A DNA stretch of 64,000 nucleotides from positions 1,495,001 to 1,559,000 of the forward strand of contig NC_015709.1 in the NCBI RefSeq assembly GCF_000218875.1, read 5' to 3'. Positions 1 to 64,000 of this stretch are shown in pieces. Within the stretch, counting starts at the first letter, position 1. Every line of letters begins with the position of its first letter. The stretch comes from Zymomonas mobilis subsp. pomaceae ATCC 29192 (lineage in GTDB: Bacteria > Pseudomonadota > Alphaproteobacteria > Sphingomonadales > Sphingomonadaceae). Under the pieces are notes generated by a model that saw nothing but the letters and a program-made list of their open reading frames with translations, did not search any database and was not told where the DNA came from. The translations under genes and the position numbers were made by a program.

Positions 1-149
1 CGTCTAGCTAACAGCGTGTCCCTTACATTATGCTCGGTCCAACGATGGAATCTACGTACATCATCGAATACCACTTTACCCTACCTTGTACCGCTTCATG
101 TATATCCTGCTTCTCCTACCCCTTGAAATTTAGGGCATTATAACCTGTT

Positions 150-1090
150 TATGATCTTAAACATTTAGGATCAGGCGATAAGAAAATTTTTACTGGCTTT
201 TTGCAATCACAAAAAGGACGGAACAGCGTAAGAAGGGCTATGGACCTTGTATATTCTGGATAGCTGCTGTTGTTCTTGAATGGACCGTAGAGCATATTAA
301 TCGGACATTTTTAGTGAAGAGTGGGCTGTTCGTCGTCCTGTATCTGATGTTCTGCCCTGAATCGTCCAGTCAGTACCGTCATGCTCCGCAAGAAATTTTT
401 AACGGATAATAAAAAAGGGCATAGTGGTGGATGTCTAATGACCTGCGACATGCATTATCAGAAGACGCAGCGGTAGATCGCTTCTGGTCTTTCGAGATTC
501 GAGTGTATAATCTGCGTTCCGTTCTGGCCGGATAGCGTAACAAAATTTCGGAATCAGGACAGGACTATCTATGTCGAACTATACCGTAAAGGGGTTCACG
601 GACAAGATATGGCAGTGTAAAACGGCAAAAAGAATAGAAGATTCATATTGTCTATGACACATTGGGCGATCTTCTGACTCGGAATACCATTCTAGCTACA
701 AAACAGGGGAAAACTGAAACTGTTTTTTTAGAAAGCCAATCTGGAAGTAACCGGCTATTCAGTTGAGCTCGAGTCTGTCGATCAGGGTTGCCGCAGATAG
801 AAAATAGTTTCAGACATAGCAGAACACGGCGCTGATCTGGTACCGTACAAGTAAAAGAAGCTTTCTGTTGCTTATCATGGGGACAGCTTGTCGAGCGAAT
901 CTTCGTATAGTCAATATAATTCCGAAGGCTCATCCGCAACAGCGAAAAGCTCTTTGAAACATTTCACAAAATGTCTTCTATTATATTGGCTTATGGTGAA
1001 AAATAGCAGCGTTTTGTCCTATAACTGCCTCTGGTTTGTTTCCAAAATTAAGAGCCTAAAGACCGGATACCTAATTATCTGATTTTGAAT
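150..1090 (+). pseudogene. Decayed transposase-like remnant (possibly IS5 family)
   Basis: No intact gene is visible in the first 1.2 kb. Short pieces in different frames recall an IS5-type transposase: around 304-357 the frame reads DIFSEEWAVRRPVSDVLP, like the N-terminal 'DL(T/S)DEEW..I.PLLP' block. Around 994-1059 it reads KIAAFCPITASGLFPKLRA, like the C-terminal 'RRIATRYDK.A..F...L.LA' block. Stops and frame changes separate the pieces, so it would be dead. The resemblance is by eye only, and no terminal inverted repeats or target duplication were found. It could instead be another degraded gene. Confidence 0.3.
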
Positions 1091-1205
1091 GACTTCAGAT
1101 TGATCTCAATCATGATAATTACCTGCTCCGCATTTCTTAATAATAGCCCTAAATTATCTGAAAATTGTGATTTCTTTTTAAATTAAATCGCAAAATAGTA
1201 ACGGC

Positions 1206-1240
1206 TAATTTTAATTGATATTGATTATCAATTAAAATTA
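1206..1240. promoter_or_regulatory. Extended palindrome containing a Fur-type iron box
   Basis: A perfect 15-bp inverted repeat (TAATTTTAATTGATA and its complement, 5-nt spacer) lies 66 bp upstream of the flavodoxin start. Its core at 1216-1230, TGATATTGATTATCA, matches the 7-1-7 Fur consensus TGATAATNATTATCA at all but one specified position. This suggests iron-starvation control of the flavodoxin operon. Binding by Fur itself is inferred. Confidence 0.65.
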
Positions 1241-1306
1241 GGTATTGATAGGGTTCAAGGTAAGCAGGACGCTACCAATCTTACTCAATGTGGAGAAAGT
1301 CGTACT

Positions 1307-1789
1307 ATGAGCGTAACGATTGTTTTCGGATCTGATAGTGGTTGCACAAAGAAGATTGCTTCACGGATTGCTAGCCAGATTGATGCTCGAACTGTTAATA
1401 TTACCAAGGCACAATCCTCTGACTTTGAAGACTGCTCGCTATTGATCTTGGGCTGTCCTACTTATGGTGACGGTGACTTACAGGCAGATTGGGAAGATCA
1501 TCTTAATGCCTTAGAAGAGGCAGAACTAAAGGATAAAAAAGTAGCTCTGTTCGGCACAGGTGATCAGGAAATCTATCCCGATTCCTTTGTCGATGCTATC
1601 GGTATACTCTATGACATTGTGGTGGGTAAAGGCGCCAAGGTTATAGGTTTTACGAAAACGGAAGGCTATAGTTTTACGCATTCTGCTGCCTTAAGGGATG
1701 GGCAGTTTGTTGGTTTAGCACTCGATGAAGATAACCAATCTTCTGAAACTGATGACCGGATTGCCGCATGGCTTCCTCAGCTTTCATGA
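1307..1789 (+). CDS. fldA: Long-chain flavodoxin
   Basis: A 160-residue flavodoxin, a soluble FMN-binding electron carrier that can replace ferredoxin when iron is scarce. The N-terminal phosphate loop reads SDSGCTKKIA, a variant of the usual T.TGNT pattern. The FMN-ring loops are visible as GCPTYGDGDL (about residues 49-58) and the GTGDQEIYPDSF region (about 86-97). The extra loop makes it the long-chain type. A GGAGAAAG ribosome site lies 8 nt before the ATG. The palindromic Fur-type box upstream points to induction by low iron. In this window it could donate electrons to NifH, but no NifA site was found upstream, so a dedicated NifF role is only a possibility. Confidence 0.9.
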   Translation: MSVTIVFGSDSGCTKKIASRIASQIDARTVNITKAQSSDFEDCSLLILGCPTYGDGDLQADWEDHLNALEEAELKDKKVALFGTGDQEIYPDSFVDAIGILYDIVVGKGAKVIGFTKTEGYSFTHSAALRDGQFVGLALDEDNQSSETDDRIAAWLPQLS

Positions 1790-2145
1790 GACCGCCCATG
1801 ATCGCCTATTTAGGCCAATATCTTTATGAGTATCATAAGGGTGTTCGCCATCTTTTCATGCTTACTATGACACCGCATGAAGCTATGGCTGTACAGAAAA
1901 GTCTGGAACGGGAATCCATACCCTTTCACATACAAAAAGTTAGCGTGACTAAGGTAAATGTATTTTTCGGGCGTGATGCTTATATTCAGACAATTCGCAC
2001 GATCGTCACACGCCCTCTCTATGAACTGACTCCTGAGCAGGATTTTATGCTGGGCACTTTGCTAGGATACGATCGTGAACAGCAATGCCTTCGCTATCTT
2101 AATAAATCGAGAGACAACAGAGAAATCTCGGTCAATAGTCTCTAA
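1786..2145 (+). CDS. DUF2023-like small protein, flavodoxin partner gene
   Basis: A protein of about 119 residues whose ATG overlaps the flavodoxin stop codon (ATGA at 1786-1789), so the two are translationally coupled and probably work together. The sequence (HKGVRHLFMLTM, then a central FHIQKVS and NVFFGRDAYI) resembles the DUF2023 family as I remember it, which is often found next to flavodoxin genes. No cofactor motif or membrane segment is visible. An in-frame ATG at 1768 lies inside the flavodoxin gene and is less likely. The function is unknown. Confidence 0.7.
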   Translation: MRPPMIAYLGQYLYEYHKGVRHLFMLTMTPHEAMAVQKSLERESIPFHIQKVSVTKVNVFFGRDAYIQTIRTIVTRPLYELTPEQDFMLGTLLGYDREQQCLRYLNKSRDNREISVNSL

Positions 2146-2157
2146 ATATCGAAAATT

Positions 2158-2220
2158 TAACAACGCAGGAAGCACAAAACCGTATAATTTTCTAATTAGC
2201 TTCCAGCGTTGTTATTTTTT
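2158..2220 (+). terminator. Rho-independent terminator of the flavodoxin operon
   Basis: Inverted repeat TAACAACGC-A-GGAAGC at 2158-2173 and GCTTCC-A-GCGTTGTTA at 2199-2214, followed by a run of T to 2220. It lies just after the DUF2023-like gene and before the convergent porin gene. Confidence 0.8.
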
Positions 2221-2247
2221 ATCTCAACATTCTATATCTTGTCATCG

Positions 2248-4056
2248 TTAGAAACGAAAGACGAAGTTGGACTGATAATAAGTACCACTTGATGCGCCTG
2301 CTTCAGTTAAAGCACGGGATGTCACAAATCTTGATATATATTGTGTCCATGAAAAATGTGGATTAATTTGCCATACTAAAGCTGCCTGCGGTGCTGTTCC
2401 TACGAATTTACCGTCAAAATGGCCTGCAAAACTATAAATTCCCGAGGAACGGTAAATAGGGTCATTAGTATTATTGCGCCAAAATAAAGGTACTTTTAAT
2501 TGAAGACTGACGGATTTTAAAGGTGTCAGTCGTACTAACGGCGCGACACTAATTAAATTAGATGGCGCAATATAAGTTGTTGTATCAAGATAGTTTGTCT
2601 GTGGATTAAACGGGGTTGTATAGGTTCCAATGGTGCCTGAGGTACGAGATGCATTGCCGCCAGAATAAATATCGGTCTGTATACCCGCAAAAATGTGAAG
2701 TGGATTTTTAGGAAAGCGGTACCCCACAATTGAGTTGATAGCATAGGCGCTAATATTGCGGGTTTGATTAGTCTCAGCATAGTGAAAAACACCGCCTTGC
2801 CAAATAGCACCTACTGAGAATTCAATCGGGCCGGCTGTGCCATGCCAACGAATACCAAAATTATTACGCGTCGATGTCCCTTGGCTTGAGCCTTTCGGTG
2901 CAGCAATAGCACTCGATTTTCCTGTTAATTGGTAACCGATATAAAAGGCATCCAGAAAAGAAACGCCTTTCTGCCCTAGAAAAGAAAAGTCCGGTGGTGC
3001 CCATGTTGTATTAAAACCATAAAGGCGAGTGGCATAGTCCATTGCATCCTGAAATATTCCATCTTTATTGATGTTAGTTCCAACAAAATACCAGCCATCG
3101 ACCCGTATCCGTGACCAAAATGCATAGCCCCGAAAACCATTCCATGACAAAGGAACGTTAGGAGTTTCACGGTTATAGAGCATATAAGAGGGGGCATCGA
3201 GAAACTGTTGTCGTCCCACTATAAAACCAGCCTTGGCACCTAATACATTGCCTCGTATTTCGGCAAAGGCCTGCTGTAGATCTAAATTTTTTCGATATGT
3301 AGAGTCATAACCATACGTATTCCAACCAGAGGCATCGGCATTTATCAACTGGGCAAAAAATCGTAGATGGTCACCTACATGGAGATCCGCACCATAGAGA
3401 TTGCGAATAGTAAATCGGCCCGAATTAGAAATTTTTTGAAAACCAAGTTGCGGTTTGCTTTCAAACCAGTTCCGAAAGCGGGTTTCACCGGAAAAACTGA
3501 TCCAAATAGAGCCGCTATGATTGAGGGGCCTATATTTCAAATAATCAAAAGGATCAGAAGATTGCTTTTTATTCCGAAGATCGCTCCAATCCTCGGCCCA
3601 AGGCGCGACACCATATCGACCAACCGGGCCAAAACCTGCCGCTTCACCATTTCCCCGATTAAAAACGCCCCAGTCATATTGATGGCCTGACTTACGATTT
3701 ACCGCCTGAGGTATATTATAAGGTTGCCCAACCGGATTCGCATGGGGATAAAATTGAACTTCAGGTAGATGGGATAACGGTGCTTGTACTTTAAGTACTT
3801 TGGCATCGTCAGGCGAATTTATATTATTATTGAGACTGCCTTGAATCTGTTTTTTTGTATCTCTGTCATCAATCGCAGGATCAACAAAGGATACATAATT
3901 TTTCGCTATCTTTATCGGTTTAGCCCCAAAAGCATGCATGGGTGTTATAACCGTAGCCCATAAAGCCCACAATAAGGTAGGAAATGAGAAATAGAAATTC
4001 CGATATGATGATCGGAAAAGCGTATATCTTAAAGTATAGGTACCGATGTTGAACAA
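2248..4056 (-). CDS. Alginate-export-type outer-membrane beta-barrel protein
   Basis: A 602-residue outer-membrane protein. The N-terminus has a hydrophobic signal (roughly residues 20-45, ending near HAFGA), followed by a polar linker of about 120 residues and a barrel rich in alternating aromatic and polar strands. The start of the barrel (SGSIWISFSGETRFRNW) and the closing phenylalanine (FVFRF) are typical of the alginate export porin family. Such proteins pass polysaccharides or small solutes; the substrate here is unknown and no polysaccharide genes are nearby. An internal Met closer to the signal could be the true start. It is monocistronic and convergent with the flavodoxin operon. Confidence 0.75.
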   Translation of the reverse strand: MFNIGTYTLRYTLFRSSYRNFYFSFPTLLWALWATVITPMHAFGAKPIKIAKNYVSFVDPAIDDRDTKKQIQGSLNNNINSPDDAKVLKVQAPLSHLPEVQFYPHANPVGQPYNIPQAVNRKSGHQYDWGVFNRGNGEAAGFGPVGRYGVAPWAEDWSDLRNKKQSSDPFDYLKYRPLNHSGSIWISFSGETRFRNWFESKPQLGFQKISNSGRFTIRNLYGADLHVGDHLRFFAQLINADASGWNTYGYDSTYRKNLDLQQAFAEIRGNVLGAKAGFIVGRQQFLDAPSYMLYNRETPNVPLSWNGFRGYAFWSRIRVDGWYFVGTNINKDGIFQDAMDYATRLYGFNTTWAPPDFSFLGQKGVSFLDAFYIGYQLTGKSSAIAAPKGSSQGTSTRNNFGIRWHGTAGPIEFSVGAIWQGGVFHYAETNQTRNISAYAINSIVGYRFPKNPLHIFAGIQTDIYSGGNASRTSGTIGTYTTPFNPQTNYLDTTTYIAPSNLISVAPLVRLTPLKSVSLQLKVPLFWRNNTNDPIYRSSGIYSFAGHFDGKFVGTAPQAALVWQINPHFSWTQYISRFVTSRALTEAGASSGTYYQSNFVFRF

Positions 4057-4266
4057 AAATTACCCCCATAACCTATGAGAGAAGGGCTATTTCTCTTATG
4101 GCTATAAAAAATAAGAATAATTTTTACGGGTGCCTATAAAGGAATTATTATACACGATAAAGATAATATAAATGGACGATAATATCGTTCAAAAATCAGG
4201 TGTTTTTCAAGGGTTTGCTATTCAGGAAAAAAGTTTGTCCCATATAATAATTTTGTATTCATAAAA

Positions 4267-4677
4267 TCAGGCTATATTTTTATGCTTAGGATGAGCACAG
4301 GCTTCGCTACCATGATCTTGATCAGGCCTGAGCCCTAACCATTTATCAACGGCTTCTGGATTCCATCCCACCTGACGAATATCTTCAGATTCCAGTAGAG
4401 GGCGCCGCAATAAGGCATGGTCTTCTAAAATAAGGTGCATGGCTTGAGAAGCGGTCAACTCGTCTGGTATAACTTCTCCACTTTTTACCCGTACAGCCGC
4501 ACGATTAAACCATTCTTTAGGGGGCAGCATCCCTAAAAAAGGTGCTAAAGTTTTTTCGGTCCATGGTTGTTCTAAAATATTATGAAATAATATCGTATGA
4601 CCGGAAGATTCAAGAATTTCCCGCTGACGACGATTACCACGGCAAGTAGGCTTTCCAAAAAAATTGACTACAGCCAT
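4267..4677 (-). CDS. ArsC/Spx-like nitrogenase-associated protein
   Basis: A 136-residue thioredoxin-fold protein of the ArsC/Spx group. It starts VVNFFGKPTCRGNRRQREIL, which resembles the family annotated as 'nitrogenase-associated protein' (nitro_assoc) in diazotrophs. The single Cys in PTCRGN replaces a CXXC pair, so it is not a standard arsenate reductase or thioredoxin. Later blocks (LRRPLLESEDIRQVGW) fit the ArsC family's conserved 'RPLL' substrate-site segment. It lies about 24 kb from the nif genes, alone on the minus strand, and no NifA or sigma-54 site is visible upstream. The role is unknown; the family name reflects genomic association only. Confidence 0.75.
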   Translation of the reverse strand: MAVVNFFGKPTCRGNRRQREILESSGHTILFHNILEQPWTEKTLAPFLGMLPPKEWFNRAAVRVKSGEVIPDELTASQAMHLILEDHALLRRPLLESEDIRQVGWNPEAVDKWLGLRPDQDHGSEACAHPKHKNIA

Positions 4678-5049
4678 AAAAAACTCCGAAAATAAAACGA
4701 TTCTTTTTTATCAAAAAATGATCTTTCCTATCATAAAAAATTATTTTTGATAAAATAAGATATTTTTTATGATCACTCTGAGAACCTAAAATCAGAGAGA
4801 GACCCGCCTTTCGGGCATAGACATGACCTTTCCAAGCAATAGAATAAAGCCGCTAAAATCTTCTTCTATGATCTATTAAAACCTTAAGGCTATGACGAAT
4901 AAAGAGGAAGCTTAACCTATAGTTTGCTTGAATGTTTAATAATATTATTGTTTTTTAAATTATAATGTTGTTTTTTATTTCTATAAAAAAGGGTTATTGT
5001 ATCATTCTATATCCTTCGATATAGAGATTCTTCCTGTCGGAGAATTAAA
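4678..5049. other. AT-rich divergent intergenic region with small hairpins
   Basis: A 372-bp spacer between the divergent nitro_assoc-like gene and the FecBCD operon. It must carry both promoters. Two short hairpins lie near 4785-4820 (CTCTGA...TCAGAG and CCCG..CGGG). I could not match them to a known riboswitch. A GGAG ribosome site at 5039-5042 precedes the TTG start at 5050. No open frame is supported. Confidence 0.4.
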
Positions 5050-6099
5050 TTGAAAAGTAAGATTTTCGGTCTGGTAGCTATTGTTATCATTTTTATCCTC
5101 CTTGTTTTTAGCTTTATGAGAACCCAAAAATCAGGGAAGATCGGCCGGAAATTGACGGATACCGGGGGACATATCGTGACCGTACCGGTTCATCCTAAAC
5201 GCTTTGCCGATTTATGGTTTCCGATTGATGAAGTCATGGTGATGCTAGGCGCCAGTGATAAGGTTGTTGTTACGGTTGGCCGTTCCCAAACAATGCCATG
5301 GCTTTTCCATATGGCACCGGAACTTAATAAAGCTATCCAAATAAACGGGCCAGTCCCTAATGCTGAAACGTTACAGGCAGCTGCTGTCGATGTTGCTTTT
5401 ACGGCATCTGATTCACCGGCTACGGCAGCGGTTAACCGTATCGGTATCCCAACCCTTGAGGCCGGATTTACTAATACGCATTCGTTTGGACGCGCTATTA
5501 ATTTAATCGCAGATGTTGTTCATACCGATACAGCTCATCAGGCAGCCGATCGATATAATAAAGAAGTAACCCAAGTGGTTACCGCCATTCGTGCCAAAAC
5601 TGATCTTTTGTCTTTGTCAGCGCGTCCGCGTGTGCTTCATATTCTCTCGCTTGCACCGCTCCAAGTAGACGGGGATCACACTATTATCGACGAATGGATA
5701 ACTGTTGCAGGGGGGCGAAACGCGGCTGTTGGGGTGACGGGTAATAAAAAGGTTGTTTCTCCTGAACAGTTGGCACAATGGGACCCCGATATTATCATTT
5801 TAGGCGCTTCGGCAAGGCATAATAATATAGATGAAGCCGTCTGGAAAAATCTGCGGGCTGTACGTGATAAAAAGGTTTTTCGTAATCCATCAGGTGCCTT
5901 TGCATGGGATCGCTACGGGCTAGAATATCCGCTTCAATTGCAATGGACAGCAAAGCTACTTCACCCTGATTTATTTTCGGATATTGATATTCGTATCAAA
6001 ACCGCCGAATTCTATCGTAATTTTATGCATTATTCTGTGTCCCCAAAAGAAACGGATGCTATCCTTGCAGCCCTGCCGCCCGCAGGAAATATAAAATGA
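5050..6099 (+). CDS. FecB/BtuF-type ABC transporter substrate-binding protein
   Basis: A 349-residue periplasmic binding protein of the helical-backbone class used for siderophores, haem, cobalamin or, in MolA-type systems, molybdate. It begins with TTG, supported by GGAG 7 nt upstream. An N-terminal hydrophobic segment (residues 5-24, VAIVIIFILLVFSF) is a signal peptide or membrane anchor with no lipobox Cys. The two lobes are recognisable by the first-lobe KVVVTVG strand and second-lobe SPEQLAQWDPDIIILG. The gene overlaps the next one by 4 bp. The substrate cannot be read from sequence. It is probably iron-chelate, with MolABC-like metal oxyanion as an alternative. Confidence 0.8.
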   Translation: MKSKIFGLVAIVIIFILLVFSFMRTQKSGKIGRKLTDTGGHIVTVPVHPKRFADLWFPIDEVMVMLGASDKVVVTVGRSQTMPWLFHMAPELNKAIQINGPVPNAETLQAAAVDVAFTASDSPATAAVNRIGIPTLEAGFTNTHSFGRAINLIADVVHTDTAHQAADRYNKEVTQVVTAIRAKTDLLSLSARPRVLHILSLAPLQVDGDHTIIDEWITVAGGRNAAVGVTGNKKVVSPEQLAQWDPDIIILGASARHNNIDEAVWKNLRAVRDKKVFRNPSGAFAWDRYGLEYPLQLQWTAKLLHPDLFSDIDIRIKTAEFYRNFMHYSVSPKETDAILAALPPAGNIK

Positions 6100-7112
6100 C
6101 TAAATTCCGAGCAGGAAATGGCCTTATATTTGTCTGTATTATCCTTTGTCTTATCTTAGGTGTTTTTTCTCTTTGTATTGGCCGTTTTTCTATTTCTATT
6201 CTCGAATTGTGGCATTTTATATGGTCTTTTCAGGATAGTGAAATCACGTCTCGAAGCCAGGCTATCCATTCCGTCATTTTAGATTCACGCTTGCCTCGTA
6301 TCTTGGCCGCGCTTTGTGTAGGGGCTGCGCTTTCTACCTCGGGCGCCGCTTATCAGGCCGTTTTTCGTAACCCTTTGGTTTCTCCCGGATTACTGGGTGT
6401 TTTGGCAGGATCTGGTTTTGGCGCTGCGCTCTCGATTGTTGCTGGTCTTGATCCTTTCGGTATTCAACTCTGTTCTTTTCTGGGCGGTATTAGTGCCGTC
6501 GTTATTTCTATTCTGGTCCAGCGTATGGTTGGAGCGGGCTCTATTTTAATGTTGATTTTTGGCGGTCTTGTCAGTGCGGCCTTGTTTACAGCCTTATTAT
6601 CCATTCTAAAATATATTGCTGATCCCGAAAGTCAGTTACCAGATATTGTCTTTTGGTTATTAGGTAGTTTGACGCAAATAAGTTCAGGTCAGCTTCTTAT
6701 GACTGCTTTTCCTGTTATGGGAGGAATCTTTGGACTGACTTTAAGCGGACGAATATTAGATGCATTATCTATGGGCGATGATGAAGCCCATACGCTTGGT
6801 GTGCATGTCGAATTTATTCGCTACGCAGTGATCGGTGCGGCCACTGTTCTAGCGGCTTTAACCGTTTCCATGGCTGGAATGATCGGCTGGGTAGGATTAG
6901 TTGTGCCTCATATCGCCCGTTTGTTGGGTGGCCCTTCCAATCGAAGACTTATTTTTCTCAGCGCTATTATTGGGGCCATGTTTCTTTTGCTTTCTGATGA
7001 TCTGGCCAGAACCTTGTCGGCTGAAGAAATTCCGGTAGGTATTATAACCGATCTGGTAGGCTGTATGCTGTTTTTAGGTGTTTTGGCATTATCTAAACAG
7101 GTACAGGCATGA
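6096..7112 (+). CDS. FecCD-family ABC transporter permease
   Basis: A 338-residue inner-membrane permease with about ten hydrophobic segments. Family landmarks are RLPRILAALCVGAALSTSGA near residue 66, the NPLVSPGLLGV block, and GMIGWVGLVVPHIARLLGG near residue 268, which includes the loop that couples to the ATPase. Its ATG overlaps the stop of the binding-protein gene (ATGA), and its own stop overlaps the ATPase start, so the three genes form one tightly coupled operon. It forms the translocation channel, presumably as a dimer. The substrate is the same unresolved metal chelate or oxyanion. Confidence 0.9.
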   Translation: MTKFRAGNGLIFVCIILCLILGVFSLCIGRFSISILELWHFIWSFQDSEITSRSQAIHSVILDSRLPRILAALCVGAALSTSGAAYQAVFRNPLVSPGLLGVLAGSGFGAALSIVAGLDPFGIQLCSFLGGISAVVISILVQRMVGAGSILMLIFGGLVSAALFTALLSILKYIADPESQLPDIVFWLLGSLTQISSGQLLMTAFPVMGGIFGLTLSGRILDALSMGDDEAHTLGVHVEFIRYAVIGAATVLAALTVSMAGMIGWVGLVVPHIARLLGGPSNRRLIFLSAIIGAMFLLLSDDLARTLSAEEIPVGIITDLVGCMLFLGVLALSKQVQA

Positions 7113-7888
7113 CGGCTGTTTTAACCACTAAGCATCTTGTTTATCATCGGGGTGCTCGCCTTATTCTGGATGATATAACCTTTTCGCTTTGCAAAGGGGA
7201 ATTGGTTGCCTTGCTCGGCACAAATGGTGCTGGAAAATCAACTCTATTGCGGCTGGTACTGGGGCTTTTAAAGCCAGATAAAGGCGAAACACGTCTTGAA
7301 GGACAACTTTTAACAGAGCTTGGCCGGCGGCAAATGGCTCAGCTGATTGCCTATGTTCCGCAAGGTCATGTGCCTGTATTCCCTTATACGGTTGAAGAAA
7401 TCGTTTGTATGGGACGATTGCCCTATGCCTCTTTTGGACAAGCCGTAAACCAACAAGATAAAACCGTCGCTCATCAGGCATTAGAGTATCTTTCTATTGG
7501 CCACCTCGCTTTACGTCCTTATACAGAACTTTCCGGCGGTGAACGGCAAAGTGTGCTGATAGCGCGGGCTTTAGCACAAGGGGCACGGATGCTCATTCTC
7601 GATGAGCCTGAAACCGGTCTTGATTTCGGGCAGCAGCTCCGTTTAGCGGCTTTATTGCAGCGGCTTACTAGCGAAGGCTATACCATATTGGTAACTACTC
7701 ATGATCCCTTACACGCTCGCCAAATATTCTCACGGGCTATTTTATTGGAATCGGGACGAATATTAGCTGATGGACCTGCACATCAGGTGCTGACTAATGA
7801 AGCTATAAAAGCACTCTATCATATTGATGAGGCGCTCTTTCGAAAATGGGCGCCGGGTATCGAAAATAGCACCTATTTTAAATTATAA
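7109..7888 (+). CDS. FepC/BtuD-type ABC transporter ATPase
   Basis: A 259-residue ATP-binding subunit that energises the FecCD-type permease. Visible motifs are Walker A GTNGAGKST (near residue 38), the signature LSGGERQSVLIARAL (near 140), Walker B MLILDEPETGLD and the switch His in TTHD. It is the last gene of the operon, overlapping the permease by 4 bp. The short tail after the nucleotide-binding fold carries no regulatory domain. The assignment to this importer is secure by linkage, but the substrate is not. Confidence 0.9.
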   Translation: MTAVLTTKHLVYHRGARLILDDITFSLCKGELVALLGTNGAGKSTLLRLVLGLLKPDKGETRLEGQLLTELGRRQMAQLIAYVPQGHVPVFPYTVEEIVCMGRLPYASFGQAVNQQDKTVAHQALEYLSIGHLALRPYTELSGGERQSVLIARALAQGARMLILDEPETGLDFGQQLRLAALLQRLTSEGYTILVTTHDPLHARQIFSRAILLESGRILADGPAHQVLTNEAIKALYHIDEALFRKWAPGIENSTYFKL

Positions 7889-7922
7889 AAAAGGCGGCGG
7901 CATTGCATCTTTACCCCGCCTT
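7884..7922 (-). terminator. Terminator for the minus-strand oxidoreductase gene
   Basis: AAGGCGG at 7891-7897 pairs with CCGCCTT at 7916-7922. Read on the minus strand it is followed by a T-rich tail (positions 7890 downwards), so it mainly serves the gene ending at 7950. It may also stop the convergent ABC operon. Confidence 0.6.
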
Positions 7923-7949
7923 AAATATTAATATTAAGGCTTATTATTT

Positions 7950-8966
7950 TTAAAAACCTTCTAAAACTACCTTACCTTTTGCGCGACCACTCTCAATGAA
8001 CTGATGCGCACGCTTGAGATTATCTGCGTTAATTACCCCAAAATTTTCAGTAAGAGTCGTATGAATTTTATCTTTATCCACGAGTTTGCTCAGTTTACTT
8101 AAAATACGAGGCTGTTCGGGTAGATCTGCTGTTTTGAACAGCAAACGGGTAAACATAAATTCGAAATGAATAGATAAAGATTTTGTTTGAAAAACGTCAA
8201 TATTGACGCTTCCTGGCTCATCAATCAAGGCAAAGCGTCCTTGAGGGGCCATTAATTTAGCGCATTCCTCGAAATGTTCGGCTGTATGGGTTGTTGAGAA
8301 AACGAAGGGCGGAGCCCCCTTATTAAGGGCTTTTATTTCAGTAGATAAAGCTTTGCTATGATCAATAACATAATGAGCCCCCATGGCCGTAACCCACTCC
8401 CGGGTTTCAGGCCGTGACGCTGTTGCAATAACTATGGCATCGCTTAACTGGCGCGCTAATTGAATGGCGATCGAACTGACGCCGCCGCCACCTCCAATAA
8501 TTAAAATAGCCGATTTAATGCCTGCTACAGGCTGATTGATATTAAGTCGGTCGAATAATACTTCCCAAGCCGTGATAGTGGTCAGGGGTAAAGCGGCAGA
8601 TTCAGCCCAATTGAGGCTTTTGGGTTTCTTTCCTACAAGCTGTTCGTCAACAAGTTGAAACTCGGCATTGCTACCGGGGCGATCAAAAGCGCCTGCATAG
8701 AAAACTTCATCACCCACCTTAAATAATTGGGCGTCTGGGCCGGTCTCTACCACGACACCGGCTGCATCCCATCCTAAAATTTTCCATTTTTCCCCTGCTT
8801 TAAGGGGCATTTTTTGTCTTACTTTCGTATCGACCGGATTGACTGAAACAGCCTTGATCGCAATCAATAAATCACGGCCTTCAGGTTTGGGTTTAGGAAT
8901 ATCAATATCTATCAATGCAGCAGGGTCTGTGATGGGTAACGGTTTTTGATAACCAACAGCACGCAT
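7950..8966 (-). CDS. Zinc-type alcohol dehydrogenase family / quinone oxidoreductase
   Basis: A 338-residue medium-chain dehydrogenase/reductase. The N-terminal GroES-like domain carries SVNPVDTKVRQ and GWDAAGVVVETG, and the NAD(P)-binding domain carries an unusually Gly-rich GGGGGVSSIAIQLARQL. The catalytic zinc Cys of true alcohol dehydrogenases is absent from the usual early position, so it is probably a zinc-free NADPH-dependent quinone or enone reductase. It lies divergent from an HxlR-type regulator 115 bp away, a common arrangement in which the regulator controls the reductase in response to electrophiles. The natural substrate is unknown. Confidence 0.85.
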   Translation of the reverse strand: MRAVGYQKPLPITDPAALIDIDIPKPKPEGRDLLIAIKAVSVNPVDTKVRQKMPLKAGEKWKILGWDAAGVVVETGPDAQLFKVGDEVFYAGAFDRPGSNAEFQLVDEQLVGKKPKSLNWAESAALPLTTITAWEVLFDRLNINQPVAGIKSAILIIGGGGGVSSIAIQLARQLSDAIVIATASRPETREWVTAMGAHYVIDHSKALSTEIKALNKGAPPFVFSTTHTAEHFEECAKLMAPQGRFALIDEPGSVNIDVFQTKSLSIHFEFMFTRLLFKTADLPEQPRILSKLSKLVDKDKIHTTLTENFGVINADNLKRAHQFIESGRAKGKVVLEGF

Positions 8967-9081
8967 GGTTTGTCTCCTTTTGCAAATGAGATGTTAATTT
9001 CTGCATTATGGTCATAGAAAACAAGAACGCACATAAAGGGCCTATAGTGCCCTAAAAGATACTGTAAAAAGGTAAGCAAAT

Positions 9082-9423
9082 ATGCCGCGTATTCGACATA
9101 ACAGTTTTGATTGTAATGCAGGTTGCCCAGTAGAGGGCACTCTCAATTTAATTGATGGCAAATGGAAAGGTGTTATTCTCTATCATCTTTTCGAAAAGAC
9201 ATTACGCTTTAATGAATTACGGCGGCGATTCCCGGACATCACACAGCGTATGCTGACTAAACAGTTACGGGAATTAGAAAAACACGCCTTAGTTATCCGT
9301 ACTGTTTATCCTGTAGTGCCGCCAAAAGTAGAATACAGTCTATCGAAGCGCGGACGTAGCCTCGAACCTGTTATTATGGCGCTTAAAATATGGGGTGATA
9401 AATATCTGAATAGCAGCCAGTAA
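9082..9423 (+). CDS. HxlR-family transcriptional regulator
   Basis: A 113-residue winged-helix protein. It shows the HxlR hallmark near the N-terminus: a Cys (CPVEGTLNLIDGKWKGVILYHL) followed by the recognition region FNELRRRFPDITQRMLTKQLRELE and a C-terminal wing (VEYSLSKRGRSL). Such proteins bind DNA as dimers and often sense aldehydes or quinones through that Cys. The divergent oxidoreductase gene at 7950-8966 is the probable target, with the operator expected in the 115-bp gap. I did not identify the operator itself. Confidence 0.9.
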   Translation: MPRIRHNSFDCNAGCPVEGTLNLIDGKWKGVILYHLFEKTLRFNELRRRFPDITQRMLTKQLRELEKHALVIRTVYPVVPPKVEYSLSKRGRSLEPVIMALKIWGDKYLNSSQ

Positions 9424-9549
9424 ATGAGCTATTTCTATTCGATAGGTTCGCGTCTTTTATAGTGATCTTTCGTTTTTAAAGAATTTTTTCAGCAGAGTTC
9501 TAAAGGATCGGCTATAGATAAACATATCACTACAATGAGAGGATAAAAG

Positions 9550-9855
9550 GTGGCAAAAAAGCCTAAAAAACAGAAATTTATGTCTGATGACTGGAATACG
9601 GATACCGAGGCAGAAACGGTTGATCCGTTAGACGAAAATCAGCCTATCGTTAAAGACAGTAACGGCACTATCCTTGTGAATGGCGACAGTGTTATCTTAA
9701 TTAAGGATTTGAAGGTAAAAGGGGCAGGCCAAACCTTGAAAAGAGGAACGGTTATTAAGAATATACGTCTTACTGATGATCCTGAAGAAATTGACTGCCG
9801 TACGTCGGATATTAAGGGTCTCGTGCTGCGTACGGAATTTGTGAAGAAGCGTTAA
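9550..9855 (+). CDS. PhnA/YjdM-like protein lacking the zinc ribbon
   Basis: A 101-residue protein starting with GTG. The C-terminal 70 residues match the PhnA (YjdM) core: VKDSNGTILVNGDSVILIKDL, KGAGQTLKRGTVIKNIRL and DIKGLVLRTEFVKK. Usual family members carry an N-terminal CXXC zinc ribbon. Here that part is replaced by a lysine-rich then acidic stretch (MAKKPKKQKF...DTEAET) with no Cys pair. The old link to phosphonate use is weak for this family. It stands alone, and its function is unknown. Confidence 0.8.
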   Translation: MAKKPKKQKFMSDDWNTDTEAETVDPLDENQPIVKDSNGTILVNGDSVILIKDLKVKGAGQTLKRGTVIKNIRLTDDPEEIDCRTSDIKGLVLRTEFVKKR

Positions 9856-10103
9856 GGGTTAAAGCGACTTCTAACGCTAATCCTGAAAAATCTGCTCTCG
9901 CTTGTGAATAATTTTTTTCAGAAGCGATGAGTGGATAAATTTAAATCCTAACCTATAATTTAGCGCTATAAGCTATAATTTCCTTATATTTTATAAGGAT
10001 TCTTTTACTTCTGTTAAGGCTGCATAATGCGCCTGAATTTTCTACATTTTTAGAAATACGCATCGTAAAATTATAATAATATAGACGATAGAGAGGGTGC
10101 CGT

Positions 10104-11177
10104 ATGGTAGATCATAAGAAAATTATAAAAACAGGCCTGGTTGGTTATGGCTATGTAGGCCAAACTTTTCATGCACCTTTAATCGCTTCTATTAAAGGTT
10201 TAGAACTGGCCGCTGTTGTTTCAGGACATCCCGAAAAGGTCAAAAAAGATTGGCCAGATGTAACGGTCTATACCAAAGCTGAAGATCTATTCCATAATTC
10301 GGATATTGATCTCATTGTTCTAGCTACGCCAAATGATACCCATATGCCTCTCGCTAAAGAGGCGCTGTCATTAGGTAAACATGTGGTTGTTGATAAACCT
10401 TTTACGCTGACTCTTGCCGAAGCAAGAATTTTGGCAAAAATAGCATCACAAAAAGAAAGATTATTATCTGTTTTTCAGAACCGGCGCTGGGACAGTGATT
10501 TTTTAGGTATTAAACAGGCGATTGAAGCGCAACGTGTCGGCCAAATTTCACAATTTGAATCCCATTTTGACCGGTATCGGCCTGCGGTGCGCGAAAGATG
10601 GCGCGAGGAGGCCATTCCGGGCGGCGGCCTTTGGTATGATTTAGCGCCCCATATGGTGGATCAAGCTTTGCAGCTATTTGGTTTACCCGATAGCGTTCAG
10701 GCCAGTTTCGCTACCCAGCGTCAGGGAGCTAAGATCACCGATTGGGTACATGTGATCTTGGCCTATGGTGAAAAGCGCATTATTCTTCAAGGTAGTATGC
10801 TGGCAGCAGGGGGGACTGCACGTTTTACTCTGCACGGCGATAAAGGCAGTTTGATTAAAAGATTACCAGACCAACAAGAAGCGCAATTACGCGCTGGTAT
10901 GAAACCCGGAGCCGCAGGGTGGGGCGAAGATCCAGACGATATTCATTTTTGGGATGGCGAAGGCAATACTACCCATTGGCCGGTGCCTGCTGGCGATCAA
11001 CGTGGTTATTATCAAGCTATTTATGAGGCTTTAACAGGATCTGCTCCTAATCCGGTAACCCCCGCTGAGGCTATTGCTGTCATGGCGGTCATTGAAGCGG
11101 CTATTCATTCAGATGCCTTGGGACAGCGAGTAAAACTCGACCTGACAGAGGATGAACGTAAGGCTTTTTCGCATTAA
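10104..11177 (+). CDS. Gfo/Idh/MocA-family NAD(P)-dependent oxidoreductase
   Basis: A 357-residue dehydrogenase of the glucose-fructose oxidoreductase/inositol dehydrogenase family. The N-terminal Rossmann fold has GLVGYGYVGQTFHAPLI, the NDTHMPLAKEAL segment and the family EKP motif as DKP (VVDKPFTLT). The C-terminal substrate domain follows, with GGGLWYDLAPHMVDQALQLFG providing the catalytic His/Asp region. Substrates are typically sugars or polyols; this one cannot be specified. It is a single gene with a strong terminator directly after it. Confidence 0.88.
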   Translation: MVDHKKIIKTGLVGYGYVGQTFHAPLIASIKGLELAAVVSGHPEKVKKDWPDVTVYTKAEDLFHNSDIDLIVLATPNDTHMPLAKEALSLGKHVVVDKPFTLTLAEARILAKIASQKERLLSVFQNRRWDSDFLGIKQAIEAQRVGQISQFESHFDRYRPAVRERWREEAIPGGGLWYDLAPHMVDQALQLFGLPDSVQASFATQRQGAKITDWVHVILAYGEKRIILQGSMLAAGGTARFTLHGDKGSLIKRLPDQQEAQLRAGMKPGAAGWGEDPDDIHFWDGEGNTTHWPVPAGDQRGYYQAIYEALTGSAPNPVTPAEAIAVMAVIEAAIHSDALGQRVKLDLTEDERKAFSH

Positions 11178-11201
11178 AATTTAATTATATTTTTACAGAT
11201 T

Positions 11202-11238
11202 AAGGCCAATATTCCAGAGGGGGAATATTGGCCTTTTG
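11202..11238 (+). terminator. Rho-independent terminator
   Basis: AAGGCCAATATTCC at 11202-11215 pairs perfectly with GGAATATTGGCCTT at 11222-11235, followed by TTTT. It ends the Gfo/Idh/MocA transcript. Confidence 0.9.
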
Positions 11239-11638
11239 ATTCTATCATAATATATTCATTCAGTATAAAATTATTTATGATTTTTGGGATAACCCTCAAT
11301 CTGATATTGACGATCGATATTCCACAGAGCGACTTCTGATCAGATTTTATCTTGTGATTTAAAATATTATTTTTAATAATTAAAATTATATTATTTTATA
11401 GTGGAATACTAAAATTCAGCGCTTAAAAATAAGACTGTTTTATGATAGAAATCATATTTGTTGGCATATTAGAAGATATAAATTTGATTATTTTTAAATA
11501 TAAAATTATATTTTTATATCTAAAATGTTGTGATTTATCGTTGTTAGCCCCTTTATTTTATTAAAAAGTAACGCCTGACGCTTGTCGCTGTATGCCATTC
11601 AGGTTATTGAGTCTTTGAACTATTATGGATGTTGGATT
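11239..11638. other. AT-rich spacer upstream of apbE-rseC-rnf
   Basis: About 400 bp of very AT-rich DNA. I searched it for TGGCA-N6-TTGC and TGT-N10-ACA pairs like those before the second rnf copy and found none. The promoter of the first rnf operon is presumably here but is not of NifA/sigma-54 type. No gene is supported. Confidence 0.5.
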
Positions 11639-12685
11639 ATGAACGCAGCTGATAATTTATCTGTTTCGGCCCCCTTATTCCGTCCGGTTACACGTCGTCG
11701 TGCCATTGCCTTAGCCGCTGTGGCAGCGGGTGCTGCTGGGGTACCTCTGCTTTTCCGGTTAGGTGCGCAGGGTGATTTACGTGAAATCGTTTGGCATGGG
11801 ACAACCTTAGGCGCTTCTTCGACGATCAAGCTTTATCATAAAGATGAAGCCTTCGCTCAGCGCGCTATTGATGCGGCACTCGCTGAATTGGAACGCATGG
11901 AAGCGATCTTTAGCGTTTATCGGGCTGACTCGGTTATCAGCCGTTTGAATAGCACAGGCCATATTGAAAATGCTCCGGCGGCTTTCACCGAATTGTTAAC
12001 CAAAGCGCTGACAGTTTCCAAGCTTACCGATGGTATATTCGATCCTACCATTCAACCTTTATGGTCGGTTTATTTTAATCACTTTATGCAGGAAAATGCT
12101 AACCCCGCGGGCCCTTCACAGCAGGCTATTCAGCAGGCAATGACCCATATTGGTTGGCAGCATATTGATATCGATGTCAATAAAGGGCGCGTAGCCTTCA
12201 ATCGTCCCAATATGGCTATTACTTTAAATAGCATCGGACAAGGGTATATTACCGATCGGGTATCCCATATTCTTCGTCAGCATGGCTTTGATTCCATGTT
12301 AGTCGATATGGGCGAACCGCGTGCTTTGAATTCCCGTCCTGATGGCAAGCCTTGGCATGTCGGGATTGCTAATCCTGCCGATCCTTCACAAGCAATTACG
12401 GAAGTGAATGTCCGTGATAAATGTGTGGCGACCTCTGGTGGCTATGGTACCTTATTCGATGATGCAGGTAAATTTACCCATATCATCAATCCAAAGACGG
12501 GTTTGACTGTCCCTGCAATGTTTGGTGTTTCTGTTATCGCGCCAACGGCTACCATTGGTGACAGTTTGTCAACGGCTATGCTGTTAGTACCGCCTGCAAA
12601 ACGTCGCGATTTGTTGGTCGCCGGTGGTGGCAACAAAGCGATTTTTGTTACGCCAAACGGGGTAAGCCAAATCGTGGAGGCTTAA
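11639..12685 (+). CDS. apbE: FAD:protein FMN transferase (ApbE)
   Basis: A protein of about 348 residues that attaches FMN covalently through a phosphoester to Thr (or Ser) of Rnf/Nqr subunits in the periplasm. The ATG at 11639 is preferred to an upstream TTG because it places a twin-arginine-like signal (TRRRAIALAAVAAG) at the N-terminus. The catalytic domain shows LERMEAIFSVYRADS, NSIGQGYITDRV, VDMGEPRAL and HIINPKTG, with the metal-binding Asp in ATIGDSLSTAML. It is followed after 6 bp by the RseC-like gene and then rnfABCDGEH. Its acceptors should be RnfG and RnfD. There is only one apbE for two rnf copies in this window. Confidence 0.92.
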   Translation: MNAADNLSVSAPLFRPVTRRRAIALAAVAAGAAGVPLLFRLGAQGDLREIVWHGTTLGASSTIKLYHKDEAFAQRAIDAALAELERMEAIFSVYRADSVISRLNSTGHIENAPAAFTELLTKALTVSKLTDGIFDPTIQPLWSVYFNHFMQENANPAGPSQQAIQQAMTHIGWQHIDIDVNKGRVAFNRPNMAITLNSIGQGYITDRVSHILRQHGFDSMLVDMGEPRALNSRPDGKPWHVGIANPADPSQAITEVNVRDKCVATSGGYGTLFDDAGKFTHIINPKTGLTVPAMFGVSVIAPTATIGDSLSTAMLLVPPAKRRDLLVAGGGNKAIFVTPNGVSQIVEA

Positions 12686-12691
12686 ATTTCT

Positions 12692-13204
12692 ATGTCCGGC
12701 GATTTTTCAGTACTTCCGGTTTCTTTACCTGATCACCTTCCCGAGCAGCCAGCAAATGATCTCGAAAGCTGCGCTCATGTGGTTGCTCTTGAAGGGGATG
12801 TCGCATGGTTTGAACCGGATTTACCGAGCGGTTGCGCCGGTTGTAATCATTCAGTTACCTGTGTTTCAGCACTGACAAAGCAGTCGCCTTCTGAAATGCG
12901 TCGTTTTTCTCTTCCCAATGATCAGCATTTTCAAATGGGGGAGCAAATTATTGTTGCTGTCCCTGCTGCAACCTTGGTTAAAACTGCGCTTTTTTCGTAT
13001 GGTGTTCCTTTACTGACGCTGTTTATTTTTGCACTAGTGGCAAAATACAGTTTCGGTGCAGGGGATGGAGGCGCTGCTTTAGCCAGTCTTTTAGGTCTGG
13101 TCTGCGGCTTTTTCTGTGTTTCTCTTGGTAATCGCTATTTCGCAGGCACCCATCACAGTAAGCCTCATTTCGTCCGGCGGGTAGCTGATCAACCGGACGA
13201 ATAA
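12692..13204 (+). CDS. rseC: RseC/MucC-like membrane protein
   Basis: A 170-residue protein of the SoxR-reducing/RseC group. The N-terminal domain has four Cys-rich positions (GCAGCNHSVTC) after a VVALEGDVAWFE strand. Two membrane helices follow (about residues 92-112 and 121-142), then a basic tail. RseC homologues are commonly encoded with rnf/rsx genes and may reduce or insert Fe-S clusters in the complex. It lies 6 bp after apbE and 107 bp before rnfA, so it is probably cotranscribed with both. The second rnf copy has no equivalent. Confidence 0.8.
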   Translation: MSGDFSVLPVSLPDHLPEQPANDLESCAHVVALEGDVAWFEPDLPSGCAGCNHSVTCVSALTKQSPSEMRRFSLPNDQHFQMGEQIIVAVPAATLVKTALFSYGVPLLTLFIFALVAKYSFGAGDGGAALASLLGLVCGFFCVSLGNRYFAGTHHSKPHFVRRVADQPDE

Positions 13205-13311
13205 ATCTTCCGATTATCTATGAAAAATAGACCGTGCTGCTTTTCAGCCGGTTATTTTTTTGATTATCATCAAACAACAATCTGCATTACCTCCGAGGGA
13301 AGGAAGGTTAA

Positions 13312-13893
13312 GTGACGGATATACTACTGTTGGTAGTGAGCGCCTGCCTTGTAAACAATGTGATATTAACGCGTTTTTTAGGACTTTGTTCCTTCATGGG
13401 CGTGACGACGCGTGTAGATACGGCGGTAGGGATGGGTGCAGCGTGCACCTTTGTGATCACGACCTCTGCGATGGCAAGTTGGGCATTGGAACATTGGTTA
13501 CTAGCCCCCTTTGGTCTTGGGTATCTTCGCACGGTGACCTTTATTCTGATCATCGCGTCGGCGGTGCAGCTGACAGAGTCATTTTTTCGTAAATTTTCAC
13601 CGACGTTGTTTCGTTTGCTGGGTATTTATTTGCCATTGATCACAACGAACTGTGCGGTGTTGGGTATAACGTTGCTTTTAGTAGAGCAGCGGTATGGTTT
13701 TGTAGACAGTACGATTTTCGCCTTTGCCTCGTCAGTGGGATACAGTTTGGTGATGGTGTTGTTTGCAGGGTTGCGAGAAAGATTGGCGTTAGCGGTAACG
13801 CCCCGTTTGTTTGAAGGGCCACCCGTTGGTTTTATCACAGCCAGCTTGCTGGCGCTGGCTTTCATGGGATTTTCAGGGATGTCGGTGCATTAA
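13312..13893 (+). CDS. rnfA: Rnf electron transport complex subunit RnfA (copy A)
   Basis: A 193-residue integral membrane subunit of the ion-pumping Rnf complex, with about six membrane helices. It starts with GTG after a GGAAGGTTA ribosome site. The two half-membrane Cys motifs are present: NNVILTRFLGLCSF (near residue 25) and TTNCAVLGI (near 108). With the equivalent Cys of RnfE these hold the intramembrane [2Fe-2S] cluster. RnfA and RnfE are inverted homologues. It is the first rnf gene after apbE-rseC. The reading frame is identical in protein sequence to copy B. Confidence 0.95.
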   Translation: MTDILLLVVSACLVNNVILTRFLGLCSFMGVTTRVDTAVGMGAACTFVITTSAMASWALEHWLLAPFGLGYLRTVTFILIIASAVQLTESFFRKFSPTLFRLLGIYLPLITTNCAVLGITLLLVEQRYGFVDSTIFAFASSVGYSLVMVLFAGLRERLALAVTPRLFEGPPVGFITASLLALAFMGFSGMSVH

Positions 13894-13930
13894 GCCAAGA
13901 GAGTAAGCTTAGGGGAAAGGGACTGTCGCT

Positions 13931-14596
13931 ATGTTGATTGCCATTATAAGCCTGAGTGTGATGGGGTTGTTGCTGGGTCTGATGTTGGGCCTGTCGTCGA
14001 ATCTGTTACGGGTAGAAGAAGATCCGATAGATGGTGAGTTGCAGGCATTATTGCCGGGGTCGCAATGTGGCCAGTGCGGTTATGTGGGTTGTGCCCAATA
14101 TGCCGCGGCGATGGCGCATGATGGAGCGCCTTTGACAGCCTGCACGCCGGGAGGCCGTAATGTAGCGGAAGCCCTGGCGAAAGCGTTGGGCGTCAGTCTG
14201 GATTTATCGGATAGCGAGGATACAGGGCCAAAGACAGCTGTGGTGCATGAAGAGCTGTGCATAGGATGCACAGCGTGTATCCGCGATTGTTCCAGTGATG
14301 CGATTATTGGTGCGGCGCGTCAGATACATACGGTGGTGGGTGATGTTTGCCATGGTTGTGGTAAATGTGAAGCGGCCTGTCCGACGGGGGCTATTGAAAT
14401 GGTGCCTGTTGCGATCACGCTCGACAATTGGCATTGGGACAAGCCGAATCTGGCTATTCAAGATGCGATGGAAAATCAGGCCTTTTCAACCAAGGAATTG
14501 GCACAAAGGATAACAGCAGAAGCGGATGGTCCACAGGGTGAGGCCTATAAGGCGCATCTGGAACAAGAAGCGGCCAAAGAAGAAGCGGCAGGCTAG
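13931..14596 (+). CDS. rnfB: Rnf complex Fe-S subunit RnfB (copy A)
   Basis: A 221-residue subunit with an N-terminal membrane anchor (about residues 2-24), a 4Fe-4S domain of the C-X2-C-X4-C type (QCGQCGYVGCAQYA near 50) and two ferredoxin-type clusters (CIGCTACIRDCSSDAI near 100 and CHGCGKCEAACPTGAIE near 130). It is the likely docking and electron exit/entry point for soluble ferredoxin or flavodoxin on the cytoplasmic face. A GGGGAAAGGGA ribosome site precedes the ATG. It has an Ala/Glu-rich tail. It is the second gene of the operon, and the protein is identical in copy B. Confidence 0.95.
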   Translation: MLIAIISLSVMGLLLGLMLGLSSNLLRVEEDPIDGELQALLPGSQCGQCGYVGCAQYAAAMAHDGAPLTACTPGGRNVAEALAKALGVSLDLSDSEDTGPKTAVVHEELCIGCTACIRDCSSDAIIGAARQIHTVVGDVCHGCGKCEAACPTGAIEMVPVAITLDNWHWDKPNLAIQDAMENQAFSTKELAQRITAEADGPQGEAYKAHLEQEAAKEEAAG

Positions 14597-14606
14597 GGGA
14601 AAAGAC

Positions 14607-16073
14607 ATGAAGTTATTTTCAGTCCGCGGTGGAATTCATCCCAGCTACCGGAAACAAGCGACCACCGGCAAAAAGATGGAAGTGTTACCGGTTGTTCCTT
14701 TTTACTTTCTACCCTTGCGTCAGCATTCAGGGGCCCCAGCCGAGCCGATAGTGAATGTTGGTGATCATGTGGGGAAAGGCCAATTATTGGCAGAAGGGGC
14801 AGGTCGGATTTCAGCGCCAGTCCATGCGCCGACCTCAGGGATTATCCGAGCGATTCAAGAGATGACGGCTCCGCATCCTTCGGGATTAGCGGGTCAGACG
14901 ATTGTGTTGGAATCCGATGGGAAGGATGAATGGGCGTCCTTACCAGAGGCTTTTTCAGATCCTTTTTCGATTGATCCGGGTGTTATTCGGGATCGTGTGG
15001 CTTGGGCGGGCATTGTGGGTTTAGGGGGAGCGGCCTTTCCCGCTGCGGTGAAGCTTGAACAAAGCAGTCGTAAACCGATCAAGATGGTCGTGTTAAACGG
15101 CGCCGAATGTGAACCCTATTTGACGGGTGATGATCGGATCATGCAGGAACATGCGGATGAGGTTATTTCAGGTGGCCGCCTGATAGCCCATTCAGTGGGT
15201 GCCCCCAAAGTTATCATCGGGATTGAGCGCAATAAGCCTGAAGCGATTGCGATCATGAAGAAAGCGGCTTTGGCTTATGACAATGTCGAGATTGCGGATT
15301 TACCGGCACAATATCCGGTGGGTTCGGCGCGTCATTTGGTTCAGGCCTTAACGGGTTTAGAGATTTCAGCACGCACGCGTATCGCCGATGTTGGGGTGTT
15401 GGTACATAACGTTGGGACAGCGCGGGCTGTTTGGCGTGCGGCCCATTATGGTGAGCCGCTGATCACGCGCACGGTGACGGTTTCAGGGGGTGGGATAAAC
15501 GATCCTAAAACCTTGGAAGTGGCGCTTGGCACACCGGTTCGCGCCTTGATCGATTATTGTGATGGGATGAATAACAAAGCGGAGCAGGTGGTAACCGGTG
15601 GGCCGTTAATGGGGGTAGGTTTACCTAATATTGATGTGCCCGTGATCAAGGGGACGGCTGGTATTTTAGCCTTGACGCCTCAGGAAATGGACCATCGTCC
15701 GGCCGCTGCCTGTCTACGTTGTGGTCGTTGTGTGGATGTTTGCCCTTGTGGTCTCAGTCCGGTCGAGATGGCCAGTCTGATTCGACGCGACAAGCTGGAA
15801 GAGACAGAAAAGCTTCAGGTGATGGATTGTTTCTCCTGTGGTTCTTGCTCTTATGTTTGTCCGTCTCATCTGCCTTTGGTGCAATATTTTAATTATGCCA
15901 AAGGCGAGATTTGGAACAAGCGCAGTGAAGAAAGAAAAATAAGCCGTATCAAAGCTTTGGCAGAAGCCAAAGAAGCGCGATTAGCCGCAGTTGCCGAACA
16001 GCGAAAGCAAGCAGCAGCCCGCGCCAAAGCAGCGAAAGCGGCAGCTACTAAGGAAGAGAAGGCGGTTCAATGA
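14607..16073 (+). CDS. rnfC: Rnf complex subunit RnfC (copy A)
   Basis: A protein of 488 residues that binds NADH through FMN and relays electrons through two 4Fe-4S clusters. The ATG at 14607 is chosen because it gives the standard N-terminus MKLFSVRGGIHPSYRK and follows AGGGGAAAAG; an upstream in-frame ATG lies inside rnfB. Seen motifs are GLGGAAFPAAVKL (nucleotide-binding region), NGAECEPYLTGDD, and two ferredoxin motifs CLRCGRCVDVCPCGLSP and CFSCGSCSYVCPSHLPL near residues 370-420. The C-terminal 60 residues are Ala/Lys/Glu-rich, as in other proteobacterial RnfC. Its stop overlaps rnfD. Confidence 0.95.
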   Translation: MKLFSVRGGIHPSYRKQATTGKKMEVLPVVPFYFLPLRQHSGAPAEPIVNVGDHVGKGQLLAEGAGRISAPVHAPTSGIIRAIQEMTAPHPSGLAGQTIVLESDGKDEWASLPEAFSDPFSIDPGVIRDRVAWAGIVGLGGAAFPAAVKLEQSSRKPIKMVVLNGAECEPYLTGDDRIMQEHADEVISGGRLIAHSVGAPKVIIGIERNKPEAIAIMKKAALAYDNVEIADLPAQYPVGSARHLVQALTGLEISARTRIADVGVLVHNVGTARAVWRAAHYGEPLITRTVTVSGGGINDPKTLEVALGTPVRALIDYCDGMNNKAEQVVTGGPLMGVGLPNIDVPVIKGTAGILALTPQEMDHRPAAACLRCGRCVDVCPCGLSPVEMASLIRRDKLEETEKLQVMDCFSCGSCSYVCPSHLPLVQYFNYAKGEIWNKRSEERKISRIKALAEAKEARLAAVAEQRKQAAARAKAAKAAATKEEKAVQ

Positions 16074-17146
16074 GTGCCAGTATAGCCATCAGTGGGCCAT
16101 TTACCCATGCTGATAACAGTGTTCAGCGTACCATGCTTTTGGTTATGTTGGCTCTTCTACCAGCCACCTTATTCGATATTTGGTTATTTGGCTGGCCTGC
16201 ATTATTTTTGTTTGTATTAACGATTGCTTTTTGCCTTTTAGTGGAAGCGCTGTGTTTAAAGCTGGGGCATCGTCCGGTTATGCCAGCGCTTTGTGATGGG
16301 TCAGCGATTTTAAGCGGTTGGCTTATTGCATTAAGTTTGCCGCCTTGGGCGCCTTGGTGGATTGCCTTATTAGGGGCTGTTTTTGCAATGGCCTTAGCCA
16401 AGCAGATTTTTGGCGGCTTGGGTCAGAATTTGTTTAATCCGGCGATGGTAGCCCGTGTGGCGCTGTTGATTTCCTTTCCGGTGCAGATGACCCAGTTTGC
16501 AGCGCCGCATCCTTTGTTTACAGCGCATGCCCCTGACTTTCTGACTGGTTTGCGGATTACTTTAGGCTGTGAGGGTAACCTTGATTCCTTAAGTGCAGCC
16601 TCGGCCTTGGGGCATATCAAAACCGAATTAACGCGCGGTATCCCAGTAACGAGCACAGTAAAAAGTCTTCCTAGTTTAAAAGACATGATCTTGGGCATCA
16701 AGCCGGGTTCAATGGGGGAAACCTCGGCATTGTTCATTCTTTTAGGGGGCTTATTTCTGTTATGGCGCCGGATTATCACGTGGCATATTCCGGTGGCGAT
16801 GTTGGTCACGCTTTTTGGTCTGGGATGGATATTTTCTTCGATCAATCCGAACCGTTTCGCTTCAGGCGTGATTGAGTTGTTATCCGGGGCCTCGATGCTG
16901 GGCGCTTTCTTTATTGCGACCGATTATGTGACATCGCCCGTTTCCAAAAAGGGACAGCTGGTTTTTGGTTTCGGGGTCGGGTTTTTGACCTGGGTTATCC
17001 GCAGCTTTGCCGGTTACCCGGAAGGGGTCGCTTTTGCCGTGTTGTTGATGAATGCGACCACGCCGATCATAGATCATTATTGCCGCCCACGCGTGTTCGG
17101 TCGTACGCGCCAAGGACAGCCGGTGGCTTTTGGGGATGCTAAATGA
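16070..17146 (+). CDS. rnfD: Rnf complex subunit RnfD (copy A)
   Basis: A 358-residue membrane subunit, homologous to NqrB, with roughly nine or ten helices. It overlaps rnfC by 4 bp (ATGA) and rnfG by 4 bp. GGLGQNLFNPAMVARV (about 115-130) is the conserved cytoplasmic loop and GCEGNLDSLSAASALG (166-181) the flavinylation loop. In most RnfD proteins the loop reads S(G)AT with FMN on Thr. Here the aligned residues are SAAS, so the acceptor position (residue 178) is Ser, encoded TCG at 16601. Whether it carries covalent flavin is open. The protein is identical in copy B. Confidence 0.93.
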   Translation: MSASIAISGPFTHADNSVQRTMLLVMLALLPATLFDIWLFGWPALFLFVLTIAFCLLVEALCLKLGHRPVMPALCDGSAILSGWLIALSLPPWAPWWIALLGAVFAMALAKQIFGGLGQNLFNPAMVARVALLISFPVQMTQFAAPHPLFTAHAPDFLTGLRITLGCEGNLDSLSAASALGHIKTELTRGIPVTSTVKSLPSLKDMILGIKPGSMGETSALFILLGGLFLLWRRIITWHIPVAMLVTLFGLGWIFSSINPNRFASGVIELLSGASMLGAFFIATDYVTSPVSKKGQLVFGFGVGFLTWVIRSFAGYPEGVAFAVLLMNATTPIIDHYCRPRVFGRTRQGQPVAFGDAK

Positions 17147-17853
17147 CCGAACAAAAGGACGAAGCTGAAGAGCGTAAAGAGGCCGTTGAACAAGATGCCT
17201 TGTTTCGGGCTGATGAAGCGATGCATGCCGATGATAAAGCCGAAAAGGAAAAACCCTTTTTCATTCATGGCTTTGTTTTAGCAGTTTTCTGTTTAGGTTT
17301 TGGGGCGTTGTTGGCGCTTACCTATCATCTGACGGTCAAGACGATTGCCGAGCGGGGCGTTGAAGATCAGCAGGCCTCTTTGTCGCAGGTTATTCCTGAC
17401 TCCATTCATGACAATGATATTTCGGCCAACCCGATCCACGTTAAGGATGCTGACGGTCGGGATGTTGAAGTATTCCGCGCTCTAAAAGAGGGGCATGTGA
17501 CAGGCGTTGCCTATGAGATTTTAGGCAGTGGCTATAGTGGTGAAATCCGGCTGATGATGGGGGTGGATGATCAGGGTAAGATTTTGGGTGTCAGAACCCT
17601 TGCCCACAAAGAAACCCCGGGTCTTGGCGATAAAATCGAAGCCACGAAATCCGATTGGATTCTTCGCTTTACCGGTCTTTCTAGCAGCAATCCGCCTGCT
17701 GAAAAATGGAAGGTCAAAAAGGACGGAGGTCAATTTGACCAGTTCTCGGGCGCTACCATTACACCTCGCGGTGTGGTAGCGGCGATCCACCGGGGTTTGC
17801 AGTTCTTTGCGACTAATAAAAATCGTCTGTTGGAGAATCCTGATGTCAAATGA
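17143..17853 (+). CDS. rnfG: Rnf complex FMN-carrying subunit RnfG (copy A)
   Basis: A 236-residue subunit with a charged N-terminal cytoplasmic stretch (about 38 residues), one membrane helix (FVLAVFCLGFGALLALTYHL) and a periplasmic FMN-binding domain. The flavin-attachment motif SGATIT is intact near residues 202-207, so this is a proper substrate for the ApbE encoded upstream. Other landmarks are GYSGEIRLMMGVD and LAHKETPGLGDKI. The unusually acidic N-terminus (EQKDEAEERKEAVEQ) is longer than in many relatives. It overlaps rnfD by 4 bp and rnfE by 11 bp. Copy B is identical in protein. Confidence 0.93.
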   Translation: MTEQKDEAEERKEAVEQDALFRADEAMHADDKAEKEKPFFIHGFVLAVFCLGFGALLALTYHLTVKTIAERGVEDQQASLSQVIPDSIHDNDISANPIHVKDADGRDVEVFRALKEGHVTGVAYEILGSGYSGEIRLMMGVDDQGKILGVRTLAHKETPGLGDKIEATKSDWILRFTGLSSSNPPAEKWKVKKDGGQFDQFSGATITPRGVVAAIHRGLQFFATNKNRLLENPDVK

Positions 17854-18514
17854 TTATCTCCGCATTGCCAAAGACGGGCTTTGGGATAACAATGGTATCC
17901 TAAGCATGTTGCTCGGGCTTTGTCCCACGATGGCGGTGACTACCAGTGCCACTAATGCTTTAGGTATGGGGCTTGCGACCGCTGTTGTTATGGCCGCATC
18001 TAATATTCTGGTCTCTTTATTTCGGCATAACATCACGTATGAAGTGCGCGTGCCGGTTTATATTCTGATCGTCGCTGCGATGGTGACCTTGGTCGATATG
18101 GTGATGAACGCCTATATGCATCCGATGTATAAGGTGCTTGGCCTGTTTATTCCCTTGATCGTGTCCAACTGTTTGCCGCTGGCCCATTTGGAAGCCTTTG
18201 CGGGTAAAAAACCCCCAATAGCTTCTTTGGTCGATGGTCTTTTTGCCGGACTGGGTTTTACGCTGGCGCTGACCGTCATCGGCGGTGTGCGGGAAATAAT
18301 AGGATCGGGTACCTTGTTTTCTAATGCCGCCTTATTGCTGGGACCAAGCTTCAGTTTCCTTGAATGGCATGTCTTGCCTTCTGATTGCCACATCTTGATG
18401 ATGGTTCTTCCTCCGGGGGGCTTCCTTATCACAGGGTTAGTCTTGGTCGGTAAAAGAATGATCGACGTGGCTCAAGGTAAAGAAATTGCCATGTCCGGTG
18501 CCCATGGGGTTTAA
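17843..18514 (+). CDS. rnfE: Rnf complex subunit RnfE (copy A)
   Basis: A 223-residue integral membrane subunit, paralogous to RnfA. The ATG at 17843 (MSNDYLRIAKDGLWDNNG) is chosen over an upstream in-frame ATG because it gives the family N-terminus and follows TTGGAGAATCC. The two Cys motifs, LSMLLGLCPTMAVTT near residue 25 and VSNCLPLAHLEAFA near 107, complete the intramembrane [2Fe-2S] site with RnfA. It overlaps the end of rnfG by 11 bp. One synonymous difference from copy B lies at 18395. Confidence 0.93.
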   Translation: MSNDYLRIAKDGLWDNNGILSMLLGLCPTMAVTTSATNALGMGLATAVVMAASNILVSLFRHNITYEVRVPVYILIVAAMVTLVDMVMNAYMHPMYKVLGLFIPLIVSNCLPLAHLEAFAGKKPPIASLVDGLFAGLGFTLALTVIGGVREIIGSGTLFSNAALLLGPSFSFLEWHVLPSDCHILMMVLPPGGFLITGLVLVGKRMIDVAQGKEIAMSGAHGV

Positions 18515-18525
18515 AGGTAAAAACC

Positions 18526-18798
18526 ATGAAAATATCTGTTGTCTATGCCAAACCCGAACGCCAGCTCTGGCTGGAATGTGAGGTCAAAGACGGCGCTACC
18601 GTCAAAGAAGGTATCGAGGCTTCCGGTATCTTGGCCCGTTCCCCCGATATTGACCTTAATACCCAAAAGGTCGGCGTCTTTGGTAAGGCTATAAAACTTG
18701 ATGCCCCCCTTGAAGAAGGTATGCGCATCGAAATCTATCGTCAGGTCACTATCAACCTTAAATCTGTCCCTAGACGAAAAAAAGCCTCTGCCGAATAA
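18526..18798 (+). CDS. rnfH: RnfH-family ubiquitin-fold protein (copy A)
   Basis: A 90-residue small beta-grasp protein (RnfH/UPF0125): KISVVYAKPERQLWLECEV, VKEGIEASGIL and VGVFGKAIKLDAPLEEGMRIEIYR are conserved. Its biochemical role is unknown; it is regularly the last gene of rnf operons. This copy ends ...INLKSVPRRKKASAE. Copy B ends ...IDPKSVPRRKK, because of two nearby substitutions (18754, 18758) and a different 3' junction. It is convergent with modC, with only 24 bp between stops and no clear terminator. Confidence 0.9.
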   Translation: MKISVVYAKPERQLWLECEVKDGATVKEGIEASGILARSPDIDLNTQKVGVFGKAIKLDAPLEEGMRIEIYRQVTINLKSVPRRKKASAE

Positions 18799-18822
18799 AT
18801 CTCTTCTTTGTTTCAGCTTGTC

Positions 18823-19917
18823 TCAGGTTGCTTTTATTTTTGAAGAATAACACCCTGAGACAGCGGTTATTTCAATATGATTTATTCTAAGTTGTATTTT
18901 CTGACCTTGTTTTAAATTGAGCTGTTGGGTTGCTAAGTCTGACACATAGGCTTTGAATAATACTTCGTGGTTTGCTTTTCCTAAACGCAAAGTGATAAGA
19001 TTGTTATGGAGAGTGGCTGCGTTTATGGCTACAATATAGGCATTAGGGGTATTGAGCAGTGAACCGCTTTCTGTTCCAACAGGCGCAACGCTAATATCTT
19101 TTGCATCTATCCATAATCGGTATGCCTTACCTGTCACAATTGAAGGAACAGCTACTTTTAATTGTCCACCTGCCACTTCAAAAAGGGCTATCCCATAGGC
19201 GGAATCATAGGCAATACAGTGGGCTTTTATCACCGAATAAGCCTCTTGTTGTGCGGCTTTTGTATCTAATTTCCCTTTATGTAAAAAAATTTGCCGGTCT
19301 GATAAACGGCGTATTTCAAGGTGATCATGGCTGACATAGAGAATAGGTAGCGCCAGTTGATCGCGTAACTGTTCGAGAAAAGGCATGATTTTCTCTCTTG
19401 CTTCTTGATCCAATGCAGAGAGGGGTTCATCCATCAATAATAAGCGCGGTTGAGAAAGTAACGCTCGCCCAATAGCGACACGCTGTTTTTCTCCCCCTGA
19501 GAGCGCTTGTACCGATCGTTTTAATAACGGAATCAGCCCTAAAAGTTCAGTAACCTCTTCAAATAACAAACCAGAAGAAGGCCTCCGCCCTCCAGTGGCA
19601 TAGAGCAAATTGCCTATTACATCACGATTAGGGAATAATCGGCTATCCTGAAAAACATATCCGATAGGACGTTGATAAACCGGTAAAAAATGGGTTTTAT
19701 CCTGCCATATAACACCATCAACCGAACAATAACCTTCTTGAAAATGATGCAATCCTGCAATAGCCCTCAACAGGGTGGTTTTACCACATCCAGACGGACC
19801 AGAAAGTGCCGTTACTCCGCGTGCTGACACCGTAAAAGCGACATCTAAATTGAAACTGCCCAATTTTCCCCGAAAGGCAACGTCAATTTTTTTGTCAGTT
19901 ATAGGGTTAATCACCAA
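18823..19917 (-). CDS. modC: Molybdate ABC transporter ATPase ModC
   Basis: A 364-residue ATPase for high-affinity molybdate import. Motifs are Walker A GPSGCGKTTLLRAI (near residue 40), Q-loop region YVFQDSRLFP, signature ALSGGEKQRVAIGRALL, Walker B LLLMDEPLSALD and switch His in YVSHD. The C-terminal 120 residues form Mop/TOBE-like domains (IVAINAATLHNNLITLRLG, LNLKQGQKIQLRI) that sense molybdate and close the transporter. It lies 7 bp after modB. It supplies Mo for FeMo-co and molybdopterin. Confidence 0.95.
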   Translation of the reverse strand: MVINPITDKKIDVAFRGKLGSFNLDVAFTVSARGVTALSGPSGCGKTTLLRAIAGLHHFQEGYCSVDGVIWQDKTHFLPVYQRPIGYVFQDSRLFPNRDVIGNLLYATGGRRPSSGLLFEEVTELLGLIPLLKRSVQALSGGEKQRVAIGRALLSQPRLLLMDEPLSALDQEAREKIMPFLEQLRDQLALPILYVSHDHLEIRRLSDRQIFLHKGKLDTKAAQQEAYSVIKAHCIAYDSAYGIALFEVAGGQLKVAVPSIVTGKAYRLWIDAKDISVAPVGTESGSLLNTPNAYIVAINAATLHNNLITLRLGKANHEVLFKAYVSDLATQQLNLKQGQKIQLRINHIEITAVSGCYSSKIKAT

Positions 19918-19924
19918 GCATCTC

Positions 19925-20605
19925 TTATCTTATTGCATGACCGAAATAGCGATCAATTAGATTAACGGCGAGGATAACGATAAAAGCGAACAAGACCATG
20001 CCACCTGCCAGAATATTGGCTTCATGCCAATGGGAGGCTTCTACGGCATCATAAATAGCTATCGATAATACTTGTGTTTGACCCGGAATATCGCCCCCGA
20101 TCATTAAAATAACACCGAATTCTCCCACAGTATGCGCAAAGCCCAAAACGGCACCTGTTATTAATCCTGGGCGAGCTAAGGGAATAGCTACAGTCAAAAA
20201 AGCTTTAAATGGTGATGCGCGTAAAGTTGCCGCCGCTTCCATGGGGGCTGTTCCAATGGTTTCAAAGGCGTTGCGAACAGGCTGGACAACAAAAGGGAGC
20301 GTATAGATAATAGATCCTAATAAAAGACCACTAAAAGAAAAGGCGAGGGTACGCGCTCCCCATAATTGCGCTAACCAGCCTCCAGGCCCATTTGGTCCTA
20401 AAAACAGTAGTAAATAAAAACCGAGTACCGTAGGCGGTAAAACTAAAGGCAAAGCGACAAGCGTATTGATAATTTCGCGCCACCATTTTTTTGTTCGGGC
20501 TAACCACCACGCAAGAGGTGTCCCGAATAATAATAAAATGAAGGTTGTAGAAAAGGCTAGTTCAAGAGTTAGCCGAATAGTCGGCCAGAGATCGGAAGTC
20601 TCCAT
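19925..20605 (-). CDS. modB: Molybdate ABC transporter permease ModB
   Basis: A 226-residue inner-membrane permease with five or six helices. Recognisable blocks are [40 protein letters not shown] near residues 51-70, and the coupling loop [28 protein letters not shown] (written in two parts: [16 protein letters not shown] and [12 protein letters not shown]) near 124-150. The end [14 protein letters not shown] is a hallmark of ModB/CysT-type permeases. It lies between modA (21 bp upstream) and modC (7 bp downstream). Confidence 0.95.
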
Positions 20606-20626
20606 CCTGTTTTCTTTTTATTCGGT

Positions 20627-21406
20627 TTAAAAATGGTAACCATAATGGCTGATGATAGAGCGGCTTTCATCACTTTTTAAAAATGCCATAAAAGCTCGTG
20701 CTGCTGCATTATTCTGAGATTTATTTAATAACACAGCATCTTGCCGAATGGGGGTATAAAATTTTTCAGGTACTCGCCATTGCGAACCTTCAGAAACGCC
20801 CTTCATCTGAGAAAGAGAGACAAAGCCTAGCTCGGCATTTCCGCTGGAAACGAACTGCCATACTTGGATAATATTAGTTCCAACTACAAATTTAGGCCGT
20901 AATTTTTCTAATAAATGTAGATTCTGCAAGGTTTCAATAGCTGCACGGCCATAAGGCGCGACATCTGGATTACAAACGGCAAGGCGCGTGAAGGCCTGTT
21001 TCTCTAAGGTTTCAACCGTTGCCGGAAAATTTTTGTCACGGCTCCATAATACGAGTTGTCCGATGGCATAGGTAAATCGACTATCTGAAACAGCTAAGCC
21101 TTCTTGCACTAATTTTTCAGGTCGGCCATTGTCCGCCGATAAAAATATATCAAAAGGTGCCCCTTGTTTTATCTGGGCATAGAGCTGTCCTGTGGAGCCA
21201 GAACTGAGACGAATCGTATTCCCCGTTTTATGCGTAAAAGCTGTTATTAATTCTTTTGCAGTATCGCTAAAATTAGCAGCAACGGCTATACGTAATTCGG
21301 CTGCATTTGCAGGCATTACAAATAATGATACACTGATTATATTAATAATAATTTTAAAAATATTCATTTTTTTATTTTTAAAAAATATTTTTATCCATCC
21401 TGACAT
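20627..21406 (-). CDS. modA: Molybdate-binding protein ModA
   Basis: A 259-residue periplasmic binding protein that delivers molybdate to ModBC. After a signal peptide (hydrophobic IIINIISVSLFVMPANA) come the family blocks RIAVAANFSDTAKELITAF, RLSSGSTGQLYAQIKQGAPFD (residues about 65-85), DIFLSADNGRPEKL and FVSLSQM. The oxyanion-contact Ser of the AANF and SGSTG loops are in place. The ATG at 21406 has a GGA 8 nt upstream; an internal ATG at 21367 gives a shorter signal but lacks a clear ribosome site. It is the first gene of modABC and divergent from the mop genes. Confidence 0.93.
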   Translation of the reverse strand: MSGWIKIFFKNKKMNIFKIIINIISVSLFVMPANAAELRIAVAANFSDTAKELITAFTHKTGNTIRLSSGSTGQLYAQIKQGAPFDIFLSADNGRPEKLVQEGLAVSDSRFTYAIGQLVLWSRDKNFPATVETLEKQAFTRLAVCNPDVAPYGRAAIETLQNLHLLEKLRPKFVVGTNIIQVWQFVSSGNAELGFVSLSQMKGVSEGSQWRVPEKFYTPIRQDAVLLNKSQNNAAARAFMAFLKSDESRSIISHYGYHF

Positions 21407-21541
21407 TTTTTAATTCCAAAAAAAATAGTGTCAACAAAATAGCATCCTAGAGTTTTAATGATTGTAATTGAAACTATTATTTAGAATAATTTTACATATA
21501 ATGCAAAAAGTCCAATAGGATATATCAAGAAAGGAACTAAA

Positions 21542-21754
21542 ATGTTGAAACTTAGTGCGCGCAACCAGATAAAAGGTAAAATTGTTAAAATTGCTAAGGG
21601 GGCTACAACCTCCCATGTAACTTTAGATGTTAACGGTACTACACTTATGGCTGCTATTACTAATGAAGGTGTAGAAGATCTGAAGCTTACGGAAGGCAAA
21701 TCAGCGATTGCTGTTATCAAGGCCTCTGATATCATGGTTGGTATCGACGAATAA
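21542..21754 (+). CDS. mop: Mop molybdenum-pterin-binding protein 1
   Basis: A 70-residue single-domain Mop protein (MLKLSARNQIKGKIVKIAKG ... AITNEGVEDLKLTEGKSAIAVIKASDIMVGID). Mop proteins form hexamers that bind several molybdate ions and act as cytoplasmic molybdate stores. It is divergent from modABC by 135 bp, so both may respond to molybdate. No clear ModE-type operator was found in the gap. A second, close paralogue follows. Confidence 0.92.
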   Translation: MLKLSARNQIKGKIVKIAKGATTSHVTLDVNGTTLMAAITNEGVEDLKLTEGKSAIAVIKASDIMVGIDE

Positions 21755-21762
21755 TAATATTC

Positions 21763-21800
21763 TGCTTGCCGGTCTTACAACAGGCCGGCAGGTATCTTTG
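21763..21800 (+). terminator. Hairpin between the two mop genes
   Basis: TGCCGG at 21767-21772 pairs with CCGGCA at 21785-21790. The tail is only moderately T-rich, so it may be a weak terminator or attenuator that lowers expression of the second mop. Confidence 0.45.
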
Positions 21801-21896
21801 ATCTCTTTAAAAATTAAAGACTGCCCGTTTGTAATCCTATCTTCCTGATAAATAGGCTTATTTCGAGTAGGAATCATTTTATCAACAGGGGATAAG

Positions 21897-22109
21897 ATGT
21901 TGAAATTAAGCGCACGCAATCAATTCAAAGGTAAGATTTTTAAAGTTATTAAAGGAAAGACAACCTCGCATGTTATCCTTAATCTTAATGGACTTCCTGT
22001 AATGGCGGCGATCCCCAATGAAGAGGCAGAAGAACTTCAGCTACTTGAAGGCAAAGCGGCCATCGCGCTTATAAAAGCCTCAGATATTATTATTGGCGTT
22101 GAGGAATAA
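21897..22109 (+). CDS. mop: Mop molybdenum-pterin-binding protein 2
   Basis: A second 70-residue Mop domain protein, clearly paralogous to the first (same MLKLSARNQ.KGKI start and the same SDI..G..E end). It diverges in the middle (KVIKGKTTSHVILNLNGLPV). It has its own GGGG ribosome site upstream. Differences in the loops could change the molybdate-binding sites or allow mixed hexamers with the first copy. Likely role: molybdate storage supporting nitrogenase. Confidence 0.92.
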   Translation: MLKLSARNQFKGKIFKVIKGKTTSHVILNLNGLPVMAAIPNEEAEELQLLEGKAAIALIKASDIIIGVEE

Positions 22110-22431
22110 AATTTTTAAATACTCAATGATTAAGGCATTACTAAATAGTCACTTAAGGTCGCTAAAGTTGATAGCGTCAGTGTTTCCCTGCCGTTGCTAG
22201 TTGTAACAGGGCACATAGAGATAGAAAATTGATATTGGGGGTTGGACTGGTAGCCTTGGACATTATTCAGCCCCTCTATATAGGGGCGGTTTGACCTTAT
22301 TCGTTAGCCTATATTCTTTCTTTTCAAAGTATCACAAAGCTAAGCTACTCGATTCCCTGTGATCATCATCTTTCCATTTAGATAGGGCCCTTCAAACTAT
22401 TATTTGGGTATCTGACATAGGAGGCGCGCTC

Positions 22432-22581
22432 TTGACAGCAGGCAGGCTAAGAACAGAGATAAACCGCTTGAGAGCACGAAAATATTTATTAGAAGGCCGC
22501 AATCCTCTGGTTGACTGGCTAAGAGATATTACGCTCGTCATAGAGATTGAAGCGGAAGAGGGACTCATTTGCTATAATTGA
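22432..22581 (+). CDS. Possible small protein of 49 residues
   Basis: A TTG codon at 22432 lies 7 nt after a perfect AGGAGG, and the frame stays open for 49 residues (starting LTAGRLRTEINRLRARKYLL, ending EEGLICYN). No family is recognised and there is no membrane segment; the N-terminal half is basic and helix-forming. It lies in an otherwise geneless 520-bp gap. The strong ribosome site is the main support; it may also be a chance frame or remnant. Confidence 0.25.
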   Translation: MTAGRLRTEINRLRARKYLLEGRNPLVDWLRDITLVIEIEAEEGLICYN

Positions 22582-22633
22582 TATTTCTAATATCCATTAC
22601 TCGCCCCTCTTCCGTGAGATAGAAAGTGAGTAT

Positions 22634-23563
22634 TTACGGCTCTACATTATCAAGGAAAGAGACCGAAGGGACAAAAAACAAACAGCCCGTTATTGGACGA
22701 CTGAAATCAAGTAAGCGGTCATAATTTCCTTTCGGTTTACCTACGAACATGTTTTCCAGCATTTCTTCCGTTACCGAGGGCGAGCGAGCGTAGCCGATAA
22801 AATAAGTACCAAATTCACCTTTACCAATTTCGCCAAAAGGCATGTTATCGCGTAGAATACTAACCTCTTTTCCATCGCGAGTAACGATATTTAAGATATT
22901 ATGGGCATAATCCGGCTTGTTCTCATCGTCGAGTTCAACATTCGATAATTTTTTTCGACCGATAATTTTTTCTTGAGTTTCAATTGGAAGCTTATTCCAA
23001 CCCTCAACATCATGGAGATATTTTTGAACGATGACATAACTGCTATTTTTGAAATCTGGATCTTCAGAATCAATCAGCACGGCTTCACAAGCGGCTTCAT
23101 TCTCCGGATTTTCAGTGCCATCAACAAAACCGATTAGATCGCGGTCATCAAAATATTTAAAACCATGGACTTCGTCAACAACAGTCGCAACAGGACGAAG
23201 ACGCTCCATAATAAGTGTAGCCATTTCAAAGCACATATCCATGCGGGTCGCTCGGATATGAAAAAGCAGATCACCTGAGGTTGAAACAGCGTGATGAACG
23301 CCTTTAATTTCTTTGAAAGGATGTAATTCTTTTGGACGAGGGCCAGAAAAGAGACGATCCCATGCTGCCGAGCCAATGCCTAAAATACAAGAAAGTTGTC
23401 CATCGGGATCACGAAATCCGACGGTGCGGCGCAAAGCCGAGAGATCAGCACAAAAAGCCCGAATGTTTTTTTCGATTTCAGCGCCTTGATGGATATTAAG
23501 CACTAGAAAAATGGCCGCAGGTGTCAGAGGTGTTACAACGGACTGAGGAATTGGATCAGACAA
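22634..23563 (-). CDS. Dyp-type haem peroxidase
   Basis: A 309-residue peroxidase of the Dyp family. The GXXDG distal motif is visible as GFVDGTENPENEA (Asp as acid-base catalyst, about residue 146), and the C-terminal FGEIGKGEFGTYFIGYARSP region fits the haem pocket with its conserved Arg and Gly-rich turn. No Tat or Sec signal is seen, so it is cytoplasmic and may use H2O2 to protect oxygen- and peroxide-sensitive enzymes such as nitrogenase. It is flanked by gaps on both sides and appears monocistronic. Confidence 0.9.
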   Translation of the reverse strand: MSDPIPQSVVTPLTPAAIFLVLNIHQGAEIEKNIRAFCADLSALRRTVGFRDPDGQLSCILGIGSAAWDRLFSGPRPKELHPFKEIKGVHHAVSTSGDLLFHIRATRMDMCFEMATLIMERLRPVATVVDEVHGFKYFDDRDLIGFVDGTENPENEAACEAVLIDSEDPDFKNSSYVIVQKYLHDVEGWNKLPIETQEKIIGRKKLSNVELDDENKPDYAHNILNIVTRDGKEVSILRDNMPFGEIGKGEFGTYFIGYARSPSVTEEMLENMFVGKPKGNYDRLLDFSRPITGCLFFVPSVSFLDNVEP

Positions 23564-23883
23564 AATAGTGGCGCTCCAAATTAATAAATTATAGTTTAAC
23601 CGAGCCTAAAGAAGCATATTTGGAAATATAAATTAAGAAAAATTCAAAATTTAGATTGTTTATAAAATATTATAATTGATAGCTTTAGCAGGCATTAGAG
23701 TGAATAATATTCGATAAAAAATCTGTCTCTTTTTATGGGCTTCAAGATTATAATAGTTTCTTCCAAAAGATATTCTCTATAAAAATTGTCATTATGACAG
23801 AAGAAAATTCTGCATATGTCGAGAAAAAACGAGGTCATGTTTGAAATTTTTCTTTTCTTTTTCACTCTATTTTGACCTCGCTC

Positions 23884-24380
23884 TTAATCAGAGAAAATAG
23901 GCCAACCGCGATAAGATGTAAGAGATACGTTCTTTACTAGATGATATGATGAGACCACGTCGCTAAATTTTATACCGAAAGCTATAAGGATCAAAAAAGG
24001 TCGCAGATTTAAAAATCTGAGGTAGTTACGGAATTCTAATAAAGCACTAGAAGTTTCAGTCTTTGTTACCCTCACAATACAGGCCCATAAATCGGTCAAC
24101 TCTAACAGGGGCAACGAATATCATGCAGCGCATAGTCTGCTTCATGCGGAGTTAGAAAGGCGTCCCTGACACTTATTCACCTTCCTATAGAAAATTTTGT
24201 AACAATAGACCGTATAAGCCAACAGCAAAGGCTACAGACTTTTTTTGTATGCGTCTGTGACCGAATATTCCAAGAAATCAAGGATGATAGCATGATGATA
24301 ATCGGGATATAAATCGCTGGCAAAATGACGGAATGGGCAGTCTGAAAGGCATCTAAAATGCGCCACCAATCAAATTTATT
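23884..24380 (-). pseudogene. Decayed cytochrome bd oxidase subunit II (cydB-like) fragment
   Basis: Reading down from 24380 on the minus strand, the frame gives DAFQTAHSVILPAIYIPI and then IIMLSSLISWNIRS. This closely follows the CydB segment 'F(P).(A/L)YAVILPALYIP.I.MLLALI.RG.AFEFR'. Frameshifts and stops follow. In another frame near 24090-24040, LWACIVRVTKTETSSALLE recalls CydB '(G/Y)A..GATWL.MKTEG.LQ'. No start and no adjacent cydA are present. I conclude it is a remnant of a lost or moved oxidase gene. Confidence 0.5.
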
Positions 24381-24397
24381 TTACTATAAGCCGTGAT

Positions 24398-25267
24398 TTA
24401 TTCGGGTTTAAGATGTACTTGGACATCACAAGGTTTAGCTGAATAAGGGGCTGATGTTACAATAATATCAGCGCCAGCTTCCATATAAGCCGTTATATTG
24501 TTAGGATTAATGCCACCCGCCGCCGCTAAAATTGGTGCTTGTTCAAAGAATTGAAGTTCTGTTCGTAATTCGGCTATTTGCTGTGGTGAAAATTTTTCTA
24601 ATTGTAAAACATCAGGAGAAAATTTTGCAGCAGATATGGCTTGCTCTATCGTATCAACTTCAATGGTAATTTTTCTTTCAGGGACTGTCTGACGCAGTTT
24701 CTCTATCGCTTGATCTGTTTTCCCTTGGATAAAAGCGAGATGCTCGGGAAAAACAAGCACAGTTTCAGAAAGATTTATGCGATGCATAACGCCGCCACCC
24801 GCTAAGACGGCCCGGATAGCTAAGGATCGGGTTAAAGGGGCCGCTTTACGGGTACAGGCGACAACTGCTGTAGGTCGAATTCTTTTAGCGCGTGTCACCA
24901 TGCTATGCGTAGTGGTAGCAATGCCAGCACACCATTCCATGAGCGTCTGGGCTGATTTCCATCCCAAATGAAGCATACTGGCGGAGCCTGTTGCTTCAAT
25001 TAAAAGCGTTCCAGAGGGGGCGGGGCTACCAGAAGGTAATATATACCGGATACTAGCACCTAATCGTTCCAAAATGGCGACCGCTTCTTCTGTTCCACTC
25101 GCAATTTGATCATCACGCGCTGTAAAAGTAATATGAGCCGGTACCGCGCCAATGCCTAAAGCCCGTGTTGTCAAATCACCAAGGGCAGCATCTTCAGCCA
25201 ATAACGCATCTATCAAACCATTTGAAATCGGCAATAAAACAGTAGCCAAATGAGAGGGGCTGGGCAT
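24398..25267 (-). CDS. modD: ModD, quinolinate-phosphoribosyltransferase-like molybdenum protein
   Basis: A protein of about 289 residues related to NadC. The ATG at 25267 is chosen over an upstream one because AAGGAGGAAAC lies directly before it. Seen are EDAALGDLTTRALGIG (N-terminal), the Arg/Lys-rich phosphoribosyl site (ACTRKAAPLTRSLAIRAVLAGGG), EVDTIEQAISAAKF, LQLEKFSPQQIAEL and AAAGGINPNNITAYMEAGAD. ModD proteins are found beside molybdate genes and not with nadA/nadB; a function in Mo use is inferred from linkage. It follows the ModA-like gene after 135 bp and could be part of a TonB receptor-binding protein-modD unit. Confidence 0.85.
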   Translation of the reverse strand: MPSPSHLATVLLPISNGLIDALLAEDAALGDLTTRALGIGAVPAHITFTARDDQIASGTEEAVAILERLGASIRYILPSGSPAPSGTLLIEATGSASMLHLGWKSAQTLMEWCAGIATTTHSMVTRAKRIRPTAVVACTRKAAPLTRSLAIRAVLAGGGVMHRINLSETVLVFPEHLAFIQGKTDQAIEKLRQTVPERKITIEVDTIEQAISAAKFSPDVLQLEKFSPQQIAELRTELQFFEQAPILAAAGGINPNNITAYMEAGADIIVTSAPYSAKPCDVQVHLKPE

Positions 25268-25402
25268 AGCCGTTTCCTCCTTAGATATTTGTAACAAGCA
25301 GAATAGTTATTAGTTATAACTTCAAACTTACAAAAGGGATTTTATTACAAAAATAATAAATGAATGTTTTGTTGTAATAATATCTGAGAAAAATAGAAAA
25401 TT

Positions 25403-26260
25403 TTAAGGTTCAAAATGATATGCCCTTAAATTTTTTTTTGCCTCCTCACTCATTAAATAGAAAGCGAACTGGAAGGCCGCCGCTCTTTGATTCGGGTCTT
25501 TTGATTTTAAAAGAACGCTACTGCCATAAACAATAGGGGCCGCCAGCGTATCAGGAATTCTTGTCTTGGTAAAACGCGGATCTGTTGTCTTATTGTGAGC
25601 GCTACAATAGCCAATAAAAACATCGATTTTTTGGCTGGCCAGAAAATACTCAACAGGATTCCATCCCAGTGGGACAGATGGGCTGAATTTACCCCCAACA
25701 ATAGGTCGGGCTTTTTTTTGTAATATGTCTTGAGACGAAGTATTGCTCTCTCCGATTTTTGCAAAAAACGCCATAGCGTAATCTCCACCCGGATCGTTCC
25801 CTGGTGTTGATGTGCCAATTTTGACAGAAGGCCTTAATAAAACATCCACCATATTATCAGCGGTAAGATCAAAGCCCGCACGAGTAGTAAGGCAAAGTGT
25901 ATTATGCGTAAAAATGACGGGTGGTGCTGCTATCTTCTCATCTGAAAGTTGTTGCGGATAGCGCATATTGGCTGAAAGATAGACATCGACAGCTTCATTT
26001 TTTTTGATGCGGGAGAATAGTAAACCGGCAGGTCCAAAAGAGGTCTCTATTTTTATACCTGTCTTGCTTGAAAATTGCTGGGCAATGTCTGTCAAAGCCC
26101 CCCTGAGACTACCTGCTGCCCATACTTGAAGTGTCGGCATAGGTTGAGAAAAGGCTGTAATATCCTGTTGTGGAGCAGGTGTGACTGGAGCTGCATTTGC
26201 ACGCACCGTAAATGCACATCCAATGAGCGTTATCGCTATAAGGGAAAGCGTCGGCTTCAT
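25403..26260 (-). CDS. ModA-like periplasmic binding protein coupled to a TonB receptor
   Basis: A 285-residue protein with a signal peptide (LIAITLIGCAFTVRANA) and a type II binding-protein fold similar to ModA: LQVWAAGSLRGALTDIAQQF, ETSFGPAGLLFSRIKK (the usual SGS loop is SFG here), AVDVYLSANMRYPQQL. It overlaps the TonB receptor by 4 bp (ATGA, 26257-26260). No permease or ATPase genes accompany it, so it may hand its ligand to ModBC or to the FecCD-type system. It is clearly distinct from the ModA at 20627-21406. Ligand: molybdate, tungstate or a related oxyanion is inferred. Confidence 0.8.
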   Translation of the reverse strand: MKPTLSLIAITLIGCAFTVRANAAPVTPAPQQDITAFSQPMPTLQVWAAGSLRGALTDIAQQFSSKTGIKIETSFGPAGLLFSRIKKNEAVDVYLSANMRYPQQLSDEKIAAPPVIFTHNTLCLTTRAGFDLTADNMVDVLLRPSVKIGTSTPGNDPGGDYAMAFFAKIGESNTSSQDILQKKARPIVGGKFSPSVPLGWNPVEYFLASQKIDVFIGYCSAHNKTTDPRFTKTRIPDTLAAPIVYGSSVLLKSKDPNQRAAAFQFAFYLMSEEAKKNLRAYHFEP

Positions 26261-28461
26261 AAATCAACCTGCATCGAAGCCCGCACTGAACGCGGTGCGC
26301 CTAAGGTTCCAGTACCGCTACCTGTGCTATTGTAACCATTTTGGCTACTCGGTGTGATATTAGCCCAATAATGTGCATCAGTTATATTATTGACATTAAG
26401 ACGCCATGTCATATGGGTACCTCTAACCTCTCTTGAATAGCGGATGCCTAGATTAGCTACTGTATAACCCGCGACATAATCCGTATTGCTATAGTTACCG
26501 GGTTTTCGATTGGCATAATTAATATCGGCTGTCAGAGTGACTGATGGCATAATTGGTAGATGATATTCTAACAGTGCATTAAAAACGACAGGGGATAGCC
26601 CCAAAACTTTTTTATCATTTGTCAGTGCCGAACCGGTGTTGTGTACTTCTGGATCTAATAAGGCAATGCCGCCGTAAACTGTTAAATATCGTGTGATCGA
26701 TCCATCAGCCATAATTTCGACACCACGATTTCTTTGATTACCATGCAGTGCATAATAGCCATCGGCTCCAATATAAGCATAGGGACGGCGGATCTGATAA
26801 AGCGCCGCTCTCAAATTAATCCTATTTAAATTGATTTTATAACCTATTTCCCATTGAGTTGATCGGTAAGGCGACAAGCTTTCCCCAGCATTACGTGTTC
26901 CTGTTGGCGCATTATCCCCTTGCTGCAAACTATTAGAATAGGTGAAATAAGCTGTCATATTTTGTTTGGGTTTATAGAGTAAACTAGCGATAGGGCTTAT
27001 TCCACTGGCATTATAATGCCCTGTCACGCCACCAGACTTATTGTAATTAGTCGTACTAATCCAACTTTGACTAGCAACGGCTTGAATAGCCCATTGGGGG
27101 GTAAACTCGATCTTGTCACCAAACGTAATAGATTGCTGTGTCGTATGAACGGAGCGATATCTATTGGTAAAGCTAGGAAATGTTGGCTCAGAAAAAATCT
27201 GTGGGTGATTAATAGAGGCTGTGCCCAGGGTTACGGGGCCCTTTTGATAGGGCGTATAGCGATCCCAGAAAAAACCTGAGGTCCCCAGTAGAATGGAATG
27301 GGCTACGCTACCAGTATGTAAGGAACCATTTAAGGTAACATTTTCACTTAGAATAGTATCAAGACTATAAGTAGTTATGGCTGCGGTACTTTTATAATCT
27401 CCCTCGTTGTTAATAAGGGTATTATTGATTGCTGTTGAAGCGCGGTCATTTCTTTCCCGTAGAATGCTGGCTTTTAAATGCCAATTTGCGTTAAAATCAT
27501 GGCGTAAACTACCACTTACAATAAAGGTTTTGTTGTTATCACCTGCATAAGACTGACCATATCCTACTGTTTTAGGATTAGGCGCGGTTGGAAAATTTAC
27601 ATTCGAAGCTAAAGCAAAGGTGCCGGGCAGTCCCATATCAACATAATGATAGCCACTAATATTCGTCTCAAGGACGGTATCCGGTGAAAAATGTACATCG
27701 AAAGCAAGACTTGCCAACTGGCGTTTTAGCTGACTATTTTTAATATAGTATTTTCCATCCTGTTCCAGAAGGTTAAGGCGATAGCCAAATTTTTTCTCTG
27801 GATCAAAAAAACCTCCGACATCAATATGTCCGGACCACGTATTTTTAGATAAATATTGAACATTAATTTGGCGGAGATTTTTTTCAGTAGGACGTTTTAA
27901 TACATAATTAAAAGTACCAGCCGGACTGGTCGGACCATAAAGCGCCCCTGAAGGACCATTTAAAACTTCGATTTGCTCAAATTGTTCAGTTGGATAATCG
28001 GTAGTTGCAGCAATATTTAACCCGTCAATAAATGTATTTTGAACAACCCCAGCTTGCATACCGCGCGTTTGTGGTCGGATATTTTCCCCTTGGATAGAGG
28101 GTATAAGACGAAACACTTCACGGACACTTATCAGCTGCTGATTTTTTGATAAAGCAACAGGTACGGCATCAACAGAATAAGGCGTATCAAGGACAGAGGT
28201 TTTTCCAAAGGGCGTAAGGTTGATTTTGTTAACGCGGTAAGGTGAAAGTGTGACCAACAGATCTTTTTCTGTATTTTCTTCTGCATAAGCCATTTGAGAG
28301 GAGAATAGAGTGAGCGTCGCAAAACTTAAGACGACTAGATTTCTCTTTTTATTGAATACTTTAAGATAATATTTAGAATATTTTGAGTCGATAGTATAAT
28401 TTTGAATCTTATCAGATATTCTTGTTTTTATTGTGTAGGCTGAATGTTTTATCATTATCAT
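26257..28461 (-). CDS. TonB-dependent outer-membrane receptor 1
   Basis: A 734-residue receptor: signal peptide (VVLSFATLTLFSSQMAYA near residues 43-60), plug domain (PYSVDAVPVAL, LIPSIQGENIRPQTRG, VLNGPSGALYGPTSPAGTF) and a 22-strand barrel ending with a terminal aromatic pattern (RSVRASMQVDL). It is overlapped by the ModA-like gene, so the pair should act on the same ligand. Plug blocks match those of the second receptor at 47750. The first codons ATGATAATGATAAAAC coincide with half of a Fur-like box. A nif terminator separates it from nifW, so it has its own promoter. Ligand: a molybdenum or iron chelate is inferred. Confidence 0.88.
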   Translation of the reverse strand: MIMIKHSAYTIKTRISDKIQNYTIDSKYSKYYLKVFNKKRNLVVLSFATLTLFSSQMAYAEENTEKDLLVTLSPYRVNKINLTPFGKTSVLDTPYSVDAVPVALSKNQQLISVREVFRLIPSIQGENIRPQTRGMQAGVVQNTFIDGLNIAATTDYPTEQFEQIEVLNGPSGALYGPTSPAGTFNYVLKRPTEKNLRQINVQYLSKNTWSGHIDVGGFFDPEKKFGYRLNLLEQDGKYYIKNSQLKRQLASLAFDVHFSPDTVLETNISGYHYVDMGLPGTFALASNVNFPTAPNPKTVGYGQSYAGDNNKTFIVSGSLRHDFNANWHLKASILRERNDRASTAINNTLINNEGDYKSTAAITTYSLDTILSENVTLNGSLHTGSVAHSILLGTSGFFWDRYTPYQKGPVTLGTASINHPQIFSEPTFPSFTNRYRSVHTTQQSITFGDKIEFTPQWAIQAVASQSWISTTNYNKSGGVTGHYNASGISPIASLLYKPKQNMTAYFTYSNSLQQGDNAPTGTRNAGESLSPYRSTQWEIGYKINLNRINLRAALYQIRRPYAYIGADGYYALHGNQRNRGVEIMADGSITRYLTVYGGIALLDPEVHNTGSALTNDKKVLGLSPVVFNALLEYHLPIMPSVTLTADINYANRKPGNYSNTDYVAGYTVANLGIRYSREVRGTHMTWRLNVNNITDAHYWANITPSSQNGYNSTGSGTGTLGAPRSVRASMQVDL

Positions 28462-28657
28462 TTGTCAACCCTGTGTTTCTATTCACAAGGGTATTAAATT
28501 TTTTAATTTTATTAGTCAATTATTTTTTGTAATTTAATAACATTTTTTATAAAAAACATATTATATTATATATTTTTCATATTAAAATACTGGAAAATCA
28601 GTTAGATATACGATTAAAATGATTACTTAAAATTAATATGAAAAGACTTATAAATAC

Positions 28658-28693
28658 AAAAGAGGCTTGTGGTTAAAACAAGCCTCTTTTTTT
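28658..28693 (-). terminator. Rho-independent terminator after nifW
   Basis: AAAGAGGCTTG at 28659-28669 pairs with CAAGCCTCTTT at 28679-28689, with A/T runs on both outer sides. It sits 11 bp after the nifW stop and closes the iscA-nifU-nifS-nifV-nifW unit. The symmetry suggests it can also act on the plus strand. Confidence 0.85.
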
Positions 28694-28703
28694 ATTACTT
28701 GCG

Positions 28704-29042
28704 TTACTGCTTTTCTGGAGGGAGTTTTAAAGAAGATAAACTAACCATGGGTAAAGTAGCAGGTTTGACAGCATTTTTGTGGACCTGAAACACTCTTTCT
28801 TCCATCGGTGAAGATTTTGTAAAATCAGTGTAAGCTTGAGTCAGATGGCGTTTATAAAGGGTCCGCTGTTCGTCATCATTTAATGTTTTTTCACTCTCTT
28901 GGCTATCTTCAAGGTAAGTGTGCATCCGTCGTAGAATATGGAGGCGGGCAACGTTAAGAATTTTAGAATCATAGGGGACTTCAAGCGTGTTGAAAAACTC
29001 TTCAGCAGAAGAAAGTCCACGTAGGGTATCAACAAAAGACAT
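28704..29042 (-). CDS. nifW: Nitrogenase-stabilising protein NifW
   Basis: A 112-residue protein that protects or helps mature the MoFe protein, mainly under oxygen. Conserved blocks are LRGLSSAEEFFNTLEVPYD near the start, VARLHILRRMHTYL, and KRHLTQAYTDFTKSSPMEERVF. It is the last nif gene before a strong terminator and lies 97 bp after nifV. Length is normal for the family. Confidence 0.92.
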   Translation of the reverse strand: MSFVDTLRGLSSAEEFFNTLEVPYDSKILNVARLHILRRMHTYLEDSQESEKTLNDDEQRTLYKRHLTQAYTDFTKSSPMEERVFQVHKNAVKPATLPMVSLSSLKLPPEKQ

Positions 29043-29139
29043 ACTATCTCCTTGAGAGGATTATGGTGCAGCCGGAAGAAAGATAACACAGAATCAAAAG
29101 CCTTTATAAAACAGCAAAGAGCTATCTAAAGAATGCTGT

Positions 29140-30312
29140 TCAATTCTGACTTTCTGGTGTTAACGGAATAACCTGTTGTTGTATCAACCTAGTATAAAGA
29201 TCGGCTACCTCTTCTAGTTTAACGGTTCTTTTGTTCTGGATTGCTCGAGAACGAACCTCTGCGAGTAAAGCTTCCGTAATTTTTTCCTCACTCTTGATGC
29301 CTAATAGCTCAAGCGCATGGCGCATAGCCGCACGACCGGAATGTTTACCCAAGACGATTTCTCTATTTCGGCCAAATTGGGTAGGATCAAGCGCTTCATA
29401 AGTAGAAGGGTCACGCAATAAACCAGAAACGTGAATACCCGATTCATGGCGAAAGACAGAATCGCCTACAATTGCTTTATCAGCAGGAATAGCCCTTCCT
29501 GCAGCCTGTGCAACACAATGCGCTAATGATCCCAGATGTTCGGTTCGAACACCCGTTTTTTTATCTAGAAAACGACAGGCGGCGACAACTATTTGTTCAA
29601 GCGCCGCATTCCCAGCGCGTTCCCCTAAGCCTAAAACGGTAACACTGACCCCTGTTGCACCGCCTTTGATCGCGGCTAGGCTATTGGCGGTTGCTAACCC
29701 CATGTCATCATGGCCATGGAATTCTATATCCAGCATCGTATTTTCACGTAATTTTTTGATGATTTCATAGGTTGTGAAGGGATCAAGGACACCAAGCGTA
29801 TCCGCAAAGCGTAAACGGAAAGCGCCTGCTTCTGTAATGACGCCTAGAAGATCAATCAGAAAAGGTAGTTCTGCCCGACTAGAATCTTCTGCACCAACAG
29901 AGACATTAACACCTTTATCCCGAGCATAACCAATAACATCTCTTGTCATGGACAAGAGTGCTTCTGGTGATAAATCAGGAAATTTAGCGGCCATTTGTTG
30001 GGGGGAAGAGGAGACCGAGAGATGAACGGTTTCAACACCTGTTTGTAGGGCTAAATCTACATCATGACGGGTCATTCGGCACCAAGGAATAATACGCGCA
30101 TGCGATACCTGCTGTCGAATTTTTATGATGGCGTCTCTTTCCGCTGCCCCCATAGCCGGAATACCGGCTTCAATTTCGTCAATACCCGCTTCATCCAAGG
30201 CTTTCGCAATGGCTAGTTTTTCAGACAAGGTAAAGGCTACACCCGGAGCCTGTTCGCCGTCACGTAATGTGGTATCATTAATGATTAAACGTCTATCATT
30301 ATTAGGGGACAT
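29140..30312 (-). CDS. nifV: Homocitrate synthase NifV
   Basis: A 390-residue enzyme that condenses acetyl-CoA and 2-oxoglutarate to homocitrate, the organic ligand of FeMo-co. N-terminal catalytic motif [16 protein letters not shown], metal ligands in [15 protein letters not shown] (about residue 195), and [11 protein letters not shown] are visible. The Leu-sensitive regulatory domain of isopropylmalate synthases is absent, as expected for NifV. It follows nifS after a 90-bp gap and precedes nifW. Confidence 0.95.
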
Positions 30313-30402
30313 GACGACTGTTCTCTATCTGATGCGTTTTGACGATCTTGTAATTATTGATTATACTATGGGATAGTATATGTTACAAGATTGCGCTATA
30401 AA

Positions 30403-31551
30403 TCATCGTTGTTTTTTAAAATTATTAATAATAGCCGGCATGACGCTCAAAACATAATCGACATCTTCTTCTGTATTATCACGCGAAAAGGAAAAACGAA
30501 TAGCGCCATGGGCAAACATATAAGGGACTTTCATCGCGCGAAGGACGTGTGAAGGCTCCATTGAACCTGAAGCGCAGGCTGATCCTGAAGAAGCAGCGAT
30601 ACCGGCCTTATTTAAAAAAGTTAAAATGGCTTCCCCCTCAATATGCTCGAAGGCAATATTGAGGGTATTGGATAGGCGATTTTCTTTATCGCCGATGACC
30701 ATACTGTTACTGATAGAGTGTAACAACCCTTGTTCCAATCTATCGCGTAATGGCTGAATATAGGCATTTTCTGCCGATAAATGAGCAGCAGTTAGTTGGG
30801 CCGTTACCCCTAAACCAACAATCGCAGGCATATTTTCAGTACCCCCTCGACGGCCACGTTCTTGATGGCCGCCCCTGATAAGAGGCTGTATCTTTATTCC
30901 TTTACGCACATAAAGAGCGCCGATGCCTTTTGGACCATGAAGTTTATGACCAGACAGCGAAAGCATATCTATATCAGAATTTTTTAGATCAATGGCTATC
31001 TTTCCAACGGCTTGCACGGCATCGGTATGGAATAAAGCCCCTGCTTCACGGGCTATTTTACTCAGCTGGGCAATGGGGAAAATAACACCTGTTTCATTAT
31101 TTGCCCACATAAAGGAAACGAGAGCCGTGCGTGGGCTTAATGCTGCCCGATAAGCTTCTATATCAAGGTGGCCATTAGCTTTTACCGGAATATAATGGAC
31201 TTTTATTCCGCGATTTTTTTTCAACCATGCACATAAACTTAATATAGCCGGATGCTCGACCGCGCTGGTGATGATTTCATCCCGGTCAGGTTGCATCGCT
31301 AAAGCGGAAAGAATAGCGGTATTATCAGATTCAGTCCCCCCGCTTGTATAGATAATTTCTTGCTCGAAGGCGGCACCCAGCAAATTTTGAAGATGCTGTC
31401 GAGCCGACCTTAAAGCTGTTTTGGCTTCTGTTCCAAAATGATGAAGGGAAGACGGATTTCCGAAATTTTCTGTGAAGAAAGGCAGCATGGCTGCTACAAC
31501 TTCAGGATCAACGCGTGTAGTAGCATTATTATCGAGATAGACTGATCTCAT
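30403..31551 (-). CDS. nifS: Cysteine desulfurase NifS
   Basis: A 382-residue PLP enzyme that removes sulfur from cysteine for nitrogenase Fe-S clusters. The PLP lysine lies in SLSGHKLHGPKGIG (about residue 200) and the persulfide Cys in SSGSACASGSMEPSH (about residue 327). The N-terminal MRSVYLDNNATTRVDPEV is typical of the NifS branch. It lies downstream of nifU and iscA with a 72-bp gap. Confidence 0.95.
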   Translation of the reverse strand: MRSVYLDNNATTRVDPEVVAAMLPFFTENFGNPSSLHHFGTEAKTALRSARQHLQNLLGAAFEQEIIYTSGGTESDNTAILSALAMQPDRDEIITSAVEHPAILSLCAWLKKNRGIKVHYIPVKANGHLDIEAYRAALSPRTALVSFMWANNETGVIFPIAQLSKIAREAGALFHTDAVQAVGKIAIDLKNSDIDMLSLSGHKLHGPKGIGALYVRKGIKIQPLIRGGHQERGRRGGTENMPAIVGLGVTAQLTAAHLSAENAYIQPLRDRLEQGLLHSISNSMVIGDKENRLSNTLNIAFEHIEGEAILTFLNKAGIAASSGSACASGSMEPSHVLRAMKVPYMFAHGAIRFSFSRDNTEEDVDYVLSVMPAIINNFKKQR

Positions 31552-31623
31552 GCCTCTTCCACCTCTCTTCTTCTATTTCGGGGATAGAGTGGTTGAACTA
31601 TCCTTATATCTGGCTTTAAGATC

Positions 31624-31866
31624 TTAGTGACCCGGCGGAACCGGAATAACCCGTAAGGGAACACCAACCTGCTCTATCAATTTTTTTTGAATGCCGTGAA
31701 CTGTAAGGGTGGCCAACTGACATTGTACGCAATTACCGGTCATTCTGACGATAACTTTATTTTCTTCAATACAAACGAGTTCACAATCCCCGCCATCTTT
31801 TTTGAGGGTTGGACGTAACTCTTCAAGAGCGTTTTCAATAGCCTGTTTGTGCTGCTGTAAAGGCAT
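31624..31866 (-). CDS. nifU: NifU C-terminal-domain protein (short NifU)
   Basis: An 80-residue protein equal to the C-terminal Nfu-like domain of NifU: EELRPTLKKDGGDCELV and the cluster motif GNCVQCQLATLTV (CXXC, near residue 45). The IscU-like scaffold and the central [2Fe-2S] domain of full-length NifU (about 300 residues) are missing, and no remnant is seen upstream. With IscA next door it may carry preformed 4Fe-4S clusters, with scaffolding done by a genome-wide SUF or ISC system. It is part of the iscA-nifU-nifS operon. Confidence 0.9.
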   Translation of the reverse strand: MPLQQHKQAIENALEELRPTLKKDGGDCELVCIEENKVIVRMTGNCVQCQLATLTVHGIQKKLIEQVGVPLRVIPVPPGH

Positions 31867-31997
31867 TATGGAAGCCCTTTTCGTTGATTTGGCCCTGATC
31901 TTTACTATAGGGCGAGGAAGGGATCGGCTGTTTTTTAACAGCCCCTCAGTCGCTAACAGGTCTCTGCCTTATAAAGGCAAAGTGCTTCGTTCTTATT

Positions 31998-32318
31998 TTA
32001 GTTGAAAGATTTCCCACAGGAACATTTTGAACCTGCATTCGGATTGTCAAAAGTAAACCCTGACTCTTCAAGGCTTGTCACAAAATCAATCTTGGTCCCC
32101 TTAAGAAGGGGAATGCTATTTTCTTCGACAAAAACCTTAAAGCCATTCTCTTCAACAACCGCATCCCCTGCTTCCGGTTCAATCGCAAGAGCCATCATGT
32201 ATTTAAGACCTGCACAACCACCCGTTTCAACCATGATACGGATACCTTGTACAGAATCAGGGGCTTCTACCAGCGAAGAACGGATAGCATTAGAGGCAGT
32301 TTCGGTCAGATTGATCAT
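31998..32318 (-). CDS. iscA: HesB/IscA-type Fe-S carrier, nif-associated
   Basis: A 106-residue A-type carrier. The three cluster Cys are visible: GGCAGLKYMMAL (about residue 34) and CSCGKSF at the C-terminus (CXC). Family length and the VETGG.AGL pattern fit IscA(nif). It is the first gene after a sigma-54 promoter and UAS, so it is under NifA control together with nifU, nifS, nifV and nifW. It probably delivers iron or clusters to nitrogenase components. Confidence 0.92.
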   Translation of the reverse strand: MINLTETASNAIRSSLVEAPDSVQGIRIMVETGGCAGLKYMMALAIEPEAGDAVVEENGFKVFVEENSIPLLKGTKIDFVTSLEESGFTFDNPNAGSKCSCGKSFN

Positions 32319-32360
32319 CGCAGTTTCCTGTCGTTGAGTAGTCTCTCAACTCAAGATTCA

Positions 32361-32376
32361 AGCAAAGATCATGCCA
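32361..32376 (-). promoter_or_regulatory. Sigma-54 promoter of iscA-nifUSVW
   Basis: On the minus strand: TGGCAT-N5-TTGCT, with GG and GC elements exactly 10 nt apart. It lies 43 bp before the iscA start and has an exact NifA site further upstream. Confidence 0.85.
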
Positions 32377-32461
32377 TATTTTTTAAAAGCTATTCTCTTT
32401 AGAGTTTTTTTAAGCGGGAATGGCTAAAATGTTAGATTGTCATCTTTAAGCCAGAAAATTT

Positions 32462-32477
32462 TGTCGACTTTATAACA
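32462..32477. promoter_or_regulatory. NifA upstream activator site (iscA operon)
   Basis: TGT-CGACTTTATA-ACA, an exact TGT-N10-ACA match, 85 bp upstream of the -24 element of the iscA promoter and just after nifQ. Confidence 0.8.
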
Positions 32478-32537
32478 AGAAGACAAAATATTTTTCTCAA
32501 AACTCGTTTCTATTTTTTGTAGATGCATAAAATAAGC

Positions 32538-33125
32538 TTATTTATGAGAAAGAAGGCTTTTCCCTTCTTCATCACCAAAGCAGAGATCTGTATCTTCACA
32601 TTCACTGCAAATCGGGGATGGGCATAAGCCATAGCCTTCATCGCGACAAATTATACGGAAAAGGAATTTTTTCCATTTCATATCGGCCCCGTTTCGGTTG
32701 GCCAAAGGTTCAAAATAGCGTTCCATTAACCAGCCAAGCTCGCGACGATTACGCAGACCCAAATCCTGCCATAGATGGTGGGGCGCCATAGAACGACGCG
32801 CTATCATGCCCGCTAAAAGATATTCTGTCCGAGAATCGTTAGTTGTATTGCGGCATAATAAATCACGCAGATAACGTTCATCATCGTCACATTCTGGGGC
32901 TTTATCTGCTTTATATTTTTCAAATAAAGGCAAGGCATGAGGAAAATAATTCTCAATGACACTGAGCATTAATTCACCACTAATGCCGAGAGTTTCAGAA
33001 AGAGAACAATCGCGTTTTTCGGCCTCTTCCATACTGAGTGCAATAATAGAGGCCAGCACATGACTCTCGAACCGATCACAGATACCCGTTTCGGCTTGTG
33101 ACATTAATTGTTCATAGATATTCAT
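32538..33125 (-). CDS. nifQ: NifQ, molybdenum donor for FeMo-co synthesis
   Basis: A protein of 195 residues. The C-terminal cluster motif C-X4-C-X2-C-X5-C (CPSPICSECEDTDLC) is exact; in NifQ it binds a Mo-Fe-S cluster that supplies molybdenum to NifEN/NifH. The ATG at 33125 is chosen because it gives the normal N-terminus (MNIYEQLMSQAETG) and follows GGGGAAAG; an upstream in-frame ATG overlaps the ferredoxin gene. It is the last gene of the nifHDKENX run. It ties the nif pathway to the Mo uptake and storage genes here. Confidence 0.93.
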   Translation of the reverse strand: MNIYEQLMSQAETGICDRFESHVLASIIALSMEEAEKRDCSLSETLGISGELMLSVIENYFPHALPLFEKYKADKAPECDDDERYLRDLLCRNTTNDSRTEYLLAGMIARRSMAPHHLWQDLGLRNRRELGWLMERYFEPLANRNGADMKWKKFLFRIICRDEGYGLCPSPICSECEDTDLCFGDEEGKSLLSHK

Positions 33126-33169
33126 ATGCTTTCCCCGTCTTATTCTTACAATGACTGTATAGGACGCGC

Positions 33170-33454
33170 TTAAGCGGCACCGTGTGTTTGGCTTTTGGTC
33201 GGACAAACACGGGCACAAGCACTACACCCGATACAGGCACCGCCATCAAGAACTGTCATAACACTTTTGACGATATCACCATCATCATCATCTTCAGGAT
33301 CAATCAAGGTACCTTCTTCATCGACGCCATAAAGCCCTAAAACATTATGACCACAAACTTTATAACACCGTCCACAGCCGATACAAAGTTCAGGGCTAAT
33401 AGACAAAAGATATTGCGGCTTCCATTCACGGCCGTCGCGCGTGTGAACGCTCAT
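33170..33454 (-). CDS. fdxB: nif-specific ferredoxin III (FdxB type)
   Basis: A 94-residue ferredoxin with two 4Fe-4S motifs: CIGCGRCYKVCGHNVLGL (about residue 21; the fourth Cys is replaced by the CGHNV pattern) and CIGCSACARVCPTKSQTH near the C-terminus. An acidic insertion (DPEDDDDGD) lies between them, typical of this nif ferredoxin. It lies between the NifX-associated gene and nifQ and may feed electrons to cofactor assembly. Confidence 0.92.
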   Translation of the reverse strand: MSVHTRDGREWKPQYLLSISPELCIGCGRCYKVCGHNVLGLYGVDEEGTLIDPEDDDDGDIVKSVMTVLDGGACIGCSACARVCPTKSQTHGAA

Positions 33455-33535
33455 GTATTCTTCCTTAAAATTTAGGGTAAATAATATTCCTGAGGGCGGT
33501 AAGGAGGGGTATCCTCAAAGAATACCCCCAATCTT

Positions 33536-34015
33536 TTAAGCCTGAGCAACCTCGGGAAACTGTTCCATAATCGCAATGGCATTATCCACTGCGCGGCAAC
33601 CTTCACAATTGAGGGCTGCTAAATCATCAAAACCAAAACGATGCACATCGCGTAGCGTTTTTGACAAAACCACCAATCGGCCAACAATCAAAAATACTCT
33701 TCCAAAACCTTCATGACTTAATTTCATGATCGGAGAAGCCATAAAACCCGTTTTTTCTTCTATTGCAAGGCCAACAGCCTGATAGAAATAATTAACACGA
33801 TCAACAGTTTCAGGATCCGGATCACCGATAATCGGAATGGCGCGTCGTTCTTCTTTGGTTATAATATATTCGGACAGGAGCTTTTCATCTTTCTTATTCT
33901 CCCATGCGCCAAACATATCTTCTGCCCGTATCCGGCCAACAAGCATCCGCATAAACGGCGTATTTAGATCATCCTTAACCGGATTTCCTTCAGCGCTATT
34001 CGTCGTCATCGTCAA
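33536..34015 (-). CDS. NifX-associated nitrogen fixation protein (DUF269)
   Basis: A 159-residue protein of the family regularly encoded after nifX. Conserved parts are [21 protein letters not shown] near the start, [17 protein letters not shown], and the [21 protein letters not shown] block. Its biochemical role is not settled; it probably assists FeMo-co transfer or stability. It overlaps the end of nifX by 20 bp, so the two are coupled. Confidence 0.9.
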
Positions 34016-34499
34016 GAAAATCCATAGAACGTTGAGGAGATGCCATACCCATTGCTTTTCTCAGCCAAGGGGGAGGGTTACCTTTCATCATAGTTTGTAC
34101 GCGTTCTATGATGGAGGGAATGCTTTCCGCTGCTGGCAGTTTAATAGGATGAATACCCGCACTAACGACCTTGGCAGCGGCTGGGCCGCCGATAGCCAAA
34201 ATAAACAGTAAATTGCATCCCGCTAGTGCCTCTACTTTCGGGCCAATTTTATCTTCACCCTCAGTTTTATGGCTACCAGACTGATCAGAAGTACTGTTAA
34301 AACCTAATGCTTCTACAAAACGTGCATCATCGACAGTAACATCCCAGACTGCAAAACGACTGGCGCCACCAAAATGGGCATTCAAAGATTGCATATCCTG
34401 TGTTGCAATAGCTATCCGCAAGGTCGGCACTACCTCAGCAGTCACGGCAGACCCCTCGGGTGCATCAGAATCAATCAATTGCAGACGACGTTCAGGCAT
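33996..34499 (-). CDS. nifX: NifX, FeMo-co precursor carrier
   Basis: A 167-residue protein that holds NifB-co or the VK cluster between NifB, NifEN and NifDK. The NifX/NafY-like core starts at about residue 27 ([28 protein letters not shown]) with the cluster-binding HFG motif, here split for length: [17 protein letters not shown] 26-residue N-terminal extension precedes it and the tail is acidic (FLDDDDE). It overlaps nifN by 8 bp and the DUF269 gene by 20 bp. Confidence 0.92.
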
Positions 34500-35865
34500 A
34501 AAGGTTCTCCTCTATTGGGGAATCAGGTTGTCCTTCAACAAAATCAGCCGGTTTTGGAGTATGCGTCTGATCTAAAAACAGATTAGCAACACGGAAAATC
34601 AAATCCTGTGTGCCTTGGTATCCCAGTGTAAGCCTTCGAGCATTTCCTATCCGATCAAAAATAGGGAAACCTACCCGAAATAAGGGGATGCCTAACCGTT
34701 TCGATGCCTGCCGACCATGGCTGTGCGTGATCAGCATATCGGCGCCTACTTCTTGTACCGCATCCTCAAAATCGGTCAGATCGCCTACAATAACTTTTTC
34801 TGTAGGAAGATCTTTCAGATGAGGGGAATTCGGCGTGGAAGAAACCGCAACAGAAACTTGAGCACCCATACTATTAAAGAAACGCGATAAGCTTACCAAT
34901 AGATCAGGGTCAGCAGCGATAGCTACCTTCTTGCCACCAAAATAGAAATGGCCATCTAACATCGCATCAACTAACTGACTACGCTGACGACGATAGCGTA
35001 CAGGAATCGATTTACCCGAAAGACGGGCTAATAAAGCCATCAATTGATCGGATGCTGTAAGACCCGTTAAATCAGGAAATAAAGTGGTGGGAACACCCGT
35101 CAGACTTTCCAATAAGTCTGCTGGCTTCCGCATATGCTCACCAATGGCAATTGTATGAACGGCACGGGCCATATTGGCCACTTCTTCCATACGGGTGCCA
35201 CCCATTGTGGTAGACATCCAATTCTCAGGAACATGACCATCTAAAGAACCGGAAATATCAGGTAGAATAACCGGATATAGTCCAAAGCTTTCGATTATAT
35301 CCCTTAAAGCTTCAATATCGGCAGCTGTTTGATGAATACCGGGTAAAACATTGATTTGCTGGAAAGAGGTAACGTCTGTCGTCCAAGGAATAACGACATC
35401 ATCAATAATAGCTGATACGGCATTAGCCCAACCATCTTCCAGCGCCCCAGAATAATCAGGGGTCGCGGCAAAAGTGATTTGACGGCTAGCAAGATCGGGA
35501 TTGCGCGCCCGTATATCTTTTAAAGCGCCGATATAATCTTCACCGCGGGTTTCCACCAAGGCGGTAGAAGCCACCCCAATAAAACGCGGATTTACCCTCG
35601 CTGTAAGATTAAGCAAGGCTTCTTCCAGATTAGAGTGGCCACCAAGAATAGTGGACACTTCATTCATCGCCGTTGTTTGCAGCGGAATAGCTTCTTTAAA
35701 ATGTCGAACCGCTAAAACTACAGCAAATGAGGTACAGCCTTGAGACCCATGGAATAAAGGGATGGCCTGGTCGATCCCTAAAAAAGCAAGCGCTGCACCA
35801 AGAGGTTGAGAAGACTTTAACGGATTGATTGAGGCTGCGCGTTTACTTTCAATAACAATACTCAT
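34492..35865 (-). CDS. nifN: Nitrogenase cofactor scaffold subunit NifN
   Basis: A 457-residue subunit of the NifEN scaffold on which NifB-co matures to FeMo-co. Homologous to NifK: INPLKSSQPLGAALAFLGI and PLFHGSQGCTSFAVVLAVRHF near the N-terminus give the cluster Cys. It overlaps nifE by 4 bp (ATGA), consistent with 1:1 production. The usual DITHSHG motif appears as LITHSHGRQASKRLG near the C-terminus. Confidence 0.95.
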   Translation of the reverse strand: MSIVIESKRAASINPLKSSQPLGAALAFLGIDQAIPLFHGSQGCTSFAVVLAVRHFKEAIPLQTTAMNEVSTILGGHSNLEEALLNLTARVNPRFIGVASTALVETRGEDYIGALKDIRARNPDLASRQITFAATPDYSGALEDGWANAVSAIIDDVVIPWTTDVTSFQQINVLPGIHQTAADIEALRDIIESFGLYPVILPDISGSLDGHVPENWMSTTMGGTRMEEVANMARAVHTIAIGEHMRKPADLLESLTGVPTTLFPDLTGLTASDQLMALLARLSGKSIPVRYRRQRSQLVDAMLDGHFYFGGKKVAIAADPDLLVSLSRFFNSMGAQVSVAVSSTPNSPHLKDLPTEKVIVGDLTDFEDAVQEVGADMLITHSHGRQASKRLGIPLFRVGFPIFDRIGNARRLTLGYQGTQDLIFRVANLFLDQTHTPKPADFVEGQPDSPIEENLYA

Positions 35866-37316
35866 CCAGCCCTCCCATTGAAGAGATTATAATCATCAGA
35901 AAGGCTATCCATTTCTGGTGCTTCCCAGCCTTCTTCCCAAGGGGCTGGTTGACGGATTTCTTGCCAGACAGGATTAGATAGGGCACAGTCTAGATCGCGG
36001 ATTAAGGCTAAAATACCTTCATAACCTGCATAAGCCTGATGGCGTTCCTGATTAATATCAATCCAAGGCACCTTTGCTTTTAACGCGATAAACTGAGTAC
36101 GACCGCCCGAAAGCATAATATCTGCGTCACCCCGTTTAAGACGCTCATAAATTTCACGAGGTGGAATCTTTTCTATCATATGAGCATCACTGCCCATCAA
36201 TTCTTTAATTTTCTGCTTATCGTTATCAGTGGATTTCCGTACGGAAGTCCCTACGATCTCAATACCCATTTGCTGCAATGCAGAAACGATCGACCATGAT
36301 TTAACGCCGCCCGTATAAAGAAAGACGCGTTTACCCGTCAAACGTTGACGATAGGGTTCCAATCTTTCCCATATCCGCTTTTCTTCCGCTTGGATTAGGG
36401 CTTCTGTGCGGTCTATTAAATCAGCAGCAGCGCCTCGTTGCACCAAAAGCTGGGCAATGCGGCGAAGGGAATTAGAGGTCTCTTCTATGCCATAGAAAGA
36501 ACCTTCGAAATAAGGAATGTCCCAGCGTTCTTCCATTTTGCGGGCAAGATTAATCAACGCAGCCGAACAGACCATCATATTCACACGTGAACGATGGGCA
36601 GAGGCAACATCACGATAGCGAGAGTCCCCTGTAATACAGGTATGAACCCGAATACCTAATTTATCAAAAAGGGGTTTTATCTGCCATAATTCGCCGGATA
36701 GATTATATTCACCGATAATATTAATATCGGTAGGCGTGCTTATTTCAGGTTCCATCGTCCCGATCACGTGATCGAGAAGGGCTTCTCCTGCTAGCTTATT
36801 GCCTAAATTCTTTGTGCCAATAAAACCCGGCGCATTAACCGGAATGCAAGGAATACCAAATTTATTAGACGCATGTTTACAAACGGCGTCGACATCATCC
36901 CCGATCAAAGCAGGAACGCAGGTTACATAAACAAAAATAGCAGGTGGATTATAACGTTCAATAACGTTGCGAATAGCTTTATAGAGCTGTTTTTCACCCG
37001 TACCCATGATGATAGTCATCTGGGTCATATCGGTTGTTACACCGTTTCTATAGAGGGTAGGGCCGGAACTCGCCGCCTGGCGATTATCCCAGCCATTCCC
37101 TTCACAAGCTAGCGGACCATGAACGATATGAATAGCATCTGTGATCGGTTGTAAAACAATTTTAGAACCGTCAAAGGCGCATCCGCCAGCTGTTGCCCCG
37201 GGGGTTAGAGGTTTGGAACAGCCTTTACGTCGCTCTTTCGCGCCTTTGGCTACATTCTTGTCGCAGCCAGGTTCATTAAACAGATCGACAACTTTCGTCT
37301 TTAACGTGTTATCCAT
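35862..37316 (-). CDS. nifE: Nitrogenase cofactor scaffold subunit NifE
   Basis: A 484-residue NifD homologue and partner of NifN. Cluster ligands lie in ATAGGCAFDGSKIVLQPI (about residue 46), HGPLACEGNGWDNR and YVTCVPALIGDDVDAV. The KRVFLYTGGVKSWS block begins the third domain. It has a 68-bp gap after nifK in which I found no sigma-54 promoter, so it is probably read through from nifH. Confidence 0.95.
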   Translation of the reverse strand: MDNTLKTKVVDLFNEPGCDKNVAKGAKERRKGCSKPLTPGATAGGCAFDGSKIVLQPITDAIHIVHGPLACEGNGWDNRQAASSGPTLYRNGVTTDMTQMTIIMGTGEKQLYKAIRNVIERYNPPAIFVYVTCVPALIGDDVDAVCKHASNKFGIPCIPVNAPGFIGTKNLGNKLAGEALLDHVIGTMEPEISTPTDINIIGEYNLSGELWQIKPLFDKLGIRVHTCITGDSRYRDVASAHRSRVNMMVCSAALINLARKMEERWDIPYFEGSFYGIEETSNSLRRIAQLLVQRGAAADLIDRTEALIQAEEKRIWERLEPYRQRLTGKRVFLYTGGVKSWSIVSALQQMGIEIVGTSVRKSTDNDKQKIKELMGSDAHMIEKIPPREIYERLKRGDADIMLSGGRTQFIALKAKVPWIDINQERHQAYAGYEGILALIRDLDCALSNPVWQEIRQPAPWEEGWEAPEMDSLSDDYNLFNGRAG

Positions 37317-37384
37317 CGTTTGCTCCTGAAAAAGCTAACCCCCAGTAGGAACGGACAGTGGCCTATTCTGTCCGTCCATCTATT

Positions 37385-38920
37385 TTAACGCGTCAGTTCA
37401 TAAGAATAGCCAGCTTCTTCAGAAGCAAGTGAATTCTTATCAAGTTGATCAAAGACCTTATCAAGTAAGGCAACCAGTACGCGTAAACCGCCCTGATAGC
37501 CCCATACTGGGAAGCGATGATGATGATGGCGATCAAAGATCGGGAAGGTTAAACGAACAAGCGGTGTGTCCGTGTCACGTTCCAGATACTTACCATAAGA
37601 GTTACCGATCAACAGATCAACTTTTTCGGTCGCCAGCAAGGAACGCATGTGCCAGAGATCTTTACCGCCCCATGCCTTGCAGTCTTTACCAAAAGCAGAA
37701 CTGTCGAACAGAGCTTGCATCTGCTTTTCCCATGCCTTGGTGCCATTCGTGGCAAGGCAATGGCGAGGTTCACCACCCGTTTCCAAGACGAAACGAGCCA
37801 TGCTGTAAACAAAGTCAGGATCGCCATAGATTGCATAGCTTTTACCATGCAGATGGGCTTGGCTATCCGTTAACGCATCAACTAACCGGCCGCGCTCTTT
37901 TTCTAATTCTGCTGGGATAGATTTACCCGTCAGTTCAGAAATTTTCATCAGCAGCTCATCCGTGGCAGAAACGCCCAGCGGATAATGGAAAGAAGCGGTT
38001 TCCTGACCAAAAGTTTGAGCATATTCCAGCGTCTTTGGCGTGCAGTATTCCTGCATCGAAATAGTCGCTTTAGCATTAACAGCATCACGAACCTGATCAA
38101 GGGTCGTGCCACCATCATACATACGGAATTCACCGTCAGAAGGCGTATCGAACTGGTCAGATACATCAGACAAAATGGTGTAGTTGACACCCATCAGGTC
38201 AAGAATACGCTTCAGTTCGCGGTTATTACCAACAGCATATCCGTCAAAACCCGGAATGATGTTGATAGAATCGTTAGGCTTACGTTCTGCACCCTTCCAG
38301 AAGTTTTCCAGAATGCCTTTCATCATGTTGTCATAGCCCGTTACATGGCTACCAACAAAGGCTGGAGTGTGCGCATAAGGAACATTAAAGTCGGCTGGAA
38401 TAGAGCCTTTGTCCTTGGCCGTGTTAATGAAGGACTGAAGATCGTCCCCGATAACTTCCGCCATACAAGTGGTGGAAACGGCAATCATCTTTGGATCATA
38501 AAGGCTGTAGGCATTGGCCAGACCATCGACCATATTGTTGAGACCACCGAAAACGGCGGCATCTTCAGTCATGGAAGAGGAAACAGCTGAAGCCGGTTCT
38601 TTAAAATGACGTGCCAAATGGGAACGATAGTAAGCAACGCATCCCTGAGAGCCATGGACAAAGCTAAGGGTACCTTCAAAACCGGCGGCAGCAAACACAG
38701 CACCAAGCGGCTGGCAGGCTTTAGTCGGATTGATAGTCAGTGCTTCACGAGCAAAATTCTTCTCGCGATATTCCCAGCTTTTTGTCCAGTCAGCAACGGC
38801 GCTAACTTTTTCAGCCTCAGGCATGTTTTCAAGCTTGCCTTTGGTGGCCAGCATCTCCTTGTATTCCGGCTCAAGGAATAGGGATGCGTAATCAAGAGTT
38901 TTATCAACAGACTGAGGCAT
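37385..38920 (-). CDS. nifK: Nitrogenase MoFe protein beta chain NifK
   Basis: A 511-residue beta subunit. P-cluster Cys are visible in [37 protein letters not shown] and [13 protein letters not shown], with the following Ser/His regions intact. The N-terminus is of the standard length ([19 protein letters not shown]). It lies 62 bp after nifD. Together with NifD it forms the alpha2beta2 component that reduces N2. Confidence 0.97.
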
Positions 38921-38982
38921 TCTCGAATCCTCTTTTCTCAGGGGCCGACAGGGGGATAAAACCCTGCCGAACTCCGAATAAT

Positions 38983-40458
38983 TTAGGCAGCTTTTTTCCA
39001 GGGGGCGTTAAACATACCCCAGACTGGGCTATTAATGGCTAGATCCATATCCCGGGCAAAGATGGCAAAACCATCATAACCATGATACGGGCCAGAATAA
39101 TCCCATGAATGCATCTGACGGAAAGGAATACCCGTTTTCTGAACGGCATATTTTTCCTTGATGCCTGAACCTACGAGATCAGGACGGATGGCTTCGATGA
39201 ATTTTTCGAGGTCATACGTGCTCGCATCATCATAGATCAGCGTGCCTTCTTTGACGTAATGGCCGGTACGCTGGTAGTCATCGTTATGAGCAAATTCATA
39301 ACCGGTACCAACGATTTCCATACCAAGATCGGTATAGGCATTGACGACATGGCGTGACCGCAAACCACCTACATAAAGCAGGACTTTTTTACCTTCGAGG
39401 CGAGGACGATATTTTTCAATAACCGCATCGACCAAAGGTTGGTACTTGGCAATAACGCGTTCAGCACCTTCTTTGATTTTGTCGTCAAATTTTTCGGCAA
39501 TGCTGCGAAGAGATGCTGCAATCTGGCTAGGACCAAATAAGTTATATTCCATCCACGGCACACCATGCTTCTCTTCCATATAGCGGCTGATATAGTTCAG
39601 CGAGCGATAGCAATGGATGAGATTAAGTTTGGCTTTTGGTGCCCGTTCAAGTTCAGCTAAAGTAGCATCACCAGACCAGCTGCCGATAACTCGGAGACCC
39701 ATTTCTTCTAAGAGAATGCGGGAAGACCAAGCATCACCACCGATGTTGTAGTCACCAAGGATGTTGACATCATAAGGCGTTGATTCAAACGGTACTTGAT
39801 TACCATCTTGATCAAGCACCCAGTCACGGATAACGTCGCAAGCAATATGATGACCCAAAGACTGGGAAACACCACGGAAACCTTCGCAACGAACCGGAAC
39901 AATCGTCTTTCCGGTTTCTTTTTTTTGTTCGCGGGCGACAGATTCAATGTCGTCCCCGATCAGACCAACCGGACATTCAGATTGGATGGTCGTGCCCTTA
40001 TTAAGCGGGAAAAGCTCGTCAATTTCCTTGAGGATTTTCTTAAGCTTTTTATCACCACCGAAAACGATGTCTTTTTCCTGATAATCAGAGGTGAACTGCA
40101 TCGTAACGAAGCTGTCCACACCCGTCGTACCGGTATAAAAGTTACGGCGCTGTGACCATGAATAATGACCGCAACCGACCGGACCATGGCTGATATGAAC
40201 CATGTCTTTAACCGGTCCCCAGACCACGCCTTTGGAACCAGCGTAAGCACAGCCACGGATCGTCATCACACCCGGAATGGATTTGATATTCGACTTAACT
40301 GAACATTCGCTTAAGGCACCGGGGTCAGCTTCTGTATCCGGAGCTTTGGCAACCGACAGATGCTTCCGACGGCGCTTTCTTGCTTTTTCCGGATAGGCTT
40401 CAAGCACTTCCTCGATGAGGCGAGTGTTGAAGACAGTTTCTTCTTCGTTCAAGCTCAT
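38983..40458 (-). CDS. nifD: Nitrogenase MoFe protein alpha chain NifD
   Basis: A 491-residue alpha subunit. P-cluster ligands: [31 protein letters not shown] and [14 protein letters not shown]. FeMo-co ligands: the Cys in [15 protein letters not shown] and the His in [16 protein letters not shown]; both are present, so the active site is complete. It is a Mo-dependent type; no anfG/vnfG-like gene is in the window. It starts 11 bp after nifH. Confidence 0.97.
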
Positions 40459-40469
40459 CTTGCGTCTCC

Positions 40470-41988
<1,519 letters not shown>

Positions 41989-42183
41989 ATGCTTAATTCA
42001 TCCGAAAAATATAGAGGCTATTTTCTCGCATCAAATGATAGACGCGCTTTTTTGAGGAAGCGATTTTCAGAAGTTGACTTGCTCAATGAAGTCAGAAATG
42101 GATGGAGCAAGAATAGGGTGGAGAAAATATATTATCTCTTAACATTCGAGATATATTTCAGAGAAACAAAGCAAGAAGTTTAG
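41989..42183 (+). CDS. Possible small protein or gene remnant of 64 residues
   Basis: A frame of 64 residues on the plus strand, opposite in direction to all nif genes. The second half (LLNEVRNGWSKNRVEKIYYL then LTFEIYFRE) faintly recalls the C-terminal end of asparagine-synthase-like proteins ('..H..GR.N...LW.LL.FE.W.R'). No ribosome site is evident. An inverted repeat (TAGATTGGC at 42181-42189 with GCCAATCTA at 42202-42210) overlaps its stop. It may be a surviving tail of a decayed gene. Confidence 0.25.
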   Translation: MLNSSEKYRGYFLASNDRRAFLRKRFSEVDLLNEVRNGWSKNRVEKIYYLLTFEIYFRETKQEV

Positions 42184-42221
42184 ATTGGCTCTAGAGCTAG
42201 GGCCAATCTAAAAATAGAGAT

Positions 42222-43046
42222 TTACGCCGTTAATAAGTCTGCCATGCTTTCTAATGGTAGATTTAGAGGGGTAATTTTTACTTCTTCTAAAAAGTTCAAT
42301 TCATTCCGTGTAAGAATGGCGGGATCAAGCACTGCAAAATGAGGCCCACCCGAACGTTTTATAATTTGACGCGCAAAACTTCTCAACATTTGGTCATGAA
42401 ACCGACAGCCGAGGAATAAAAAACCACATTCGCTGCGTCTTTTTTGGATAATTTCAGGAATAGGTGTCTGAATATCAATTTCTGTCAGTACTTCAACGTA
42501 ATCTGAATCAGAAATCAGATAATTGCTATGCGGTGTAACGCCACCATGCGGCTTATAAAGAATAGTCTGCCAATTTTCAGCATCCTTAACCGATACTTCA
42601 CTACCTTCGGAATTATAAGCAGCAAACCAGCGTTCTTCTTTAACACCAGCGTGATTGATGCCCTGAATTTCCCCCCAGTTCAAAGTTGGTATCTGGGTTA
42701 AGGCTTCGCGCATCGCGCCATCATACCAACTATCCACAATAATTGGTGGTTGATGTGCCGCTATAGCTTGATGAAGAGAAGATGGGGAAACGGGTGTTTC
42801 GTAAGCCTTATTCATTAAGGCCGTTAAGGTGTTCCGATGGCGGTTACTTTCGATGTATTGTGCCGCCGACCATGGATTTCCTCGTGCTCTTCTAGGAAGG
42901 GCTACATGTTTTCCTAAAAAAACAGCAAGATCTTCCGGCGAAGTAGGCACATGTTCTGCCGCTGTTATAGCGGATACGGCAGGCCCTAAATAAAAGGCTA
43001 ATTTGTTTTGATGTAGGATATCCAGAATATCAGAAACGATATCCAT
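42222..43046 (-). CDS. SIR2-like NAD-binding protein in the nifB operon
   Basis: A 274-residue protein with a SIR2-type layout: an N-terminal nucleotide loop variant (LAFYLGPAVSAITAAEH for the usual GAG.S), TILYKPHGGVTPHSNYLIS (the HG motif with SDSDY after it) and FLFLGCRFHDQMLRSFARQI (the C-terminal NAD loop). It starts at the stop codon of nifT (43046), so it is translationally coupled to the nif genes. It could be a deacylase, an NAD hydrolase or a redox sensor; nothing here shows which. It has no membrane segment. Confidence 0.75.
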   Translation of the reverse strand: MDIVSDILDILHQNKLAFYLGPAVSAITAAEHVPTSPEDLAVFLGKHVALPRRARGNPWSAAQYIESNRHRNTLTALMNKAYETPVSPSSLHQAIAAHQPPIIVDSWYDGAMREALTQIPTLNWGEIQGINHAGVKEERWFAAYNSEGSEVSVKDAENWQTILYKPHGGVTPHSNYLISDSDYVEVLTEIDIQTPIPEIIQKRRSECGFLFLGCRFHDQMLRSFARQIIKRSGGPHFAVLDPAILTRNELNFLEEVKITPLNLPLESMADLLTA

Positions 43047-43261
43047 TAGTTAGCTTCTTCTGCACGTTTACGTGCTTCCACAGTAATAGGTAATTTTGTA
43101 TCAGCAGCCATAGCCGGAAGTTCTAATGTCCAACCATTTTTTAACCGGACCCAACCGCCCCAAATATCTTCTTTTTCTTGTTCAACAACAGGTTCTTCAA
43201 GATCTTTTTTAGGAACATAAACGGAGAGACCACGGGGGGTTTGGCGGACCATTATTTTCAT
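43046..43261 (-). CDS. nifT: NifT/FixU protein
   Basis: A 71-residue protein typical of NifT: MKIMVRQTPRGLSVYVPKKD, LEEPVV, then WGGWVRLKNGWTLELPAM. Function unknown; not essential for fixation in species studied. It overlaps nifZ by 4 bp and shares its stop region with the start of the SIR2-like gene. Confidence 0.92.
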   Translation of the reverse strand: MKIMVRQTPRGLSVYVPKKDLEEPVVEQEKEDIWGGWVRLKNGWTLELPAMAADTKLPITVEARKRAEEAN

Positions 43262-43539
43262 GTATTTATCTCCGGCTCAATCTTAAGTTCACGCTTACGC
43301 ATACCAACAATTCTACCCCGTTCGATAAAATCAACGGCATAGATATAATAACGTTGTAAAAAAACACCTACATCCCGGACATAACCCACATCCCCCTTAT
43401 TAACGAGGATTTCACCGATATCAGCACCAGCAAAAGTTCCGTCATTTTTGACGTAAAGGGTTGCTCTTACCTTTGTCCCGGGTGGAAAGGCAGGTGGCTT
43501 CCGAATTTCAATTTCTTCATCGTCCATCCTGCCCTCCAT
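43258..43539 (-). CDS. nifZ: NifZ protein (short form)
   Basis: A 93-residue NifZ, shorter than many relatives of about 150 residues but containing the conserved core: FPPGTKVRATLYVKNDGTF, LVNKGDVGYVRDVGVFLQRY and AVDFIERGRIVGMRKREL. NifZ assists formation of the second P-cluster of NifDK. It overlaps nifT by 4 bp and follows the ferredoxin gene by 24 bp. Confidence 0.92.
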   Translation of the reverse strand: MEGRMDDEEIEIRKPPAFPPGTKVRATLYVKNDGTFAGADIGEILVNKGDVGYVRDVGVFLQRYYIYAVDFIERGRIVGMRKRELKIEPEINT

Positions 43540-43563
43540 TATTTATTGTATCTTGTAATAAAA

Positions 43564-43758
43564 TTAGGCCGGTACACACGTATCAGGCATTGGGCAGACA
43601 GCGGCGCACTGAGGTGCATCAAACTGACCTTCGCATTCAGTGCATTTGTCAGCATTAACAACAAAAACGTCGCCCTTCATTTTGATCGCTGAATTGGGGC
43701 ATTCAAATTCACATGCACCGCAAGCCGTGCAATTTTCTGCAACAATCTTATAAGCCAT
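43564..43758 (-). CDS. fdxN: FdxN-type 2[4Fe-4S] ferredoxin
   Basis: A 64-residue bacterial ferredoxin: [18 protein letters not shown] (first cluster) and [18 protein letters not shown] (second, with the insertion typical of nif ferredoxins next to nifB). It probably passes Rnf-derived electrons to NifH or to NifB. It lies 60 bp after nifB in the same operon. Confidence 0.95.
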
Positions 43759-43818
43759 AACAAATATCCTTTATAAAAAAATAATACTTTCACTTAAATA
43801 AAATCGAGAGGGCTACAA

Positions 43819-45291
43819 TCAAGCCGTCTGACGTTGTTCTTTTGAAAAACGTTCCGCATACCAGCTGGAAATACCGCTTTCGATCCATTCATGCGCAAAA
43901 GCATCAGTGGCTTCAATACCGGATTTTTCTAACTTTTCACGCGGACAATCTCCAATCCGGGCACATAACACAGCCTGGACCCCCTCAAGCGCTTTGACAA
44001 TAACATCAAGCGCGTCCTCTTCACCTGCCCCGCCCGCGCAATAAGGCGGAATTTTACGGTGACTGATGAATTTCACTCCATGAGATGAGACTTCATAAAT
44101 CTGGAATTCTTTAGCATGTCCGAAATGTTGATTGATCCGACCGCCTTGTTTGGATGCTATCGCAACAAGTACCGTCTGTTCAGCATCCAGCGCTGCCAAA
44201 GTTTGATTCGCGGATTCTTTTTGCTCTAAATGTTCACCTCGTTCTTGGGCAACAATCTCACGATAACTGTCACGTTTTGCCGGATTATAAGTTACTTCTT
44301 CAGCAACTTTGTCCATAGTAAATTCTTGACCCCGATCTTCCCCTAACATGCCGATAGCATCAGCACGGCACTGACGGCAGTGGCGCATCAGTTTCGTGCC
44401 GTCTGCTAATTCATTCTGTAAGGTCATTAATTCTGCATTGGTCGGGCCACGCTGTCCTATAAGGCCAAAATGTGTGCCATGCGCAGGATCAGAAATCAGC
44501 GGCATAACATTATGGAGGAAAGCCCCTTTTTCTTTAACCACACGGTTAACTTCGATCAGATGCTCGTCATTAATGCCCGGGATCATGACCGAATTGACTT
44601 TAGCCAGAATGCCTCGTTCTTTCAAAAGTTCTAAACCCAGCATCTGACGTTCATGTAGAATTTTTGAAGCCTCGACACCTGTCCAACGTTTGCCTTCAAA
44701 GAAAATCCAAGGATAGATTTTGGCCCCTATTTCAGGATCGACCATATTAATGGTAAGTGTCACATGATCAATGTTCATGCGTGTAATATCATCAATACAA
44801 TCTGGTAATGCCAATCCATTAGTAGATAGACAGAATTTGACATCGGGAACCGTTTCCGCCACCAGCTCAAATGTCTCGCGGGTTTTATCCCAATCGTAAC
44901 AAGCGTCCCCGGGGCCTGCGATACCCAGTACAGAAAGCTGGGAAACTTCATTGGCAACCGTTACAACTTTACGAAGTGCCTGTTCTGGTGTCATCCGTTC
45001 AGAAACAACACCGGGTCGGCTTTCATTCGCACAATCATATTTGCGATTGCAGTAATTACACTGAATATTGCAAGCCGGTGCTACTGCTACATGCATACGG
45101 GCAAAATACTGATGCGCATCTTCTGAGTAACAAGGATGATCTTTGACTTTTGCCCAAATCTCCGGTGGCAGTGTCTCTTTACCTGAACTACTTCCACAAC
45201 TGGACGATGCACAACCTTGAGAGCTCGGCGCTGAAGACTTCGGCTGCGCTAGAGCTGATTTCAAAGGTTGGATATTAATGAGCTGAGCCAT
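43819..45291 (-). CDS. nifB: NifB, radical-SAM FeMo-co biosynthesis protein
   Basis: A protein of 490 residues that makes NifB-co, the Fe8S9C core. The ATG at 45291 (MAQLINIQPLKSA) follows AGGAAAATC and sits 40 bp from the sigma-54 promoter; an upstream in-frame start would lie inside that promoter. Radical-SAM motif ACNIQCNYCNRKYDC (CX3CX2C), GIAGPGDACYD and CRQCRADAIGMLGED are conserved. The C-terminal third is a NifX-like domain (VLVAIASKQGGRINQHFGHA). The Ser/Cys-rich N-terminal linker (SSQGCASSSCGSSSG) is unusual. Confidence 0.96.
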   Translation of the reverse strand: MAQLINIQPLKSALAQPKSSAPSSQGCASSSCGSSSGKETLPPEIWAKVKDHPCYSEDAHQYFARMHVAVAPACNIQCNYCNRKYDCANESRPGVVSERMTPEQALRKVVTVANEVSQLSVLGIAGPGDACYDWDKTRETFELVAETVPDVKFCLSTNGLALPDCIDDITRMNIDHVTLTINMVDPEIGAKIYPWIFFEGKRWTGVEASKILHERQMLGLELLKERGILAKVNSVMIPGINDEHLIEVNRVVKEKGAFLHNVMPLISDPAHGTHFGLIGQRGPTNAELMTLQNELADGTKLMRHCRQCRADAIGMLGEDRGQEFTMDKVAEEVTYNPAKRDSYREIVAQERGEHLEQKESANQTLAALDAEQTVLVAIASKQGGRINQHFGHAKEFQIYEVSSHGVKFISHRKIPPYCAGGAGEEDALDVIVKALEGVQAVLCARIGDCPREKLEKSGIEATDAFAHEWIESGISSWYAERFSKEQRQTA

Positions 45292-45330
45292 GATTTTCCT
45301 AACCGCTAACTGTCCTCTTATAAAAATGTA

Positions 45331-45346
45331 TGCAATTAACATGCCA
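45331..45346 (-). promoter_or_regulatory. Sigma-54 promoter of the nifB operon
   Basis: On the minus strand: TGGCAT-GTTAA-TTGCA, with correct GG-N10-GC spacing, 40 bp upstream of the nifB ATG. Confidence 0.88.
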
Positions 45347-45398
45347 ATATTGCATACTACCTTATAATGGGTATTAACGTCGGGTTCTTCAACAGGAT

Positions 45399-45414
45399 TG
45401 TCTTAACTCCTACA
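45399..45414. promoter_or_regulatory. NifA upstream activator site (nifB)
   Basis: TGT-CTTAACTCCT-ACA, an exact TGT-N10-ACA match, 52 bp above the -24 element of the nifB promoter. Confidence 0.82.
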
Positions 45415-45523
45415 AAATTGTCGGTATCGGTAAATTTTGTGAAATTATCAGACACTTCATAAAAAGACGAAGTATCTTCCGATTTAAAGCCAGATAGTTT
45501 TTGCACTAAAAGGCTTTAAAATT

Positions 45524-47200
45524 TTAAAACTTTTTGATCGAGATACCGTTTTTCCGAAGAGCATAGCCTATCTGTCTTGGGGTCATGCCTAAAATACGGG
45601 CAGCCTTTGCCTGAACCCAACCCGCTTTTTCCATAGCATCAATCAGATCTTCTTTTTGGCTGCGCTGATCGCCTTGATTAGCCGCGGCGGCACAGGTGGA
45701 AGAGGAAGGGCAGGGCGTTTGTACACCACCAAGGCCTATCTTCGATTGACAGCTATGCTTCACAGTTTCTTCTTGGGGGGGCTTTTGCCAGAATATAGAA
45801 GACAAACAGTTATCATCATGACAAGTGAAGTCCTCAGCCGTGATATCAGAACCACGGGCAAGCGTGGCTGTCCTACGGATACAATTTTCAAGTTCCCGAA
45901 CATTTCCGGGGAAATAACAGTGGGATAATACCTCTAAAGCATCACTACTAATTGAAAGATTAGTATTATTCTCTTGATTAAAGCTTTTTAAAAACTGTTT
46001 TGCGAGCAAGGGAATATCAGAAGGATGCTCCCGCAAAGGCGGCAGAAAGATCGGAATAACACTTAATCGATAATAAAGATCAGCACGAAAATCTCCACGG
46101 CTGACGGCTTCTTCCAAATTGACATTTGTTGCAGCAATAACGCGAACATCAACCTTTAAAGTTCGTGTTCCGCCAACCCTTTCAAATTCGCCTTCTTGAA
46201 GAACACGAAGAAGCTTTGCCTGAAAATTAGGTGAAATTTCTCCAATTTCATCAAGGAATAGGGTACCACCATCAGCTAATTCGAAACGCCCCTTACGCAT
46301 GCTAACGGCCCCCGTAAAGGCGCCTTTTTCATGTCCAAATAATTCAGATTCCAAAACCGATTCTGGTAATGCCGCACAATTAAGCTTGACGAAGGGATGC
46401 TTGCTACGGGGAGAGGCCATATGAATAGCTTGAGAAAATAACTCTTTTCCTGTGCCAGATTCACCGCGTAGTAAAACGGTTACATTATTCTTAGCAATAA
46501 GATTTATCTTATCAAGAATAGCCCTGATTGCAGGACTATTACCGATAATTCGGTTCGGCCCGTTTTCTGTAGAAGATGGCGGTGCTGGATCGTGATCTGG
46601 GACAGATTTTTTTAACAAAAGCTCATGTTCACGCCGAACCATACGGTGCAATCTTACCGTCTGCCCCAATAAACCTGCAACCATAGACAACATGCGGGCA
46701 TCTCTGTCCGGTGCAAGAGATTCCTTTTCATTTCGGGGGGTGGGTCGGTCGATGAATAGAATACCCGACACTTTGTCACGGTCTAAAATAGGCACACCAA
46801 TTACACAGGTTTTTTCATGAAGCTCCCATCCTTGCGCAGTACCAAAACTAAAATGTTTATCCTGCGTAATATCACGGATAATCAAAGGCATTTTACTGGT
46901 AACAATCTGACCCAGAACCTGCTCTGGGATAGAATCAAAATAAGCCTTGGCACCTACATGATCGCTCTTGGCGCTTACTATCATGTCAGGTTCCTGATTT
47001 TCATCAAACAGGGCAATAGCGGCTCTATTCAAGTCAATAAAATTCTCCAAAACGGAGATGACGCGTTTAATAAGCGTCACAGTTTCCATGGGCGCGCATA
47101 AAATTTTGGAAATTTCATAAAGTCCAAATAAGGCGGTATCGGCCCAGTTCGAATGACTTTCAGCTGCATTTTGTCTGTAGGCAAATTGTTTTGCAGGCAT
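45524..47200 (-). CDS. nifA: NifA, sigma-54-dependent nif activator
   Basis: A 558-residue regulator: N-terminal GAF domain (about residues 25-190), AAA+ domain with Walker [11 protein letters not shown], the GAFTGA sigma-54 contact loop and Walker [12 protein letters not shown], then a C-terminal Fis-type helix-turn-helix (AAKAARILG-like: [18 protein letters not shown]). The oxygen-sensing Cys set is exact: C-X11-C ([14 protein letters not shown]), X19, then C-X4-C (CHDDNC) in the linker. This is the alphaproteobacterial type that is itself oxygen sensitive and needs no NifL. An additional Cys-rich linker segment ([12 protein letters not shown]) follows. Confidence 0.96.
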
Positions 47201-47318
47201 ATAGTGCCCCCTACTGTGTTGCCTAAATGGAAAAGAATTTCACAGTCTCTTTTTGGACTATCTTAAAACATACAAAAACATCATAAAAATAACGTTTTTG
47301 TATAAAAAGGCAATAAAA

Positions 47319-47340
47319 AAATAAACATATATGTTTATTT
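47319..47340. promoter_or_regulatory. Perfect 22-bp palindrome upstream of nifA
   Basis: AAATAAACATA followed at once by its reverse complement, about 119 bp upstream of the nifA start. Its length and position suggest an operator for a dimeric regulator or a cruciform. It does not match the Fur or TGT-N10-ACA patterns. AT-rich context raises the chance of coincidence. Confidence 0.4.
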
Positions 47341-47445
47341 AAATGATTATACCTAAAATCAGTAAGCTCACAACCTTAAGCGTGGTTTCCATATCCATAG
47401 CGCGCTCCTGAAAGTTGATCCTTGCTTTGATCCAATATAAGAATG

Positions 47446-47472
47446 TTTCACAAGATTTCATCCCTTGTGAAA
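47446..47472. promoter_or_regulatory. Inverted repeat upstream of TonB receptor 2
   Basis: TTTCACAAG (47446-47454) and CTTGTGAAA (47464-47472) form a perfect 9-bp stem with a 9-nt loop, 278 bp before the receptor gene. The core CCCTTGTGAA also occurs just upstream of TonB receptor 1 (minus strand, about 28482-28491) within a similar but imperfect repeat. The rest of the 47201-47749 gap holds only AT-rich DNA. Confidence 0.4.
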
Positions 47473-47749
47473 GGTAAAATCTGGCTATTTTTTAGAAAAA
47501 TTATAGATATCTGTTATGGGGCATTTTTCTATTTTTAGACAGATATGGATTTGTTAATTTAATATTAAATATCTTTATATAAATTTAAAATAAAATAATT
47601 TTATATTAAAAATTGTGTTTTTATATCTTAATTTCACAATTAAAATTATTATTTTTGGATTTTAAATATTTATTTTCAATTTTACGCAGTGTATGGAAAT
47701 TATGTTTCTGATTCTCACCACCTAGAGATATTTTGCAAGGTAAAACATA

Positions 47750-50026
47750 ATGAAAAAATGGCGGTCCTGTAAAAGGTTTGTCTTATGCTATGCCGTGCTC
47801 TCTTTTGGCTTTGCGGCAGAAGGGTTTGCCGAACAACCAATTATTAAAGAGACGCATGACAATGCTGTTAGTAATGAGGGGGATTCAACTGACACAAACG
47901 ATAACAGGTCTTCGTCCAAGACAACTAAAAATAATACTATTGAACCTTCTGAATCTCCAAAAGATATTACAGTTAATGCCAAGATGACAAATGGTACAGG
48001 GGCACGTACATCCTTACCTGTTGTTAATTTTGGCCCATTGGGTGACATGAAACCAGAAAATGCGCCTTTTTCTATTCTCAGCGTTCCCCATGATGTAATT
48101 CGCAACCAACAGGCACGTAATGTCAATGATCTGATGCAATATTTGCCATCGGTTCAATTGGAAATGAGAGGTGATCCCGGAACTTCTCGACCGCAGTCTC
48201 GTGGTTTTGAATCAGACGTCATCGCCAATAGCCGGATGGATGGCTTTAACATTGCGACGACAACGCCTTATGCGGCAGAACAATTTGATAATCTGCAGGT
48301 CTTAAACGGATTAAGCGGCGCTATCTATGGTCCTCAAAATCCGGCGGGTACTTTTGAATATACGCTAAAGCGTCCGACTACCGAAATGATGGAAGATTTT
48401 TCTGTGGGTATCGATTCACGCGGTACCGTAACAGAAGCTGCTGATATTGGTGGATCAACGGGTAAGGATAACTGGTTCGGATATCGTGTTAATCTTGTTC
48501 ATGGGGCCGGTTCCAATTACGTTCGTACGGGGCATATAAACCGTAATTTAGTCAGTGGCAGCTTTGATATTCATGTCGATTCAAAAACGGTTATTGAATT
48601 GAATGCCAGTCACTATAGCTACGATCAGCGGGGTGGCGCACCAGGATTTTCTTACAGCAATAATATTCAGCTTCCAACAGCGCCAGATATAAGCACCCCT
48701 TATCTCGGGCAGAGCTATGCCGGTTATAATGCCAAAACGGATACGGCTTCTGGAAAAATCAAACATCAATTTAATGAAAACTGGAGTGTCGTCGCCGGCG
48801 GCTTATGGCAGAATGCGTTTCGTGACGTATTTTCAAATGCCAATACGCTAACAGATAATTATGGCGATTATAAACAGACTATTGCTTCTGCTGCGACAGC
48901 CTATCGTTTTAAAATCGGTAGTAATCTTGCTTATTTAAATGGACGTGTTCACACGGGTTTTGTGACCCATGATTTGGCTTTAGGTACCAACGGCTATGTC
49001 ATGAGTAATTATAACCCTACCAGTAGCCAAACTTTTACGCTGGGTAATAGTAATCTTTATAATCCAACCAAATTTTCTAGCGTACGTCCCCATTCATCAG
49101 GTAGCTATCGTTCTGCTATCGCCCGTAATCAGTCATTAATTGTCAGTGATATGATTACTTTTAACAAGCATTGGTCTATCTTAGGGGCATTCAGTTGGAG
49201 CTGGATGACATCTTCAAGTTGGAATAAAGCGGGTACTCGAACCGCTCATAACTATACCCAAGGGGCCTTTAGTCCGAATACAAGTTTGATTTATCATCCC
49301 CTTGAAGGTCATACGGCCTATTTCACTTGGGGACGCAGTTTACAACAAGGTGTGACTGCACCCGCAGGTTCTATCAACCAAGGCCAAATTCTTAATCCTT
49401 ATGAAAGCGAAGAATACGAACTCGGCTATAAGGTGAAATGGGAAAAACTGTCCTTAAATGTAGCAGGTTTTCGCATGACCCGTCCTTATGCATACATGGA
49501 TTCCTCGACGGGGGTTTATGGTATGTACGGAACCCAGCGTAACTGGGGTTTTGAATTCCAGATGGCTGGCCATATCCGACATGATCTATCGATTTTAGGG
49601 GGCGTGACTTGGCTGGACGCCAAGGTTGGATCAACAGGCGATGCTACAACATCGCATAAAGAAATTGTGGGTGTACCCCCTGTTCAATCTAATATCTTGA
49701 TTGACTATACTTTGCCATTTTCAAAAGAGAGTTTGGCAAATGGTTTAGCCATCAATGGTAGCGTGCACTATACTGGAACGCGAGCTGCAAATAATACCAA
49801 TACGACCTATGCCCCACAATATGTGACCGCGAATATTGGTATCCGTTATCCTTTCAAAATGGCTAATAAACCATGGGTCGCTCGTTTCACTGTTAACAAC
49901 CTTATGAATGAGCATTACTGGGCATCGGTCTACCCTTCTTCTATTAATGGTGCCGCTGGCGGGACCAATAGTGCTTATGCTGGGTTACCTCGTACTTATC
50001 AATTTACCTTGGAATGCACTTTATAA
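47750..50026 (+). CDS. TonB-dependent outer-membrane receptor 2
   Basis: A 758-residue receptor with a signal peptide (RFVLCYAVLSFGFAAEGFA), a Ser/Asn/Thr-rich linker, plug domain (LMQYLPSVQLEMRGDPGTS, VLNGLSGAIYGPQNPAGTF) and barrel ending RTYQFTLECTL. It is a paralogue of receptor 1: the plug blocks VLNG.SGA.YGP..PAGTF.Y.LKRPT match almost position by position. It lies between nifA and the second rnf operon, facing the same way as rnf, and is closed by its own strong terminator. Its ligand is unknown; location suggests an iron or molybdenum chelate needed for nitrogen fixation. No sigma-54 site is seen before it. Confidence 0.88.
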   Translation: MKKWRSCKRFVLCYAVLSFGFAAEGFAEQPIIKETHDNAVSNEGDSTDTNDNRSSSKTTKNNTIEPSESPKDITVNAKMTNGTGARTSLPVVNFGPLGDMKPENAPFSILSVPHDVIRNQQARNVNDLMQYLPSVQLEMRGDPGTSRPQSRGFESDVIANSRMDGFNIATTTPYAAEQFDNLQVLNGLSGAIYGPQNPAGTFEYTLKRPTTEMMEDFSVGIDSRGTVTEAADIGGSTGKDNWFGYRVNLVHGAGSNYVRTGHINRNLVSGSFDIHVDSKTVIELNASHYSYDQRGGAPGFSYSNNIQLPTAPDISTPYLGQSYAGYNAKTDTASGKIKHQFNENWSVVAGGLWQNAFRDVFSNANTLTDNYGDYKQTIASAATAYRFKIGSNLAYLNGRVHTGFVTHDLALGTNGYVMSNYNPTSSQTFTLGNSNLYNPTKFSSVRPHSSGSYRSAIARNQSLIVSDMITFNKHWSILGAFSWSWMTSSSWNKAGTRTAHNYTQGAFSPNTSLIYHPLEGHTAYFTWGRSLQQGVTAPAGSINQGQILNPYESEEYELGYKVKWEKLSLNVAGFRMTRPYAYMDSSTGVYGMYGTQRNWGFEFQMAGHIRHDLSILGGVTWLDAKVGSTGDATTSHKEIVGVPPVQSNILIDYTLPFSKESLANGLAINGSVHYTGTRAANNTNTTYAPQYVTANIGIRYPFKMANKPWVARFTVNNLMNEHYWASVYPSSINGAAGGTNSAYAGLPRTYQFTLECTL

Positions 50027-50068
50027 TAAAAGTTTTATTTTATCTTAAAGGACAGATGTCCTCTTAAA

Positions 50069-50110
50069 AAAGCCGGAAGATTTCAATCCTAAATCTTCCG
50101 GCTTTCCTTG
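50069..50110 (+). terminator. Strong terminator after TonB receptor 2
   Basis: AAAGCCGGAAGATTT (50069-50083) pairs over all 15 bp with AAATCTTCCGGCTTT (50091-50105), with a short pyrimidine-rich tail. It isolates the receptor from the rnf promoter downstream. Confidence 0.9.
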
Positions 50111-50303
50111 TTAGTATATCGTGGGGCAGTGAACCCCATTTGAGAAAAAGACTTAAGGAAAATTTTAGTTTTTTTTGCCTGATATTTTAAGGATCGTTTT
50201 CTGTAAAAAATAAAGCAAGCGTATATTTTTCTTCTTAAAAAATGAGGCCACAGCCTTTCTTTTACACATATCGGTCTTTTTAAACGACATAATATGTCTG
50301 TTT

Positions 50304-50319
50304 TGTTACTTTTACGACA
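50304..50319. promoter_or_regulatory. NifA upstream activator site (second rnf operon)
   Basis: TGT-TACTTTTACG-ACA, an exact TGT-N10-ACA match, 64 bp above the -24 element of the rnf promoter. It lies outside the duplicated region. Confidence 0.85.
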
Positions 50320-50383
50320 ATAAGTCAGACGAATCCTCCCATTGACCGTTGGAAACCTATTAAACTAAGGACCAAACGGTGAA

Positions 50384-50399
50384 TGGCACAAAAATTGCA
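50384..50399 (+). promoter_or_regulatory. Sigma-54 promoter of the second rnf operon
   Basis: TGGCAC-AAAAA-TTGCA, a full consensus match, 123 bp before rnfA copy B. It has no counterpart before copy A, because the repeat begins only at 50497. Confidence 0.93.
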
Positions 50400-50522
50400 A
50401 AAAAGTTCACAAACGACCAATTTTTACATATTTCGTCTATCCGTTTAAGTTCAGAAGGCGGGGATGTTGGAAGGAGGAAAACGGTTTAATCGCCTTATTA
50501 CCTCCGAGGGAAGGAAGGTTAA

Positions 50523-51104
50523 GTGACGGATATACTACTGTTGGTAGTGAGCGCCTGCCTTGTAAACAATGTGATATTAACGCGTTTTTTAGGACTTTGT
50601 TCCTTTATGGGCGTGACGACGCGTGTAGATACGGCGGTAGGGATGGGTGCAGCGTGCACCTTTGTGATCACGACCTCTGCGATGGCAAGTTGGGCATTGG
50701 AACATTGGTTACTAGCCCCCTTTGGTCTTGGGTATCTTCGCACGGTGACCTTTATTCTGATCATCGCGTCGGCGGTGCAGCTGACAGAGTCATTTTTTCG
50801 TAAATTTTCACCGACGTTGTTTCGTTTGCTGGGTATTTATTTGCCATTGATCACAACGAACTGTGCGGTGTTGGGTATAACGTTGCTTTTAGTAGAGCAG
50901 CGGTATGGTTTTGTAGACAGTACGATTTTCGCCTTTGCCTCGTCAGTGGGATACAGTTTGGTGATGGTGTTGTTTGCAGGGTTGCGAGAAAGATTGGCGT
51001 TAGCGGTAACGCCCCGTTTGTTTGAAGGGCCACCCGTTGGTTTTATCACAGCCAGCTTGCTGGCGCTGGCTTTCATGGGATTTTCAGGGATGTCGGTGCA
51101 TTAA
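50523..51104 (+). CDS. rnfA: RnfA (copy B, NifA-driven)
   Basis: 193 residues, identical in protein to copy A; one synonymous difference at 50606. GTG start after GGAAGGTTA. It is the first gene behind the sigma-54 promoter, so this copy should be made under nitrogen-fixing conditions. Cys ligands for the intramembrane [2Fe-2S] cluster are intact. Confidence 0.95.
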   Translation: MTDILLLVVSACLVNNVILTRFLGLCSFMGVTTRVDTAVGMGAACTFVITTSAMASWALEHWLLAPFGLGYLRTVTFILIIASAVQLTESFFRKFSPTLFRLLGIYLPLITTNCAVLGITLLLVEQRYGFVDSTIFAFASSVGYSLVMVLFAGLRERLALAVTPRLFEGPPVGFITASLLALAFMGFSGMSVH

Positions 51105-51141
51105 GCCAAGAGAGTAAGCTTAGGGGAAAGGGACTGTCGCT

Positions 51142-51807
51142 ATGTTGATTGCCATTATAAGCCTGAGTGTGATGGGGTTGTTGCTGGGTCTGATGTTGGG
51201 CCTGTCGTCGAATCTGTTACGGGTAGAAGAAGATCCGATAGATGGTGAGTTGCAGGCATTATTGCCGGGGTCGCAATGTGGCCAGTGCGGTTATGTGGGT
51301 TGTGCCCAATATGCCGCGGCGATGGCGCATGATGGAGCGCCTTTGACAGCCTGCACGCCGGGAGGCCGTAATGTAGCGGAAGCCCTGGCGAAAGCGTTGG
51401 GCGTCAGTCTGGATTTATCGGATAGCGAGGATACAGGGCCAAAGACAGCTGTGGTGCATGAAGAGCTGTGCATAGGATGCACAGCGTGTATCCGCGATTG
51501 TTCCAGTGATGCGATTATTGGTGCGGCGCGTCAGATACATACGGTGGTGGGTGATGTTTGCCATGGTTGTGGTAAATGTGAAGCGGCCTGTCCGACGGGG
51601 GCTATTGAAATGGTGCCTGTTGCGATCACGCTCGACAATTGGCATTGGGACAAGCCGAATCTGGCTATTCAAGATGCGATGGAAAATCAGGCCTTTTCAA
51701 CCAAGGAATTGGCACAAAGGATAACAGCAGAAGCGGATGGTCCACAGGGTGAGGCCTATAAGGCGCATCTGGAACAAGAAGCGGCCAAAGAAGAAGCGGC
51801 AGGCTAG
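51142..51807 (+). CDS. rnfB: RnfB (copy B)
   Basis: 221 residues, identical to copy A: membrane anchor, C-X2-C-X4-C cluster and two ferredoxin motifs. In this operon it is the likely electron exit to the nif ferredoxins FdxN and FdxB or to flavodoxin. No nucleotide difference was noticed. Confidence 0.95.
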   Translation: MLIAIISLSVMGLLLGLMLGLSSNLLRVEEDPIDGELQALLPGSQCGQCGYVGCAQYAAAMAHDGAPLTACTPGGRNVAEALAKALGVSLDLSDSEDTGPKTAVVHEELCIGCTACIRDCSSDAIIGAARQIHTVVGDVCHGCGKCEAACPTGAIEMVPVAITLDNWHWDKPNLAIQDAMENQAFSTKELAQRITAEADGPQGEAYKAHLEQEAAKEEAAG

Positions 51808-51817
51808 GGGAAAAGAC

Positions 51818-53284
51818 ATGAAGTTATTTTCAGTCCGCGGTGGAATTCATCCCAGCTACCGGAAACAAGCGACCACCGGCAAAAAGATGGAAGTGTTACC
51901 GGTTGTTCCTTTTTACTTTCTACCCTTGCGTCAGCATTCAGGGGCCCCAGCCGAGCCGATAGTGAATGTTGGTGATCATGTGGGGAAAGGCCAATTATTG
52001 GCAGAAGGGGCAGGTCGGATTTCAGCGCCAGTCCATGCGCCGACCTCAGGGATTATCCGAGCGATTCAAGAGATGACGGCTCCGCATCCTTCGGGATTAG
52101 CGGGTCAGACGATTGTGTTGGAATCCGATGGGAAGGATGAATGGGCGTCCTTACCAGAGGCTTTTTCAGATCCTTTTTCGATTGATCCGGGTGTTATTCG
52201 GGATCGTGTGGCTTGGGCGGGCATTGTGGGTTTAGGGGGAGCGGCCTTTCCCGCTGCGGTGAAGCTTGAACAAAGCAGTCGTAAACCGATCAAGATGGTC
52301 GTGTTAAACGGCGCCGAATGTGAACCCTATTTGACGGGTGATGATCGGATCATGCAGGAACATGCGGATGAGGTTATTTCAGGTGGCCGCCTGATAGCCC
52401 ATTCAGTGGGTGCCCCCAAAGTTATCATCGGGATTGAGCGCAATAAGCCTGAAGCGATTGCGATCATGAAGAAAGCGGCTTTGGCTTATGACAATGTCGA
52501 GATTGCGGATTTACCGGCACAATATCCGGTGGGTTCGGCGCGTCATTTGGTTCAGGCCTTAACGGGTTTAGAGATTTCAGCACGCACGCGTATCGCCGAT
52601 GTTGGGGTGTTGGTACATAACGTTGGGACAGCGCGGGCTGTTTGGCGTGCGGCCCATTATGGTGAGCCGCTGATCACGCGCACGGTGACGGTTTCAGGGG
52701 GTGGGATAAACGATCCTAAAACCTTGGAAGTGGCGCTTGGCACACCGGTTCGCGCCTTGATCGATTATTGTGATGGGATGAATAACAAAGCGGAGCAGGT
52801 GGTAACCGGTGGGCCGTTAATGGGGGTAGGTTTACCTAATATTGATGTGCCCGTGATCAAGGGGACGGCTGGTATTTTAGCCTTGACGCCTCAGGAAATG
52901 GACCATCGTCCGGCCGCTGCCTGTCTACGTTGTGGTCGTTGTGTGGATGTTTGCCCTTGTGGTCTCAGTCCGGTCGAGATGGCCAGTCTGATTCGACGCG
53001 ACAAGCTGGAAGAGACAGAAAAGCTTCAGGTGATGGATTGTTTCTCCTGTGGTTCTTGCTCTTATGTTTGTCCGTCTCATCTGCCTTTGGTGCAATATTT
53101 TAATTATGCCAAAGGCGAGATTTGGAACAAGCGCAGTGAAGAAAGAAAAATAAGCCGTATCAAAGCTTTGGCAGAAGCCAAAGAAGCGCGATTAGCCGCA
53201 GTTGCCGAACAGCGAAAGCAAGCAGCAGCCCGCGCCAAAGCAGCGAAAGCGGCAGCTACTAAGGAAGAGAAGGCGGTTCAATGA
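51818..53284 (+). CDS. rnfC: RnfC (copy B)
   Basis: 488 residues from the ATG at 51818, identical to copy A. NADH/FMN-binding region and two 4Fe-4S motifs are intact. Under nif control it would take electrons from NADH and pass them to RnfB against the potential gradient. It overlaps rnfD by 4 bp. Confidence 0.95.
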   Translation: MKLFSVRGGIHPSYRKQATTGKKMEVLPVVPFYFLPLRQHSGAPAEPIVNVGDHVGKGQLLAEGAGRISAPVHAPTSGIIRAIQEMTAPHPSGLAGQTIVLESDGKDEWASLPEAFSDPFSIDPGVIRDRVAWAGIVGLGGAAFPAAVKLEQSSRKPIKMVVLNGAECEPYLTGDDRIMQEHADEVISGGRLIAHSVGAPKVIIGIERNKPEAIAIMKKAALAYDNVEIADLPAQYPVGSARHLVQALTGLEISARTRIADVGVLVHNVGTARAVWRAAHYGEPLITRTVTVSGGGINDPKTLEVALGTPVRALIDYCDGMNNKAEQVVTGGPLMGVGLPNIDVPVIKGTAGILALTPQEMDHRPAAACLRCGRCVDVCPCGLSPVEMASLIRRDKLEETEKLQVMDCFSCGSCSYVCPSHLPLVQYFNYAKGEIWNKRSEERKISRIKALAEAKEARLAAVAEQRKQAAARAKAAKAAATKEEKAVQ

Positions 53285-54357
53285 GTGCCAGTATAGCCAT
53301 CAGTGGGCCATTTACCCATGCTGATAACAGTGTTCAGCGTACCATGCTTTTGGTTATGTTGGCTCTTCTACCAGCCACCTTATTCGATATTTGGTTATTT
53401 GGCTGGCCTGCATTATTTTTGTTTGTATTAACGATTGCTTTTTGCCTTTTAGTGGAAGCGCTGTGTTTAAAGCTGGGGCATCGTCCGGTTATGCCAGCGC
53501 TTTGTGATGGGTCAGCGATTTTAAGCGGTTGGCTTATTGCATTAAGTTTGCCGCCTTGGGCGCCTTGGTGGATTGCCTTATTAGGGGCTGTTTTTGCAAT
53601 GGCCTTAGCCAAGCAGATTTTTGGCGGCTTGGGTCAGAATTTGTTTAATCCGGCGATGGTAGCCCGTGTGGCGCTGTTGATTTCCTTTCCGGTGCAGATG
53701 ACCCAGTTTGCAGCGCCGCATCCTTTGTTTACAGCGCATGCCCCTGACTTTCTGACTGGTTTGCGGATTACTTTAGGCTGTGAGGGTAACCTTGATTCCT
53801 TAAGTGCAGCCTCGGCCTTGGGGCATATCAAAACCGAATTAACGCGCGGTATCCCAGTAACGAGCACAGTAAAAAGTCTTCCTAGTTTAAAAGACATGAT
53901 CTTGGGCATCAAGCCGGGTTCAATGGGGGAAACCTCGGCATTGTTCATTCTTTTAGGGGGCTTATTTCTGTTATGGCGCCGGATTATCACGTGGCATATT
54001 CCGGTGGCGATGTTGGTCACGCTTTTTGGTCTGGGATGGATATTTTCTTCGATCAATCCGAACCGTTTCGCTTCAGGCGTGATTGAGTTGTTATCCGGGG
54101 CCTCGATGCTGGGCGCTTTCTTTATTGCGACCGATTATGTGACATCGCCCGTTTCCAAAAAGGGACAGCTGGTTTTTGGTTTCGGGGTCGGGTTTTTGAC
54201 CTGGGTTATCCGCAGCTTTGCCGGTTACCCGGAAGGGGTCGCTTTTGCCGTGTTGTTGATGAATGCGACCACGCCGATCATAGATCATTATTGCCGCCCA
54301 CGCGTGTTCGGTCGTACGCGCCAAGGACAGCCGGTGGCTTTTGGGGATGCTAAATGA
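53281..54357 (+). CDS. rnfD: RnfD (copy B)
   Basis: 358 residues, identical to copy A, including Ser in place of the usual Thr in the flavinylation loop (DSLSAASAL, residues 172-180). It overlaps both rnfC and rnfG by 4 bp. Confidence 0.93.
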   Translation: MSASIAISGPFTHADNSVQRTMLLVMLALLPATLFDIWLFGWPALFLFVLTIAFCLLVEALCLKLGHRPVMPALCDGSAILSGWLIALSLPPWAPWWIALLGAVFAMALAKQIFGGLGQNLFNPAMVARVALLISFPVQMTQFAAPHPLFTAHAPDFLTGLRITLGCEGNLDSLSAASALGHIKTELTRGIPVTSTVKSLPSLKDMILGIKPGSMGETSALFILLGGLFLLWRRIITWHIPVAMLVTLFGLGWIFSSINPNRFASGVIELLSGASMLGAFFIATDYVTSPVSKKGQLVFGFGVGFLTWVIRSFAGYPEGVAFAVLLMNATTPIIDHYCRPRVFGRTRQGQPVAFGDAK

Positions 54358-55064
54358 CCGAACAAAAGGACGAAGCTGAAGAGCGTAAAGAGGCCGTTGA
54401 ACAAGATGCCTTGTTTCGGGCTGATGAAGCGATGCATGCCGATGATAAAGCCGAAAAGGAAAAACCCTTTTTCATTCATGGCTTTGTTTTAGCAGTTTTC
54501 TGTTTAGGTTTTGGGGCGTTGTTGGCGCTTACCTATCATCTGACGGTCAAGACGATTGCCGAGCGGGGCGTTGAAGATCAGCAGGCCTCTTTGTCGCAGG
54601 TTATTCCTGACTCCATTCATGACAATGATATTTCGGCCAACCCGATCCACGTTAAGGATGCTGACGGTCGGGATGTTGAAGTATTCCGCGCTCTAAAAGA
54701 GGGGCATGTGACAGGCGTTGCCTATGAGATTTTAGGCAGTGGCTATAGTGGTGAAATCCGGCTGATGATGGGGGTGGATGATCAGGGTAAGATTTTGGGT
54801 GTCAGAACCCTTGCCCACAAAGAAACCCCGGGTCTTGGCGATAAAATCGAAGCTACGAAATCCGATTGGATTCTTCGCTTTACCGGTCTTTCTAGCAGCA
54901 ATCCGCCTGCTGAAAAATGGAAGGTCAAAAAGGACGGAGGTCAATTTGACCAGTTCTCGGGCGCTACCATTACACCTCGCGGTGTGGTAGCGGCGATCCA
55001 CCGGGGTTTGCAGTTCTTTGCGACTAATAAAAATCGTCTGTTGGAGAATCCTGATGTCAAATGA
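54354..55064 (+). CDS. rnfG: RnfG (copy B)
   Basis: 236 residues, identical in protein to copy A; one synonymous difference at 54854. The SGATIT flavin-attachment motif is intact. No apbE accompanies this operon, so flavinylation must rely on the apbE at 11639 or another elsewhere. Confidence 0.93.
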   Translation: MTEQKDEAEERKEAVEQDALFRADEAMHADDKAEKEKPFFIHGFVLAVFCLGFGALLALTYHLTVKTIAERGVEDQQASLSQVIPDSIHDNDISANPIHVKDADGRDVEVFRALKEGHVTGVAYEILGSGYSGEIRLMMGVDDQGKILGVRTLAHKETPGLGDKIEATKSDWILRFTGLSSSNPPAEKWKVKKDGGQFDQFSGATITPRGVVAAIHRGLQFFATNKNRLLENPDVK

Positions 55065-55725
55065 TTATCTCCGCATTGCCAAAGACGGGCTTTGGGATAA
55101 CAATGGTATCCTAAGCATGTTGCTCGGGCTTTGTCCCACGATGGCGGTGACTACCAGTGCCACTAATGCTTTAGGTATGGGGCTTGCGACCGCTGTTGTT
55201 ATGGCCGCATCTAATATTCTGGTCTCTTTATTTCGGCATAACATCACGTATGAAGTGCGCGTGCCGGTTTATATTCTGATCGTCGCTGCGATGGTGACCT
55301 TGGTCGATATGGTGATGAACGCCTATATGCATCCGATGTATAAGGTGCTTGGCCTGTTTATTCCCTTGATCGTGTCCAACTGTTTGCCGCTGGCCCATTT
55401 GGAAGCCTTTGCGGGTAAAAAACCCCCAATAGCTTCTTTGGTCGATGGTCTTTTTGCCGGACTGGGTTTTACGCTGGCGCTGACCGTCATCGGCGGTGTG
55501 CGGGAAATAATAGGATCGGGTACCTTGTTTTCTAATGCCGCCTTATTGCTGGGACCAAGCTTCAGTTTCCTTGAATGGCATGTCTTGCCTTCTGATTGCC
55601 ACATCCTGATGATGGTTCTTCCTCCGGGGGGCTTCCTTATCACAGGGTTAGTCTTGGTCGGTAAAAGAATGATCGACGTGGCTCAAGGTAAAGAAATTGC
55701 CATGTCCGGTGCCCATGGGGTTTAA
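55054..55725 (+). CDS. rnfE: RnfE (copy B)
   Basis: 223 residues from the ATG at 55054, identical in protein to copy A; one synonymous difference at 55606. It overlaps rnfG by 11 bp, and both Cys motifs are intact. Confidence 0.93.
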   Translation: MSNDYLRIAKDGLWDNNGILSMLLGLCPTMAVTTSATNALGMGLATAVVMAASNILVSLFRHNITYEVRVPVYILIVAAMVTLVDMVMNAYMHPMYKVLGLFIPLIVSNCLPLAHLEAFAGKKPPIASLVDGLFAGLGFTLALTVIGGVREIIGSGTLFSNAALLLGPSFSFLEWHVLPSDCHILMMVLPPGGFLITGLVLVGKRMIDVAQGKEIAMSGAHGV

Positions 55726-55736
55726 AGGTAAAAACC

Positions 55737-55997
55737 ATGAAAATATCTGTTGTCTATGCCAAACCCGAACGCCAGCTCTGGCTGGAATGTGAGGTCAAAG
55801 ACGGCGCTACCGTCAAAGAAGGTATCGAGGCTTCCGGTATCTTGGCCCGTTCCCCCGATATTGACCTTAATACCCAAAAGGTCGGCGTCTTTGGTAAGGC
55901 TATAAAACTTGATGCCCCCCTTGAAGAAGGTATGCGCATCGAAATCTATCGTCAGGTCACTATCGACCCTAAATCTGTCCCTAGACGAAAAAAATAA
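55737..55997 (+). CDS. rnfH: RnfH-family protein (copy B)
   Basis: 86 residues. It differs from copy A by Asn to Asp and Leu to Pro (55965 and 55969) and by losing the ASAE tail, because the homology breaks inside the terminal A-run. The RnfH core is otherwise the same. It is the last gene of the operon, followed by a terminator. Confidence 0.9.
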   Translation: MKISVVYAKPERQLWLECEVKDGATVKEGIEASGILARSPDIDLNTQKVGVFGKAIKLDAPLEEGMRIEIYRQVTIDPKSVPRRKK

Positions 55998-56019
55998 TCT
56001 TTTGTTTAAGATTATCGCG

Positions 56020-56053
56020 AAAGCCTGCCTGTTGTAAAATAGGCAGGCTTTTT
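56020..56053 (+). terminator. Terminator of the second rnf operon
   Basis: AAAGCCTGCCT (56020-56030) pairs with AGGCAGGCTTT (56041-56051), followed by TT. A weaker AT hairpin (AATAATCTT...AAGATTAT) lies just before it. Copy A lacks both. Confidence 0.88.
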
Positions 56054-56243
56054 GCTGTTCTAGCGAAAAAAGTATTTTTATGTAGTATTAATAATATCAA
56101 AGATATTAGTTCTTTATAGGACATTAGCAAATTGAGTGAAGCGATAGCGTATTTCGCTTTTATTTTTTCTACTTGGATCGCTATGTGATGTAGCATTTCT
56201 ATCGAGAAATTTCTTCCAGTATTCCCGTAAAAGGCAATGCGCC

Positions 56244-57521
56244 GTGTCCTCTTCTGATCCGCTTTCTGATGCATATAAACACAGACAAAGATTACATTTC
56301 CGCTATGTCTTAGCTTGGTTCTTGTGTGCTATTTTTTATTTCTACCAATATGCAGCTCGGGCAACACCAGGGATTATGCAAGCAACCCTTACTGAAGCAT
56401 GGGGGCATAATCCTATAGGAACCCTAGTAGTGGCTTATTATATAGCCTACGCTATCATGGCACTTATATCGGGTTTTTTATTAGATCGTTATGGTCCCCA
56501 TGCGACTATTCCAGCTGGTATTACCTTTGTCACCTTAGGCAGCGTATTTTTTGTTCAAGGTAGCCAGTCTGTAGCCCTTATTGGTTTTGTTTTGCAGGCT
56601 ATCGGTGCCATTTTTGCTTTTCTGGGTGCTTCTTATGTGGCCGCCCATTATCTACCGCAAAAAATGCTGGCAATTTTTGTGGGGCTCACAGAATGCCTTG
56701 GGATGGCAGGCGCAGCTTTTGGATCAAAGCTGGTCGCTATGCTTTTGGACCCTATCGGTCGATTTAATATTCACTGGCAAAAAATTTGGCTTGGTTTTGC
56801 GGTTATCGGTTTAATTCTTACTTTCTTAACCTTGATTATTATGCCGCGTAACAAAAGAGACAAGGCCGAATCTAAACAAGAAAGTCTGACTTTAAAAAGT
56901 TTTGTTCATCCTTTTTGTATTATTTTTTCTAATCCTCAAAGCTGGTTATCAGGCATCATCGGGGGATTACTTTTTGCCCCAACAACTATTGGTATTCTTG
57001 CTTGGGGATCCTCTTTTTTTGCTAAAAGCTATGATGGTAATATAGCTTACGCTGCAACACTCGTTTCAATGGTGCCTTTGGGATGGGTTATTGGTTGTCC
57101 ATTAATCGGGTATATTTCCGATAAGATAGGTTTACGGCGTCCTGTCTTGATTGGTGGAAGTTTTCTATTATTACTAAGCTATCTGACCATCCTTTATCAG
57201 CCATTCACGGGCATAGCGGATTATTTGCCACCGTTAATCATGGGTATTATGTCCAGCGTCGCTATGCTTCCTTTTTCGGTGATGAAAGAAGTTAATCCTG
57301 CCAATATCAAAGGAACAGCTGCAGGGGTTATGAATTTTTTGGTATTTTTGGCAAGTAGTGCCTTGTCGCCCATAGTCTCTCTCTTAATAGGAACACAAAA
57401 AGTGTCTCTAATCCTTACGGATTTTTATCGGGGATTTATGCCTTTAATCATCGGTATAATATTAGCTGTTATTCTCAGTTTCTTCTTACAGGAAACAGGT
57501 TGGAAACGTTCAAAGCGTTAA
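56244..57521 (+). CDS. Major facilitator superfamily transporter
   Basis: A 425-residue transporter with 12 predicted membrane helices. It starts with GTG. MFS signature features are the loop after helix 2 (SGFLLDRYGPHATIPAG) and the matching one in the second half (IGYISDKIGLRRPVLIGG). Helix 1 contains FYFYQYAARATPGIM, a pattern of the anion:cation or hexuronate-like symporters. The substrate cannot be inferred. It is monocistronic, between the rnf terminator and a HAD phosphatase. Confidence 0.85.
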   Translation: MSSSDPLSDAYKHRQRLHFRYVLAWFLCAIFYFYQYAARATPGIMQATLTEAWGHNPIGTLVVAYYIAYAIMALISGFLLDRYGPHATIPAGITFVTLGSVFFVQGSQSVALIGFVLQAIGAIFAFLGASYVAAHYLPQKMLAIFVGLTECLGMAGAAFGSKLVAMLLDPIGRFNIHWQKIWLGFAVIGLILTFLTLIIMPRNKRDKAESKQESLTLKSFVHPFCIIFSNPQSWLSGIIGGLLFAPTTIGILAWGSSFFAKSYDGNIAYAATLVSMVPLGWVIGCPLIGYISDKIGLRRPVLIGGSFLLLLSYLTILYQPFTGIADYLPPLIMGIMSSVAMLPFSVMKEVNPANIKGTAAGVMNFLVFLASSALSPIVSLLIGTQKVSLILTDFYRGFMPLIIGIILAVILSFFLQETGWKRSKR

Positions 57522-57757
57522 TTGTGGAGGCTTCCTATTGTGGCCTTTGTTATGAAGTCTTTTTATTGGAGACGTTAGACCTTTTTATCCTAGTCTAATG
57601 AATGAAATGATAAAATTATAGCTAATAAAAAGGCGGTCTTATTTGGTAATTTTAGATGTTTTCGCCTATCACTATATCTATGACGGCCTTTTATTTCGGG
57701 ATTTATCGCCACCGGATTCAAAAAGGTTTTCTCTCTGAAGGCGGAAGAAATTGCATC

Positions 57758-58408
57758 ATGACCCTTGATTTGTTGTTTGATTTAGATGGTACATTAGTCG
57801 ACACCGTTTATGTGACCTCGGACGTTCTAAATAGCATGCTGAAAGAACGGGGTAGCCATAGACGCATTTTACCCGAAGAAGCCCGTCCATTGGTCACGCT
57901 AGGCGGTGAAGCTATGATCGCTAATCTTTTTGGCGATGACTGTCTGGATCCTATTGCGGATGTCACTGAATATCGTCGCCTTTGTGCCGAGCGTGTTACC
58001 GAAGAAAGTAGTCTTTTCCCCGGTGTCAGACAAGGCATCGAAAAACTGGCTGATCTGGGTATGAAAATGGCCGTTTGTTCCAATAAACCTCAAAATCTTG
58101 TTGAAAAGATTATGACTGATCTGAGGTTTGATCGTTATATGACGGCAATGGTGGGGGCGAAACCTGATTTACCTCGTAAGCCTAATCCCAAACTGTTGGA
58201 AATAGCCCTACAGGAAATGAATGGCCAGCTTCAAACTTGTTGGTTTATTGGTGATGGTGAAACGGATCAAGAAGCTTCGGCTACGCTGGGTATTCCTTTT
58301 ATCTTTGCCGCTTACGGTTATGGAACCCCCATTCCAGAATTACCGGTAACAGTTTCCTGTCCTAACTTTACCTCTATTACATCTTTTCTAGAGAAAAAAG
58401 TCAGATAA
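57758..58408 (+). CDS. HAD-superfamily phosphatase (phosphoglycolate phosphatase-like)
   Basis: A protein of about 216 residues. The ATG at 57758 puts the catalytic motif I (LLFDLDGTLVDT) at the N-terminus; an upstream in-frame ATG would add 34 unrelated residues. Motif II AVCSNKP, motif III Lys in RKPNPKLLEI and motif IV FIGDGETDQEAS are present, as is the helical cap. It resembles Gph-type enzymes; the real substrate is unknown. Confidence 0.85.
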   Translation: MTLDLLFDLDGTLVDTVYVTSDVLNSMLKERGSHRRILPEEARPLVTLGGEAMIANLFGDDCLDPIADVTEYRRLCAERVTEESSLFPGVRQGIEKLADLGMKMAVCSNKPQNLVEKIMTDLRFDRYMTAMVGAKPDLPRKPNPKLLEIALQEMNGQLQTCWFIGDGETDQEASATLGIPFIFAAYGYGTPIPELPVTVSCPNFTSITSFLEKKVR

Positions 58409-58488
58409 CAAAAATTATGTTTTTGAGCATAAAATGGATATATTGATACCATAAATTCCATAAGCAAAATATTATTAATATCTGCGAG

Positions 58489-58541
58489 GGAAGACCGATA
58501 AAAAATCAGCTTTTTAGGGGTTCTTTTATCGGTTCTTCCTG
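58489..58541. terminator. Bidirectional terminator between HAD gene and permease
   Basis: GGAAGACCGATAAAA near 58489-58503 pairs with TTTTATCGGTTCTTCC at 58524-58539, one mismatch, with T-rich sequence inside and after. It lies between two convergent genes. Confidence 0.7.
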
Positions 58542-58548
58542 TCTTTAA

Positions 58549-59970
58549 TTATAAAGGCAGTAGAGCCTTTCTCCGTTTATAGACTGTATAGCTTGCATAG
58601 AAAACCAATCCGATAGCATTCCACAGTAAGAAACGCAGGGTTGTATGAAGGGGGAGGCTGGCAAACAAGTACAAGCACCCCAAGATAGTAATGCTGCCTA
58701 TCCAATAAGGCAGCGGACAGGAAAAACGGCGCGGTCGGTCAGGTTCACGGAACCGTAAAATAATCAAAGATAGCCCGACGGTAATAAAGGCTAGTAATGT
58801 ACCTGCATTAGCCAATTCTGCTAGCTCATCCAGTCGAAAAAATCCCGCAATTAAGGCGATAATAATACCTGTAAACAACGTAACTCGACTGGGGGTGCCT
58901 TGCTTATTCACGGTCGCTAAACTAGGCGGCAGCAGGCGATCGCGCGCCATAACAAAGAAAACCCGACTTTGACCATATATCATGGCCATAATGACTGAAG
59001 GTAAAGCTATTAACGCCGCCGCCGCAATCCATTTAGCCGCCATTTCATGCCCTAAACCTCTTAATACTAGGGCTAACGGCTCACCACTTTTAATAAAACT
59101 ACTAAAAGGCGCCGCACCTAGTAAAGCGGCCGCAACACCGACATAAATTAGGGTAGAGATAAGCATAGAGCCTATAATACCGATCGTAAGGTCACGTTTT
59201 GGTTCTTTTGCTTCTTCGGCTGCGGTTGCTACTGTATCAAAACCATAAAAGGCAAAAAATAAAATAGCTGCTGCGGCCATGACACCTCTTACTTTTCCGT
59301 CAGGAGATAGCGTGCTTCCAAAACCATAGGGCATAAAAGGATGATAGTAGTTGAGGTTAAAAGCAGGCAGCGTCAACACCACAAATAAGACAAGTGCCAA
59401 TAGCTTAATGATAACCAGAATAAGTGTTAGAGTAGCGCTTTCTTTGGCCCCTGCAGTCAATAAAATAGCGATAGAGAGCGCTACAATAACGGCAGGTAAA
59501 TTGATTAATCCTCCATCATGGGGGCCTGTTAGCAACATCGGAGGTAACATAACCCCAAAAGACTGTAGCCAACCCACTAAGTAGGCAGACCAGCCGACGG
59601 CTACGGTCGAACTAGCCAAAGAATATTCAAGGATAAGACTCCAGCCTACAACCCAGGCTATATGGCGGCCAATAGCACTGTAAGCATAGGTGTAAGCACC
59701 CCCCGCTTCGGGTATTAATGTCGAAAGTTCCGCATAACCTAAAGCTGCGGTTGCACAAACTAATCCTGCAATAACGAAGGCTATAATTACAGCCGGTCCT
59801 GCCCGATCAGCTCCGACGCCTGCCAAGGTATAAATACCCGTACCAACAATCGCGCCTACCCCTAATGCGACAAGGTGAGGCCATGATAAAGTTCTAGAAA
59901 GTGTTGAATTCTTTTTTTGTGAAGAAAAATTATTGATTTTTTTGCGCATGCCGAAATATTTTATAAACAT
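58549..59970 (-). CDS. APC-family amino acid permease
   Basis: A 473-residue inner-membrane transporter with about 12 helices. The first helix carries the family motif GVGAIVGTGIYTLAGVGADRAGPA (read as GVGAIVGTGIYTLAG plus VGADRAGPA), and the E.GGAYTYAYSAIG segment follows. It is most like the cationic/general amino-acid permease group (YfnA/CAT). It starts with ATG after AGAGGGATGC. Monocistronic; the particular amino acid is not clear. Confidence 0.88.
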   Translation of the reverse strand: MFIKYFGMRKKINNFSSQKKNSTLSRTLSWPHLVALGVGAIVGTGIYTLAGVGADRAGPAVIIAFVIAGLVCATAALGYAELSTLIPEAGGAYTYAYSAIGRHIAWVVGWSLILEYSLASSTVAVGWSAYLVGWLQSFGVMLPPMLLTGPHDGGLINLPAVIVALSIAILLTAGAKESATLTLILVIIKLLALVLFVVLTLPAFNLNYYHPFMPYGFGSTLSPDGKVRGVMAAAAILFFAFYGFDTVATAAEEAKEPKRDLTIGIIGSMLISTLIYVGVAAALLGAAPFSSFIKSGEPLALVLRGLGHEMAAKWIAAAALIALPSVIMAMIYGQSRVFFVMARDRLLPPSLATVNKQGTPSRVTLFTGIIIALIAGFFRLDELAELANAGTLLAFITVGLSLIILRFREPDRPRRFSCPLPYWIGSITILGCLYLFASLPLHTTLRFLLWNAIGLVFYASYTVYKRRKALLPL

Positions 59971-60169
59971 GCATCCCTCTTTGGAGGAAAAAGGGAAGTA
60001 GGGTCAATGCGAGGTCTTAATATTTTTAAGATATTTTTAAAAGATTAGACCGCAATTCGTAAGATTTATACCCTCAATTTTATACAGCAGAGCCCATTCG
60101 CTTTTTGTATTAGAGCGAGAGTCATATTCAAATTTAAGGGAATGGGAGAGGATTAAATATGCTACATGA

Positions 60170-60470
60170 TGGTGCGGGCGGAGGGACTCGAACCCTCACG
60201 GGCAAATGCCCAACGGATTTTCTTACCTACCACGACTTTCGTCGCCACTGCCAAAGCAGTGTTTGGGGTCTGGACTATCCCTTCACCATACCCTGTTAAA
60301 CAGGGGGTAGGTGCTGCCCGTCTAGTCTCTACACCTTCCTGAAAAATCAGGCTTGGCTCGGGATTGGCATTTAAAAGCTTTCCCCGAATTTGAGCAGTTC
60401 TGCACCTCTCGTTTCCAAAAGGGCACTCAAAGTTTTAAGTCCGTAGCGTCTACCATTCCGCCACGCCCGC
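60170..60470 (-). tRNA. tRNA-Leu(UAA) interrupted by a group I intron
   Basis: The 5' exon is 60437-60470 (starts GCGGGCGTGGCGGAATGG) and the 3' exon 60170-60221 (contains GGTTCGAGTCCC and ends CGCCCGCACCA, with CCA encoded). The acceptor stem GCGGGCG/CGCCCGC pairs fully. Joining the exons gives the anticodon arm ACGGA-CUUAAAA-UCCGU, anticodon UAA, and a long variable arm (GGGCATTTGCCC) as in tRNA-Leu. The break falls after U34, the site used by the well-known cyanobacterial and plastid tRNA-Leu introns. Confidence 0.93.
60222..60436 (-). other. Group I self-splicing intron, 215 nt, in tRNA-Leu(UAA)
   Basis: Inserted after U34 of the anticodon and ending in G, as group I introns do. The intron start AAAACTTTGAGTGCC provides GAGU, which can pair with ACUU of the 5' exon, giving the G.U pair at the splice site (P1). 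The core signature is present as GAGACTAGA early in P3-P7 and GATAGTCC later (P7 pairing). No homing endonuclease frame is inside, and a hairpin CCCTGTTTAACAGGG is in the middle. Confidence 0.88.
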
Positions 60471-60517
60471 AACATTATGCCCGAACCGCATAGCGGGGGT
60501 TGGGGGGGGAATGCAAG

Positions 60518-60802
60518 CTAAATTTCAATATTAAGATGTTCTCTTATCTCTTTTCCCGGTTTGAAATACGGAACACGCTTGGCTTTTACTTTAACATTGG
60601 CCCCTGTTCTGGGATTTCTGCCGACCCGTGCGTCTCTGGAACGGGTCGAAAAAGCGCCAAATCCTCTGATTTCTACGCGTCCTCCCTTAGCAAGATGTTC
60701 GGTGATGCCATTAAAAAATACATCAACAATATGTTCGATTTCCTCCGGCGATAATTCAGGATTATCATTGGCTAGTATCTGGATCAGTTCGGAACGAATC
60801 AT
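60518..60802 (-). CDS. ihfB: Integration host factor beta subunit
   Basis: A 94-residue DNA-bending protein. [18 protein letters not shown], the DNA-contact arm [25 protein letters not shown] (read as [13 protein letters not shown] plus [12 protein letters not shown]) and [12 protein letters not shown] identify IhfB rather than HU. IHF bends DNA between NifA sites and sigma-54 promoters in other diazotrophs, so it could serve the nif promoters in this window. It lies downstream of rpsA, as is common in proteobacteria, but with a 719-bp gap. Confidence 0.93.
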
Positions 60803-61462
60803 CGCATTTCCTTTTCCTGATCAGTCCGGTTTTATTATCCCGGGTGAGAAAATATTCACCGGACAGAATCTTCTTAACCAACGATAATAAAATATATTTA
60901 TTGTTAAATAAAGTCACCGAAAAGATAGAACTAATAATGGATGATAGAAAGACAGTGGGGTTATCAGGATTAAAGTCATCCTGATGCATCAATGAAACAA
61001 CATTATTTTCATATTTTGATTCGGATTACTGTTTATTGGGCGTTAAGACCCGTAATTTTATTCGGGCGTTGCCATTATAAAATATGGATTCCAGCAAGTG
61101 CATATTTATATATCTGGAAAATTCAAAGGTAACCTTATCGCCGTTATATCGGCTATCGATAATTTATCGACCGAAGAAAGGCCGTCTGTTGCTCACTATA
61201 TGAAACTTGGCGAAACGACTTTTCTTCTAAAGCAAAAAGCTATGTTATCAGTCAAGGAAGCCTTTTGGGGCGGGAGGGGCAAATCTATGTCGATTAGACT
61301 AATGATACTGTTTGGATAGGGGTGCAACGGTATCAAATATAGTAAGGCCGCTGACTCCTTAGACATAAACTTTTTGTAAAAAATAATTGTGAATAGGCTA
61401 GTTATCCGGCGATTAAAAACCGCGCCTTTCAATCTCTCTTTTTCTTTCTATTTAATCGTTAC
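60803..61462. other. Long spacer between rpsA and ihfB
   Basis: About 660 bp without a supported gene. A plus-strand frame of 73 codons at 61098-61319 shows no recognisable family and no ribosome site. The ihfB promoter must lie near its right-hand start. Confidence 0.4.
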
Positions 61463-61501
61463 AAAAAAGGCATGAACCGTTTCCAGCCCATGCCCCTTTT
61501 T
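61463..61501 (-). terminator. Terminator of rpsA
   Basis: On the minus strand AAAAGGGGCATG (61501-61489) pairs with CATGCCTTTTTT (61474-61463), ending in a T-run. It lies 20 bp after the rpsA stop. Confidence 0.85.
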
Positions 61502-61521
61502 GTTGTTCGTTTCAGTAGAAA

Positions 61522-63228
61522 CTAGTTCTGCTGATCGCGAGCCTTGTTGAGGGCTGCACCAAGAATATCACCCAAAGATGCGCCAGAATCTGACGAACCA
61601 TACTGAGCAACCGCTTCTTTTTCTTCAGCAACCTGCATTGCTTTGATGGAGAAGTTCGGTTTTTTCTGACGATCGAAACCGACAACCATGGCATCAAGTT
61701 TCTGACCAGCCTGGAAGCGATCCGGACGCTGCTCGTCACGGTCACGACCCAGATCACTGCGACGAATGAAACCGATCGCGCCATCATCGCCAGCCTGAAC
61801 TTCAAGACCGCCATCCGTAACGGCTAGAACCGTGACAGTGACAACCTGATTACGCTGAAGTGAATTGCTGGCACCTGCTGCTGGAACATTACCGCGTTCA
61901 AGCTGCTTCATACCAAGAGAGATGCGTTCTTTTTCTGGATCAACATCAAGAACGATCGCCTTAACGACTTCACCTTTGTGATGAAGGCCTAAAGCTTCTT
62001 CACCAGACATACCCCATGCGATATCGGACATGTGAACCATGCCATCAACATCATTATCAAGACCGATGAACAGACCGAATTCAGTTGAATTCTTGACTTC
62101 ACCTTCAACCGTAGAACCAACAGGATGCGCTTCAGCAAAGCTTTCCCATGGATTAGGCTGTGCCTGTTTCAGGCCAAGGGAAATGCGGCGTTTTTCAGCA
62201 TCGACTTCCAAAATGACAACTTCGACTTCCTGACTGGTGGAAACGATTTTGCCCGGATGAACGTTTTTCTTCGTCCATGACATTTCGGAAACATGCACCA
62301 GACCTTCAATGCCTGGTTCTAATTCCACAAATGCACCATATTCAGTGATATTAGTGACGCGGCCCATGAATTTAGCACCGACCGGGTATTTGGCGCCAAC
62401 GCCTTCCCATGGATCGGTTTCAAGCTGCTTCATACCAAGAGAAATGCGCTGCGTGTCACGGTTGATGCGAATGATCTGAACGGTAACATTGTCACCAATA
62501 GCAATCATTTCGCTCGGATGACCGACGCGACGATAGCTAAGATCGGTTACATGTAACAGACCATCAATGCCACCCAAGTCAACAAAGGCACCGTAATCAG
62601 TGATATTTTTGACGACACCAGTGATAATCTGACCTTCAGCCAAGGACTGAATAAGACCTGACCGCTGTTCAGCGCGGGTTTCTTCAAGAACAGCACGGCG
62701 GGAAACCACGATGTTACCGCGACGACGATCCATCTTTAAAATCTGGAAAGGCTGCGGAATGTCCATCAAAGGCGCAACGTCACGGACGGGACGGATGTCA
62801 ACCTGACTACCCGGTAAGAAGGCAACCGCACCGGAAAGATCAACGGTGAAACCACCTTTAACCCGACCAAAGATTACACCATCAACCCGGCTTGAATTCG
62901 CAAATTCCGCTTCCAGTTTATCCCATGCCGCTTCACGACGAGCGCGGTCACGGGAAAGCATTGCTTCACCCTGACTGTTTTCAACGCGGTCAACAAAAAC
63001 TTCGACTTCGTCACCCGCTTTTAATTCGGCTTTTTGGCCTGGGGCTGCAAATTCACGAAGGGGCACGCGGCCTTCTGATTTCAGGCCAACATCAATAACT
63101 GCCATATCATTTTCAATGGCTGTGATGGTGCCTTTGACAACACGTCCTTCAAAGCCTTCTTCTTCACCAAGCGTCTGGTTAAGCAATGCTGCAAAATCAT
63201 CGCGAGTAGGATTTGCCATAGTGGCCAT
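61522..63228 (-). CDS. rpsA: 30S ribosomal protein S1
   Basis: A 568-residue protein of six S1 RNA-binding repeats. Repeats 3-6 are clearest, each with a G.V.(N/K).I(T)..GAFV.L......GL(V/L)H.S(D/E) pattern, such as VKNITDYGAFVDLGGIDGLL and VTNITEYGAFVELEPGIEGLV (two blocks). The ATG at 63228 has AAGGA 12 nt upstream; a second ATG follows 3 codons later. It initiates translation of structured or weak-SD messages. Upstream lies cmk, the usual proteobacterial order. Confidence 0.97.
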   Translation of the reverse strand: MATMANPTRDDFAALLNQTLGEEEGFEGRVVKGTITAIENDMAVIDVGLKSEGRVPLREFAAPGQKAELKAGDEVEVFVDRVENSQGEAMLSRDRARREAAWDKLEAEFANSSRVDGVIFGRVKGGFTVDLSGAVAFLPGSQVDIRPVRDVAPLMDIPQPFQILKMDRRRGNIVVSRRAVLEETRAEQRSGLIQSLAEGQIITGVVKNITDYGAFVDLGGIDGLLHVTDLSYRRVGHPSEMIAIGDNVTVQIIRINRDTQRISLGMKQLETDPWEGVGAKYPVGAKFMGRVTNITEYGAFVELEPGIEGLVHVSEMSWTKKNVHPGKIVSTSQEVEVVILEVDAEKRRISLGLKQAQPNPWESFAEAHPVGSTVEGEVKNSTEFGLFIGLDNDVDGMVHMSDIAWGMSGEEALGLHHKGEVVKAIVLDVDPEKERISLGMKQLERGNVPAAGASNSLQRNQVVTVTVLAVTDGGLEVQAGDDGAIGFIRRSDLGRDRDEQRPDRFQAGQKLDAMVVGFDRQKKPNFSIKAMQVAEEKEAVAQYGSSDSGASLGDILGAALNKARDQQN

Positions 63229-63491
63229 GCAGTTCTATATTCCTTGAGAAATTTTTCCGGCCATCCGGTTGTGTCCGGAGGTCTTTTGGCCGAACCGCTA
63301 TATAGGCCTTATGCCATATATAGCACCGCACATACAGTTTGCCTTATTTAAGACATAGTTTGTAGATTGTATGGCTATATAAGCAGAAAAACGATATTGA
63401 AGCCTCAGCTTGATTCTTTGTTATTCTTTTTAATAACCACAGCATAAAAAAGGCCAGCCCCGACGACCCGATAATTTAAATATCGCCCCCG
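63229..63491 (-). other. Leader between cmk and rpsA
   Basis: A 263-bp gap. A stem TCCGGACACAACCGGA lies about 40 bp before the rpsA start; S1 mRNAs elsewhere are autoregulated through structured leaders, which is the likely role, by inference. No gene is supported. Confidence 0.4.
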
Positions 63492-64000
63492 TCAGCTCTG
63501 TACCGTTTCTATCTGTTTTTCTACAAGCGTTACTGCACGCTCGATAGCCTTATCTATACCGAGTAAGCTTGAATCGAGCAAGTCTGCATCTTGGGCCTGT
63601 TTTAAAGGTGAGATGGAACGACTGGAATCTCTTTCATCTCGAGCTTTGATATCGTCTAAAATATCTTCATAGCGTAGCAGCGGATCTTCTTTTACTAGTT
63701 CGTCATAGCGCCTTTTTGCCCTAATTTCGGGCGATGCTGTAATAAAAAGTTTAGCATCAGCTTCTGGTATAATGACGGTTGCAATATCTCGCCCATCAAG
63801 AATGGCTCCGCCTTTTTGGGCGGCAAAATCTCTCTGTCTTTTGACAAGCGCCTGTCTAACTTTGGGGTAAGCTGACAATTGAGATGCTATTTTCCCGATT
63901 TTTTCCGAGCGGAGTCTCGACTCCGATAATAGCGAGTCCGTAAAGTCACAGGCTAAAAAAGCATCTTCTTCACGGGTTGGATCCCCTTTTTTATCTAAAA
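63492..64000 (-). CDS. cmk: Cytidylate kinase, 3' part (runs off the window)
   Basis: The frame is open from 64000 to the stop at 63492, about 168 residues, so the N-terminal P-loop is outside the window. Visible are DGRDIATVIIPEADAKLFIT (the DGRDIGT motif), ASPEIRAKRRYDEL with the LID arginines, and DERDSSRSISPLKQAQDADLLD. The enzyme phosphorylates CMP/dCMP. An internal start at 63878 is not the true start, because family residues continue upstream of it. Confidence 0.93.
   Translation of the reverse strand, partial: LDKKGDPTREEDAFLACDFTDSLLSESRLRSEKIGKIASQLSAYPKVRQALVKRQRDFAAQKGGAILDGRDIATVIIPEADAKLFITASPEIRAKRRYDELVKEDPLLRYEDILDDIKARDERDSSRSISPLKQAQDADLLDSSLLGIDKAIERAVTLVEKQIETVQS

Follow-up and report, generated by a model that had tools for sequence, protein, structure and literature searches.

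The 64,000-nucleotide stretch of DNA analysed here (the window) comes from a nif-bearing genome of Zymomonas, an ethanol producer, and it raises the question of whether an outer-membrane receptor encoded in its nif island takes part in supplying molybdenum to nitrogenase. An earlier note had proposed that a TonB-dependent receptor (TBDT1), a ModA-like binding protein (ModA2) and ModD together form an outer-membrane molybdenum uptake unit. Our analysis supports that interpretation in part.

The TBDT1 and ModA2 genes and their surroundings

The three genes are intact on the minus strand and lie between nifW and the modABC/mop genes, as the note had placed them, with a Dyp-type peroxidase gene that it had not listed intervening (Table 1). 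The overlap of 4 bp that it described between receptor and ModA-like gene is confirmed as the ATGA at 26257-26260. A foreign origin of this pair was considered from base composition and dropped, as neither the GC contents (TBDT1 40.2%, ModA2 43.9%, window 44.1%) nor the GC3 values (31.6 and 35.3, respectively) are distinctive. TBDT1 has a paralogue in the window, TBDT2, which is 38% identical to it and is kept at 85% in the sibling genome G581.

Table 1. Features of the window that bear on metal uptake
Feature	Position	Strand	Remarks
MolA-like binding protein	5050..6099	+	Candidate partner; PDB matches 4ovk (108 bits), then HI1472 (MolA)
MolB-like permease	6096..7112	+	Candidate inner-membrane partner; FecCD family (259.1 bits); HI1471 215.6 bits, then FhuB 167.1
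MolC-like ATPase	7109..7888	+	ABC ATPase, heme/B12/siderophore group
modABC	18823..21406	-	Ordinary molybdate importer; TIGR01256 230.8, TIGR02141 243.2 bits
modC	18823-19917	-	Named by position and sequence only
modB	19925-20605	-	
modA	20627-21406	-	
Two Mop genes	21542..22109 (21542-21754, 21897-22109)	+	TIGR00638 75.9, 64.5 bits
Dyp-type peroxidase gene	22634-23563		Between modD and the Mop/modABC side
modD	24398..25267	-	TIGR01334; frame open from TTG 25297
ModA2	25403..26260	-	285 aa; stand-alone; signal-like N-terminus
TBDT1	26257..28461	-	734 aa; plug and barrel; siderophore-receptor subfamily
AT-rich region	28462..28657	-	Expected TBDT1 promoter site; intergenic 28462-28703 is 20.2% GC
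Terminator-like hairpin after nifW	28658..28690	-	13-pair stem and T run
nifW	28704-29042		Upstream of TBDT1
TBDT2	47750..50026	+	Between nifA and second rnf copy; TIGR01783 227.6

Among 845 plasmid records with a receptor match, nine of which were inspected, the best two matches to TBDT1 (58.8% and 52.7% identity) each directly precede a ModA2 gene, and the third match is at 44%. Searches that began with ModA2 yielded two more pairs (L027 and L028, with receptors 50% and 49% identical to TBDT1); of the 105 plasmid records with a ModA2 match, 12 were inspected. The pairing is found again in four other genomes or plasmids. In four of the five pairs the stop and start codons share 4 bp (ATGA or GTGA), and in the fifth they lie 2 bp apart; TBDT1 and ModA2 apparently constitute a conserved, translationally coupled pair. 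In 385 genomes of the class, searched at E 1e-120, no other receptor exceeds 39% identity to TBDT1. The window is the only one of the five loci with nif and Mo genes nearby; the labels and partial annotation over 18-25 kb of L009, L010, L027 and L028 show none, and nifD has no match in genomes G505 or G746.

The third gene behaves differently. ModD scores 392.3 bits against TIGR01334 (cut-off 178.85) with both QRPTase domains present, and its start is favoured at ATG 25267, which follows the Shine-Dalgarno sequence AAGGAGG, over TTG 25297. ModD is not labelled at the other four pairs, and among 13 genomes searched it passes the cut-off only in three Zymomonas. In two sibling Zymomonas genomes (L053; L054/L055) nifW and modD are directly adjacent and the pair is missing, which makes modD a resident neighbour. 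The trio is therefore rejected: receptor and ModA-like gene do co-occur, at four further loci, and ModD does not accompany them, so that the unit is probably the pair, with modD outside it.

The hairpin behind nifW probably sets that gene apart from the TBDT1 transcript. When the window was scanned for TGT-N10-ACA elements and -24/-12 sites (threshold at least 9 of 11), NifA-type site pairs were found for nifH, nifB, a promoter at 32.4 kb and rnf copy 2, and no -24/-12 site at this threshold was found before TBDT1, modD or the MolABC-like genes. Control of TBDT1 or the MolABC-like genes by NifA and sigma-54 was dropped for want of such a promoter. A UAS-like half at 28472-28487 is without a -24/-12 partner. 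A NifA site before Z. mobilis modD is reported in the available part of Tsoy et al. (PMC4999443), and none was seen in our window scan.

An iron-type receptor with a ModA-type binding protein

TBDT1 carries Pfam plug (47.3 bits) and barrel (113.4 bits) domains and exceeds the curated cut-off of the siderophore-receptor model TIGR01783 (234.3 bits against 223.5). Its closest solved relatives, FemA and BauA (138-181 bits), share its plug-barrel subfamily and have ligands that, from their entry names, are ferric; TBDT1 differs from them in being paired with a ModA-type protein, and to our knowledge no siderophore receptor of the FemA/BauA type is so paired. The resemblance suggests an alternative in which the pair serves iron-chelate import, with TBDT1 as a xenosiderophore receptor that meets the large iron demand of nitrogenase and ModA2 as a binder of iron or an iron-anion complex, or as a passenger. 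In Pantoea At-9b, EfeUO and Dyp peroxidase genes lie near a TBDT1 homologue (44% identity), which is an iron setting. The receptors of the nif cluster are termed iron-associated in the portion of a paper on ZM4 available to us (PMC8594446), and a cluster of Acidithiobacillus ferrooxidans has been interpreted, in the accessible text, as serving both iron and molybdenum (PMC2631029). The promoter region speaks against this case: the best Fur-like site before TBDT1 matches 12 of 19 positions, which 47% of shuffles equal, and is not above chance. A better Fur box stands at another receptor of the genome, L042 (15 of 19, and 16 on the opposite strand, relative to guessed start codons).

The binding protein also argues against iron. 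Within the ModA fold, ModA2 forms a branch of its own, set apart in the ModA tree with support of 100/100. It scores 148.7 bits against SBP_bac_11, 217.6 bits against PRK03537.1-4 (under the cut-off of 288) and 83.3 bits against the modA model TIGR01256 (cut-off 62.5), the last match covering only positions 1-133 of the 217 in the profile. The ModA2 profile fits ModA, with a best score of 84 bits, far better than it fits ferric-binding proteins, none of which exceeds 30 bits. A predicted model of ModA2 has a mean pLDDT of 81.4, from an input of three rows (window ModA2, L001 and window ModA) for which three of five models had a mean below 60. Its best fold matches are ModA-type chains with Z scores of 20.1-25.7 (1atg, Z 24.5 over 216 residues at 2.7 A), as against 19.0 or less for ferric-binding proteins, though sulfate-binding proteins reach 22; the metal-citrate protein MctA is found lower, at 18.8. 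Given these matches, and the genes near ModA2 described below, we regard the import of an iron chelate as unlikely, albeit a serious alternative.

With the ModA of ModABC, ModA2 has in common the fold and the partial, above-cut-off match to TIGR01256; it differs in its separate branch, the loss of the Ser loop, the lack of its own ModBC and its coupling to a receptor. The side-chain ligands in E. coli ModA are Ser12, Ser39 and Tyr170. Profile alignment shows the first Ser and the Tyr retained in ModA2 (S51 and Y218) and GPAG in the loop of the second Ser. The divergent anion loop that had been noticed is real, GP[AS]G replacing the Ser-containing loop of ModA, and the family has a motif STPxxDPxGDY.

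Passage across the inner membrane

No permease adjoins the ModA2 gene, in keeping with the earlier note; the modABC genes of the window include a separate modA, and modB is not labelled at the other four pairs. The suggested hand-over of ligand to ModBC now appears doubtful, since the window holds a better candidate in a MolABC-like type II importer. This cassette has the same three parts as Haemophilus influenzae MolABC (HI1470-1472), and of the solved sequences HI1471 is the one nearest to its permease; the binding protein gives only a 59.5-bit match, and no molybdate model fired in an NCBIfam search of the cassette. The description of MolABC in the part of the source at hand includes neither a receptor nor an extra ModA-like protein (PMC4031551). 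The siblings G581 and G621 have nifD and keep the cassette about 5 kb from modD, and no ModB above cut-off was found in either, which implies that another importer must supply their molybdenum. The inner-membrane partner of ModA2 is thus likely to be the MolABC-like importer rather than ModBC.

A survey of 26 genomes with ModA2 supports a tie between the ModA-like family and Mo/W uptake. Genes for MolABC- or Tup-type importers lie nearby in 16 of them (a raw count that includes any chance neighbours), with MolABC-type genes within about 9 kb in 11 and TupA/TupB-like genes in five others, and this association also speaks against iron as the ligand. The MolABC count rests on MolB matches scoring 200 bits or more; where loci lacked annotation, genes such as MolABC and Mop were labelled by phmmer comparison of stop-to-stop frames with a few references. 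Five of the 26 loci have a MolA-type binding protein only and two have none of the genes sought. Neighbours of ModA2 on plasmids include Mop, glp, fdh and mobA, with nifQ 3.3 kb away in one case. The MolA-like protein of the window is 43% identical to one whose gene adjoins those of TBDT homologues on two plasmids of Pantoea. In Paracoccus a receptor (38% identity) shares its locus with a methyltransferase and with the MolB that, among all labelled loci, is the closest; the annotation of these 14 kb lists no Mo gene, so that other metal chelates may be the cargo of some MolB-like cassettes.

The two proteins might also act separately, TBDT1 importing some chelate and ModA2 merely adding periplasmic binding of molybdate or tungstate for MolBC or ModBC, with the coupling reflecting shared regulation. 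Most ModA2 proteins do occur without TBDT1: in 23 of the 26 genomes the best receptor is at most 41% identical or none passes E 1e-60. The top-scoring relative, L061, stands alone, the best receptor in its genome being only 29% identical. Against separate action are the adjacency of all five known pairs, overlapping or 2 bp apart, and the grouping of the five TBDT-linked ModA2 proteins, with one unlinked row, in the tree (97/93). A single clade of linked proteins is not rejected (p-AU 0.24), yet in the tree itself the window protein groups with L061, which is unlinked. We judge separate action to be improbable. L022, on a very long branch of this tree, is a doubtful member.

A different oxyanion or metal in chelated form, such as tungstate, vanadate or metal-citrate, is a most unlikely ligand: TupA/TupB-like, tungstate-type neighbours occur at eight of the 26 loci (TupB-like permeases checked in eight, TupA-like proteins in three), all below curated Tup cut-offs, and MctA is among the lower fold matches, but the window, which also encodes Mop and ModD, is an island of Mo-nitrogenase genes, and the alternative nitrogenase of the genome is Fe-only rather than V-type.

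A candidate route for chelated molybdenum

Molybdenum is the favoured ligand of the pair. TBDT1 would use TonB-derived energy to take up chelated molybdenum, as a Mo-siderophore or another complex too large for porins, and ModA2, made from the same message, would be the periplasmic binding protein for the Mo oxyanion or for the complex. Molybdenum would then most probably enter the cytoplasm through the MolABC-like importer, with ModABC as a parallel route, to be stored by Mop and serve nitrogenase. The data show that the pair recurs with overlapping genes, that ModA2 belongs to a Mo/W-associated branch of the ModA fold, and that siblings without ModB retain MolABC near nif; the identity of ligand and chelator, the transfer between proteins and the direction of transport are inferred. 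That the pair imports chelated Mo for nitrogenase, across the outer membrane and through the first step in the periplasm, seems to us to have a little under an even chance. More tentatively still, the pathway may be a dedicated one, in which a receptor for a Mo-chelate (a molybdophore or captured catecholate) is coupled to ModA2 and feeds MolABC, and which, mobile among alphaproteobacteria, entered the nif island in a single Zymomonas lineage and supports Mo-nitrogenase when free molybdate is scarce.

Several observations count against molybdenum: the closest receptors of known ligand are iron-siderophore receptors, only one of the five pairs has nif and Mo genes nearby, L061 is alone, and the Pantoea setting, the Paracoccus MolB locus, the MolA-only and empty loci and the missing NifA/sigma-54 promoter also weigh on that side. 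So does H. influenzae MolBC-A, described in the part of the source available as a low-affinity molybdate importer (PMC4031551).

The idea of Fe/Mo uptake by a receptor and a ModA-like protein beside nif is partly in print already. The cluster of A. ferrooxidans was proposed in 2008 to supply nitrogenase and, in the accessible text, has siderophore-type receptors, a ModA-like protein and iron-type ABC genes beside nif, all of which the window has too (PMC2631029). By description rather than sequence, that cluster comprises 13 genes, those for TonB and for three binding proteins among them, whereas the window has two overlapping genes with ABC genes about 17.5 kb away. In Pseudomonas aeruginosa, an outer-membrane molybdate step likewise involves ModA; as the available portion of the report describes it, ModA is secreted by the T6SS and IcmP is a metalloproteinase outer-membrane protein (PMC8602904), in contrast to the TonB-dependent receptor and predicted periplasmic ModA2 proposed here.

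The pair bears on how diazotrophs take up organically bound molybdenum. Some catechol siderophores bind molybdenum, and our literature searches on the topic found no named receptor for Mo complexes. It offers a concrete candidate for the receptor and one for the binding protein, both in a genus whose genetics are workable, and it leads to a prediction for the whole ModA2 family, that of binding to oxyanions of Mo or W.

The receptor and ModA2 genes between nifW and modD

The genes for a TonB-dependent receptor (TBDT1), a ModA-like protein (ModA2) and ModD, which an earlier note had grouped as a candidate outer-membrane molybdenum uptake unit of this 2.06 Mb Zymomonas genome, lie intact where that note placed them, and the overlap it described between the first two is present as a shared ATGA. 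The ModD start lies 135 bp downstream of ModA2. Since nifW ends in front of a terminator-like hairpin, transcription of TBDT1 probably starts from a separate promoter within the AT-rich gap. The short imperfect inverted repeat immediately 5′ of the TBDT1 start (CCCTTGTG...CACAGGG) could cover the ribosome site or act as an operator. The ModA2 signal peptide contains LIGC, which we take to be a possible lipobox; because the ModA2 N-termini of three other pairs (L010, L027 and L028) do not show it, a lipoprotein form is uncertain. A Dyp-type peroxidase gene lies between the Mop genes and modD; Pantoea At-9b (L033) and Granulicella (L039) have such genes close to receptor homologues as well.

Features of the window
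Feature	Coordinates	Strand
MolABC-like type II ABC cassette	5050-7888	+
rnf operon, copy 1	13286-18783	
modABC	18823-21406	-
Dyp-type peroxidase gene	22634-23563	
ModD start (ATG)	25267	
ModA2, with LIGC	25403-26260	-
TBDT1	26257-28461	-
Inverted repeat	28469-28491	
Terminator-like hairpin, 3′ of nifW	28658-28690	
TBDT2, second receptor of the island	47750-50026	+
NifA-type site and perfect -24/-12 match	50304, 50384	
rnf operon, copy 2	50497-55994	
Group I intron match (Rfam RF00028, 58.6 bits)	60249-60446	

A tblastn search of 72,556 plasmid records with TBDT1 gave matches in 845, led by Methylocystis iwaonis (58.8%) and Polymorphobacter megasporae (52.7%), with the third at 44%. Those two best are the ones with a ModA2 gene directly downstream of the receptor; these pairs were recovered receptor-first, at loci already known from the ModA2 side. 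The ModA2-first survey supplied two further pairs, in genomes G746 and G505 (receptors 50% and 49%), and 385 genomes of the class contained no additional receptor above 39% at E 1e-120. Stop and start overlap by 4 bp in four of the five pairs and are separated by 2 bp in the fifth. modD is labelled at none of the other four; in the sibling Zymomonas genomes G581 and G621 it adjoins nifW with nothing in between, and neither contains a ModA2 at E 1e-30. The pair is therefore an insertion into, or a loss from, an older nifW-modD order, and the proposed trio reduces to a pair.

Between a SIR2 gene and nifH, G581 carries a receptor-like gene other than TBDT1, and it also has an 85% TBDT2; this arrangement fits ZMO1822 and ZMO1815, the nif-cluster receptors that PMC8594446 names for Z. 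mobilis ZM4, and TBDT1 thus seems to be neither of these. In ZM4, according to PMC8600466, ModD and receptors with ExbB/ExbD are up under N2-fixing conditions. TBDT2 is 38% identical to TBDT1 and has nifA on one side and rnf copy 2 on the other; the G621 homologue of TBDT2 (L059) is broken into two frames.

ModA2 and its genomic neighbourhoods

ModA2 and its relatives separate from true ModA proteins in the tree with support of 100/100. A predicted model built from a three-row alignment (mean pLDDT 81.4) retains the ModA fold, with Z values of 20.1-25.7 against ModA-type, 19.0-23.1 against WtpA, 21.9-22.2 against sulfate-binding and at most 19.0 against ferric-binding proteins. A profile search of solved sequences likewise placed ModA on top (84.2 bits), with ferric-binding proteins far lower (at most 29.8). 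The Ser loop of ModA is replaced by GP[AS]G in this family, whose motif is STPxxDPxGDY. The family is uncommon, occurring at E 1e-30 in 9/385 class, 3/396 order and 17/398 phylum genomes (26 distinct genomes).

We surveyed about 9 kb on each side of ModA2 in these 26 genomes (L019, L021 and L075 are cut by contig ends), and as uncorrected raw counts, MolABC-type genes occur in 11 (L017-L020, L025, L026, L069-L073), TupA-/TupB-like genes without MolABC in five (L021, L062-L064, L066; L062 and L064 additionally have modABC), a MolA-type binding protein alone in five (L065, L067, L068, L074, L075), TBDT1 in three (the window, L027, L028) and none of these in two (L022, L061). The TupB-like permeases confirmed at L017, L018, L020, L021, L062-L064 and L066 score below the curated Tup cut-off and above that of NF038017. 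At L018, L021, L063 and L066, tup-type importer genes near ModA2 are accompanied by a divergent protein resembling the C-terminal part of the molybdopterin biosynthesis protein PRK14498 (120-171 bits, short of the cut-off); it may be a regulator.

Among plasmids, 105 records matched ModA2, 52 of them from Pantoea; 12 were inspected, including two receptor pairs. Rhizobium WSM2304 has a MolABC-ModA2 operon, as has R. lusitanum by labels. Shinella and Indioceanicola have MolABC-type genes and Mop, as does Faunimonas by labels (the twelfth record, a chromosome); two Mesorhizobium loci have formate dehydrogenase and Moco genes; nifQ is 3.3 kb from ModA2 in Azospirillum B510; and Pantoea BRR-3P has only a MolA-type binding protein beside it. 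No Mo genes were found at the inspected ModA2 loci of Azospirillum TSH58 and Alloyangia.

A candidate inner-membrane partner

The MolABC-like cassette is the likely inner-membrane partner of the pair. Its permease matches HI1471 (MolB) best among solved sequences (215.6 bits; next best 167.1), and the genome encodes just one other FecCD permease. For the binding protein of the cassette, the first match is 4ovk (108 bits), followed by HI1472 (MolA; 59.5). Homologues of this binding protein accompany receptor homologues, as the next gene on two Pantoea plasmids (43%) and as a divergent neighbour in Chimaeribacter (41%). In Pantoea At-9b, a locus reached from the receptor side, the receptor is flanked by a cassette-type binding protein and by a ModA2 gene with a partner binding protein. 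The closest permease among all labelled loci (294 bits) lies beside a 38% receptor in Paracoccus.

Both siblings have nifD (845-848 bits), and their best ModB matches (E 2.5e-9 and 2.7e-9) fall below cut-off in 99%-complete assemblies with some masked stretches, ModB being full in the window's genome; they must therefore import Mo by a route other than ModABC. The obvious candidate is the cassette, which both keep (59-75% identical) at a distance of about 5 kb to modD, with a nifO label beside it in G621 and none in G581. This assembly-dependent comparison is the strongest support, albeit indirect, for Mo as cassette cargo.

Proposed route and nitrogenase context

Free molybdate passes porins, so that a TonB receptor is sensible only for a larger Mo complex. 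We propose that TBDT1 would import such a complex, that ModA2 would bind either this complex or the oxyanion in the periplasm, and that import would be completed by MolABC, with ModABC in parallel. Direct observation covers only the arrangement and overlap of the genes, their family relationships and the comparison with the siblings; ligand, chelator and hand-over are our inference. Several observations count against the route. No Mo or nif gene is labelled or annotated in the 18-25 kb covered at each of the other four pairs, and nifD has no match in G505 or G746. The nearest receptors of known ligand carry iron, and iron-uptake genes surround one relative; both would agree with import of an iron chelate by the pair, a reading that we consider rather unlikely. 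The highest-scoring ModA2 relative, L061, has no adjoining receptor, and no receptor elsewhere in that genome exceeds 29%. H. influenzae MolBC-A operates at high molybdate (PMC4031551), a poor fit to a scavenging role unless the branch here differs.

The concept of nitrogenase-linked outer-membrane Fe/Mo uptake is not new, since an Fe/Mo cluster dedicated to nitrogenase and comprising receptors and a ModA-like protein was proposed for A. ferrooxidans in 2008 (PMC2631029). In the part of the literature covered, we found no prior description of the coupled receptor-ModA2 unit, of the ModA2 branch and its association with Mo/W genes, or of a link to MolABC.

The rnf operon occurs in two copies that show 5 differences across 5498 bp (99.9% identity). 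Copy 1 is preceded by genes that, judged by eye, are apbE-like and RseC-like; only copy 2 has the NifA-type site and -24/-12 match, just outside the repeat. Judging from these sequences, one copy could be constitutive and the other nitrogen-controlled.

Elsewhere, the genome carries an Fe-only nitrogenase cluster (L056 11469-18850, contig positions ~1123470-1130850; also L057) with anfD (1082.5 bits), anfG (155.8), anfK (914.6), anfO (191.7), an anfH-type nifH match and a NifA-like activator. G621 has similar genes; G581 has no second nifD-type gene of comparable score. The presence of Mo and Fe-only nitrogenases in one organism is a reason to scavenge Mo.
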